Positions 1-39,131 of a stretch of 39,131 nt of DNA are shown piece after piece (within the stretch, counting starts at the first letter, position 1; every line of letters starts with the position of its first letter). The stretch comes from Acholeplasmatales bacterium (GTDB lineage: Bacteria > Bacillota_I > Bacilli_A > Acholeplasmatales > Anaeroplasmataceae), in assembly GCA_017444645.1 (NCBI GenBank), contig JAFSWG010000017.1, forward strand, positions 1-39,131, written 5' to 3'. The notes beneath the pieces are model-generated. The model was given only the letters and a program-made list of their open reading frames with translations, had not been told where the DNA came from and made no database searches. The position numbers were made by a program, and so were the translations under genes.

Positions 1-25
1 TAATATTCTTAATCTAAGCTAAATA

Positions 26-79
26 AAAAATGGATGCTGTACATACCTCACTTTGGAAGTATGTATAACATCCATTTTT
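26..79. terminator. Bidirectional intrinsic terminator
   Basis: A long inverted repeat (arms about 26-46 and 59-79, loop about 12 nt) with one mismatch and one G-T wobble. It has an A-run on the left and a T-run on the right, so it works as a rho-independent terminator in both directions. It probably ends the plsC transcript on the minus strand and any plus-strand gene that enters from the left. Confidence 0.8.
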
Positions 80-96
80 ACTTTTCTTTCAATTTC

Positions 97-110
97 TAGG
101 TAGCTACCTA
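97..110. repeat. 14-bp perfect palindrome downstream of plsC
   Basis: TAGGTAGCTACCTA reads the same on both strands and is followed by extra CTAC units to about 117. It sits between the plsC stop codon and the terminator. It may be a small hairpin in the plsC 3' end or a protein site. A related AGGTAGC...GCTACCT stem forms the recN terminator at 22760-22793. Confidence 0.5.
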
Positions 111-119
111 CCTACCAAA

Positions 120-956
120 CTACCTAATTTTGGAAAGAGCCTCATTTTTTAAATCATTTTCTATTAAATTTCTAGCATATTTAGCAACATCAGAAGTTGA
201 TTTATCTTTATAATCATCATAATATAATACTTCAATAATTTTAAATGTTACTGTAGTTCTTTTAAATGGGAAATTTTTCTTTATATTCATACTATTTTTA
301 GTAGAAGCAATAACTATTGGACATTTAGATCTAAAAGCTATTTTAAATGATCCAGGATGAAAATCTAATAGACCATCTTCTCTATTTCTAGTACCCTCTG
401 GATATATACAAATAGATGCTTTATCTTCCTTAATATATTTAGCTGCAGTATTTATCGCTGTTGCGGCTTGTTGAATATCATCCCTTAAAATAGGAATAAA
501 TCCACTATATCTTGCCCATTTTCCAGCCACAGGCATTTCTAATATTTCTGGCTTTGTAACACAGATAATTGGATCTTCCTTTAAACATTTAAAAGCAATT
601 ATAGGATCATAATTAGATTTATGATTAGATACAATCATATATCTTGTTTTTTTAGGCTCTAGATTACAATTAACTTTTTTAACCTTACATCTTGAGAAGA
701 ATAATCCAAATATTGCTGTTTCTCTAATAATGCCATAGAAGAATCTATTAGGCTTTTCTGGTATTTCTTTTTTATTTAAGAACCAAGATACTATAGCTAT
801 AAACAACATATAGATAATCATTAATATTAAATAAGCACCAATATAATATAATGGTAAGAAAAAAATACAATACCAATAAAGATATTGTCCAGTAAGAAAA
901 TATATTAAAAATGAAGTAATAATGGATAGTGCCATCATTATATTATGTGCAATCAT
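120..956 (-). CDS. plsC: 1-acyl-sn-glycerol-3-phosphate acyltransferase (PlsC family)
   Basis: 278 residues. It probably acylates lysophosphatidic acid to phosphatidic acid at the inner face of the membrane. The acyltransferase signature is complete: the catalytic NHxxxxD motif is N111-H112...D117 (NHKSNYD), and the substrate-binding EGTR motif is E187-R190 inside YPEGTRNRED. The first 60 residues are very hydrophobic and form about two membrane segments. The family is typically around 200-250 residues, so the N-terminal membrane part is somewhat long. The start is preceded on the minus strand by a GGTGAGAG-like ribosome site. ATG codons at residues 7 and 8 are possible alternatives. The gene stands alone and diverges from the DUF815 gene. 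Seen: motifs and topology. Inferred: substrate. Confidence 0.9.
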   Translation of the reverse strand: MIAHNIMMALSIITSFLIYFLTGQYLYWYCIFFLPLYYIGAYLILMIIYMLFIAIVSWFLNKKEIPEKPNRFFYGIIRETAIFGLFFSRCKVKKVNCNLEPKKTRYMIVSNHKSNYDPIIAFKCLKEDPIICVTKPEILEMPVAGKWARYSGFIPILRDDIQQAATAINTAAKYIKEDKASICIYPEGTRNREDGLLDFHPGSFKIAFRSKCPIVIASTKNSMNIKKNFPFKRTTVTFKIIEVLYYDDYKDKSTSDVAKYARNLIENDLKNEALSKIR

Positions 957-1010
957 TTTTCTCTCACCACTCTCCTATTTATTTTATCATATTTGAAAAA
1001 TCTTTTCTAT

Positions 1011-1016
1011 ATTATA
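1011..1016 (-). promoter_or_regulatory. Putative -10 box for plsC
   Basis: TATAAT on the minus strand about 55 nt upstream of the plsC start. No convincing -35 box is seen at 16-18 nt, so the call rests on the perfect -10 and its position in a divergent intergenic region. Confidence 0.45.
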
Positions 1017-1048
1017 CACACTCTATTTATTAAAAACTAAAATACTTG

Positions 1049-1054
1049 TATAAT
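1049..1054 (+). promoter_or_regulatory. Putative -10 box for the DUF815 ATPase gene
   Basis: A perfect TATAAT, with only a weak T-rich -35 region. Transcription would begin near 1061, leaving room only for the GGAGGT site at 1072-1077 and the ATG at 1085. A longer reading frame from a TTG at 1046 would begin at this -10 box and is therefore unlikely. Confidence 0.55.
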
Positions 1055-1084
1055 ATAAAATGGATAGGTATGGAGGTGCTTTAT

Positions 1085-2263
1085 ATGCTTTATTTATTTA
1101 ATAATATTAAGAGAAAAGATATATTTGATGTTATTACAAGTAATGATAAAGATATGGCAATATCTAAATTAATTGAATTTGGTATAAAAGAAGGACTAAG
1201 TGGTAACCTTTATAAGAAATTTATTATATATACTTTAATCTATAATGATAATGCTTATACAAGAGCAATTGAAAAAGGATTAGAACATAAAGGTGAAACA
1301 TTATATTTAGATAATGATTTAAAATATTTTTATGATTTATATAATAAAAACGTTCAATTTGGTGAATCTTTAGATTTTAAATTTATTAGCTCAACAGGTG
1401 ATAAATATTTATCTAAATTAATTAATAATATTTATGAGAATATTAAAGATAATTCATATGAAACATTTAAAAAGTCTATTTTAGATTTTTATAAAATGAA
1501 TGGTTTATCTGATATGGCTGTATATAAAGCATTTAGAGTAGATGATGGCGTATTAAAGCCAATTAAGAATGTATTAGATGTAACATTTGATGATTTAATT
1601 GGATATGATGAACAAAAGAAATTATTAAAAGAAAATACTATTAATTTTATTAATGGTAAAAGCTATAATAATGTTTTATTATATGGTGATTCAGGTACAG
1701 GTAAATCAACATCAGTCAAAGCATTATTGAATGAATATTTCGATCTTGGCTTAAGAATAATAGAAGTATATAAGCACCAAATGGAAGAAATATCAAAGAT
1801 TATTAATGAATTAAAAAATAGACCATATCACTATATTATTTATATGGATGATTTATCATTTGAAGAAAATGAAATAGAATATAAATATTTAAAAAGTATT
1901 ATTGAAGGTGGAATTGAGCCTAAGCCAGATAATGTAGTAATTTATGCTACATCTAACAGAAGACATTTAATTAAAGAAACAATGGCAGATAATGGTGGAG
2001 TATTTGATGATCTACATAGAAATGAAACACAAGCTGAAAAATTATCTTTAGCATATAGATTTGGTCTACAAATATTCTATAGTTCATTATCTCCTAGTGA
2101 ATTTAAGGAAATGGTTAAAGAATTAGCATTAAGAAATGATATTAAGATGCCTATAGATGAATTAATTAAGGAAGCTACAAAGTGGGAATTAACTTATGGT
2201 TCATTATCAGGTAGATGTGCAACACAATTTATAAGTTATTTAGCAAATAAGGAAGTAAAATGA
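1085..2263 (+). CDS. DUF815-family AAA ATPase
   Basis: 392 residues from ATG 1085, chosen because a strong GGAGGT site (1072-1077) lies 7 nt upstream. The C-terminal half is an AAA-type P-loop ATPase: Walker A GDSGTGKS, then a Walker B-like YMDDLSF and a YATSNRRHL sensor segment. The order P-loop, IEV, DDLSFEE, EGG, ATSNRRHL is characteristic of the DUF815 family. The N-terminal half is helical and has no motif I recognise. The stop overlaps the next start (ATGA), so the two are translationally coupled and probably act together. The family has no established function. An ATP-driven remodelling role is inference. Confidence 0.85.
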   Translation: MLYLFNNIKRKDIFDVITSNDKDMAISKLIEFGIKEGLSGNLYKKFIIYTLIYNDNAYTRAIEKGLEHKGETLYLDNDLKYFYDLYNKNVQFGESLDFKFISSTGDKYLSKLINNIYENIKDNSYETFKKSILDFYKMNGLSDMAVYKAFRVDDGVLKPIKNVLDVTFDDLIGYDEQKKLLKENTINFINGKSYNNVLLYGDSGTGKSTSVKALLNEYFDLGLRIIEVYKHQMEEISKIINELKNRPYHYIIYMDDLSFEENEIEYKYLKSIIEGGIEPKPDNVVIYATSNRRHLIKETMADNGGVFDDLHRNETQAEKLSLAYRFGLQIFYSSLSPSEFKEMVKELALRNDIKMPIDELIKEATKWELTYGSLSGRCATQFISYLANKEVK

Positions 2264-3345
2264 TGAAAGATTTAGCAAAATTAAATAGAGAAAAAATAGA
2301 AAAATTTAATTTTGATTCATATTTGAAAAATAAGAATTATCAAATGGCATCTGCCATAGGGGCATTATTAACTACTAATGATATTCAAATGGCTTATTTA
2401 AAAGATGAAAATGATTTAACTAAGGCAGATTATTCTTTAAGATTATATGCGTTATTACAAGCACTATTTGTATCAATAGATAGTTTATATGTAATAGCTT
2501 ATTCATTAACTAAAAGTAAGAATTTTATTAATATCAACTCTAATGCTGATTTAAGAATTTTAAAATATATTAGAAATGATGTTGTAGGACATCCTTCAAA
2601 TAGAATAATAAGTAGTGATGTTGCTTATTGTTTATTAGATGATAATTCAATAACTAAAGAATCATTTGATTATTATGTATATTATGAAAACGAAGTAGAA
2701 AAAAGAACTATTAATGTAATGGATACATTAAATTCTTATTATGTTGAATCTAATAGCTTATTAGATAACTTATATCAAATAGAAAATAGTAAAAATGATA
2801 ATACTATTTATAAGAAATTAATTGATAAAGCTATTGATGAGTATATGAATGGTTATGATTGTATTAAGACATTAGATGAATTAATTAAAGAATATAAAAA
2901 AGAATTTACTAATTTAAAAATATCTAATAGCCGTATTTTATGGAGATATGATATTATAAATAAATTACGTAGCTTTAAAACTAAAAATAATGATGAAAGA
3001 GATGTAATTGATCATTGTATTGGAATAGAAGTATTTAAGATATATGAGCTTATTAATAAGACAAAATATTCAATTTCTATGAATAAGAGAAATCCAAAGT
3101 ATATTTCATCATTATATAGATTTTTAAATAAAAATAAGGATTTAGTTGATTTATTAGATTATTTAAAAAACTGTGATCAACCGACCTTTTATCCATCACT
3201 TTGTAAAGTGTATAATGCCGCAGTTAGAGTTAACAATACAAATGTTGTTTCATATTTAAAAATGATTAAAGAAGCATATAGCTATAGAAGAGATGAAGTA
3301 GTTTATGGCTTATGTTTACCTTTTAAACAATATATTAGAAAATAA
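2260..3345 (+). CDS. Unknown protein with a HEPN-like RN(x4)H motif, coupled to the ATPase
   Basis: 361 residues, starting 4 nt inside the ATPase gene. I do not recognise the family. It appears entirely helical and soluble. Residues 105-112 read RNDVVGHP, with R105 and H111 spaced as in the Rx4-6H motif of HEPN domains, many of which are RNases or structural partners of toxins. The preceding segment (about 60-104) is a plausible HEPN helix pair. The C-terminal part (230-361) is rich in Tyr, Asn and Lys and has no visible catalytic motif. An ATG also follows directly at 2263. Reading the motif as catalytic is inference, since HEPN folds include many inactive members. Confidence 0.7.
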   Translation: MMKDLAKLNREKIEKFNFDSYLKNKNYQMASAIGALLTTNDIQMAYLKDENDLTKADYSLRLYALLQALFVSIDSLYVIAYSLTKSKNFININSNADLRILKYIRNDVVGHPSNRIISSDVAYCLLDDNSITKESFDYYVYYENEVEKRTINVMDTLNSYYVESNSLLDNLYQIENSKNDNTIYKKLIDKAIDEYMNGYDCIKTLDELIKEYKKEFTNLKISNSRILWRYDIINKLRSFKTKNNDERDVIDHCIGIEVFKIYELINKTKYSISMNKRNPKYISSLYRFLNKNKDLVDLLDYLKNCDQPTFYPSLCKVYNAAVRVNNTNVVSYLKMIKEAYSYRRDEVVYGLCLPFKQYIRK

Positions 3346-3378
3346 TAACGCTTTCTTATAATATTTTTATTATTTTTT

Positions 3379-3387
3379 TGTTATAAT
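3379..3387 (+). promoter_or_regulatory. Extended -10 promoter of typA
   Basis: TGTTATAAT: a perfect TATAAT with an upstream TG. The -35 region is only T/A-rich, as is usual where an extended -10 is present. Initiation near 3394 would leave a leader of about 20 nt containing the GAGGTGG site. Confidence 0.65.
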
Positions 3388-3413
3388 ACTTTTGTTATAT
3401 TTTGAGGTGGAAT

Positions 3414-5243
3414 ATGGAAATCAGAAATGTTGCAATCATTGCCCATGTCGATCATGGTAAAACTACATTAGTTGATAAATTATTAAAGGATTCTCATACA
3501 TTTAGAGATAATCAAGTTATCGAAGAAAGAGTAATGGATTCTAACGCCCTTGAGCGTGAACGTGGTATCACTATTTTAGCCAAGAATACTGCCATTACTT
3601 GGAAGGATACAAAGATAAATGTATTAGATACTCCAGGTCATGCTGACTTCTCAGGAGAAGTTGAGCGTATTATGAAGATGGTTGATGGAGTTGTTTTAGT
3701 TGTAGATGCATACGAAGGAACAATGCCACAAACTAGATTCGTATTAAAGAAAGCTTTCGAATCTCATTTAAAGCCAATTGTAGTTATTAATAAAGTTGAT
3801 AAGCCTTCAGCAAGAATTTTAGAAGTAATTGATGAAGTATTAGAATTATTTATTGATTTAGGTTGTGATGAAGATGACTTAGATTTCCCTGTTGTTTATG
3901 CTTCAGCAATGAATAATACATCTTCATTAGATCCAGATCCTTCAACACAAAAGGAAGGCATGGATTCATTATTAGATATGATTATTGAAAAGATTCCAGC
4001 TCCAAATATGGATAAGGATTCTCCACTTCAATTCCAGCCTGCATTATTAGATTATACTGATTTTACTGGAAGAATTGGTATTGGTAGAATCAATAGAGGA
4101 ACTATTAAAACTGGTGAAGTAGTTTCTTGTTGTAGATTAGATGGTACAATTAAGCAATTTAGAATTCAAAAATTATTTGGATTCCAAGGTTTAAATAGAA
4201 TTGAAATCCAAGAAGGATATGCAGGAGATGTTGTTGCGATAACTGGTCTTGGTGATATTTCAGTTGGTGAAACTGTATGTCCTGTTGGTAAAGAAGAACC
4301 ACTTGAGAAGATTACAATTTCAGAGCCAACTGTACAAATGACTTTTGGTACAAATACATCTCCATTCTGTGGTAGAGATGGTAAGATGGTTACAGCTTCT
4401 AAGATTGAAGAAAGATTATTTAGAGAAGTACAAAAGGATGTTTCTTTAAGAGTTAGTAGAATTAACAATTTAGAAGAATGGATTGTTTCTGGTCGTGGTG
4501 AATTACATTTAGGTATCTTAATTGAAAACATGAGAAGAGAAGGATATGAATTCCAAGTATCTAGACCTCGTGTCATCATGAAGGATATTGATGGTGTAAT
4601 GTGTGAGCCATATGAAGAATGTGTAATTGATTTACCTTCTGATACAGCTGGTGCGATTATTGAAATGATGGGTAATCGTAAGGGTCAATTAGTTACAATG
4701 AGTAATACAGAAACACAGACAAGATTAATTTATAATATTCCATCACGTGGTTTAATTGGTTTTAATACTAATTTCATGACTTTAACTGGTGGTTATGGTA
4801 TTATTTCTCATAGCTTTATTGATTATAGACCAATGGAGAAGGTAAATGTTGGTGAAAGAACTACTGGTGTATTAGTATCAATGGCTCAAGGACAATCAAC
4901 GGCATATTCAATTGGTGCCCTAGAAGATAGAGGTTCAATGTTTATTGCTCCAGGTGAAGATATTTATGAAGGTATGATTGTTGGTGAATGTAATAAGGAT
5001 ATGGATTTAGCAGTTAACGTAGTTAAGGCTAAACAACAAACTAATACTCGTTCATCTAATAAAGATATGACAGTAGTATTAAAGAAGCCTAGAGTATTAA
5101 CTCTTGAAAATTGTCTTGAATTTATTAATGAAGATGAATTAGTAGAAATTACTCCATCTCATATTAGATTAAGAAAGAAAATATTAGATACAGTAGAACG
5201 TAAGAAATTTGATGCTAAAAAGCGTTCTGAAAATGCTGAATAA
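3414..5243 (+). CDS. typA: GTP-binding protein TypA/BipA
   Basis: 609 residues. A ribosome-associated translational GTPase of the EF-G/LepA superfamily, linked in other bacteria to 50S assembly, cold growth and stress. All five G motifs are present: AHVDHGKT (10-17), RERGIT, DTPGHADF, NKVDKP and SAMN. These are followed by the beta-barrel, two EF-G-like alpha/beta domains and the BipA-specific C-terminal domain (TRSSNKDM ... TLENCLEF ... ITPSHIRLRKK). The length fits the family. The start is ATG 3414, 4 nt after GAGGTG; the upstream TTG at 3402 lies just before the ribosome site itself and adds non-family residues. It has its own promoter and terminator, so it is monocistronic. Confidence 0.97.
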   Translation: MEIRNVAIIAHVDHGKTTLVDKLLKDSHTFRDNQVIEERVMDSNALERERGITILAKNTAITWKDTKINVLDTPGHADFSGEVERIMKMVDGVVLVVDAYEGTMPQTRFVLKKAFESHLKPIVVINKVDKPSARILEVIDEVLELFIDLGCDEDDLDFPVVYASAMNNTSSLDPDPSTQKEGMDSLLDMIIEKIPAPNMDKDSPLQFQPALLDYTDFTGRIGIGRINRGTIKTGEVVSCCRLDGTIKQFRIQKLFGFQGLNRIEIQEGYAGDVVAITGLGDISVGETVCPVGKEEPLEKITISEPTVQMTFGTNTSPFCGRDGKMVTASKIEERLFREVQKDVSLRVSRINNLEEWIVSGRGELHLGILIENMRREGYEFQVSRPRVIMKDIDGVMCEPYEECVIDLPSDTAGAIIEMMGNRKGQLVTMSNTETQTRLIYNIPSRGLIGFNTNFMTLTGGYGIISHSFIDYRPMEKVNVGERTTGVLVSMAQGQSTAYSIGALEDRGSMFIAPGEDIYEGMIVGECNKDMDLAVNVVKAKQQTNTRSSNKDMTVVLKKPRVLTLENCLEFINEDELVEITPSHIRLRKKILDTVERKKFDAKKRSENAE

Positions 5244-5248
5244 TTTAT

Positions 5249-5280
5249 AAGCATAGCTTCCTGGCTATGCTTTATTTTTT
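5249..5280 (+). terminator. Intrinsic terminator of typA
   Basis: Perfect 9-bp stem AAGCATAGC/GCTATGCTT with a 6-nt loop, followed by a T-rich run. Confidence 0.9.
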
Positions 5281-5293
5281 ATATTTAAGGTGG

Positions 5294-5299
5294 TATAAT
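5294..5299 (+). promoter_or_regulatory. Putative -10 box for the hemolysin III gene
   Basis: A perfect TATAAT just past the typA terminator. It would give a leader of only about 14 nt containing the GAGGT site at 5307-5311. No good -35 box is seen. Confidence 0.5.
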
Positions 5300-5319
5300 A
5301 GCCACTGAGGTATTGTTTT

Positions 5320-6195
5320 ATGTCTGAAGAGAAGTTGTTAAAAAAACAGCAAAAACGAGAAGCTAAAATGCAAAAGAAAGCCTTAAAGGCTCAAGAGAAA
5401 AAAGAAAAAAAAGAAATAGAAGAAGCATTTATGCATGATCGTTTAGTTGATAAAGATATTGAAAAAGATATCAATGATAAAAAAAGACAAGCATATATAG
5501 AAAAAATGACTCCTACCTGGGAGGAATGGAAAAGATTAAATGAAGCTCCTAAATTAAGTGTATTAGAAGAAATTGGTAATGCTGTAAGCCATGGTATAGG
5601 TGCGGCACTTACTATTGTTGCGTTAATATTATTATTACAAAAATCTGATACAACTCTTAAAATGGTTGGTGCCATTGTATATTGTGTTGCGATGTTCTTT
5701 ATGTTCTTTAATAGTTGCCTTTATCATTCATGGAGATGGGGGATTAAAGTAAAAAGAATATGGAGAAGATTTGATTATACTTCAATATATTTTATGATTG
5801 CAGGAACATTTGCACCACTACAATTAGTAGAAATACCAAGAGATTTTAGTGGAGATGCAGGATATATATTTGGTATAACATATTTCTGTGTTATGTGGGC
5901 GCTTGTAGTTACAGGTGTTACATTAACTTGTATATTTGGTCCTGGAAGAACTAAGAAGATTAATTTCCCTCTGTATTTTATTATTGGTTGGAGTGGATTA
6001 TGTGTTGTACCAAGCTGGCTATCACATAATATAGCATTATTTTGGTGGATATTAATTGGTGGAATTGTATACACACTTGGAATGATTCCTTTTGCATTAC
6101 TAAAAGGTAAAAAAAGTGCTCATTTTATATGGCACTTAATAGTAATGGCAGGAGTAATAATTCAATTTATGGGAATTTATTTATGCGTATATTAA
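5320..6195 (+). CDS. Hemolysin III / PAQR-family membrane protein with charged N-terminal extension
   Basis: 291 residues. Residues about 85-291 are a seven-helix hemolysin III (YqfA/PAQR superfamily) domain: GNAVSHGIG before helix 1, SCLYHS, RRFDYTSIYFMIAGTFAP and a final HFIWHLI. The Ser/His/Asp/His residues match the predicted metal-hydrolase-like ligands of the superfamily. Bacterial members usually have just over 200 residues. Here about 75 extra residues, mostly Lys, Glu and Gln, form a likely cytoplasmic coiled coil. True haemolytic activity is not implied, and the function is probably in membrane lipid or stress adaptation. It has its own putative promoter and a shared terminator downstream. 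Confidence 0.9.
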   Translation: MSEEKLLKKQQKREAKMQKKALKAQEKKEKKEIEEAFMHDRLVDKDIEKDINDKKRQAYIEKMTPTWEEWKRLNEAPKLSVLEEIGNAVSHGIGAALTIVALILLLQKSDTTLKMVGAIVYCVAMFFMFFNSCLYHSWRWGIKVKRIWRRFDYTSIYFMIAGTFAPLQLVEIPRDFSGDAGYIFGITYFCVMWALVVTGVTLTCIFGPGRTKKINFPLYFIIGWSGLCVVPSWLSHNIALFWWILIGGIVYTLGMIPFALLKGKKSAHFIWHLIVMAGVIIQFMGIYLCVY

Positions 6196-6203
6196 TATAA
6201 AAT

Positions 6204-6236
6204 AAAAAAATGATTGGTTGTCCAATCATTTTTTTA
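6204..6236. terminator. Bidirectional intrinsic terminator
   Basis: AAAAAAATGATTGG and CCAATCATTTTTTT arms around a short loop, with A-run and T-run on either side. It lies between convergent genes and probably ends both transcripts. Confidence 0.9.
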
Positions 6237-6249
6237 TTTCTATTTGATA

Positions 6250-6918
6250 TTATTCAGCTTTTTCCTCTTCAACTTCTTCAGAAACTTTTTCTTCTTTAAT
6301 AGTTTCAGCAGTAGAAGTTTCTTCTTTAACTTCAGCCTTAGTTTCTACTCCATTTGTAAATGGATCAATGAAATAAACAGCTAAAGCTATTAATGCAAGA
6401 ATTGTACCACCGCATGTACATGCAGTTAATTTATTATCTCCACCAAAGAATAAGCCAACAGAATAATTGAATACATAAATTAATAAAATTGTTAAATATG
6501 TAATAGAAACGATTGCTGTCCACTTATATCCTTTTAAGAAATATAAAATTAATGATACGATAAATGTTACAAATAATAAGAATGAGAATACAGTCATATT
6601 AGTTGTAGGAGCAATAAAATCTAAAACTTCAATTTGATTATAGTTAATATTAGCAGTAATAATTGTTGAGAATATAATTGCTAATACGATTACACCAATA
6701 ACTGGTAAGATCATTAAAACTTTGTTTTTCTTTTCACAAACTATTTCAAAAATAATAAATGCACATAGTATAGCTGCAAAAGCAATTATACATGTAATCA
6801 TTTCAGAAGGAGTAGCATCGAAAGCTGCTGAATCCCACTTGATAAATGCAATGCTAACACCAAATAATACAAATGCAACAGCTGCAATGATTAATGATGC
6901 TAATGTAGTCTTTTTCAT
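6250..6918 (-). CDS. Six-helix membrane protein with acidic C-terminal tail
   Basis: 222 residues, no family recognised. There are six hydrophobic segments, roughly residues 7-27, 36-60, 67-92, 103-130, 132-158 and 165-185. The final 35 or so residues are almost entirely Glu, Lys, Thr and Val, giving an acidic tail that is probably cytoplasmic. A Cys pair (TACTCGG) lies in or near the last helix. The start codon shares one base with the stop of the upstream gene (TAATG), which indicates translational coupling; a G-rich AAAGGGGG site lies 10 nt upstream. Its partner at 6918-7439 has the same six-helix plan, so the two may form a complex or be diverged paralogues (inference). Confidence 0.75.
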   Translation of the reverse strand: MKKTTLASLIIAAVAFVLFGVSIAFIKWDSAAFDATPSEMITCIIAFAAILCAFIIFEIVCEKKNKVLMILPVIGVIVLAIIFSTIITANINYNQIEVLDFIAPTTNMTVFSFLLFVTFIVSLILYFLKGYKWTAIVSITYLTILLIYVFNYSVGLFFGGDNKLTACTCGGTILALIALAVYFIDPFTNGVETKAEVKEETSTAETIKEEKVSEEVEEEKAE

Positions 6919-7439
6919 TATTCATTTTCCCCCTTTGTAATTAGATAAAAAACACCACAAATCATAAGATTAGTTAATAGTCTACTAAATTCTATTGTGC
7001 TTCCACCAAATAATCCAACAAGATTGAATGAGGCACAGATTAATAATAAAATATAGAATGCAATTTTTAATTTACAATTTTCTTTTACGCAATTAACTAT
7101 ATAAACTATTAATACGCTAGCATATAGAGCAATATAGAATATAGTATTCCAAGTATTATTATTAATTAATGTATAAATTTGAGGTATTAGAGAAGCTCCC
7201 TCAAATAATATAACAGGGATTAATAATAATTTTAAAGAAAAATCTTTTTTCTTAAATGCAAAATATAATATTATTGCGTCTGTTGCAACATAAAGACCAT
7301 ATACAATTAAGTAAATAATTGAAGCAGCATTTAATTGGTTACCAAATAATCCAATTATAGATGGAACAACTAATGCAGCTGCAACAATAGATGCAATGGC
7401 TAATATTACATTTTTGTTGTCAATAATTTTTTGTTTCAT
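6918..7439 (-). CDS. Small polytopic membrane protein, coupled to the downstream membrane protein
   Basis: 173 residues, about six membrane helices with very short loops and little soluble sequence. No family recognised. The start has a strong AAGGGAGG site 5 nt upstream and a consensus-like promoter on the minus strand. It is the first gene of a two-gene operon. A resemblance in helix number to the next gene is visible, but I cannot show homology by eye. Confidence 0.75.
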   Translation of the reverse strand: MKQKIIDNKNVILAIASIVAAALVVPSIIGLFGNQLNAASIIYLIVYGLYVATDAIILYFAFKKKDFSLKLLLIPVILFEGASLIPQIYTLINNNTWNTIFYIALYASVLIVYIVNCVKENCKLKIAFYILLLICASFNLVGLFGGSTIEFSRLLTNLMICGVFYLITKGENE

Positions 7440-7459
7440 ATTTTCCTCCCTTATGACTA

Positions 7460-7488
7460 ATTATATTCAATATAAGTCTATTTTTCAA
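7460..7488 (-). promoter_or_regulatory. SigA-type promoter of the membrane-protein operon
   Basis: On the minus strand TTGAAA (7483-7488) is separated by 17 nt from a perfect TATAAT (7460-7465), about 20 nt upstream of the 7439 start codon. Confidence 0.85.
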
Positions 7489-7517
7489 TTTAAAATCACA
7501 TAATTTCTTATATTTTA

Positions 7518-7546
7518 TTTAAAATAGTTTGAAATAGTGATATAAT
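7518..7546 (+). promoter_or_regulatory. Promoter of the aquaporin gene
   Basis: TTTAAA (7518-7523), a 17-nt spacer and TATAAT (7541-7546), with TG at 7538-7539 making an extended -10. It is followed by the GGGAGGAG ribosome site at 7563-7570. Confidence 0.7.
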
Positions 7547-7578
7547 CTATGTGTATTTTTCAGGGAGGAGAATAAAAA

Positions 7579-8301
7579 ATGAATGATTTATTAAAAAAAG
7601 CTATTGCTGAATGCATTGGTACATTTGTATTAGTATTCTTTGCAGTAGGAACTGCTGTATTAGGTGGTGGTTTAGTTGGTACTGCAATTGCATTTGGTTT
7701 AGTAATCGTTGCTATGGCATATTCAATCGGAAGAATTTCTGGTTGTCATATCAACCCAGCTGTATCTTTAGGTATGTTAATTGCTAAAAAGATGACAGTA
7801 AAAGAATTCTTTGTTTATGTATGTTCACAAATTGTTGGTGGCTTACTTGGTGCTGTATTATTATTTGCTATTATTAAGATGGCAGGTGGGAATGTTGCTG
7901 TAACTGCTGGTAGCAACTTATTAGTAGGTTGGGATGGCAAATGGGAAGCAGGAAAGGTTATCGCTGCATTCTTAGTTGAAATTGTTTTAACATTTGTATT
8001 TGTATATGTTATTTTTAATGCAACTTCAGAAAAGGCAGCTGCTCCAAAATTAGCTGGTGTTATTATTGGTTTAACTTTAACATTAGTTCATTTAGTTGGT
8101 ATTAATTTAACTGGTACATCTGTTAACCCTGCTAGATCAATCGCAACTGCATTTGGTAATTTATTCTTTACTGGTGATGCAACTGCATTAAGCCAAGTAT
8201 GGATTTTCATTATCGCTCCACTAGCTGGTGGTGCCCTAGCTGCAGTAGTTTATAAATTATTACATAAAGATGATTCTGTTGAATCTACTGATGCAGAATA
8301 A
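7579..8301 (+). CDS. aqpZ: AqpZ-type water channel (MIP family aquaporin)
   Basis: 240 residues with six membrane helices. Both NPA motifs are present: N59-P60-A61 in CHINPAVS and N183-P184-A185 in SVNPARS. The aromatic/arginine filter can be read by alignment to E. coli AqpZ: F39, H171, T180 and R186 match Phe, His, Thr and Arg of the water-specific type, not the Trp/Gly/Phe/Arg of GlpF. Water conduction is therefore more likely than glycerol transport. The gene is monocistronic, with its own promoter, a strong ribosome site 8 nt upstream and a terminator. No glpK or glpD lies nearby, which agrees with this reading. The substrate assignment is inference from filter residues. Confidence 0.93.
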   Translation: MNDLLKKAIAECIGTFVLVFFAVGTAVLGGGLVGTAIAFGLVIVAMAYSIGRISGCHINPAVSLGMLIAKKMTVKEFFVYVCSQIVGGLLGAVLLFAIIKMAGGNVAVTAGSNLLVGWDGKWEAGKVIAAFLVEIVLTFVFVYVIFNATSEKAAAPKLAGVIIGLTLTLVHLVGINLTGTSVNPARSIATAFGNLFFTGDATALSQVWIFIIAPLAGGALAAVVYKLLHKDDSVESTDAE

Positions 8302-8312
8302 TTAAAGACATT

Positions 8313-8340
8313 AAAAACGGCTTTGTGCCGTTTTTTGTTT
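8313..8340 (+). terminator. Intrinsic terminator of the aquaporin gene
   Basis: AAAAACGGC, a short loop TTTGT, then GCCGTTTTTTG with a T-run. Confidence 0.9.
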
Positions 8341-8350
8341 TATATTATTG

Positions 8351-8356
8351 TATAAT
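8351..8356 (+). promoter_or_regulatory. Putative -10 box for the 8390 gene
   Basis: A perfect TATAAT beyond the aquaporin terminator. No clear -35 box. Initiation near 8363 leaves a leader of about 27 nt. Confidence 0.5.
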
Positions 8357-8389
8357 ATGTTAAAATAAAAAAGTGTTTTGAGGTGTATC

Positions 8390-8992
8390 ATGAGTGTTAG
8401 AGATGATGAAATTAAAAAGATAGTTGAAATGAAATCAGTTATGCAAGATTATATGGTAGCGACATATAATAAATATCAATGTAGATCTAAAGAAGTTGTA
8501 TTTACTGGTATGATTATAAAAAAATCTATTGATATAATTTCAGTTGCTGAATATGCATTTAAAAATAATATAATCACTGTTCAAATATCATTACTTAGAT
8601 TGCTTTGTGATAATTGTCTTGCTATTGAATCAGCTCATCTATTAGGATTAGATAAATTCATGGAGCTTATCATGGCTAATCAAAGACCTAATCAAGTAAT
8701 AATTAATGAAGAAACAGAAGAAACAATGTCAGACGGATATTTAAAAAGAATGGTAGCTGAAGACTATCCTGGATTTGATAGAGTTTATAAATTTGCTTGT
8801 GAGGGTGTACATTTTTCTAAACAAACTATAAAGGGTACATTTGGTGATAGTGTTAATGGTTCATTTGATATTACATCTATCAATTTCAAGCCAGGTAACC
8901 CTGAATTAAAAGAAGAATTAGTTCAAAATAATAAATCAATGATTACTATTTGTAAAATAATCATAGATATGCTAAAGAGATTATGCATGTAA
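8390..8992 (+). CDS. Unknown helical protein
   Basis: 200 residues, no family recognised with confidence. ATG 8390 is chosen because GAGGTG (8380-8385) lies 4 nt upstream, the same arrangement as typA. A longer frame from TTG 8378 would include the ribosome site. The protein looks soluble and helical. Notable segments are RLLCDNCLAIESAHLLG (residues about 71-87) and ACEGVHFS (about 136-143, H141). These loosely recall a class of bacterial helical proteins with a conserved C-terminal His-Ser helix. That resemblance is weak, and no function is proposed. The next gene has its own consensus promoter directly after this stop. Confidence 0.75.
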   Translation: MSVRDDEIKKIVEMKSVMQDYMVATYNKYQCRSKEVVFTGMIIKKSIDIISVAEYAFKNNIITVQISLLRLLCDNCLAIESAHLLGLDKFMELIMANQRPNQVIINEETEETMSDGYLKRMVAEDYPGFDRVYKFACEGVHFSKQTIKGTFGDSVNGSFDITSINFKPGNPELKEELVQNNKSMITICKIIIDMLKRLCM

Positions 8993-8993
8993 A

Positions 8994-9022
8994 TTGACAA
9001 AATAATTATTAGATAATATAAT
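8994..9022 (+). promoter_or_regulatory. Full-consensus SigA promoter of the diguanylate cyclase gene
   Basis: TTGACA (8994-8999), a spacer of exactly 17 nt and TATAAT (9017-9022). It begins 2 nt after the stop codon of the preceding gene. It is the best promoter in the window, which suggests strong, mostly constitutive transcription. Confidence 0.93.
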
Positions 9023-9060
9023 TGTTTTGTATTTTATCTTACATTTCAGGAGAAAAAGTT

Positions 9061-10134
9061 ATGAACAATGAAAAACTATCATCAATTGAATTTTTTAATA
9101 ATCAAGATTTAGAATTCGCATTTGATGGATTAACAAAGGTATTAAGTAGAGAAATGATAACTAGTTATCTTTCTTATTTAATTCAAAATAAAAAAACATT
9201 TACAGTTTGCTTATGTGATGTCGATAATTTTAAAAGTGTAAATGATAATTATGGTCATATGCTAGGTGATGAAATCTTACAAATCTTAGCTGAAAACATC
9301 GAAAAAACTGTTGGTAACAAAGGCGTAGTTGGTCGTTATGGTGGCGATGAATTCATGATTATATTAGATGGAATCACTGAATATAATGATGTATGGGAAG
9401 TATGCCATAAAATTAATGTCTCTGCAGGAAAATTAAAATATGAAAAGGCAGAAGAATTAAATGTTACATTAACTACAGGTATAGTTAGATACCCAATAGA
9501 TGGTCAAACATATGAAGAATTATTATCTAAGGCAGATAGAGCATTATATAGAGGTAAAATGAAGGGTAGAAACTGCTTCATTATCTATCTTGCAGCTAAA
9601 CATGCTAATATCTTAATTGAGCCTAATAAAGAAAAATTATATTCTTCAATGGAGATGCTATCTAGAGTATTTAATATTTTAAATGCTGGTGATGATTTAA
9701 AAAGGAATATTAAATCAGCAATTCAATATTTATCTAGCTACTTAATGATTGATCATATTTGTTTACAATCAATGTCAAAAATTTGTGTTGAGCAAATTCA
9801 TTCATTATCAGTAGTTAAGGAATTTGAATTTATAGATAATGATTTAATTTTTAGAGAAATGAATTCAAGTGGTTTATTTTTCTTAAATGCTAGAAAAACA
9901 TTAATGCAAACAGGATCAACTACACTTCATGCCCTATTAAAGAATCAACAAATCTATTCATTCTTATCATTTAAAATTGAAAGCAATGGTAAGCAATATG
10001 GAATTATTAGAGCTGATTCAACTAATATTAAAGTATGGCAAGCAGCAGAAATGGATTTATTTGTAGTAGCTGCAAAATTAATTGGTGTATTATTAGATAA
10101 AGCTAATACAGATCTTGATGAATTATTTAAATAA
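9061..10134 (+). CDS. Diguanylate cyclase: N-terminal GGDEF domain and C-terminal GAF-like domain
   Basis: 357 residues. It makes cyclic di-GMP from two GTP. The GGDEF domain occupies about residues 20-180. The metal-binding DVDNFKSVND segment and an intact RYGGDEF (G94-F98) indicate an active enzyme. The allosteric I-site RxxD normally found just before GGDEF is absent (GNKG here), so feedback inhibition by that site is unlikely. Residues about 195-350 look like a GAF domain, ending in an Ile-Arg-Ala-Asp strand, a Trp and a final helix. A sensor placed after the catalytic domain is the less common order. Soluble, with no membrane helix. ATG 9061 has AGGAG 8 nt upstream. The longer frame from 9022 starts within the -10 box. 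Confidence 0.92.
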   Translation: MNNEKLSSIEFFNNQDLEFAFDGLTKVLSREMITSYLSYLIQNKKTFTVCLCDVDNFKSVNDNYGHMLGDEILQILAENIEKTVGNKGVVGRYGGDEFMIILDGITEYNDVWEVCHKINVSAGKLKYEKAEELNVTLTTGIVRYPIDGQTYEELLSKADRALYRGKMKGRNCFIIYLAAKHANILIEPNKEKLYSSMEMLSRVFNILNAGDDLKRNIKSAIQYLSSYLMIDHICLQSMSKICVEQIHSLSVVKEFEFIDNDLIFREMNSSGLFFLNARKTLMQTGSTTLHALLKNQQIYSFLSFKIESNGKQYGIIRADSTNIKVWQAAEMDLFVVAAKLIGVLLDKANTDLDELFK

Positions 10135-10137
10135 TTA

Positions 10138-10165
10138 AAAAGACAAGCCCGAAAGCTTGTCTTTT
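10138..10165. terminator. Bidirectional intrinsic terminator
   Basis: AAAAGACAAGC and GCTTGTCTTTT arms around a 6-nt loop, between the convergent diguanylate cyclase and ispG genes. Confidence 0.92.
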
Positions 10166-10166
10166 A

Positions 10167-11207
10167 TTATGCCTTAAATTCATCAATTTCTTTTTTAAGT
10201 TCTGATATTATATCTTTTTCATCAATTTTTCTAACAGGAACACCTTTTTTAAATATTAGTGCTTCGCCAATACCACCTGCAATACCTAAATCAGCCTCTT
10301 TAGCTTCACCAGGTCCATTTACTACACAGCCCATAACAGCAACATGAATCTTTTTATTTACTGTATATAAATATTCTTCAATCTCTTTTGCGATAGGAAT
10401 TAAATTAATTTGTGTTCTGCCGCATGTAGGACAAGAAGTTAATGTAGGTAAATTATCTTTTAATCCTAATTCATTTAAAATATCTTTTGCAGCCTTAACT
10501 TCTAGTATAGGATCAGCAGTTAATGATACTCTAATAGTATTTCCAATACCTTCTTTTAATATTTCATTTAAACCAATAGAAGAAGTAATTAATCCTTTAA
10601 AATCTGTACCAGCTTCAGTAATACCTACATGAAGTGGGTAATTAAATTCTTTAGAAGCTAATAAATAAGCTTCTTTAGCTAATTTAACATTAGATGCTTT
10701 TAATGATAAAACAATATCATAAAAGTCTAATTCCTCTAATATTTCTATATGACTCTTGGCAGCCTTTATCATATTTTCTGCGTTTAAATCCATCCCCTTA
10801 GGTAATGAACCAGAATTAACTCCAATTCTAATTGGAATTTGTCTTTCTTTACATAAATTTACAATTTCTTTTATTTTTTCCTTATTTTGAATATTACCTG
10901 GGTTTAATCTGATTTTATCTACACCATTTTTAATTGCAGTAATAGCTAATTCAGGATCAAAATGGATATCAGCAACTAAAGGAATGTGAATTCCTTTTTT
11001 TATTTCTTTAATTGCATTAGCATCTTCCATATCTAATATTGCAACTCTAATAATATCACATCCATATTTTTCTAAAAGATTGATTTGATTAATCGTTGCT
11101 CTAACATCTTTAGTTTTAGTATTAGTCATACTTTGAATTAAAATTGGATTATTACCACCGATATATTTATCTCCAATTTTAACTACTCTTGTTTCATTTC
11201 TTTGCAT
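10167..11207 (-). CDS. ispG: 4-hydroxy-3-methylbut-2-en-1-yl diphosphate synthase (flavodoxin/ferredoxin)
   Basis: 346 residues. It performs the sixth step of the MEP isoprenoid pathway, converting the cyclic diphosphate MEcPP to HMBPP with a 4Fe-4S cluster. The N-terminal TIM barrel is recognised by PILIQSMTNT, then VADIHFDP and KIRLNPGN. The C-terminal cluster domain carries SCPTCGRT and GCVVNGPGE, giving the expected three cysteines. The length fits the bacterial two-domain form. It is last in the uppS-ispH-ispG operon, 17 nt after ispH, with AGAGGT 7 nt before the start and a terminator directly after the stop. Confidence 0.97.
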   Translation of the reverse strand: MQRNETRVVKIGDKYIGGNNPILIQSMTNTKTKDVRATINQINLLEKYGCDIIRVAILDMEDANAIKEIKKGIHIPLVADIHFDPELAITAIKNGVDKIRLNPGNIQNKEKIKEIVNLCKERQIPIRIGVNSGSLPKGMDLNAENMIKAAKSHIEILEELDFYDIVLSLKASNVKLAKEAYLLASKEFNYPLHVGITEAGTDFKGLITSSIGLNEILKEGIGNTIRVSLTADPILEVKAAKDILNELGLKDNLPTLTSCPTCGRTQINLIPIAKEIEEYLYTVNKKIHVAVMGCVVNGPGEAKEADLGIAGGIGEALIFKKGVPVRKIDEKDIISELKKEIDEFKA

Positions 11208-11224
11208 AAATGATACCTCTAATT

Positions 11225-12091
11225 TTATTGATTTTCTAAATAATCTATTATTTCGTCTACAATAAATTCAGGAGTAGAAGCACCTGATGTTATAGAGACA
11301 GAATTTATATTATTTGGTATTTTATTTTTAAGATCATCTAAATTATCTACAAGTATTGTATCTAATCCTTTTTTTCTTGCAACTTCAGCAAGCTTTTTGG
11401 TGTTAGATGATCTAGAATCTCCAATTACAATACATAAATCTACATTTGGTGATTCATATACAGCCTTTTGTCTTTCAGTAGTTGCCATACAAATCTTATC
11501 ATCTATTATTGCATTTGGATATTTTCGTTTTATTTTATTATATATATTTTCTATTTCATATATTGATAAAGTAGTTTGATTAGTAACATATATTTTATCA
11601 TTTTTAACATCTAAATTATCGATGTCTAAATCACTAGTAATTAATGTTATTTTATCGCTATTATCAATAACGCCTTCACATTCAGGATGTGATTTAGCAC
11701 CAATATATAAAATATCATATTCTAAATCAATTTTTTCTTTAACTTTCTTATGCACAAGGCTAACATATGGACATGTTGCATCTAAAATATCTAAGCCTTT
11801 TTCTTTGATTTTTAAATATATGTTATCAGCAACACCATGGGCACTTATAATTACAGTGCCAGAACCATTAGGTATTAAATCTAATAAGTCTAATCTAGAT
11901 TTATTTTTTTCATCAATGATAATAATACCTAAATCCTTTAATTCATTAATTATATGCTCGTTATGTATTAACGCACCTAACATATAAATAGGCTTTTTAA
12001 TATTATTATCATTTACTGATGCTTTAGCTAATTTAATAGCGTTAATAACACCCTTACAAAATCCCTGGGGATTTAATTTATGAATTATCAT
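11225..12091 (-). CDS. ispH: 4-hydroxy-3-methylbut-2-enyl diphosphate reductase
   Basis: 288 residues. The final MEP step, reducing HMBPP to IPP and DMAPP with an iron-sulfur cluster. The three cluster cysteines are visible in GFCKGV (near residue 12), DATCPYV (near 99) and ICMATTERQ (near 200). The substrate-binding SSNT motif is in GDSRSSNTKK, and a TSGAS motif lies near the C-terminus. No S1 ribosomal fusion is present; this is the short form. The start overlaps the uppS stop by 4 nt (ATGA), giving translational coupling. Placing ispH directly before ispG puts the two iron-sulfur enzymes of the pathway under one promoter. Confidence 0.97.
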   Translation of the reverse strand: MIIHKLNPQGFCKGVINAIKLAKASVNDNNIKKPIYMLGALIHNEHIINELKDLGIIIIDEKNKSRLDLLDLIPNGSGTVIISAHGVADNIYLKIKEKGLDILDATCPYVSLVHKKVKEKIDLEYDILYIGAKSHPECEGVIDNSDKITLITSDLDIDNLDVKNDKIYVTNQTTLSIYEIENIYNKIKRKYPNAIIDDKICMATTERQKAVYESPNVDLCIVIGDSRSSNTKKLAEVARKKGLDTILVDNLDDLKNKIPNNINSVSITSGASTPEFIVDEIIDYLENQ

Positions 12092-12810
12092 TTTAAACCA
12101 CCAAAGCGTCTGTTTCTAGATTGGAAATCAATTAAAGCCTCTTTGAATTTTTCTGGTGTGAAATCAGGAAAATATGTATTAGTAAAATAGAATTCACTAT
12201 ATGCTAATTGCCACAATAAGAAATTAGATATTCTATATTCACCTGATGTTCTAATCATTAAATCTAGTGGTGGATAATCTTTAGTAAATAAATTATTAGT
12301 AATTAAATCTTCATTAATATCAGAGACATTTAATTTATTTTCCTTAACCTCAGTAGCTATTTTCTTAACAGCAGTAGTGATTTCATCTCTACTACCATAA
12401 TCTATTGCTAGAGATAAAGTCAAACCTGTATGATTCTTCGAAGCCTCCTCCATCTCTTCAATTGCTTGAAGAAGCTTCTTAGGTAATCTATCACGTCTTC
12501 CAATCATTTTATATCTAATATTAGTATTCTCTACCATTGTTTTCCAGAATCTTTTAATATACCAAACAGGAGTATTCATTAAAAAATTAACTTCATCATC
12601 TGGTCTTTTCCAATTTTCAGTAGAGAAACAATAAACAGTTAAATATTTAACACCAATAGAATTTGCATATTTAGCAACATCACGTAAATTAAAAGCGCCA
12701 TGTCTATGGCCATAAATTCTTGGTTTTCCTCTTTCTTTTGCCCATCTACCATTACCATCTAAAATTATCGCAACATGGTTGGGAATTCTTGTTAAATCTA
12801 ATTCAGCCAT
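12088..12810 (-). CDS. uppS: Isoprenyl transferase (undecaprenyl diphosphate synthase)
   Basis: 240 residues. A cis-prenyltransferase that extends farnesyl-PP with IPP to make undecaprenyl-PP, the lipid carrier for peptidoglycan and other wall polymers. Family motifs: HVAIILDGNGRWA with the catalytic Asp, YGHRHGA, YCFSTENWKRP and the C-terminal RTSGEYRISNFLLWQ and AYSEFYF. The length is normal. GAGGTG lies 5 nt before the start, with an extended -10 promoter upstream. In many Bacillota uppS precedes cdsA. Here it is linked to ispH and ispG, so substrate supply and use are co-expressed. Confidence 0.96.
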   Translation of the reverse strand: MAELDLTRIPNHVAIILDGNGRWAKERGKPRIYGHRHGAFNLRDVAKYANSIGVKYLTVYCFSTENWKRPDDEVNFLMNTPVWYIKRFWKTMVENTNIRYKMIGRRDRLPKKLLQAIEEMEEASKNHTGLTLSLAIDYGSRDEITTAVKKIATEVKENKLNVSDINEDLITNNLFTKDYPPLDLMIRTSGEYRISNFLLWQLAYSEFYFTNTYFPDFTPEKFKEALIDFQSRNRRFGGLK

Positions 12811-12827
12811 ATTTTCACCTCGAATCT

Positions 12828-12836
12828 ATTATAGCA
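12828..12836 (-). promoter_or_regulatory. Extended -10 promoter of the uppS-ispH-ispG operon
   Basis: TGCTATAAT on the minus strand, 17 nt upstream of the uppS ATG. It gives a very short leader and overlaps head-on with the promoter of the divergent epimerase/dehydratase gene. Confidence 0.65.
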
Positions 12837-12848
12837 TATAATGAATAT

Positions 12849-12877
12849 TTGTAATATATCTTTTAAAGATATATAAT
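12849..12877 (+). promoter_or_regulatory. Promoter of the NAD(P)HX repair gene
   Basis: TTGTAA (12849-12854), a 17-nt spacer and TATAAT (12872-12877). A reading frame starting at ATG 12876 would lie in the -10 box, so translation must start further on. Confidence 0.8.
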
Positions 12878-12896
12878 GATAAAAGAGGGTATGCGT

Positions 12897-14375
12897 ATGA
12901 ATATTATAAATAAAGAAGAAATGAAAAGAATTGATATAGAAACTCAAAATAAAATTCCATCAATAGAATTAATGGAAGATGCTGGAATTAAAATGGCTAT
13001 AAAAGCATTGAAATATTATAATCCTAAGAATGTTTTATTAGTATTAGGTACTGGTGGAAATAGTGGAGATGCATTAGTTCTTGGAAGATATTTTATAGAA
13101 AATAATATCAATGTTGATGCTTATATCATTGATGAAATAAAAAATGAGGATTCTATAATTAATTTATCTAAATTTAAAGGGAAAATAATAGATTATATTA
13201 ATTTTGCTAATTATGATTTATTAATAGATGGAATCTTTGGAATTGGCTTATCAAGAAGAATGAATGATAAATATATTGATATAATCAATAAAATGAATGA
13301 ATCAAATATAGATATTATATCTTTAGATATACCATCAGGTATAGATGCTACAACTGGTATTTCTTATGGTGCATTTATTAAATCTAAATTATGTATAACA
13401 GTTGAATATATTAAAACAGGTATGTGCCTAGATGACGGATTGGATTCATATAAGAAAATAGAAGTAATAAAGGTTGGTATGAATAAACCAACTGATATTA
13501 TTCATTTACTAAATAAAAATGATTTCAAAAATATATTTCCAGAAAGATTAAGAAATACTAATAAGGGTTCATATCATAAAGCATCTATTATTGCTGGATC
13601 AATTAATTATCCAGGTGCTTCTAAAATAGCTTATGAATCTTTATTATCATTTAAAATGGGAGTAGGCTTTGCAAATCTATTTGTTCCTGAATCTTTATAT
13701 AATTTATATGTATTAGCTAATCCTGAAATTATTACAAATAAATTAAAAGAAAAAGATGGTCATATTGATTTTGACAAAGAAAAATTAGATGAAATAATAA
13801 AAAGAAGTGATTCAATTGCTATAGGAATGGGAATGCAAGTAAGCGAAGAATTATATAAAACCATAGATTATTTATTAAAGAATTATAATAAGAATTTATT
13901 AATAGATGCTGATGGATTAAATACTTTATCTAAATATGGTATTGATATTTTAAAAAATAAAAAATGCAACGTTATATTAACACCACATTTAAAAGAATTT
14001 GAAAGATTATCAGGTAAATCTGTAGATTATATAAAAGAAAATATATTAACATTACCCAAAATTTTCGCTAAAGAAAACAATATTACATTAGTATTAAAAA
14101 GTTCATCAACAGTTATTACTGATGGTAATAATATAGCTATCCAAAAAGAAGGCACAACTGCCCTAGCTAAGGCAGGAAGTGGAGATGGGCTATCAGGTAT
14201 TTTATGTGGACTATTAGCGTATATAAATGAAAATTGTTATAAAATAGCTTGTTTAGGCTCATATATATTAGGTACGTCAGCTTATTTTTCTTCTAAAAAT
14301 ACCCCAGAAGAAGTATTAAGAATTACCGAAATTGTGAAAAATGTTTCTAAAGTTGTGAAAGAGATAAAGAAATGA
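12897..14375 (+). CDS. nnr: Bifunctional NAD(P)HX epimerase / ADP-dependent NAD(P)HX dehydratase
   Basis: 492 residues. It repairs hydrated NADH and NADPH: the N-terminal YjeF_N domain (about 1-205) epimerises R-NAD(P)HX and the C-terminal ribokinase-like domain (about 215-492) dehydrates the S form. N-terminal signs: TGGNSGDALVLGR, DGIFGIG and LDIPSGIDATTG. C-terminal signs: KGSYHKASIIAGS, a DADGLN segment, LTPHLKEFERL and AKAGSGDGLSGI, where the usual GTGD appears as GSGD with the catalytic Asp kept. ATG 12897 is chosen because GAGGG (12885-12889) lies 7 nt upstream. ATG 12891 is too close to it and ATG 12876 overlaps the promoter. Monocistronic. Confidence 0.94.
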   Translation: MNIINKEEMKRIDIETQNKIPSIELMEDAGIKMAIKALKYYNPKNVLLVLGTGGNSGDALVLGRYFIENNINVDAYIIDEIKNEDSIINLSKFKGKIIDYINFANYDLLIDGIFGIGLSRRMNDKYIDIINKMNESNIDIISLDIPSGIDATTGISYGAFIKSKLCITVEYIKTGMCLDDGLDSYKKIEVIKVGMNKPTDIIHLLNKNDFKNIFPERLRNTNKGSYHKASIIAGSINYPGASKIAYESLLSFKMGVGFANLFVPESLYNLYVLANPEIITNKLKEKDGHIDFDKEKLDEIIKRSDSIAIGMGMQVSEELYKTIDYLLKNYNKNLLIDADGLNTLSKYGIDILKNKKCNVILTPHLKEFERLSGKSVDYIKENILTLPKIFAKENNITLVLKSSSTVITDGNNIAIQKEGTTALAKAGSGDGLSGILCGLLAYINENCYKIACLGSYILGTSAYFSSKNTPEEVLRITEIVKNVSKVVKEIKK

Positions 14376-14394
14376 TGAAACTTTTCCTAAAATA

Positions 14395-14403
14395 TGTTAT
14401 AAT
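14395..14403 (+). promoter_or_regulatory. Extended -10 promoter of the EAL operon
   Basis: TGTTATAAT, with a weak -35 region overlapping the end of the previous gene. A leader of about 45 nt precedes the AAGGAGGTG ribosome site. Confidence 0.6.
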
Positions 14404-14456
14404 TTTCGTAGAATGACTGCGTTTTAAGAAATTATACAAAAGAAGGAGGTGAAGCA

Positions 14457-16427
14457 ATGATATTAAATTCTTCGGCTTATAATTATATTCTTTATTTTGA
14501 TTATGCATCTATACTTATAATCATTTTATTAATATCAAGTGTTTATTTACGTCATTTAAATAAATCTAGATCAAGTAAAGTCTTTTTAGCCCTATTAATA
14601 ATTTGTTTCATTACATCCTTTTTTGATATCTTATCAGCAAATTTATTAAATAAATACGTAGATTATAACATTAAATCTTTTGATCACAATTTATATTTTT
14701 CGTACTTATTACATGAATTGTATTATTTCTTTAGATATTTAATTGTTTTCACGTATGTAATTTATGTATTAACATTTACTCAATCAATGAAGATGGTTAA
14801 AAAGTCTTTTATTTTTATGATTTTATTAATTCTTCCTGTTTTAGCAATTGAAGTATTGTTATGTACAAATTATTATACTCATTTATTCTTTGAATTAAGT
14901 ATAGATCAAAATACAGGAAAATTAATTAGCACTATTGCTAATTTTGATAAAATAGTTATTGCGGTAGAAGGATATTATTTAGTATTTATTTGTATTCACT
15001 TATTTAGAAATAGAAAAATTTTTAGTATTATTCAAACTTTATCATTTTTATTAATGGTTCCAATAATGATTATAGCTACTGTTTTAAGATATGTATTTCC
15101 AGATGTTTTATCAGATATGATGCTAATATCATTAGCTTTACTTGTAATAATTCAAAATGTTGAATCTCCTGAATTATTGATTAATTCAAGAACAGGATTA
15201 TTATCATCAAAGCAATTTGAAATAGCAATTAAAAAAGAATATTTATATAAACCTAAATCATCAATTGTATTTGTTAATTTTATTAATTTATATGATGCAT
15301 ATCAAAAATTCAGTTATGATAATGCTGCAAGATATATTAAAATGTTAGCCAATTTATTAGAACAAATTGCTAAGCCTTATCCTGTATATTCAATAGAAGA
15401 AGGGCTTGGTGCTGTAATATTTAACGACAAAGCAAAAGCGATTGAAGCGGGGAGAAAAATATTCAATGATATGTCTAATACTAGATTTATTGATTTGAGT
15501 TTCGCACCTGAAATGGCTGTTTCTATAGTGGATTTATCAATTGATTTTGATAACTACGAGCATTTATTTAATTATGCAGATAATTTCTTAGATTTTAAAA
15601 CAGCTGGTGTTTTAGAATATAGTGAAAGTGCAAAAGATATGATCGAATATATTAAATTAAATATTGAATCAATTATGGATGAAGCATTTAAACAAAACCA
15701 ATTTAAGGTTTATTATCAACCAATTTATGATGTAGAAAATAAGTGCTTTAATTTTGCAGAAGCATTATCTAGAATCGAAAACCATAATTTTGGTATAATT
15801 CAACCAGATTATTTTATACCTTATGCTGAAACTAGGGGAACAATACCATTAATTGATTTACAAGTAATTGAAACAGTTATGAAAATGATATCTACTAGAG
15901 ATTTAAAGGTATTTGGTTTAAATGCGATAACTATCAATTTATCATTAGTCGATTTTACAAATTCTGATTTTGCAGATAAAGTATTAGAATTGAAAGATAG
16001 ATATAAAATAAATCCTGAAATGATTAAGTTTGAAATAACTGAAAGTAAAGATATTAATTATTCATCAAATCTAATAGGAATGATTAATAAGCTAATAGAA
16101 CAAGGCTTTGAATTTATGCTAGATGATTATGGAACAGGCTATTCTAATCTTGAAAGATTTGCTAAATTACCTATTAGTTATGTAAAGGTCGATAGAAGTT
16201 TGGTTAGATTAGCTGTAGACAATAATATGGATGATGCATTAAAATCTACATTCAATATGATTCATGAATTAGGTAGAAAATCTATCATTGAAGGTATTGA
16301 AACAGAAGATGAATATGATGAATTCTTAAAATACAAATGTCATTATATTCAAGGCTTTTATTTAGCTAATGCTCTACCAGAGGATGAATTTATTGATTTT
16401 GTAATGAGTAATAAAAAAATAGAATAA
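14457..16427 (+). CDS. Membrane EAL-domain protein (putative cyclic-di-GMP phosphodiesterase), copy 1
   Basis: 656 residues. About seven N-terminal membrane helices (residues 8-235) form a probable sensor. Next comes a degenerate GGDEF-like domain (about 240-390) whose signature position reads EEGLGAVIF, so it cannot synthesise cyclic di-GMP, though it may bind GTP. The EAL domain (about 400-650) keeps the key residues: E435-A-L in AEALSR, INLS, EITES, D556-D557 in LDDYGTGYSNLERF, the Lys of YVKVD and E612 in EGIET. Hydrolysis of cyclic di-GMP to pGpG is therefore expected. A strong GGAGGTGA site lies just upstream. The next gene is a paralogue with the same layout, 34 nt away. Confidence 0.9.
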   Translation: MILNSSAYNYILYFDYASILIIILLISSVYLRHLNKSRSSKVFLALLIICFITSFFDILSANLLNKYVDYNIKSFDHNLYFSYLLHELYYFFRYLIVFTYVIYVLTFTQSMKMVKKSFIFMILLILPVLAIEVLLCTNYYTHLFFELSIDQNTGKLISTIANFDKIVIAVEGYYLVFICIHLFRNRKIFSIIQTLSFLLMVPIMIIATVLRYVFPDVLSDMMLISLALLVIIQNVESPELLINSRTGLLSSKQFEIAIKKEYLYKPKSSIVFVNFINLYDAYQKFSYDNAARYIKMLANLLEQIAKPYPVYSIEEGLGAVIFNDKAKAIEAGRKIFNDMSNTRFIDLSFAPEMAVSIVDLSIDFDNYEHLFNYADNFLDFKTAGVLEYSESAKDMIEYIKLNIESIMDEAFKQNQFKVYYQPIYDVENKCFNFAEALSRIENHNFGIIQPDYFIPYAETRGTIPLIDLQVIETVMKMISTRDLKVFGLNAITINLSLVDFTNSDFADKVLELKDRYKINPEMIKFEITESKDINYSSNLIGMINKLIEQGFEFMLDDYGTGYSNLERFAKLPISYVKVDRSLVRLAVDNNMDDALKSTFNMIHELGRKSIIEGIETEDEYDEFLKYKCHYIQGFYLANALPEDEFIDFVMSNKKIE

Positions 16428-16461
16428 TCAATTTAAATCATTAAGAAGAGGAGGTGATATA

Positions 16462-18417
16462 ATGCATGGAATATTTTATTTTGATTTATCAGCAGTATGT
16501 ATAGTTATAGCTTTATTTGTAGCTGTATTAATCAAAAAGATGTATAAGAGTTATAGTTCAAAGGTATATATTGCAATATTAGCTATATTACTCATAACAT
16601 CACTTGCCGATGTTGCATCATGTTTTCCCACAATTTTAAGTGGAACATTTTTAAATATAGCAACAACGTTATATCACCTATTTAGAAATTTATTATTAGT
16701 TGTTTATTTATTATATGTGTTATCTCTTTGTGAACTTGAAAGAATATTAAAACAAAGAAAACATTTAATATATATAGGTATAATTCCTATCGCAATAATA
16801 TTTTTATTAATTTTAACTAATCCATTCACTCATTTTATTTTCTATTATGATTTTTTAGATTCAAATGGTAATCCAACAGAAGTAATTGAATATCATAGAA
16901 GTAGTGGAATTGCATTTATTTATGCTAATTCAGTAATATATTTAGGATTAACATTATTTGTAATTATTAAATATAGAAAATTATTTAATAAAAGAGAAAT
17001 TATTTCCATTTGTGCAATTTTTCCGTTAACTTTAATATCGTTAATCATTCAATTATTTAATCAAGGATTATTGGTTGAAATGTTCGCGTCTGCCTTATCA
17101 GCAGTATTAATATCAGTTGCTATCGAAAGACCAGATGATTTCATTGATGAAAAATTCTTAATTGGAACTAAAAAAGCTTTTGTAAAAGAACTTAAAAAGA
17201 CATATTTATTTAAATCTCATTCATTTGAAATAATCATAAAAATAAAGAATTATTTTGAATTATATGAAGTATTTAATTATGATGATGCAATAGGATATGT
17301 AAGGAATTTATCGTTAAATTATGAAAGAAAATATAGAGCTGTAGATAAATCAGTTAAATGTTTCTATGTTGATAACGGATTATTCGCATTATCTGTGTCA
17401 TCTAATAAATACCTAGCTGAAATAGCTGACGGAATCAAAGAAGATTTTATTACTCTAAAGAATAGTAGACTAAGATTTGTTCCTGATGCACAACTTGTTA
17501 TTATTGATACATTAAATGATTTTAAGGATTATAATGATTTCTTATTTTTCTTAAATAATTATAATAATATGCTTCAATTTGAAGGAGATATTATTAAACT
17601 AGATGATGTTAAAGAGGATAGAACATTTAAAATTATTTCTAATATTGATTCAATTATTGAAAGTGGTCTAACTAATAGAGAATTTGAAGTGTTTTATCAG
17701 CCAATTTATAATGTAAAACATAAAAAATTTCATTCTGCAGAAGCGTTAGTTAGACTAAATTCAAAGGAATATGGTTTTATATCTCCGGGTCTATTTGTAC
17801 CACGCGCTGAAAAGACAGGTAAGGTAATAGAAATTGACCAATATGTATTTGAAGAAGTATGCAAATTTATTGCTTCAAAAGAGTTTAAAAAATCAGGATT
17901 GAAATATATAGAAGTAAATTTATCAATGATAGATTGTGTAAGCCCATATTTGTATCCAAGAATCATCTATTTAATAGAAAAATATGGTATAAGACCTGAA
18001 CAAATTAATATTGAAATAACTGAAAGTTATGACTCTTTAAATAGATTAATAGCTAAAGATAATATTGATAAATTAAGAAAATATGGATTTACATTCTCAT
18101 TAGATGATTATGGTACAGGCTATTCTAATTTGGAAAGATTTGCCTTATTACCTATTTCATATGTAAAAATAGATAAATCAATAGTTGATTCGTCAGATGA
18201 TAGAAAGATGAAAATAGTAATTAAAAATACTTTTGATTTAATTAAATCATTAAAAAGAAAAACAATTATTGAAGGAATTGAAACAAAGGAACAGGCAGAT
18301 AGATTTATTGAATTAGATTGTGATAATATTCAAGGATATTATTTTTCTAAACCATTATCATTTAAAGATTTTATTGATTTCGTATATAAAAATAATAAAG
18401 TAATTGAGTCGGATTAA
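16462..18417 (+). CDS. Membrane EAL-domain protein (putative cyclic-di-GMP phosphodiesterase), copy 2
   Basis: 651 residues, paralogue of the preceding gene. About seven membrane helices (residues 5-220), a degenerate GGDEF-like domain with YVDNGLFALSV at the signature position, and an EAL domain. E427-A-L is in AEALVRL, followed by EVNLS, EITES, LDDYGTGYSNLERF, YVKIDKS, EGIET and QGYYFS. The catalytic set looks complete. The EAL half is much closer to copy 1 than the membrane half is, suggesting that the two sense different signals but share output (inference). GAGGAGGTGA precedes the ATG. The stop codon lies within the operon terminator. Confidence 0.9.
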   Translation: MHGIFYFDLSAVCIVIALFVAVLIKKMYKSYSSKVYIAILAILLITSLADVASCFPTILSGTFLNIATTLYHLFRNLLLVVYLLYVLSLCELERILKQRKHLIYIGIIPIAIIFLLILTNPFTHFIFYYDFLDSNGNPTEVIEYHRSSGIAFIYANSVIYLGLTLFVIIKYRKLFNKREIISICAIFPLTLISLIIQLFNQGLLVEMFASALSAVLISVAIERPDDFIDEKFLIGTKKAFVKELKKTYLFKSHSFEIIIKIKNYFELYEVFNYDDAIGYVRNLSLNYERKYRAVDKSVKCFYVDNGLFALSVSSNKYLAEIADGIKEDFITLKNSRLRFVPDAQLVIIDTLNDFKDYNDFLFFLNNYNNMLQFEGDIIKLDDVKEDRTFKIISNIDSIIESGLTNREFEVFYQPIYNVKHKKFHSAEALVRLNSKEYGFISPGLFVPRAEKTGKVIEIDQYVFEEVCKFIASKEFKKSGLKYIEVNLSMIDCVSPYLYPRIIYLIEKYGIRPEQINIEITESYDSLNRLIAKDNIDKLRKYGFTFSLDDYGTGYSNLERFALLPISYVKIDKSIVDSSDDRKMKIVIKNTFDLIKSLKRKTIIEGIETKEQADRFIELDCDNIQGYYFSKPLSFKDFIDFVYKNNKVIESD

Positions 18418-18437
18418 TCTGGCTCAATTTTCATTTT
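18402..18437 (+). terminator. Intrinsic terminator of the EAL operon, containing the stop codon
   Basis: AATTGAGTCGGATT pairs with AATCTGGCTCAATT through 14 bp including two G-T wobbles, followed by TTTTCATTTT. The TAA stop of the second EAL gene lies in the hairpin. Confidence 0.75.
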
Positions 18438-18464
18438 AAAATACTTTTAAAATTAAAATATTTA

Positions 18465-18473
18465 TGCTAGAAT
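18465..18473 (+). promoter_or_regulatory. Putative extended -10 promoter of the nusB-recN operon
   Basis: TGCTAGAAT, one base off TATAAT with the upstream TG, 31 nt before the nusB start. Confidence 0.5.
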
Positions 18474-18503
18474 ATACATGAGTTTATTTATTGGAGTAAT
18501 TGT

Positions 18504-18896
18504 ATGACAAGAAGAGAAGCTAGAATAGCTACAATGCAAATTTTATATAGTGCTGATTTAAATAATATTTCAGTTGAAGAGGCAAGAAAAGATGTAGGAA
18601 GCCACGTATTAACTGATGATGTTATCAGCTTTTTAGATATGGTTGAATCTAATAAGGAAAAAATAGATAATCTAATATCTATGTCTTTAGAGAACTATTC
18701 AATAAATCGTCTTAATATCGTAGATAGAGCGATTATTAGATTAGCTACTGCTGAATTTATTGATGGTAAAACAGATAAGAGAATTGTAATCAATGAAGCA
18801 TTAGAAATCACTAAACAATTTTCTGATCAAGGTGATCATAAGGCTACAGGATTTAATAATAGATTATTAGAAAATATCTATAAAAATTTACAATAG
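18504..18896 (+). CDS. nusB: Transcription antitermination factor NusB
   Basis: 130 residues. A helical RNA-binding protein that with NusE (S10) binds boxA and supports rRNA antitermination. Family signs: TRREARIATMQILYS at the N-terminus, INRLNIVDRAIIRLATAE in the middle, RIVINEALEI and the C-terminal HKATGFNNRLLENI. Full length. GGAG precedes the ATG by 7 nt. It is first in a five-gene run with xseA, xseB, tlyA and recN, an arrangement found in many Bacillota. Confidence 0.96.
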   Translation: MTRREARIATMQILYSADLNNISVEEARKDVGSHVLTDDVISFLDMVESNKEKIDNLISMSLENYSINRLNIVDRAIIRLATAEFIDGKTDKRIVINEALEITKQFSDQGDHKATGFNNRLLENIYKNLQ

Positions 18897-18906
18897 GAGA
18901 TTTTTT

Positions 18907-20115
18907 ATGGAAGAGCGTTATTTAACTGTAACTGCCCTAACTAAATACATAAAATATAAATTTGACCACGACCATAACTTAGATGAGGTATTACTTGAAG
19001 GAGAAATATCTAATTTTAAGCATAATTCTCGTGGACATTTTTATTTTACTTTGAAGGATGAAAATGCTCAGATTTCGGCAACAATGTTTGCGACATACGC
19101 ATCGCGTGTTAATTTTGAACCTGAAGATGGTATGAAGGTATTTGTTAGAGGCAATGTAACAGTATATGAGCCAAGTGGTACATATCAAATAAATGTTAAA
19201 GAAATTAAAACATCAGGACTTGGCGATTTATATATTGCTTATGAAAAATTAAAAAAAGAATTAGAGGCAGAAGGATTATTTGATATATCTCATAAAAAGC
19301 CAATCCCAAGATTTCCTAATACAGTAGGTGTAATTACATCACCTACAGGTGCGGCAATTAGAGATATAATAAATACAATTAAACGAAGATATCCTCTTGC
19401 GTCTGTTATTTTATATCCTGCAATAGTCCAAGGAAATGATGCTAAAGACAATATTGTTATGCAAATTAAAAAAGCTAATATCGATAATTTGTGTGATGTA
19501 TTAATTGTAGGTCGTGGTGGTGGATCTATTGAGGATTTATGGGCCTTTAATGAAAAGGTTGTAGCTTATGCTATTTACAATAGTAACATTCCTATTATCT
19601 CAGCTGTAGGTCATGAAATTGATTTTACAATTGCTGATTTTGTGGCTGATATGAGAGCTGCAACACCTACGGCGGGAGCTGAGCTTGCAACACCAAATGT
19701 AGACGCGCTTAAGGATAATATATTGTTTTATGAAAGAACAATGACAAAAAGAATTAATTACATTTTAAATGAAAATAAAATGAGATTGATGAATTATGAT
19801 AAAATAATTGAATCAAGAAATCCTAAGAGTGTATTAAAGCATAAAAAAGAATTATTGAATAACAATTCTTTAAGATTAAATATGTTTATTCATAATATTT
19901 TAACAAATAAAAAGCATCAATTTGACATTTTAAAAACATCATTAGATTCATTGAATCCTCTTTCAATAATGGATAAAGGTTATTCAATTAATAGAATAAA
20001 TGACAAGATTTTAACAAATATAAACGATGTTAAATGTGGAGATACTTTAGTAACTGAACTTAAAAATGGTAAAGTTATTTCTAAGGTAATGGAGGTAAAA
20101 GAAAATGGAAAATAA
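18907..20115 (+). CDS. xseA: Exodeoxyribonuclease VII large subunit
   Basis: 402 residues. Catalytic subunit of exonuclease VII, which degrades single-stranded DNA to oligonucleotides. The N-terminal OB-fold (about 1-100) has EGEISNFK and GHFYFTLKD. The nuclease domain (about 120-400) has GVITSPTGAAIRDI, VGRGGGSIEDLW, SAVGHEIDFTIADFVAD and RAATPTAGAEL, all typical. The C-terminal helical part that binds the small subunit is somewhat short but present. The ribosome site AGGAG overlaps the nusB stop. The end overlaps xseB by 11 nt, keeping subunits co-translated. Confidence 0.97.
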   Translation: MEERYLTVTALTKYIKYKFDHDHNLDEVLLEGEISNFKHNSRGHFYFTLKDENAQISATMFATYASRVNFEPEDGMKVFVRGNVTVYEPSGTYQINVKEIKTSGLGDLYIAYEKLKKELEAEGLFDISHKKPIPRFPNTVGVITSPTGAAIRDIINTIKRRYPLASVILYPAIVQGNDAKDNIVMQIKKANIDNLCDVLIVGRGGGSIEDLWAFNEKVVAYAIYNSNIPIISAVGHEIDFTIADFVADMRAATPTAGAELATPNVDALKDNILFYERTMTKRINYILNENKMRLMNYDKIIESRNPKSVLKHKKELLNNNSLRLNMFIHNILTNKKHQFDILKTSLDSLNPLSIMDKGYSINRINDKILTNINDVKCGDTLVTELKNGKVISKVMEVKENGK

Positions 20116-20320
20116 AACATTTGAAGAATTAATGGTAGAACTTGAAGGTGTTTTAAAGAAACTTGAAAATACAAATATAAGTCTTGAAGAAGCGGTTAAA
20201 GGGTATACAGAAGGATTAGAATTATCAAAAAAATGTTATGAAATTTTAACTAAAAACGAAGAATTAGTAGTTAAAAAAATGACTGAAGCTGGTCTTGAAG
20301 ATTTTAAGAGTGAAAACTAA
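20105..20320 (+). CDS. xseB: Exodeoxyribonuclease VII small subunit
   Basis: 71 residues, normal for the family. It is a helical hairpin with TFEELMVELEGVLKKLE, a short turn, SLEEAVKGYTEGLEL and a final helix, the recognisable XseB pattern. It binds several copies per XseA. It begins inside xseA after a GGAGGT site, and its TAA stop shares a base with the tlyA ATG. Confidence 0.95.
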   Translation: MENKTFEELMVELEGVLKKLENTNISLEEAVKGYTEGLELSKKCYEILTKNEELVVKKMTEAGLEDFKSEN

Positions 20321-21078
20321 TGAGATTAGATCAATATCTTGTATTAAAAGGCTATTTTGAATCTAGAAACAAGGCTAAAACTGAGATAGATAATGGACAT
20401 ATTAAAATTGATGGTAAAATTATTACTAAATCAAGCTTTGATATTAATGATAATATGAAAATTGAAGTTATTGATTCATGTCCATATGTATCTAGAGGAG
20501 GATATAAGCTTTTAGGAGCCATAAAAGCCTTTAATTTAGATTTTAAGGATAAAGTTGTGTTAGATATAGGTTCATCTACGGGAGGCTTTACAGATTGTAG
20601 TATTCAAAATGGAGCTAAATTGGTTTATGCAGTAGATGTAGGCTCTAATCAGCTTCATAATTCTTTAAGAAATAATAATAAGGTTATTTCTATAGAAAAC
20701 ACTAATATTTTAAATTTAGATATTAGTATACTCAATCCATACCCTAATATTTTAGTAATGGATGTATCATTTGTATCTATAGAATATTTGCTTGAAGGTA
20801 TTAATAAATTAATAAAAGATAATACATTATTTGTTTCATTAATTAAACCTCAATTTGAGGTTGGAAATATTAAATTAAAAAATGGAATTGTTAAAGATAA
20901 ATCTTTACATATTAAAGTAATAGAAAATGTTAGATTAGAATTAAACAAATATGGTTTAGATATTTTTAAATTAACTATATCACCAATACTTGGTGGTTCT
21001 GGTAATAAAGAATTCTTAGCTTTAATAAAAAGAGGAATTAATCCTGATTTAAATATTATTAAATCGATAGAGGAATAA
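20320..21078 (+). CDS. tlyA: TlyA-type rRNA 2'-O-methyltransferase (S4 domain and FtsJ-like domain)
   Basis: 252 residues. In characterised members it methylates ribose of cytidines in 16S and/or 23S rRNA. The N-terminal S4 RNA-binding domain (1-60) is RLDQYLVLKGYFESRNKAK. The Rossmann methyltransferase follows, with SRGGYKL, the SAM loop LDIGSSTGGFTDC, VDVGSNQLH, a DVSFVS strand and LIKPQFE. The older name hemolysin A does not describe the activity. It is coupled to xseB by a TAATG overlap and lies 3 nt before recN. Whether it modifies one or both rRNAs cannot be told. Confidence 0.94.
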   Translation: MRLDQYLVLKGYFESRNKAKTEIDNGHIKIDGKIITKSSFDINDNMKIEVIDSCPYVSRGGYKLLGAIKAFNLDFKDKVVLDIGSSTGGFTDCSIQNGAKLVYAVDVGSNQLHNSLRNNNKVISIENTNILNLDISILNPYPNILVMDVSFVSIEYLLEGINKLIKDNTLFVSLIKPQFEVGNIKLKNGIVKDKSLHIKVIENVRLELNKYGLDIFKLTISPILGGSGNKEFLALIKRGINPDLNIIKSIEE

Positions 21079-21081
21079 TTT

Positions 21082-22761
21082 ATGATTGAAAAATTAATTG
21101 TTAAAAATTTTGTAATAATTGAAGATATAACAATAGATTTTAGTGAAGGTATGACTGTAATCACTGGTGAAACAGGAGCCGGTAAATCTTTAATCATTGA
21201 TACTATCAATCTTTTACTTGGGGAAAGAGCTGATAATGATATGATAAGAGATGGAAAAGATTCTGCAAGTATTATAGGTATATTCAGTAATAGTGATAAG
21301 ATTGGTTCATTATTAGAAAAATATGATATTAAGAAAAAAGATAATTTGGAAATAGAAAGAATAATTTCTAATTCCAAAAATCAAATAAAAATTAATGGTG
21401 TTTCAGTAACACTACAAATATTAAAATCATTTTCTAAATTACTGGCTGATATTCATATTCAAAATGATACTATGCGTCTATTTAATCCTGATAATTATTT
21501 GGACTTAGTAGATCCTAAAAATGACAATAAATTCGATAATTTATTAAATGCTTATACAAAAGCTTTATATGATTATAATAATTCAATGAAGGTATATGAA
21601 ACTGTATTAAAGGGTCAAAAGGAAACATTAGAAAAATTAGAATTTTTAGAATATGAGCATCAAGAATTAGATGCACTAGATTTATATCCAAATATAGATA
21701 AGGAATTAGAAGATGAAATTAGTAAGCTAGAAAATTTTGATAAGATTTCATCTAATCTTAACCAAGCTTATAATAATTTAGAATCCAATGAATTTTCACC
21801 GCTTGATTTAATATATGATGCGGCAAAATCTTTAGATAAAATATCTAATTATGATGAAAAATATGCATTATTTAAAGAAAAATTAATGGATACATATTAT
21901 ATTTCTTCTGAAATAAAAGATGAAATATCTAGAGAGATTAATTCTTTAGATTATGATGAAGAAGAATTAAATATGAAGCAAGAAAGACTTAATGATATTA
22001 ATAAAGCAAAAGAAAAATATAAAAAGAGTGTTGAAGAATTAATTGAATATAATAAGAAGATTTCATTAGATATTGAAATGGTTAATAATTATGATGAATT
22101 ATTAAAAGAGAAAAAAGAAGAGGTAATTAATTCTCATAAAATATTAGAAAAATCCGCCTTAGCTTTACATGAATATAGATTAAAATTAGCTAAGAAAATG
22201 GAAGATAGTATTATAAAAGAATTAAGAGATTTAGATTTAAATAATACTGATTTTAAAATTATTATTAATAATTTTGATACATTAGATCCATTTAATAAAA
22301 TACCTTATACTGATAAGGGTGTTGATAGTGCTGATTTTATGGTTAGCTTTAATAAGGGCGAATCTTTAAAATCATTACATAAAGTTGCATCAGGTGGAGA
22401 AGCATCGAGAATAATGCTAGCCTTTAAGTCGTTCTTTGCAGAAAAGACTGATGTTGGTGTTATGATATTTGATGAAATTGATACTGGGGTTAGTGGTATT
22501 ACAGCTAAAAAAATTGCTGATAAGATGTATGAAATTAGTAAGAAATTACAAGTTATTTGTATAACACACTTACCACAGGTTGCAGCAAGAGGAGAACATC
22601 ATAAATTCATTTATAAAGAAGAAATAAATGATAGAACTTATACAAAAGTAATAGAATTAACATATGACAAGAGAGTAGAAGAAATAGCTACAATGTTATC
22701 AGGCGATAGATTATCACTTTACGCAATAGAGCATGCAAAAGAATTATTAAATAATATATAA
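21082..22761 (+). CDS. recN: DNA repair protein RecN
   Basis: 559 residues. An SMC-like ATPase acting early in double-strand break repair. Walker A is TGETGAGKS near residue 35, followed by the usual LLLGERAD. Two coiled-coil arms occupy about 150-370. The ABC signature is ASGGEASRIML, Walker B MIFDEIDTGVSG and the H-loop ITHLPQVAA. Length normal. GAGG precedes the start, only 3 nt after tlyA. It is last in the operon and followed by a strong terminator. The argR/ahrC regulator often found between tlyA and recN is missing here. Confidence 0.97.
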   Translation: MIEKLIVKNFVIIEDITIDFSEGMTVITGETGAGKSLIIDTINLLLGERADNDMIRDGKDSASIIGIFSNSDKIGSLLEKYDIKKKDNLEIERIISNSKNQIKINGVSVTLQILKSFSKLLADIHIQNDTMRLFNPDNYLDLVDPKNDNKFDNLLNAYTKALYDYNNSMKVYETVLKGQKETLEKLEFLEYEHQELDALDLYPNIDKELEDEISKLENFDKISSNLNQAYNNLESNEFSPLDLIYDAAKSLDKISNYDEKYALFKEKLMDTYYISSEIKDEISREINSLDYDEEELNMKQERLNDINKAKEKYKKSVEELIEYNKKISLDIEMVNNYDELLKEKKEEVINSHKILEKSALALHEYRLKLAKKMEDSIIKELRDLDLNNTDFKIIINNFDTLDPFNKIPYTDKGVDSADFMVSFNKGESLKSLHKVASGGEASRIMLAFKSFFAEKTDVGVMIFDEIDTGVSGITAKKIADKMYEISKKLQVICITHLPQVAARGEHHKFIYKEEINDRTYTKVIELTYDKRVEEIATMLSGDRLSLYAIEHAKELLNNI

Positions 22762-22795
22762 ATATAAGGTAGCTAGCTGGCTACCTTATATTTAT
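22760..22795 (+). terminator. Intrinsic terminator of the nusB-recN operon
   Basis: AAATATAAGGTAGC and GCTACCTTATATTT form a perfect 14-bp stem with a 6-nt loop, starting at the recN stop codon. Confidence 0.85.
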
Positions 22796-22864
22796 ATTTG
22801 TATCTTGATAAAAGAAAAGTGCATTTTTTAAGAATATAAGCAATTAGTAAATGTAAAAAGAAAA

Positions 22865-22880
22865 AGTCGCTGATACGACT
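22865..22880. repeat. Hairpin AGTCG/CGACT on the 3' side of the tRNA
   Basis: A 5-bp stem with loop CTGATA. On the minus strand it is followed by a T-rich run (CGACTTTTTC), so it could be a second terminator for the tRNA. The same arms and flanks recur at 23016-23031. Confidence 0.5.
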
Positions 22881-22887
22881 GATTTAT

Positions 22888-22913
22888 AAAAAAAAAAGAG
22901 GTATTTCTACCTC
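22888..22913 (-). terminator. Intrinsic terminator of the tRNA-Lys gene
   Basis: On the minus strand GAGGTA-GAAA-TACCTC is followed by a run of ten T residues, 13 nt after the tRNA CCA end. Confidence 0.88.
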
Positions 22914-22925
22914 GTAATTTTAAAC

Positions 22926-23001
22926 TGGTGGACCCTTGGAGACTCGAACTCCAGACCCACTGATTAAGAGTCAGTTGCTCTACCAACTGAGCTAAGGGTC
23001 C
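22926..23001 (-). tRNA. tRNA-Lys (anticodon CUU)
   Basis: 76 nt. The acceptor stem GGACCCT/AGGGTCC and discriminator A are visible, and CCA is encoded. The anticodon arm is ACTGA-CTCTTAA-TCAGT, giving anticodon CTT, which reads AAG lysine codons. The T arm contains the standard TTCGAGTC loop. It has its own near-consensus promoter and terminator. Confidence 0.96.
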
Positions 23002-23015
23002 ATCTATAAGATTAA

Positions 23016-23031
23016 AGTCGTTCGCGCGACT
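23016..23031. repeat. Hairpin AGTCG/CGACT in the tRNA-Lys leader
   Basis: A 5-bp stem with loop TTCGCG. With the -10 box at 23041-23046, tRNA transcription should begin near 23034, so this hairpin would be the very 5' end of the precursor. It shares its arms and flanking bases with the hairpin at 22865-22880. Confidence 0.55.
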
Positions 23032-23040
23032 GCATTACTA

Positions 23041-23068
23041 ATTATACCAATTATTTTTTTATTGTCAA
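23041..23068 (-). promoter_or_regulatory. Promoter of tRNA-Lys
   Basis: On the minus strand TTGACA (23063-23068), a 16-nt spacer and TATAAT (23041-23046), with an extended TGG before the -10. A strong promoter, as expected for a stable RNA. Confidence 0.88.
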
Positions 23069-23138
23069 CACTAATTTTATCTTTTTTTAAAATAAAATAA
23101 TTGAAATCCTTTTCACTCTTTATAGAGGATAATATTTA

Positions 23139-23147
23139 TGCTATTAT
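23139..23147 (+). promoter_or_regulatory. Putative extended -10 promoter of the MATE gene
   Basis: TGCTATTAT, one base off consensus, about 45 nt before the start codon. The -35 region is weak. A small palindrome CTCTTTATAGAG (23116-23127) lies across the expected -35 position and could be an operator. Confidence 0.4.
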
Positions 23148-23191
23148 AACTAGGTATGTAATATTTAATATTACAGATTGGAAGTGCAATT

Positions 23192-24562
23192 ATGGCTAAA
23201 CCTAAAGACTTAACAGTAGGTAATCCTACGAAATTATTAATAAGTTTTTGTATTCCTTTATTTCTATCTGCTTTTTTCCAACAATTATATTCAATAGGTG
23301 ATTCAATAATTGCTGGAAGTATGATTGGAAATGATGCATTATCTGAAATATCTAATTCATATGAGGTTACATTAGTATTTATAGCATTTGCGTTTGGGTG
23401 TAATATTGGAGCTTCGGTAATAGTTGCAGGCTTTTATGGAGCAAAAAACTACTCAAAATTAAAAACCGCAGTGTTTACATCTACAATCACATCGTTGATA
23501 ATGTGCTTTATATTATTAATTTTAGGTATTACGTTATCTACGCCACTTTTAAGATTGTTAAATACAAAAGAAGAATTACTTAATAATTCTAGAGATTATT
23601 TATTAATATATTGTTATTCATTACCTTTTGTTTTTTTATATAATATATCAACAGGTATATTTTCAGCATTAGGTGATTCAAATACACCATTTATTTTCTT
23701 AGCTATATCAAGTGTAGCTAATGTATTAGTAGATGCTTGGTTTGCAGCAGCAGGCTTTGGGGTAGTAGGACTAGCTTGGGCTACATTTATTTGTCAGGCT
23801 GTTGCCGGTACATTGGCAACAATAGTAGTATTAAGAAAAATAACATCATTGAAAGAAGAAAATGAAAATAAAATAAAAATATTTGATATAGAGATTTTAA
23901 AATCATTTTTATTAGTTGCTATACCTTCAATTTTACAACAATCATTTATTTCAATTGGTAATTTAATTATTCAATCTGAAATTAATTCTTATGGGGGTCC
24001 TGCGATGGCTGGATATGGAGCTTCTGTAAAACTTAATAACATAGTTATTACATCATTAACCGCAGTAGGCAATGGTATATCAAATTATACAGCTCAAAAT
24101 CTAGGTGCTAATAAGCCTGAAAGGGTTAAAAAAGGATTTGTATCAAGCTTATTGATTTCATATTCTTTATTAATACCAATCACACTAATTTATCTTTTAT
24201 TAGCAACGCCACTTTTAAGTTTTTTTATTGACGATACAGTAACAATTGATAATCCACAAGAGAAGATAGATATGGTATATCAAATTGGAAAAAGCTTCTT
24301 ATATATAGTTGTTCCATTCTATATAGTTATCGCAACAAAGCTTGCATCAGATGGTGTATTAAGAGGAACAAGATTAATGAAACAATTTATGATAGCTACA
24401 TTATTAGATTTAGTAATTAGAGTAGGATTATCTTTTGTGTTTAATAATATTGGTGGAGTAGAAGCAATATGGTGGTCATGGCCAATTGGTTGGGCTGTAT
24501 CACTAATATTATCATTATTCTTTTTCTTGTATAATTATAAAAAAAATGGTATAAATAAATAA
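23192..24562 (+). CDS. MATE-family multidrug/metabolite efflux transporter
   Basis: 456 residues, twelve membrane helices in two six-helix halves, usual for cation-driven MATE transporters of the NorM/DinF superfamily. The N-terminal segment KLLISFCIPLFLSAFFQQLY and IGDSIIAG match the first helix and loop of MATE proteins. The second half repeats the pattern near residue 240 (FLLVAIPSILQQSFISIGN). A GNGISNYTAQNLGA stretch is also typical. The substrate cannot be read from sequence. A GGAAGTG site lies just before the ATG. Single gene between tRNA-Lys and two hairpins. Confidence 0.9.
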   Translation: MAKPKDLTVGNPTKLLISFCIPLFLSAFFQQLYSIGDSIIAGSMIGNDALSEISNSYEVTLVFIAFAFGCNIGASVIVAGFYGAKNYSKLKTAVFTSTITSLIMCFILLILGITLSTPLLRLLNTKEELLNNSRDYLLIYCYSLPFVFLYNISTGIFSALGDSNTPFIFLAISSVANVLVDAWFAAAGFGVVGLAWATFICQAVAGTLATIVVLRKITSLKEENENKIKIFDIEILKSFLLVAIPSILQQSFISIGNLIIQSEINSYGGPAMAGYGASVKLNNIVITSLTAVGNGISNYTAQNLGANKPERVKKGFVSSLLISYSLLIPITLIYLLLATPLLSFFIDDTVTIDNPQEKIDMVYQIGKSFLYIVVPFYIVIATKLASDGVLRGTRLMKQFMIATLLDLVIRVGLSFVFNNIGGVEAIWWSWPIGWAVSLILSLFFFLYNYKKNGINK

Positions 24563-24566
24563 GGGA

Positions 24567-24589
24567 ATTAATTATTTTAAATAATTAAT
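24567..24589. repeat. AT-only 11-bp inverted repeat after the MATE gene
   Basis: ATTAATTATTT, a single T, then AAATAATTAAT: a perfect inverted repeat. It is not followed by a T-run and is distinct from the terminator just downstream. Confidence 0.6.
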
Positions 24590-24596
24590 CGATGGG

Positions 24597-24630
24597 AGAG
24601 TCTAAAATTGTGCATTTTAGGCTCTTTTTT
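24597..24630 (+). terminator. Intrinsic terminator of the MATE gene
   Basis: AGAGTCTAAAAT and ATTTTAGGCTCT arms (one G-T pair) with a 5-nt loop, followed by TTTTTT. Confidence 0.9.
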
Positions 24631-24678
24631 GCTTTTTTTCCAATAAAGATTAATTAAGAATTGTTGTAGAGGCATACT

Positions 24679-24696
24679 CAATTAATTTATTAATTG
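24679..24696. promoter_or_regulatory. 18-bp inverted repeat upstream of the helicase operon, possible operator
   Basis: CAATTAAT-TT-ATTAATTG, two perfect 8-bp arms 58 nt before the helicase start. Its right end overlaps a TTGAAA (24694-24699) that could be a -35 box. The -10 region is not convincing (TATTCG at 18 nt). A dimeric repressor site is one reading, but simple AT-rich palindromes also arise by chance. Confidence 0.4.
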
Positions 24697-24753
24697 AAAA
24701 AGAAATGATTTTATTTGTATTCGATATAAAAATTAATAAAGGAGAAGACTTTT

Positions 24754-27700
24754 ATGATCAAGCAATATAAGGAAAATATGGATCTAATTTTAGAACTTGT
24801 TAGAAAGATTCTAAATATAGGTCCAAAGGACAAATTAGTATTTAATAAACTTAATGAAACATTTGATGAAGAGTTTTCATCACCAACATATGTTGATGAT
24901 AAATTATTAAATAAAATGGATTCAATATCTAAAAAAGCACCTAAATATTATTATCCATCTGGATTATTTTTATTTTTTAGAGAATCTTTTGAATACATTA
25001 TTAAATATGAAGATAGATATCATGAAATTAAAAATCAGTTAGAAAAATATAAAGATTTATATGCGACTGTAAATAAATTAAAAGATGATATGTGGCCATT
25101 TCATCCTTTCTTTCAAGAAGCTTTAGTTTTATTTGCTGTATTAGTGGATCCAGATAGCTTTTCAACTGCGATGAATCCAGATTTTGTAATGGAAGAATTA
25201 GTTAGACAAAATGCATTTTATGATGAAGATGGTGATGTAGTTCCTTTTGAATTACAGCTATTCTTTATGAAAATGGATGAATATTTTACTTATGCGGTCG
25301 ATATGCTAAATGAATTAAAAGATTTCAAAGATAAAAATCCTTCATTCCATCAAATTTGTGAAATTAAAAAAGTGCTAGATCAAAAATTTAAAATCTTCCA
25401 ACTAGGCTTTATGTCTAGATATGCAACTTTATATCAATTTGCTTTAATGCAATATGATAAAATTAATAATATTTTAAAAGATGCTTCATCAAATATTTTT
25501 GATAAAGAGCTTAAGGCTACCTATAAGCATATTAAAAATCGAATCGATAGTTTCGAATTTAGAATTAAAACAATTAAGAGAATAGATGAACTAGATAAAA
25601 TTAATGACGAAGTAAATGATTTATATAATTTTTCTGCTGAAAGATATAATGAATATGTTGATTATGTAACATTAATGTATGATGAAGTGCCTGAAATGTT
25701 TGATAAATTAACATTTATAATTACTAGCGAAGAAGAAGGAACAATTAATTATTTATATACATTAATTGATCAACAAATATCTAAAATTGAAGTTATTTAT
25801 GAAGAAAGAAAAAGAATATCAGAGGTTAGAGATTTATCTACAAAGATCAAAAATTTCTATGAGTTCTTAATTGGATTAAATGATGAAATTGGTAATAAAG
25901 AAGAAATATCTAAGAAAAAGATTGGTAACTTTACTTGTAAAAGTGATGCTGAATTTTTATATAAGAGATTAATTAAGCAAAAGGATAATTATTTTAAGCA
26001 CGTAAGAGTATTTGATTACATTGCTATGACTAATGGTTTAACTAATGTAACATTTAAAATTTATACAAGATCTGATTTCCAAAATATTGCAAAAGAAATT
26101 AGAGAAATAGAAAAATTCTTAGTTTTTGTATCTGAAAGTGTATTACCAGAAAATAGAAAAACATTAGAAACTGACCTTGAAAACGAAGGTAGAGAAATAG
26201 ATTTATTTGGTAAAAAGGTTAAAGTAGCCTTAATGAATGAAGATTTTAGTGAAATATCTTTTGATGATGATATGAAATCTCATACTTTTAATATCCATGA
26301 TTACTCTGCATACCATAAATTAGTGGATTATGCAGTGGATGTCAGAAAACAACCAGTATTCCAAGATTATGGTGACATTTCAGAATATCCTTATTTTAAG
26401 CCATTCAAATATCAAGTCGAATCAGTTAGAACAATGCTAAAAAAATTTGAAGGAAGAGGCGTATTTGGTGATCAGGTTGGTTTAGGTAAAACATTAGAAG
26501 CCTTAATGACAGCTGATGTAATGTTTAGATGTGCAACAATTAAAAATTGTGTAATTGTAACAACAAAGTCTACAATTCATCAGTGGAGAAATGAATGTAA
26601 TACTAAATTCCGTCATGAAGACGGCTCACCTATGTTTGAGGTTTATCCTAAGCATGATTCATATTCATTTATTGATTTAATACAAGAATTAAAGAAAGAT
26701 AAGGCTACAAAAAATCAAAATGCCCTAAAGGTTTATTTGGTATCTACAGAACAAATTAAATCTAATTCAACACTTGAATATATTAAAGAATCAAGTGAAT
26801 ATTTTGAATTAAAAAATGCTGTATATAACCCTTCTCCAGAAGTACCTAGTGACATTGATGTCACTGATATGAATATTAGTAAAATAATGTCAATTAAATA
26901 TTTAGATATTATCAAAAAGAGAATACCTAATGAATTATCTAGAAAAATTAAAGAATCTCTAGCAATGAATGAAGATTATCAAAAGCTAACTTCATTTAAT
27001 GTATATGGTTTCTTTACATATGAATTTGATGAAAAGAAAAGAAAATTCTATCCAACAAATGATAGAATCACATCAATGAAAAATGATAATGGATTTATAT
27101 TAGAAAAAGAAAAATCTTTATTACAAAAATATTCAAAATGTTTAGCTAAGATTGAAGAAAGAAAACAAACCTTAATTAAGCTAGTATCAGATATGAGTAA
27201 AAATGATAAGCTGGCAGAAGAAAGATTAATAGATTTATTAATATTTGATGAGGTCCAAGATTTATTAATTGATTTTAATAAAAAAGGAAATAAAGAAGAA
27301 ATTTTACAGGAATTTATAGCTAACATTCAAAAGAAGTATTGTATCTTAATTTCGGCTACACCTATTAGAAATGATTTATCTGATATCTTTAATTTATTAT
27401 ACATGGTAGATAAGAATAGATTAGGTGATAACAAAGAAATGGCTGAAGCTAAATTCTATAATGCTTATTGTGGTGGTGCAAGAAGCTTATCAGAAATGGC
27501 TGAATCTAATGAAGCATCTAAAAAATTTAGTAAGCTAAATGGATTAATTAATTCTATGTTTACTAGAAAGAGATTATATGACAATGATGTAATAGAATCT
27601 ATTAGACGTCATAGCGCAACAGAAATAGAAACTTCTCAAGCAAATTTATATCATAGAGATGATTATGGTGGACAAGCTTTTGTTAAACTTGTAAGTGCTA

Positions 27701-29214
27701 TAAGAAAAGCTCCAGAAATGAAGAATATGAATGATGATGAATTAGATTTATTTGTAAATAAATATATCAATCCATTATTTCCAAAAAGAAAGATTTCAAA
27801 TGAGATATTAAAGGATGCCTTTATGAATATGGCTGATTTAGTTGATCAATCAGTTAAGATTTGTACTAAGAGATTAGAATATCAAATGAGAATGAAGCTT
27901 GAATTATTCAATGTATATGATAAGTTCATTGAAAATTATAGAATCATTATAAAATCGGAGAGTGAAAATGATTTATCAATAATTTATAAAAAAGCAGTAG
28001 ATACATGTGATTTATTATCTTCGTATATCAATAGAGGACTTTTAGCATTCTATAGAGGATATCATGATTATTCAGCAGTATTTATTTCAGATTATATAGA
28101 TTGGAGAAGACCTAGAAAAACAGGTGAAGCAATTGATATAACATCTGAAGATAATAAGATTGATATGTTAACTTCATTATTAACAATTAATGATAAAAAG
28201 TTTAATGAGTTTAATATTTCAAAAGAGAATTTATTATTTATTGAAACAGCTAAAACATTAGTTTATGAACGAAAGCCTGAATTAAGAAGTAAGCTATATA
28301 GAAATATTAGACAAAATAAGAATCTATTTAATAAATCAAGAAGAGTATATATGAATTTATATATGTCTGAAGAAGATAATTATAATTTTGATGATTTCGT
28401 TCATTTTGGATATTTCCCTAAAGGTCAATATTCAAATAAGATGAAAGAATATATGCTAGAAATAACTTCAAAAGATGATAATGAACTAACTTACGAAGAA
28501 AGAAGATTAAAGGAATCTTATACAATAAATGGTTCATTAAAAAAGGCAGAAGTTGGAGATACATTTAAAGAATTAAATTATAATTGGTTTACTGAATTCA
28601 CTTCTGAAAATGAAAATTGGAACTCATTATATTTCATAGATAAAACAATGGTTGCTGGTACAGACTTTAACGCAGCTAATTTATTAATCATTGGTCAATT
28701 AGATAAACAAAATGGTGAATATATGGATCCACTTGAGTTAGAACAATTAATTGGTAGAATCTCAAGAATGGGACAAACTGAAACATGTCTTGTATTAACT
28801 TGTTTAACCAATGGTAGTGAAAATATTGATCATGTATTTAATAAAGAATATTATAATATTTTAACCGACGAAGAAGGATTTGATTTATATGGTGTATGTC
28901 AAACAGAGGTTGATTTCGTTATGCCAGTAATTATGGCAGTATCTAGAAAACTATTCTCAAAAGAATCATCATATTTAAAAATTGATAATCCTAATTTAGA
29001 AAATATTAATAAAGATTTTGTTGCAATATACCATGATGAATATATAGAATTTAATGCCAATAGATTCCCTGATATTGTTAGATATGTAATTGATAATAAC
29101 GATAATATAGATGTTTATTACAATAAAACTATCTTGAAGCCACTTGATGCCTTAAAAGAAATGATTAGATTGTATTCTAAGGTATTAAGAAATGACGTTA
29201 AAGATTTGGGATAG
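24754..29214 (+). CDS. Giant SNF2-like superfamily 2 helicase/ATPase
   Basis: 1486 residues. Residues 1-540 are a long helical region with no recognised domain. The ATPase core begins near 548 with FKPFKYQVESV. Motif I is GDQVGLGKT (572-580), motif II IFDEVQD (830-836), motif III SATP (867-870), a motif V-like GTDFNAANLL (about 1307-1316) and motif VI EQLIGRISRMGQ (1330-1341). The Q..GR..R.GQ ending is typical of SNF2/HepA-type DNA translocases. About 250 residues separate motifs I and II and about 460 separate III from VI, so both lobes carry large insertions. The first part of the protein might recognise a partner. The start has an AAAGGAG site. It is first in an operon with a Cys-cluster protein and a giant surface protein. 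Role unknown; DNA translocation or remodelling is inference. Confidence 0.85.
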   Translation: MIKQYKENMDLILELVRKILNIGPKDKLVFNKLNETFDEEFSSPTYVDDKLLNKMDSISKKAPKYYYPSGLFLFFRESFEYIIKYEDRYHEIKNQLEKYKDLYATVNKLKDDMWPFHPFFQEALVLFAVLVDPDSFSTAMNPDFVMEELVRQNAFYDEDGDVVPFELQLFFMKMDEYFTYAVDMLNELKDFKDKNPSFHQICEIKKVLDQKFKIFQLGFMSRYATLYQFALMQYDKINNILKDASSNIFDKELKATYKHIKNRIDSFEFRIKTIKRIDELDKINDEVNDLYNFSAERYNEYVDYVTLMYDEVPEMFDKLTFIITSEEEGTINYLYTLIDQQISKIEVIYEERKRISEVRDLSTKIKNFYEFLIGLNDEIGNKEEISKKKIGNFTCKSDAEFLYKRLIKQKDNYFKHVRVFDYIAMTNGLTNVTFKIYTRSDFQNIAKEIREIEKFLVFVSESVLPENRKTLETDLENEGREIDLFGKKVKVALMNEDFSEISFDDDMKSHTFNIHDYSAYHKLVDYAVDVRKQPVFQDYGDISEYPYFKPFKYQVESVRTMLKKFEGRGVFGDQVGLGKTLEALMTADVMFRCATIKNCVIVTTKSTIHQWRNECNTKFRHEDGSPMFEVYPKHDSYSFIDLIQELKKDKATKNQNALKVYLVSTEQIKSNSTLEYIKESSEYFELKNAVYNPSPEVPSDIDVTDMNISKIMSIKYLDIIKKRIPNELSRKIKESLAMNEDYQKLTSFNVYGFFTYEFDEKKRKFYPTNDRITSMKNDNGFILEKEKSLLQKYSKCLAKIEERKQTLIKLVSDMSKNDKLAEERLIDLLIFDEVQDLLIDFNKKGNKEEILQEFIANIQKKYCILISATPIRNDLSDIFNLLYMVDKNRLGDNKEMAEAKFYNAYCGGARSLSEMAESNEASKKFSKLNGLINSMFTRKRLYDNDVIESIRRHSATEIETSQANLYHRDDYGGQAFVKLVSAIRKAPEMKNMNDDELDLFVNKYINPLFPKRKISNEILKDAFMNMADLVDQSVKICTKRLEYQMRMKLELFNVYDKFIENYRIIIKSESENDLSIIYKKAVDTCDLLSSYINRGLLAFYRGYHDYSAVFISDYIDWRRPRKTGEAIDITSEDNKIDMLTSLLTINDKKFNEFNISKENLLFIETAKTLVYERKPELRSKLYRNIRQNKNLFNKSRRVYMNLYMSEEDNYNFDDFVHFGYFPKGQYSNKMKEYMLEITSKDDNELTYEERRLKESYTINGSLKKAEVGDTFKELNYNWFTEFTSENENWNSLYFIDKTMVAGTDFNAANLLIIGQLDKQNGEYMDPLELEQLIGRISRMGQTETCLVLTCLTNGSENIDHVFNKEYYNILTDEEGFDLYGVCQTEVDFVMPVIMAVSRKLFSKESSYLKIDNPNLENINKDFVAIYHDEYIEFNANRFPDIVRYVIDNNDNIDVYYNKTILKPLDALKEMIRLYSKVLRNDVKDLG

Positions 29215-29226
29215 GATGTGATTATT

Positions 29227-31311
29227 ATGAATATTGAATATGCTAATAATTTAATAAATTATGCTTTAAATATTGGAATGTTAATAAAAGATGAAAATGA
29301 TAATTATATCCTAAACGACGTTATATATCATTTTGATTTTTCAGATATTGAAGATAAAGAAAATGAATTATTATTAAAGGATTTAAGATCTAATTTACCA
29401 ATAACAGAAGTAATAGATTTAGTTAAAGAAGCAATATCTTTAAATATCGTTACAGATGTTAGCTCTGAAAATAAGCTTACAGATTTTTTAGATTTTGATG
29501 ATTATATTAGTATCGTTAATGAAAATCATTTCTTATTTAAAATAAATAGTGAATCATTTGATGATACTATTTATAAGGTAACATTTGATAAGCGTAAGCA
29601 TGATATTAAAAGAAAAATTGAATATGCGAGCCGTACATCACAATTTGTTGATACTTTATTGAAAAGAATAATGGCTAAATATAATATTTTATTAGTTAGA
29701 AAAGCTGATTTTAGAACTGATAAATATCCTACTTTAAAGGAATCAGATTATTATGAAGCTAAATTTAGTCATATTATTGATACAGAAAGTGAAACAGATA
29801 CAATTCAAAATGAAATAAAAGTTATGGTTAATTATAAAGATAATTTTAATAACCAAACTGTAAGTGAAAATGTTATTGATGATATATTTATTTCATTATC
29901 AAAAAATGAAGTGTCATATGGTTTTTATAACATTGGTCAAAGTGAAGCAGAGCCAGTATATGATGCGATAAATGAAAGTGTTGATTTAGAAGATATTGAT
30001 TCATTATTAAGAATAAGAAATCTAATTTCTTCCCCAGAAGTTAAATTTAATATCTTTGAAACATTAAGAAATAATAAAGATACAAATTTAGCTAAATTAA
30101 TCGAAACAAGAGAAGAAAATCTTAATGAAACAAAATCCTTAGAGCCTAAAATTGAATTTACTGTTACTCCACTTTCAATATATTGTAATCACATTGTAGA
30201 GAAGAAATGTGTTTATGAAATAGTTAGTAAAAATCCATATTATAAAGATTATCCATTATTATATGAAATTTCTTATAATCCTGCTGATTTAAATGATATT
30301 TCATTTGATGTAGATATTGATGGTATTGTTGAACGAGTAAAAAATCAAGATATTATTCTAGCATTTGATGACGCTCCAACAAGAGGTAATGTAACGCCTA
30401 GAATGACTATTGAAAGATGTGCTGTAATGCTTTATGGATTTAATGAGAGATTTAATGATGAAATATACAAGGATGTATATTTTTTGAAAGATTCTTTAGT
30501 TAAATTAATTAATAATAAAGTTGAACCATTTGATGGTAATTTAGATGATAATACATATTTAAAGAGCCAAATAGTTAAAGGTGAAATAACAGGTAATTAT
30601 TATTACATTGGTGACGCGGTTGAAATGGATTCAAATGATATTTTAGGTGCTGCAATTATTGAAGATAATAAGAAACATTATGTATCTAAAGAATATGCTA
30701 GAAAATGTGATACATGTAATCACTTATTTGGTGCTACAAATGAGATTTGGAAAATGTATACTGATTCCCATTTAATTATCAATAGTGATAATAATAAATC
30801 ATGTTGTGATTACTGTGCTAATGAAGAAGATAATTATAAATATAATAACGGATTGTCTATTCTTTATTCAAAAGGACAGAAGAAGTATTTCTTAGATGAT
30901 ATTAAGAATTTAAAATATACTGACAGATGTATATCTTGTGAGAATAAGCATGAATCTATCTTATTTGTGAATCCTAATATGAAAACTCATTTACCTGATA
31001 TTTGTATATCTTGTAAAAGATATTATTGTCCTACACATATAGACTCCAAAACACATATTTGTGTAAATTGTTCTAAGAATGTTAATGCAAAGGATATAAA
31101 GGAATTAAATCAAAAGCTTCAGGTTCATGCTAGAATGAATATTCAAGCTAAAGATATGTTTAAAAAGCAATTATCATTCTATTTTAATGAAGAATGGAAT
31201 GCATTATGGATTTATTCAGAATCTAAGAATAGATTAACAACATATTATATGATTACAGATGATAAAAAGAAATTTATGCATCTAGAAAAAGTATTTAAGA
31301 TAAAGAGGTGA
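29227..31311 (+). CDS. Unknown protein with C-terminal zinc-binding cysteine clusters
   Basis: 694 residues, family not recognised. Residues 1-480 are acidic and soluble without catalytic signature. The C-terminal third has paired cysteines: C494/C497, C526/C527/C530, C568/C571 and C593/C596/C601/H604/H610/C612/C615. The last set, CxxCxxxxCxxH then HxCxxC, resembles B-box or treble-clef zinc fingers. At least two zinc sites are likely. ATG 29227 is chosen because AGGATGTG lies 6 nt upstream; a GTG at 29218 is the alternative. It lies 12 nt after the helicase and 6 nt before the giant membrane protein. A role as adaptor or nucleic-acid-binding partner of the helicase is inference. Confidence 0.75.
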   Translation: MNIEYANNLINYALNIGMLIKDENDNYILNDVIYHFDFSDIEDKENELLLKDLRSNLPITEVIDLVKEAISLNIVTDVSSENKLTDFLDFDDYISIVNENHFLFKINSESFDDTIYKVTFDKRKHDIKRKIEYASRTSQFVDTLLKRIMAKYNILLVRKADFRTDKYPTLKESDYYEAKFSHIIDTESETDTIQNEIKVMVNYKDNFNNQTVSENVIDDIFISLSKNEVSYGFYNIGQSEAEPVYDAINESVDLEDIDSLLRIRNLISSPEVKFNIFETLRNNKDTNLAKLIETREENLNETKSLEPKIEFTVTPLSIYCNHIVEKKCVYEIVSKNPYYKDYPLLYEISYNPADLNDISFDVDIDGIVERVKNQDIILAFDDAPTRGNVTPRMTIERCAVMLYGFNERFNDEIYKDVYFLKDSLVKLINNKVEPFDGNLDDNTYLKSQIVKGEITGNYYYIGDAVEMDSNDILGAAIIEDNKKHYVSKEYARKCDTCNHLFGATNEIWKMYTDSHLIINSDNNKSCCDYCANEEDNYKYNNGLSILYSKGQKKYFLDDIKNLKYTDRCISCENKHESILFVNPNMKTHLPDICISCKRYYCPTHIDSKTHICVNCSKNVNAKDIKELNQKLQVHARMNIQAKDMFKKQLSFYFNEEWNALWIYSESKNRLTTYYMITDDKKKFMHLEKVFKIKR

Positions 31312-31317
31312 TAAAAT

Positions 31318-34300
31318 ATGGTTTTATATGACAATATAGATAATGCTATAAAAGAAAAAAAACAAAAACTTAATAACAACCATATTAGAAACCTAAAGAT
31401 TATGAACATCTTAAATGCTTTAGTAATGACATTTTTAATTATCATTGATATATTCTTATTAATAAAAGGTATTTTTACAGGTATGCCTAGTTCGGTTACA
31501 GCATTATTAATAATATTTGTTGTAGCACAAACTGGATCTTTAGTTGTATTTTCAATTAAAAGATTTGCAAGAGCTAGTATGGTTACTAAAGTTGGTATAG
31601 TAATTATATGTACATTACCAATTATTCCATATATTATTTATTTATCTATTGGTAATAATATTTATATTGCATGTCTAATAGCAAGAATTATAGGTGTTAT
31701 TGCCTTAGCTATGTTATTATTTAATGCTAAAACAACAAATGATAAGAAAACATTTGGTGTTAAAGGCATTCCACTTGCGATAGCATCTTTATTTGCTTTA
31801 TTAGTAGTAATATATATTTTAGTTTCAACTACTAATAGAAAAGTAATATATTCATATGATCCTTTGTATGACGGATATGTAGTAAGTGATGTATTATCAG
31901 GAAAAGGTGAAGTAAATATTGATAATAATACAGTAGCTATTTCATCCAAGTCCTTAAAAAATGTTAGTGGAAATTTAGTAATACCAAAGAATGTTAGATA
32001 TATAGCGGAAGATGCATTTGTCGATTCAAATATTACCTCATTAACTATTTATTCTGAAAATATTGAGTTAATGAAGGCAGTAAATAATTCAAATATTGAA
32101 AATATATATTTAGAAAGTACAAATGCAACAATCGATGTTGATAACCTAGATAAAGATATTGAAATTGCAACTAATAGAGAAGTAGTAGATCAATATAGGG
32201 AAACATATAGAAAATATGATTATTTATTTGTTCCTAAATTAAATTCAGGTGAATATTATGTATGTTTCAACGGAACAAATCTACCAGTATATATTTATAA
32301 GGAAGAAAAAGAAATAAATGAACCACAAAAGGATTCTCTTCCAAAAGAAATAGATGGAAAGAAAATATTATTTAATGGTTATTATGTTTCTAATAAAGAA
32401 ATTAATTTCCCTATTAATGTTTCATCTAACACTAAAATAGCTTGTGAATATAGTTACATTTATAATGTTACATATGACTTTTCAGGTTGTGAAGATATAT
32501 ATGATCTTCCAACAACTTATTATAATAAAATAGGTGATGTTGAGCTTCCTGAATTAAGTAAGGATGGATACCAATTTAAGGGTTGGTATGATGTTGATCA
32601 ATATGGAAATTATACAAAAGAGTATAAGAAATTAGATAGAACATTAAAGAATGATATTAATTTAAAAGCAAAATTTTTGAAAGAATTTACAGTAACATAT
32701 GATAAGGTATTATCTAATGCTACATTAGATGGAAATACAAAAGAAATTTATACTGAAGAAGATGTTGTTGAATTAAAAAATCCAACAATTGATGGATTTA
32801 CATTTGATGGTTGGTATTTAGATTCAAAATATAATGTTAAAGCAACTACTTATCTAAATAGTGATACAACTTTATATGCTAAATGGAAAATCAATAATAT
32901 CGTTACATTATCTGATGATGTTAATAAGGTATTTGACAATACTGAATCTAATGTTAATGTAAGCGCAGTTGCAGAATTAAAAGATGTTACAATTTCATAT
33001 AGTTTCTATGATAAAGATGATAATTTAATTGTTAACGATAATAATTTTAATGTTATTAATGCAAAAGATTCAAATGATTATTATGCAAAGATAACATTTA
33101 ATTATAAAGATATAGTTATATATGAAATGAAAACTGACTATATCAATGTAACAATAAATAAGGCAACATATGATATGACAGATGTTGTTGTTAGTGATGA
33201 AGAATATGTATATGATGGCACATTCCATACACCTAGTATTACAGGTGTTTTACCTACAGGAATAGATAATATTCAAATCACATATAGCTTTGATGAAGGA
33301 ATTAAAAATGTTGGTACTAAAAATGTATTATGTCATTTTAATACTTTATCTGAAAATTATGAAATACCTTCTGATATTGAAGGAATTGTTACAATTACAG
33401 AAAGAGAAGTAACAATTAATTGGAATAGTAAATTAGAGTTTGAATATGATGGAAGTATGAAATTCCCTGAATACACATTAAAGAATGTTATATCATCTGA
33501 TATAGAGAATTTAAAATGTAATTCAACAGGATCAGCAAATGGTATAGGAGAACATACTGCAAAAATTACATCATTAGTTCAAGATAGTGGAAATGTTTAT
33601 AAAAATTATAAATTAACAAGCAACCAATCTAATTTAAGTATTCAATATACAATTGTTCCTAGAACTAATGAAATTGATGGAATTAGTGTATCCGATGTTG
33701 AAGCTGTATACGATGGAAAAATACATTTACCAGAAGTAGTTAAGCCATCTGGAATTGAAGCAAAATATTCAATTGAACCTGTTAATGTAGGTACATATAA
33801 TGTGGTTGTTAGTTTCGAATATATAACTAATCCAAATGAAAAAATTGGAAATATTTATAATTCAACAGTAACAATTACCCGACGTGAATTAGATATTAAT
33901 TGGTATATAGATGAAGAAGAAACAAACACAACCGTATATGATGGTAAATCACATGTGATTGACTATGAGATTACAAATTTAGTAGGTAATGATAAAGTTG
34001 AATTAGATTATAATACTTTTGATTTATTAAATGCTGGTAATTATTCAATTTCTTTCGAGATTAGTGGTGACGATAAAGATAATTATATTTTAACTAACAA
34101 AGAATTCAAATATACAATTACCCCAAAAGAGATATCATTTGATTTAAATGATTTAGGATTTAATGATACAAATTATACATATAATGGCAAGAACCAATAT
34201 CCTTCTATTGATATTGATAATCCAAATCTTCCTAAGGGTGTGGTTGTATCATATGAAGGTTATGGAAAAGAAGCAAAAACATATAATGTTACAGCTAACT

Positions 34301-37300
34301 TTAGTATTAATTCTACAAATTACAAGATAGCTGATAGTTCAAAATCTAAAACAATTAAAGTTGTTATAAATCCAAAAGTTGCAGAAATTACATGGGGACA
34401 AAGAACATTTGTATACGATGAAAAAGAGCATTTCCCAACTGCGACAGTAGGTAATTTGGAGTCTGGTGATACATGTAATGTAGTAGTTACTTATAGGGAA
34501 GAATATGCAATGACCCCAGGTACATATACAGCTGTTGCTAGCGAATTAAGTAATAAGAATTATATATTACCAAATGATGAAAGTAAGACAACAACATCAT
34601 TTATTATTGAAGAAGCTGAATATGCCTTCACATATGAATTCAATCCATTAGAAGTGGATTATGATGGAAACTTCCATATGGTAGAAGTTGAAATTGATGA
34701 TATGCCAAATTGGTTGTTTATTAATTATAAGACATCTGATGGTGATGAGATAATAGATGGATTTAAAGATGCTGGAACGTATGTAGTTTTAGCTGAGTTT
34801 AAATCTAATAATCCTTCTTACTCTGTACCTTCTGAGCCTATCCAAACTACTGTGACAATTAAAGCATTAGAGGCAAATATTTCATTTACTCTTGAAAATA
34901 ATACATATACAGGTGAAGCAATTTATCCAACAGCCAAAGTAACTAATGTGGTTGAAGGAGATAATCCTATTGTTATATTAGATAGAGGAAAGGATAATAT
35001 TAATGTTGGCAATTATGTAGTTAAAGCTATCGAAATATCTGGCAATAGTAATTATAAGATTAGTAACTCTGTTGCATATTCTTATGAAATTAAAAAGGCT
35101 ACATATGACACATCAAATATTCAATTTGTTAATAAATCATTCGAATATGATGGACATGTTAAGAATATATTTATTACTGCAAAGGATGAATTATTAGGTA
35201 CTGAAATAAAAGGAAAAGATGGTGTAGTTGTAACTATAAGCTATTCTGATGGATTAATCGATGTTGGTACAAAACTAATTACAGCGACATTTACAGGATC
35301 ATCTAATTATAACGAAATACCTCAAATGACAGCATATGTAACTGTTGCACCAAAAGAAGTAGAACTTCGTTGGGGAGGTTCTTCATTCACATATACAGGT
35401 ACTGTAATTAAACCTGAATGTATTATATCTGGTACTGTATTAAATGATACATGTTATTGTACAGTTAATGCATCTGGAATAAATGTTGGTAAGCATATAG
35501 CTACAGCATCTAATTTAACAAATTCAAATTATAAATTACCACAAGATAATTCATACGAATATGAAATAACAAAAGCAACAATTGATATTTCAGGCTTATC
35601 ATATAATTCAACTACGAAGGTTTATGATTCAACTGACTTATATCCTGAAATTGTAGGTACAATACCTGCAGGTGTTGATGTAACATATGAAGGATTATCA
35701 AGTGAGGTAGGAGTTCATACTATTACTATTAAATTTGATGCAGGAGAAAACTATAACAAGATTCCATCTAAGGAAATAGATGTAGAAATTACTAAACGTC
35801 AAGTATCAATTAATTGGACTGATTTAGAAGCACCATATACAGGTGTAGAATCTTATCCAAGCTATGAATTGTCAAATATTATCTTTGGTGATATTTGCGA
35901 AGTTGTATTTGATGAAGGTGGAATTGAAGTTGGTGAACATACTATTAATGTATTGAGATTAACTAATAATAATTACGAACTTGATAAAGAATACTCTGTT
36001 ACATATAAGATAATTAAATTAGATTATGATATGTCTGGTATTAAATTTGAGAATGTAGAATTAGAATATAATGGTCAAGAACAAAGACCTACAATTTCTG
36101 GCACATTACCTCAAGGCTTATCAGTAAGCTATAGTGCTGGTGCTACGAATGTAAGTGAAGGTACAAAAACAGTTACTGCAACATTTACATCATCTGATGA
36201 TAATTACATTGCACCTAAGCCAATGACAGCAACAATTACAATTTTACCTAAGGTATTAAATGTATCTTGGACAAACACTACAGTTGATTATGATGGAAAA
36301 AAGCATTCTCCAACTGCAACATTAAGTGGATTTGTTGGTGATGATACTGCGACTGTGACTATAACTGATTATGGTATTAATGCAGATACATACGAATGTG
36401 GTATTGCATCTATTTCAAATAAGAATTATTCTGTGACATCAACAGTAACATTAACAATCAATAAGATTGATTATGATATGTCAGATGTTAAATTTGAAAA
36501 TGTTACATTTACTTATGATGGATTAGAGCATCAACAAGAAGTTACAGGATTATCTTCTGTAATTGGAATTGATGGTATTAGTCTTGAAATAAATGAATAC
36601 ACAGGAGTGGCAAAAAATGTTAGTGATTCAGGTGTAGAATGTACTGTTTCATTTAAGACATCATCTCCAAATTATAATGTTCCAAATGATATGACTTGTA
36701 TAATTAATATCACTCCAATAACAGTTGATTTATCAATTAAGTTAGATACAAATTCAAGCGTTGTTGCTAGTACTCAATCATGGAATAATTGTTATAGTAT
36801 TTCAACAACTTATGATGGATTAGAACATACAGTAATTATTGGATATGATTCAAAAAATATTGTATCTGGTGATAATGTATCATTTAGCATCGATGGAACA
36901 TTTAAAGATTATAATAGTGGAAATGCACATGCATTTGATATTATTTCTAATAATTCTAATTATGTATCTACATATAATAAGCTTAATGCATATATTAATC
37001 AATTAAATGCTGGATATTGGTGGAATGGTATAACTCCAGGTTGGTGGCCAAGTGACGTTAGTAGTCTTCCAGATGTAGTATTAATTTATACTCATACATC
37101 TATTGATGGATTAACTTATACAGATGAAATACCAACAATATATGGAAGTTATACATTAAGATATGAATCAATTACTGAAAATGTTAAAATTAGCAATCCA
37201 CAAGAATCAACATCTACATATGATGTTTCACTGACTGGAGATAGTTTATTAGCTCTAGCACATTATTATGATTCCAATAATGATGGTAAGATTACAGATT

Positions 37301-37788
37301 ATCCTGAATTAGTTAATATAGAATCATTATATAATCAATTGGGTGAAAATATTCCTGAAATTGAAGAAATAATAAATACATCTTATGCTGATTATATTAG
37401 TGATGCCGAAATAATTGAATTTGTGAAGAAGGATTCAACAGTAGTATCAACTTCTGATTATTGCACAAATGTTAGCGGAAATCTAAAAGATAATATTGAT
37501 TCAAAATTATACTATGGTCATAAATTTGAAACTGCTATTAAGATGGAGACAGCAACTAATATTACATTGAATTTAGAAGGCACAGATTTTACATATGTTA
37601 TTTTAGTGACAGATGCCGCAAATAAGAAGATTAAAATAAATAATTATACTACAGATTCAAGTGGTAATTATTTTGCAACAGATGATGATGGAACTATGAA
37701 ATTACGATTTGAAAGTACTCCAAATAGTTTAGTTATTACAAAAAATGAGAAAGATGTTAATCTATATGGAATTATTCTAATGAAATAA
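31318..37788 (+). CDS. Giant membrane-anchored surface protein: five TM helices, LRR-like, Flg_new and MBG-type repeats
   Basis: 2156 residues. Five hydrophobic helices (29-50, 58-80, 91-111, 114-136, 149-170) follow a charged N-terminus, which should place the rest outside the cell. A short BspA-like leucine-rich stretch (about 205-270) precedes two Flg_new/InlB B-repeat domains (about 385-460 and 460-525, GYQFKGWY and GFTFDGWY with LKAKF and LYAKW). Next come sixteen MBG/YDG-type Ig-like repeats (about 616-1950). The last is degenerate with a Trp-rich insertion (GYWWNGITPGWWP). An EF-hand-like loop DSNNDGKITDYPE (1985-1997) and a C-terminal beta-rich domain end it. No cleavable signal peptide and no LPXTG motif. 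AGAGGTGA precedes the ATG. An adhesin or cell-envelope role is inference. Confidence 0.85.
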   Translation: MVLYDNIDNAIKEKKQKLNNNHIRNLKIMNILNALVMTFLIIIDIFLLIKGIFTGMPSSVTALLIIFVVAQTGSLVVFSIKRFARASMVTKVGIVIICTLPIIPYIIYLSIGNNIYIACLIARIIGVIALAMLLFNAKTTNDKKTFGVKGIPLAIASLFALLVVIYILVSTTNRKVIYSYDPLYDGYVVSDVLSGKGEVNIDNNTVAISSKSLKNVSGNLVIPKNVRYIAEDAFVDSNITSLTIYSENIELMKAVNNSNIENIYLESTNATIDVDNLDKDIEIATNREVVDQYRETYRKYDYLFVPKLNSGEYYVCFNGTNLPVYIYKEEKEINEPQKDSLPKEIDGKKILFNGYYVSNKEINFPINVSSNTKIACEYSYIYNVTYDFSGCEDIYDLPTTYYNKIGDVELPELSKDGYQFKGWYDVDQYGNYTKEYKKLDRTLKNDINLKAKFLKEFTVTYDKVLSNATLDGNTKEIYTEEDVVELKNPTIDGFTFDGWYLDSKYNVKATTYLNSDTTLYAKWKINNIVTLSDDVNKVFDNTESNVNVSAVAELKDVTISYSFYDKDDNLIVNDNNFNVINAKDSNDYYAKITFNYKDIVIYEMKTDYINVTINKATYDMTDVVVSDEEYVYDGTFHTPSITGVLPTGIDNIQITYSFDEGIKNVGTKNVLCHFNTLSENYEIPSDIEGIVTITEREVTINWNSKLEFEYDGSMKFPEYTLKNVISSDIENLKCNSTGSANGIGEHTAKITSLVQDSGNVYKNYKLTSNQSNLSIQYTIVPRTNEIDGISVSDVEAVYDGKIHLPEVVKPSGIEAKYSIEPVNVGTYNVVVSFEYITNPNEKIGNIYNSTVTITRRELDINWYIDEEETNTTVYDGKSHVIDYEITNLVGNDKVELDYNTFDLLNAGNYSISFEISGDDKDNYILTNKEFKYTITPKEISFDLNDLGFNDTNYTYNGKNQYPSIDIDNPNLPKGVVVSYEGYGKEAKTYNVTANFSINSTNYKIADSSKSKTIKVVINPKVAEITWGQRTFVYDEKEHFPTATVGNLESGDTCNVVVTYREEYAMTPGTYTAVASELSNKNYILPNDESKTTTSFIIEEAEYAFTYEFNPLEVDYDGNFHMVEVEIDDMPNWLFINYKTSDGDEIIDGFKDAGTYVVLAEFKSNNPSYSVPSEPIQTTVTIKALEANISFTLENNTYTGEAIYPTAKVTNVVEGDNPIVILDRGKDNINVGNYVVKAIEISGNSNYKISNSVAYSYEIKKATYDTSNIQFVNKSFEYDGHVKNIFITAKDELLGTEIKGKDGVVVTISYSDGLIDVGTKLITATFTGSSNYNEIPQMTAYVTVAPKEVELRWGGSSFTYTGTVIKPECIISGTVLNDTCYCTVNASGINVGKHIATASNLTNSNYKLPQDNSYEYEITKATIDISGLSYNSTTKVYDSTDLYPEIVGTIPAGVDVTYEGLSSEVGVHTITIKFDAGENYNKIPSKEIDVEITKRQVSINWTDLEAPYTGVESYPSYELSNIIFGDICEVVFDEGGIEVGEHTINVLRLTNNNYELDKEYSVTYKIIKLDYDMSGIKFENVELEYNGQEQRPTISGTLPQGLSVSYSAGATNVSEGTKTVTATFTSSDDNYIAPKPMTATITILPKVLNVSWTNTTVDYDGKKHSPTATLSGFVGDDTATVTITDYGINADTYECGIASISNKNYSVTSTVTLTINKIDYDMSDVKFENVTFTYDGLEHQQEVTGLSSVIGIDGISLEINEYTGVAKNVSDSGVECTVSFKTSSPNYNVPNDMTCIINITPITVDLSIKLDTNSSVVASTQSWNNCYSISTTYDGLEHTVIIGYDSKNIVSGDNVSFSIDGTFKDYNSGNAHAFDIISNNSNYVSTYNKLNAYINQLNAGYWWNGITPGWWPSDVSSLPDVVLIYTHTSIDGLTYTDEIPTIYGSYTLRYESITENVKISNPQESTSTYDVSLTGDSLLALAHYYDSNNDGKITDYPELVNIESLYNQLGENIPEIEEIINTSYADYISDAEIIEFVKKDSTVVSTSDYCTNVSGNLKDNIDSKLYYGHKFETAIKMETATNITLNLEGTDFTYVILVTDAANKKIKINNYTTDSSGNYFATDDDGTMKLRFESTPNSLVITKNEKDVNLYGIILMK
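33160..37190 (+). repeat. Array of 16 MBG/YDG-type protein repeats in two alternating types
   Basis: In translation the array is eight pairs. Type A begins like YDMSDVKF, has YDG...P and LP.G..V.Y, and ends NY..P....TVTI.PKEV. Type B begins like INW or VSW, has YDG/YTG...PT, GD, GI.VG.Y or GEH, and ends NY.L....Y.I.KA. Each unit has about 70-87 residues. The DNA is too diverged to be a recent tandem duplication. The final B unit is degenerate. Confidence 0.8.
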
Positions 37789-37804
37789 TTAGAAAATGTA
37801 CTCC

Positions 37805-37841
37805 AAAAAGTTGTGTTGATAAAATCAGCACAACTTTTTTT
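37805..37841 (+). terminator. Intrinsic terminator of the helicase/surface-protein operon
   Basis: AAAAAGTTGTGTTGAT and ATCAGCACAACTTTTT arms with one G-T pair and a short loop, followed by T residues. It is the only terminator seen after 24630 in this direction, supporting a single three-gene transcript. Confidence 0.88.
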
Positions 37842-37871
37842 AAATATGTTGTAATGATAATTAAGATAAAA

Positions 37872-37880
37872 TGTTATAAT
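37872..37880 (+). promoter_or_regulatory. Extended -10 promoter of the small ORF / yoaP unit
   Basis: TGTTATAAT, about 36 nt before the small ORF start. The -35 region is weak. Confidence 0.6.
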
Positions 37881-37915
37881 TATATTAACAAATTCGATTG
37901 AAAGGAAATGTTAAT

Positions 37916-38077
37916 ATGAAATGGGTTATTAATTTTTATCATACAGAATCAATGTATAGGGCAGGAATTATTTCATTCTCATTAACAAGAATGGGTTCTA
38001 GAGAAGCGGTATATACTGAAGCTAAGCATTTGGCTAAGGTACGTGGAGATTTTATGTATGAAATAGTGCCAGCATAA
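37916..38077 (+). CDS. Small unknown protein, 53 residues
   Basis: It begins MKWVINFYHTESMYR and ends FMYEIVPA. No family recognised. It has an AAAGGA site 9 nt upstream, an extended -10 promoter and lies 12 nt before the yoaP-type gene, so it is probably the first gene of that unit. The composition is mixed, with no membrane helix and a slight positive charge. The gene signals on both sides support it as real despite its length. Confidence 0.65.
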   Translation: MKWVINFYHTESMYRAGIISFSLTRMGSREAVYTEAKHLAKVRGDFMYEIVPA

Positions 38078-38089
38078 GGAGAAAAAGAT

Positions 38090-38842
38090 ATGGAATATAT
38101 TAAATTAACAAAGGATAATATTGAAACTGAACATATTTGCTGTGCTATATCTAATAACAATGATGTACAAGTATCTAGCAAAAAAGCTTGGTTAAAAGAA
38201 AGAATAGATGAAGGATTAGTATTTTTAAAAAGTGTAGAAAGAGGCAAATGCTTCATTGAATACATACCTGCGGAATATGCATGGAATCCAATTGATGCTG
38301 CAGGATATATGTATATAAATTGTTTATGGGTATCTGGTTCATTTAAAGGCCATGGTTATTCCAATGACTTATTAAATGAATGCATTAAAGATTCAAAAGA
38401 AAAAGGAAAGAAAGGATTATGCATTTTATCATCCAAAAAGAAATTACCATTTTTGGCAGATTCTAAGTATTTATCTTATAAAGGGTATAAGGTTGCTGAT
38501 ACTGCAACTAATGGAATTGAATTATGGTATTTACCATTCAATGATAATAATGTAATACCTAAATTTAAAGACTGCTGTAGAGATCCTAAAATAGAAGAAA
38601 TGGGATATGTATTATATTATACTAATCAATGTCCATTTAATGGTAAATATGTACCAATATTAGAAGACATTGCAGTAAAGAATAATATTCCATTTAAAGC
38701 TATTAAAATAAATAGATTAAATGAGGCACAAAATGCCCCAACTCCTATAACAACATATTCATTATTTTATAATGGAAAATATATAAGTAATGAACAAATG
38801 AATGAATCAAGATTTTTAAAATTAGTAGAAAAAAATAAATAA
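38090..38842 (+). CDS. yoaP: GNAT N-acetyltransferase with C-terminal YoaP-like domain
   Basis: 250 residues. The N-terminal GNAT domain (about 1-150) has the core strand YINCLWVSGSFKGHGYSNDLL, where the GHGYS stretch corresponds to the acetyl-CoA pyrophosphate loop (Q/RxxGxG/A). It continues with a KGLCILSS strand. The C-terminal part (about 165-250), with GYVLYYTNQCPFNGKYVP, matches the YoaP-like domain, found fused to GNAT in Bacillus YoaP and relatives, and looks thioredoxin-like. The substrate is unknown. AGGAG lies 9 nt before the start, which is 12 nt after the small ORF. A long terminator follows. Confidence 0.85.
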   Translation: MEYIKLTKDNIETEHICCAISNNNDVQVSSKKAWLKERIDEGLVFLKSVERGKCFIEYIPAEYAWNPIDAAGYMYINCLWVSGSFKGHGYSNDLLNECIKDSKEKGKKGLCILSSKKKLPFLADSKYLSYKGYKVADTATNGIELWYLPFNDNNVIPKFKDCCRDPKIEEMGYVLYYTNQCPFNGKYVPILEDIAVKNNIPFKAIKINRLNEAQNAPTPITTYSLFYNGKYISNEQMNESRFLKLVEKNK

Positions 38843-38898
38843 AAAAATATGCATTGCTGATATTTTAACTAATATATTAGTAGCAATGCATATTTTTT
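38842..38898. terminator. Intrinsic terminator of the yoaP unit, bidirectional form
   Basis: AAAAAATATGCATTGCT and AGCAATGCATATTTTTT form a perfect 17-bp stem with A-run and T-run ends. The 23-nt loop has a smaller inner stem (ATATT/AATAT). Confidence 0.9.
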
Positions 38899-38957
38899 AT
38901 AAAAAATGGTAATAAATTTCATTTTCCTGAAAAATTATCCATTTTTCTGCCTATTAT

Positions 38958-38963
38958 TATAAT
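38958..38963 (+). promoter_or_regulatory. Putative -10 box for the ORF6N gene
   Basis: A perfect TATAAT 47 nt before the start of the last gene. No strong -35 box. Confidence 0.5.
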
Positions 38964-39010
38964 GAAGGTATTTATTAATGCCATAGAAATTAATAAACGA
39001 GGAGAGAAAA

Positions 39011-39131
39011 ATGAAAAAAGAAGAGATAAAAGAAATGATTTATGAAATTAATGGAAAGAGAATAATGCTAGATTTTGAGCTTGCAAAATTATATGGATAT
39101 GAAACAAAAAATTTAAATAGGCAAGTTAAAA
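39011..39131 (+). CDS. ORF6N-domain protein (partial, runs off the window)
   Basis: The first 40 residues are visible. IYEINGKRIMLDFELAKLYG followed by ETKNLNRQVK matches the start of the ORF6N DNA-binding domain found in phage antirepressor-like and accessory chromosomal proteins. A GAGGAGAG site lies just before ATG 39011. The C-terminal part, which would decide the role, is outside the window. Confidence 0.82.
   Translation, partial: MKKEEIKEMIYEINGKRIMLDFELAKLYGYETKNLNRQVK

Follow-up and report, generated by a model that had tools for sequence, protein, structure and literature searches.

Structure of the locus and its three products

The window analysed here, a stretch of 39,131 nt, is one contig (C1) of a metagenome-assembled genome of 1.59 Mb in 69 contigs. 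Its forward strand carries three consecutive open reading frames, encoding a helicase, a protein that we call P2 and a giant surface protein, P3; their coordinates and those of the features within and around them are listed in Table 1. A previous reading of the sequence, made from the letters alone (hereafter the sequence-only reading), had described three ORFs separated by gaps of 12 and 6 nt, and this was borne out. The gap between P2 and P3 is 6 nt, and that between the helicase and P2 is 12 nt if P2 starts at the ATG at 29227, or 3 nt if it starts at the listed GTG at 29218. Since the ATG at 29227 is matched in the alignment by Met-Asn ('MN') at the starts of the orthologues, the value of 12 nt is probably the right one. 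AGGAG-type ribosome sites are present 5' of the helicase and P3 genes; the site 5' of P2 is weaker.

Table 1. Coordinates of the three genes, their domains and motifs, and the flanking hairpins (P2 cluster residues are counted from position 29218)
Feature	Positions	Strand	Remarks
Upstream terminator-like hairpin	24594..24628	+	closes upstream MatE gene, bounds the unit; MFE -14.5, z -3.0
Helicase ORF	24754..29214	+	SNF2-family ATPase/translocase, 1486 aa
SNF2 N-lobe with Walker A GDQVGLGKT	26392..26823	+	residues 547-690; Pfam SNF2-rel_dom and ResIII; invariant
Motif II DEVQ	27247..27258	+	residues 832-835; invariant in 9 orthologues
Motif III SAT	27352..27360	+	residues 867-869
Motifs V/VI (GTDFNAAN ... 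QLIGRISRMGQ)	28657..28776	+	residues 1302-1341
P2 ORF	29227..31311	+	694 aa from ATG 29227; GTG 29218 alternative start
P2 Cys cluster 1	30706..30816	+	C497-x2-C500 ... C529/C530-x2-C533; invariant in 10 orthologues
P2 Cys/His cluster 2	30928..31071	+	C571 C574 C596 C599 C604 H607 C615 C618; invariant in 10 orthologues
P3 ORF	31318..37788	+	2156-aa membrane-anchored surface protein
P3 five-TM module	31390..31848	+	residues ~25-177; unit-specific
P3 BspA-type LRR-like stretch	31912..32136	+	residues 199-273; sub-threshold
P3 Listeria-Bacteroides repeat	32686..32883	+	best of two stretches
P3 stalk	33199..36927	+	~15 MBG-like 'YDG' repeats of ~80 aa; by-eye motif spacing, not Pfam
P3 C-terminal CBM77-like domain	37462..37743	+	sub-threshold: 21.6 bits, cut-off 25
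Terminator hairpin after P3	37805..37839 (about)	+	MFE -18.1, z -4.7; T run follows

The unit is bounded on both sides by hairpins, the upstream one ending about 125 nt 5' of the helicase start, and no terminator-like site was found on the forward strand inside it, in agreement with the sequence-only reading. Hairpin-plus-T sequences, read by eye, also occur 3' of the P3 stop in most of the orthologous units. Because of the gene spacing and the flanking terminators, the three genes are likely to be co-transcribed as one operon.

The helicase matches the Pfam model SNF2-rel_dom with E=2e-14, which upheld its description as an SNF2-like protein. The SNF2 motif set is complete and invariant in 9 helicase orthologues (GDQVGLGKT, DEVQ, SAT, GTDFNAAN and QLIGRIS-x-x-GQ); the last of these, motif VI, bears the arginine, and a single M-to-I change was seen in it among the orthologues. 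A separate match to the Helicase_C model is absent on the window contig; motifs V and VI are nonetheless present and invariant. With Walker A, DExx, SAT and motifs V/VI following one another in order, the protein belongs to the SNF2 superfamily 2 ATPases. Outside the core, the N-terminal ~540 aa are unique and have no reliable Pfam match, and a long insertion of ~430 residues lies between motifs III and V. AlphaFold2 modelling of residues 480-1486 from 4 sequences gave a pLDDT of 34.

P2 is a soluble protein unassigned to any family, with a highly conserved middle part and two C-terminal Cys/His clusters, whose invariance in the 10 P2 orthologues corroborates its earlier description as a Cys-cluster protein. 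The second cluster follows the pattern C-x2-C ... C-x2-C-x4-C-x2-H-x7-C-x2-C, a treble-clef spacing of the FYVE/AN1 kind. The ligand pattern is similar to that of the FYVE/AN1 zinc-finger families, but the scores of the P2 C-terminus against them were all sub-threshold and each appeared in only 1 of the 10 members. No match of substance to P2 was found in Pfam, PADLOC, NCBIfam or PHROG, and the AlphaFold2 model built from 5 sequences has a mean pLDDT of 40.

P3 had been read as a surface protein, and the comparison agrees: five hydrophobic segments are present near the N-terminus of all 10 orthologues. As positive charges of the window copy lie on the predicted inner loops (positive-inside), the N-terminus is predicted to be inside the cell and the remaining modular ectodomain of ~2,000 residues outside. 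The short cytoplasmic tail has the invariant residues K12, I23, N25, K27 and N30, and in all 10 orthologues, across two divergent groups described below, the transmembrane module aligns collinearly together with the juxtamembrane region. With the P3 N-terminal profile, the full transmembrane module was not found elsewhere in the class sample; the class-wide matches to this profile are confined to the LRR part or to sequence immediately preceding it, and were set aside. Repeats of the same kinds as those of P3 are present in other surface-type ORFs of the genus.

Distribution and inheritance of the unit

Among the 27 species genomes of the genus, the same 10 contain the helicase, P2 and the P3 N-terminus, in the same order. 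Neither the helicase nor P2 is present in the other 17, which have at most repeat-type matches to P3 and several of which are at least 95% complete; not one of the 27 genomes carries one gene of the unit without the others. All 10 units have an intact P2-P3 junction and 9 of them an intact helicase-P2 junction, the missing one (in G018) being at a contig break; the gaps range from -1 to 13 nt. The sequence-only reading had proposed a functional unit and had named helicase homologues lacking the other two genes as the observation that would speak against it; none turned up within the family. From this all-or-none occurrence with conserved order and spacing, the three genes almost certainly work together as one functional unit. 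That they are chance neighbours with no joint function is suggested only by their odd mixture of functions; with the junctions kept in changing contexts, the genome comparison already contradicts such a reading, and we regard it as extremely improbable.

An all-against-all comparison of the flanking ORFs showed that the helicase, P2 and P3 are the only families common to all loci, the other neighbours being shared only in genome pairs; by this measure, therefore, the unit is exactly three genes. Genes upstream of the unit in G008 and G009 (a DUF2779-like gene and two MutS-like genes, by eye, and others) were considered as extra members and rejected, as no other locus has them. Most neighbours of the unit are housekeeping genes, among which RhuM/ORF6N, TIR-Sel1 and RelA/SpoT genes are only scattered. 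In relatives, RecN is not followed by the MatE or YoaP genes of the window.

The unit appears to be restricted to the genus. Across the whole order (160 genomes) the P2 profile matched these 10 genomes alone; it found no relative outside the genus in ~390 class genomes, none beyond one chance match in ~390 phylum genomes, and none in viral contigs, plasmids and phages. The chance match, a weak one in G190, was dismissed because it falls inside an ABC transporter gene. For the helicase, only generic SNF2-core matches were obtained outside the genus. The weak matches in G031 and G029 are short stretches only and were discarded; the one in G031 belongs to an SNF2 protein that is unremarkable both in itself and in its neighbours. 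When 84,980 species, each represented by one genome, were scanned with peptide patterns from a single sequence, a method that reaches close relatives only, four loci were returned, corresponding to G003, G025, G004 and G006.

The units fall into two groups, A (G000, G003, G004, G006, G016 and G025) and B (G008, G009, G010 and G018), between which the identity is ~57% for the helicase, ~48% for P2 and ~32% for the P3 N-terminus. Group A is nearly star-like. The units of G000 and G016 are 81% (helicase) and 76% (P2) identical, but their RecN proteins only 52%; G016 and G004 are close species (TypA 95%), but their units, at 81/76%, are no closer to each other than to that of G000. The tree of helicase plus P2 is in supported conflict with that of TypA plus RecN, a thin species tree built from two housekeeping genes for which the data are partly incomplete. 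The unit tree does not place G016 and G004 as sisters (94%), and it groups G008 and G009 with G018 and not with G010 (100% versus 99%). Because the two trees contradict each other, repeated horizontal transfer of the unit within the genus is the simplest reading. Synonymous distances are near saturation in these AT-rich genomes and add no weight to the transfer argument.

Between the close pair G000 and G025, simple counting gave dN/dS values of ~0.12 for the helicase and P2, 0.20 for the P3 N-terminus and ~0.36 for the P3 ectodomain; as measured by these values, purifying selection is shown on all three genes, the P3 ectodomain being the least constrained.

These data also bear on the idea that the genes are cargo or a relic of an integrative element, kept by linkage and not by function. 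The genomic contexts do differ, and ORF6N or RhuM genes lie near two unit copies. There is, however, no mobility gene common to the loci and no flanking direct repeat of note around the unit (the longest shared word is 14 bp and AT-rich); P2 has no phage, plasmid or viral-contig relatives and the helicase only core matches; and exactly three genes are kept down to about 30-57% identity. We consider this explanation improbable. The tRNA-Lys at 22926 was considered as an integration site and rejected, as it is not accompanied by supporting repeats.

Comparison with known systems

Similarity of the helicase to defence proteins is limited to the generic SNF2 core, as set out by the scores against individual systems. 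Against the equivalog model of DrmD, from DISARM, the helicase scored 41.1 bits (cut-off 610), and no PADLOC matches to drmA, drmB, drmC or the methylase of DISARM were found in P2, P3 and 10 further ORFs of the window. DpdE of the Dpd system gave 43.6 bits against a cut-off of 500, with no other Dpd protein recognised in the unit, and full-length BrxHI of BREX gave 34.9 bits, the best stretch covering 72 of 933 positions. The RNA polymerase-associated SNF2 protein RapA, at 40.3 bits against a cut-off of 576, likewise has the SNF2 core in common with the helicase and no similarity outside it.

Zorya type I, in which ZorAB senses and ZorCD is recruited (PMC11890865), resembles the unit in combining a membrane complex that has an extracytoplasmic part with soluble partners and a helicase (ZorD). 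The unit differs in that no Pfam or PADLOC match to the MotA/MotB-like ZorA/ZorB was found in P2, P3 or the scanned neighbours; the helicase scored only 13.6 bits, in the core, against ZorD, the SNF2 protein with an Mrr-like nuclease, and no Mrr-type nuclease was recognised; and P3 and P2 are unrelated in sequence to the Zorya proteins. P3 shares with the fibrillar adhesins of Bacillota a long repeat stalk and Listeria-Bacteroides-type repeats, but it has an N-terminal five-TM anchor and is locked to a helicase and an orphan protein.

The claim that the composition fits no known system has thus held: the DISARM, Dpd and RapA equivalog cut-offs were missed more than tenfold, no PADLOC model fits P2 or P3, and our literature searches found no description of such a system. 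Judged from these comparisons, the unit is outside DISARM, Zorya, Dpd, BREX and RapA, and, as far as the searched libraries go, its gene set is of a new kind. This assessment could change if P2 turned out to be distantly related to a known protein by its fold.

Possible functions of the unit

The evidence speaks for a function that the three genes share, that is linked to the cell surface and that is both dispensable and transferable. As the best explanation, which we offer tentatively and with less than even confidence, the unit may be a system, anchored in the envelope, that passes an outside event through P3 and P2 to the SNF2 motor, likely for defence against phages or other mobile DNA. 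P3 would project its long modular stalk outside the cell; an event at the envelope (arrival of a phage or foreign DNA, or contact) would alter its membrane module; P2, with its zinc-type clusters, would relay the signal or form a bridge to the SNF2 ATPase; and the ATPase would then translocate along DNA that is incoming or bound and so displace or block it. Membrane sensor, soluble partner and SNF2 motor form a logic that resembles by analogy that of Zorya, with unrelated parts. Defence systems often contain SNF2 motors together with unusual partners, and this recurrence, seen in the PADLOC core matches, was counted for the present reading; together with the precedent of Zorya, where an envelope sensor is linked to a helicase that acts on DNA, it is why we favour an envelope-triggered, defence-like role. 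Against defence, no nuclease, methylase, killing/toxin domain or catalytic effector was recognised in the helicase, P2 or P3. There is also no clear defence island around the unit, since its neighbours are mostly housekeeping genes; the helicase resembles defence proteins in the generic SNF2 core alone; and a stalk made of adhesin-type repeats would suit adhesion equally well.

Surface adhesion is in fact the main rival. P3 would be a fibrillar adhesin, and the SNF2 ATPase and P2 its dedicated cytoplasmic control, acting on transcription through the long AT-rich repeat gene in the manner of RapA or on recombination of the repeats. RapA-type SNF2 proteins assist RNA polymerase. The LRR-like, Listeria-Bacteroides and MBG-like repeats of P3 with its CBM77-like end, the fastest evolution being in its ectodomain, and the similar repeats in other surface-type ORFs of the genus are all in favour. 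However, the same genomes have other large ORFs with repeats, whereas P2 is single-copy in them, so repeat-bearing proteins need no such partners; the helicase is far below the RapA cut-off; and conservation is higher in the helicase and P2 than in P3, an odd pattern for accessories of P3. Our confidence in an adhesion system with its own SNF2 partner is low, but only a little lower than that in defence.

The combination of a membrane protein with a DNA-type motor, and the horizontal spread inside the genus, would also suit a machine for DNA uptake or exchange, with P3 serving to capture DNA or a partner cell and the SNF2 motor to pull or process the DNA inside. But conservation alongside the unit was not seen for any channel, relaxase, pilus or competence gene, and SNF2 motors are known to act on duplex DNA within the cell; such a machine has little probability.

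The roles that the sequence-only reading had proposed, namely surface-triggered defence, DNA uptake or a contact-dependent function, remain a guess: the surroundings of the unit do not form clear defence islands, and in none of the three proteins was a nuclease or toxin domain recognised. Returning to the envelope-linked reading, its most novel form is that the unit could represent a genus-restricted, horizontally exchanged and undescribed system for immunity or contact, unrelated to Zorya, with a giant surface protein that signals from outside to inside through an orphan zinc-type adaptor to an SNF2 motor; we find this form conceivable but rather doubtful. If the proteins do act together, a surface protein of more than 2,000 residues would be coupled to an intracellular DNA motor, for which the nearest precedent is the Zorya-type logic, here built from unrelated parts. 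If P3 is instead an adhesin with a dedicated SNF2 partner, the unit would reveal a new kind of gene control. Being a clean and testable module of three genes that is naturally present in some genomes of the genus and absent from others, the unit offers a way to ask why cells wire surface events to DNA translocases.

Genes flanking the three-gene unit

The features are listed in the table below. Comparison of the flanking ORFs showed that the DUF2779-like, two unknown and two MutS-like genes located 5' of the unit are common to the relatives G008 and G009, and that this set was absent from the other genomes compared. A RhuM-family gene was observed close to the unit in the relative G003.

Features in the window and in stretches of relatives' DNA around the unit (L numbers)
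Feature	Location	Coordinates	Remark
TIR-like domain fused to 15 Sel1 repeats, one gene	L049 (G003)	6084-8540	near unit; TIR-like match below cut-off
DUF2779-like (one), unknown (two) and adjacent MutS-like ATPase (two) genes	L057 (G008)	9832-15858	upstream of unit; named by eye
Same set	L059/L060 (G009)		upstream of unit; named by eye
GGDEF protein gene and two EAL protein genes	window	9022-10134 and 14457-18417	
GNAT acetyltransferase fused to YoaP-like C-terminus	window	38090-38842	
ORF6N-domain gene	window	~39010-39131	start only; end of contig

Cyclic di-GMP genes in the window

The c-di-GMP turnover genes (GGDEF and two EAL) lie near one another in this 1.6-Mb genome, and one of the two EAL proteins has a 7TM sensor region.

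Giant surface-type proteins in relatives

Giant surface-type proteins were also observed in relatives; an open frame of 12,865 aa bearing MBG-type repeats like those of P3, the surface protein of the unit, is present in contig G012:C26, and contig G031:C8 carries a 16,208-aa frame that gave an LRR match.

Follow-up and report, generated by a model that had tools for sequence, protein, structure and literature searches.

The DNA considered here (the window: 39,131 nucleotides, positions 1 to 39,131 of contig JAFSWG010000017.1 in assembly GCA_017444645.1 of an Acholeplasmatales bacterium) encodes a long protein in whose repeats two Ig-like types follow each other in strict alternation. It raises the question of whether such an order is imposed by an interface between the two types or is the inherited outcome of the way in which the array grew, and what a protein of this kind may do for the cell. 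On the best reading of its sequence and of the structural models, the protein is a predicted membrane-anchored surface stalk that carries at its C terminus a CBM77-like, putatively pectin-binding tip (Table 1). Its orthologs in the genus comprise four near-full-length proteins, as well as two that are split. Among the papers listed in one literature search, none was judged relevant to these stalks.

The membrane region at the N terminus is highly conserved across five orthologs, with hydropathy peaks (Kyte–Doolittle) at residues 31–49, 52–82, 93–111, 117–135, and 151–169. It is followed by a segment resembling BspA-type repeats and by two Flg_new stretches that pass PF09479, the second of which was placed by eye at approximately residues 380–455. 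Beyond the repeats, a stretch named EF-hand-like by eye precedes three helices that are absent from one ortholog (L064) in the alignment. The confidence of the model is low to middling for residues 1895–1970 and for the region of the last repeat, B8.

Table 1. Predicted features of the stalk gene and of the two genes preceding it, in window coordinates.
Feature	Position	Strand	Remarks
First cassette gene, SNF2-family ATPase	24754..29214	+	1486 aa; PF00176, E 2e-14
Second cassette gene, Cys-rich C terminus	29218..31311	+	697 aa
Stalk gene	31318..37788	+	2156 aa; ORF and translation; N terminus membrane-anchored (predicted)
N-terminal membrane region	31408..31824	+	Kyte–Doolittle scan
BspA-type LRR_5-like segment	31912..32136	+	aa 199–273; Pfam LRR_5 18.4 bits, under the cut-off of 27.7
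Listeria–Bacteroides (Flg_new) repeat, best copy	32686..32883	+	aa 457–522; PF09479, E 4.8e-14
Repeat A1	33163..33399	+	
Repeat B1	33400..33660	+	
Repeat A2	33661..33882	+	
Repeat B2	33883..34125	+	
Repeat A3	34126..34374	+	
Repeat B3	34375..34614	+	
Repeat A4	34615..34866	+	
Repeat B4	34867..35097	+	
Repeat A5	35098..35352	+	
Repeat B5	35353..35574	+	
Repeat A6	35575..35796	+	Opens the A-B-A-B model
Repeat B6	35797..36018	+	In the A-B-A-B model
Repeat A7	36019..36249	+	In the A-B-A-B model
Repeat B7	36250..36465	+	In the A-B-A-B model
Repeat A8	36466..36717	+	
Repeat B8	36718..36999	+	Weak class B member
Three helices preceding the tip	37237..37401	+	Secondary structure of the model
C-terminal CBM77-like domain (tip, predicted pectin-binding)	37402..37785	+	Fold, profile, and Pfam match

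The sixteen Ig-like repeats occupy residues 616–1894 (nucleotides 33163–36999) and form eight A–B pairs, with borders set by eye. The initial annotation had placed the array at 33160–37190, with an end about 190 nucleotides beyond the last repeat. It gave a pair length of about 155 residues; the pairs span 148–178 residues (166, 155, 163, 161, 159, 148, 149, and 178, from the first to the eighth). The strict alternation that it described is real and old. Identity in the MAFFT alignment is 28% within the classes versus 21% between them, and among the 12870 possible divisions into two groups of eight, the observed within-class similarity is reached solely by the alternating division and its complement, with either MAFFT identity or Smith–Waterman similarity as the measure. 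Spectral clustering without labels returned the order ABABABABABABABAB. Leave-one-out profiles placed all sixteen repeats in the expected class, as did profiles of outside origin, the one for A being built on two A-only arrays and the one for B on the stalk of G010, whose unit calls had used window profiles. The two clades that the annotation had anticipated for A and B were also recovered: a single A/B change is seen in the tree of the 16 repeats, with weak support (74/68), and in an 80-row tree from five species (SH-aLRT 93), and B forms one side of a branch with support 95 in a tree of 144 units, which left out units below 15 bits; the A-only set of that analysis consisted of six proteins from among the arrays seen. 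The class is thus firm for fifteen of the repeats, B8 being a weak member of its own; it scores 16.7 bits with the B profile and 8.5 bits with the A profile, has a long branch in the tree, is poorly predicted in the structural model, and its counterpart in G018 is B with window profiles and A with wider ones.

Class A resembles Pfam MBG_3, and class B resembles MBG_2/YDG. At an E value of 0.01, MBG_3 (PF18887) is matched by 12 of 54 A units (from 58 A references, the units of L061 being left out), while MBG_2 (PF18676) and YDG (PF18657) are matched by 26 and 11, respectively, of 55 B units (from 59 B references, without three from L061 and one repeat reference for an identical unit). At the default Pfam level the array of the window hardly registers (MBG_2, 8.7 bits, cut-off 25), and the one pair with listed scores, A7–B7, also stays below the MBG/YDG family cut-offs (MBG_3, 23.7 bits, cut-off 25); matches above the cut-off are present in the relatives G010 and G031. 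No sequence match for repeats A1–B7 was found in the PDB. The 32-window repeat alignment does not include the final window, which holds B8, of any of the five full arrays. The model of the A-B-A-B segment is confident and nearly all β (pLDDT 95.3, pTM 0.70), and its structural matches are elongated tandem Ig-like proteins, all with Z below 8. The top ones include GhpA, the grappling hook protein of Aureispira (9fls and other entries; Z 5.4–6.2), likewise a long tandem Ig-like stalk. Since Z is below 8, the likeness is one of common arrangement only; identity is 7–11%, and there is no evidence of common descent.

The array is static in length. All four complete orthologs have the organization (AB)x8, the pieces of the split ortholog in G006 sum to the same, and the truncated ortholog in G018 has 13 units in phase. 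Across six genomes, 90 of 93 units have their best match at the same position of the window array. In the 80-row tree, 14 of the 15 position groups listed form one clade each, and B3 needs two changes; the five rows of B8 also form one clade, in the tree drawing or in the A-side listing. All 16 positions were already present in the ancestor of the five species, each position being a lineage of its own and old, and the array has kept its alternation from an ancient forerunner. Pfam YDG and MBG_2 were created in the study of Periscope Proteins (PMC8201768), which include CdrA with MBG_2 repeats; these stalks are built of Pfam families that the window repeats resemble. According to that study, Periscope stalks vary their repeat number via near-identical repeats, whereas in our comparison, made at the species level, 16 repeats are found in the four complete orthologs, with the split ones consistent, and same-class repeats of the window are 17–46% identical.

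Traces of growth are readable in the stalk of G010, where one duplicated block comprises six domains and another five. Nucleotide identity between the copies is 76% for the six-domain block and 90% for the five-domain one, in which a single unit reaches 99.5%; weaker traces are present at lag 4. Judged from these copies, duplication of multi-domain blocks is the most likely way in which the array was extended. Even-sized copies preserve the alternation and odd-sized ones break it; the five-domain copy in G010 breaks it and produces B–B junctions.

An alternative is that the A–B pair is the evolutionary unit and that A and B fold and stack via an obligatory repeated interface, like G5 and E in SasG; the initial annotation, too, had suggested expansion by duplication of the pair and an obligate A/B interface. 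This would agree with the strict alternation of the four complete orthologs and the split one, and with a weak congruence of the A_i and B_i trees when B8 is left out (Mantel r = 0.50, p = 0.08), but the congruence vanishes once B8 is kept (r = 0.00, p = 0.41), and the B_i and A_i+1 trees give r = 0.38 with p = 0.18. Expansion by pair duplication is not demonstrated here: same-class repeats are only 17–46% identical, the A and B trees are not significantly congruent, and the 16 positions predate the five species. The five-domain block of G010 speaks against the pair as the unit. Same-class junctions are rarer than the shuffled expectation in G010 (2 versus 14.1), G009 (2 versus 8.5), and G008 (5 versus 9.2), so that a preference for A/B neighbors is possible. 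Nevertheless, homologous domains of other proteins form A-only arrays of 13–15 domains, B–B junctions are present in G008, G009, and G010, and mixed arrays of other families contain both A–A and B–B junctions (ABBAABAA in G490, ABAABABAB in G413), the latter coming from ten of many loci, most of them picked for matches reaching both halves of the pair, of which one (L109) had no array. The calls vary with the profiles used, G008 having five B–B junctions with window-only profiles and three with wider ones, and the last unit being A or B in G009 and, in G010, B with window profiles versus A with wider ones. The length of the N-terminal arm is intrinsic to the unit and independent of the class of its neighbor (a length of 14 in 39 of 56 B units after A and in 7 of 8 after B). 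Since A-only and out-of-phase arrays exist, domains of these kinds do not require contact between A and B, although it may matter in this particular stalk; an obligate interface as a domain property is not supported by these arrays, junctions, and arm lengths. The G5–E stalks of SasG and Aap are likewise long monomeric stalks of the bacterial surface with strict alternation of two domain types, and in them E lacks order by itself and acquires its fold only when joined to G5 (PMC4458895). Unlike there, both classes of the window have an Ig-like character, and other proteins contain stacks of either class upon itself; we consider an obligatory pair quite improbable.

The tip has the fold and the sequence profile of the CBM77 of Ruminococcus flavefaciens PL1/9 (5fu5; profile E 1e-9). 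The structural match has Z 13.9 and rmsd 3.1 over 114 residues of a 117-residue chain, and the second-best match has Z 9.3. PF18283 scores 27.1 bits in the six-frame search versus 21.6 in the whole-protein scan, around a cut-off of 25, and 31–56 bits in six orthologs. Of the three pectin-binding lysines of 5fu5, K1107 and K1162 align with K2075 and K2142 of the window protein, both invariant in the four aligned rows, whereas K1092 faces V/I, with an invariant K2063 three residues further; one of the three lysines is shifted. The domain of 5fu5 is attached to a lyase, and that of the window to a stalk. The R. flavefaciens domain is listed in PMC5943554 as a probe for low-esterified homogalacturonan.

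The genus is rich in pectate lyases, with eight PF00544 matches in the window's own genome. The organism is a gut bacterium, probably one that lacks a cell wall. A PBP transpeptidase was found in 0 of 10 stalk carriers versus 6 of 17 non-carriers (Fisher p = 0.057); these are draft genomes, that of the window being 74% complete, and missing PBPs are therefore not proof of wall loss. SasG is anchored to the cell wall, whereas no sortase (PF04203) was found in 27 genomes, with a control search positive in 3 of 14, and the protein ends in the CBM77-like domain. We regard as probable, from the sequences and models, a surface stalk with a membrane N terminus, a block-copied and then frozen A/B array, and a pectin-binding tip. 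The N terminus would hold the stalk in the membrane, the Ig-like domains would stack end to end into a long rod, and the tip, probably held away from the cell by the stalk, would bind low-esterified pectin; the probably wall-less gut bacterium may thereby be tethered to pieces of plant cell wall during the action of its pectate lyases. Points against the tether are the G010 stalk, in which CBM77 has no match, and the link to a helicase, for which a tether does not account.

The stalk is the last gene of a three-gene cassette with intergenic gaps of 3 and 6 bp, whose order is constant wherever contigs allow. Of 27 genomes, 10 carry the cassette, and these are identical for all three genes. No terminator-like site was found between the genes on the + strand, and one lies ahead of the first gene (24594–24628). 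Such co-inheritance would fit a system in which the stalk works alongside the products of the other two genes, in defence, in the control of a phage receptor, or in sensing at the surface, the pectin tip being secondary. However, the PADLOC hits of gene 1 are confined to the helicase core and neither of the other genes has any, leaving a known phage-defence system unsupported, and CBM77 is retained above the Pfam cut-off in the stalk ORFs of 9 of the 10 cassette genomes. We hold this three-gene reading to be unlikely. No family was found for the second gene. A doubtful but conceivable variant for wall-less gut bacteria is that the pectin-binding stalk is fixed in the SNF2 ATPase/Cys-rich system and couples surface attachment to an intracellular nucleic-acid activity, for example in plant-substrate sensing or in a defence or uptake system using the stalk outside.

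Strict alternation of two domain types can be a frozen outcome of block copying and does not by itself prove that the two must interact; the choice between the two explanations is made testable by arrays of relatives in which odd-sized blocks were copied. The locus also points to a fully co-inherited helicase–stalk cassette. For the tether that we favor, the stalk would represent a possible way for bacteria without a wall or sortase to hold a long tether with a tip for plant polysaccharide.

The 16 Ig-like repeats of the stalk protein, the boundaries of which were cut by eye, alternate strictly between two classes, A and B, as the initial annotation had proposed for eight consecutive pairs, and all tests concur. 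Among the 12870 balanced labellings, only the alternating one and its complement reached the similarity contrast observed. Leave-one-out profiles assigned 16/16 repeats to the expected class, as did profiles built from other proteins, and clustering without labels returned the alternating arrangement for all 16. A and B had been expected to form two clades; a single A/B change is found in the trees of 16 rows (support 74/68) and of 80 rows (SH-aLRT 93), and in a tree of 144 units class B occupies one side of a branch supported at 95. The alternation is confirmed, with one repeat, B8, a consistently weak class member.

When units were scanned singly against Pfam (54 A and 55 B units, threshold E 0.01), A units matched MBG_3 (12/54) and Big_3_5 (8/54), and B units MBG_2 (26/55), YDG (11/55), MBG (7/55) and MBG_3 (5/55). 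By these matches, the two classes map roughly, and with overlap, onto catalogued families, two of which originate from the Periscope Protein study (PMC8201768). Further repeat arrays occur elsewhere. A second A-type array is present in the same genome (contig G000:C65, ORF of 1380 aa), and a 12865-aa open frame in another genome (G012:C26, locus L043) carries A, B, and a third type, C, after LRR_5 repeats, the A-B-C order being judged by eye. Open frames with repeat matches reach 16337 aa (G067:C3), 12480 aa (G061:C4), and 10680 aa (G069:C32) in other genomes.

The layout of the stalk protein and of the two genes preceding it is listed in the table. In the ortholog at locus L064, the helical, EF-hand-like segment ahead of the CBM77-like tip is absent.

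Features of the stalk gene, its product, and the adjoining cassette genes
Feature	Position	Strand	Remarks
SNF2-family ATPase (gene 1)			1486 aa; upstream of stalk; cassette gaps 3 and 6 bp
Cys-rich protein (gene 2)			697 aa; upstream of stalk; cassette gaps 3 and 6 bp
Genes 1 and 2 together	24754-31311		directly 5' of stalk gene
Stalk gene	31318-37788	+	2156 aa
Hydrophobic N-terminal region	peaks between aa 31 and 169		hydropathy
LRR_5 match, weak	aa 199-273		after hydrophobic region
Flg_new, two stretches	between LRR_5 match and ~aa 528
Stretch between Flg_new and repeats	~aa 528-615
16 repeats	aa 616-1894
Stretch after repeats, then three helices, then C-terminal beta domain			structure model

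All three cassette genes are common to the same ten of the 27 genomes of the genus, with gene order conserved wherever contigs permit. Gene 1 was found in 10/27 genus genomes; gene 2 in 10/160 genomes of the order, all within this genus, and in 2/392 genomes of a phylum-wide sample, neither of which was a new carrier; and the N-terminal part of the stalk in the same ten, one of which (G018) has the remainder on another contig. In close orthologs, conservation is 79-86% for gene 1, 73-86% for gene 2, and 49-63% for the stalk. Two window neighbours were tested, at 23192-24562 and 38090-38842; among the other loci covered, neither was found beside the cassette, and PADLOC returned only helicase-core matches on the cassette.

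Stalk orthologs were found within the same genus, and five are present also in named MAG records (Acholeplasmatales, Erysipelotrichaceae or Bacillales); RUG in such names denotes rumen genomes. Eight AB pairs are present in the window and in four complete orthologs. The array of G006, split over two contigs, comprises 7 and 9 units in phase, and the truncated array of G018 has 13 units in phase, the last being typed as A with wider profiles. Ortholog units have their best window match at the same position in 90/93 cases, and in a five-species tree 14 of the 15 listed position groups form one clade, B3 requiring two changes; for B8, the sixteenth group, outside that list, the five rows stand together in the drawn tree. 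Together, the matches and the tree suggest neither gain nor loss of repeats after the divergence of these species.

Growth by duplication of an A-B pair, as initially proposed, is unproven for the window, since congruence between its A and B trees was not significant. In the more distant relative G010, the stalk has 30 units (L040:8350-17880), with copies of a six-unit block (76% nucleotide identity) and of a five-unit block (90%, one unit 99.5%), as well as a fainter trace at a lag of four; the five-unit copy placed B beside B.

The proposed interpretation of the alternation stood as regards two classes, but the obligatory A/B interface, as a property of these domains, is not supported by the sequences, since A-only arrays exist (15 units in G031, 14 in G077, and 13 in G073) and mixed arrays run out of phase (ABBAABAA in G490, ABAABABAB in G413). 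Even so, three relatives (G010, G009, and G008) have fewer same-class junctions than shuffling predicts. The distance from unit start to the conserved Tyr depends on the unit's own class, being most often 14 in B units after A (39/56) and after B (7/8), and 16-17 in A units after B (51/61) and after A (16/24). In the model of A6-B7 (pLDDT 95.3, pTM 0.70), the last strand of one domain and the first of the next are separated by 1 residue at A6/B6, 13 at B6/A7, and 4 at A7/B7. Its structural neighbours are tandem Ig-like stalks, with Z scores (at most 6.2) too low for a family claim.

The final ~128 residues resemble the CBM77 of Ruminococcus flavefaciens (5fu5) with a Z score of 13.9, the next match being at 9.3, and a four-sequence profile recovers 5fu5 at E 1e-9. 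The CBM77 family, PF18283, scored 27.1 bits on the window stalk in one search and 21.6 in another (cut-off 25), and lies above cut-off on the stalk ORF in 9/10 carriers, the exception being G010. Lysines of CBM77 take part in pectin binding. Low-esterified homogalacturonan is the listed target of CBM77 (PMC5943554). Pectate lyases (PF00544) are encoded in 24/27 genus genomes, with eight matches in the organism's own genome. Penicillin-binding transpeptidases were detected in 6/27 genus genomes and 0/10 carriers (Fisher p 0.057; completeness 74% for the own genome and 98-100% for carriers G016, G008, and G010), and sortase in 0/27. Cell-wall loss thus seems to vary inside one genus. A wall-less cell would agree with a tether held in the membrane, and the stalk most likely functions as a pectin-binding tether, as judged from sequence and structure models.
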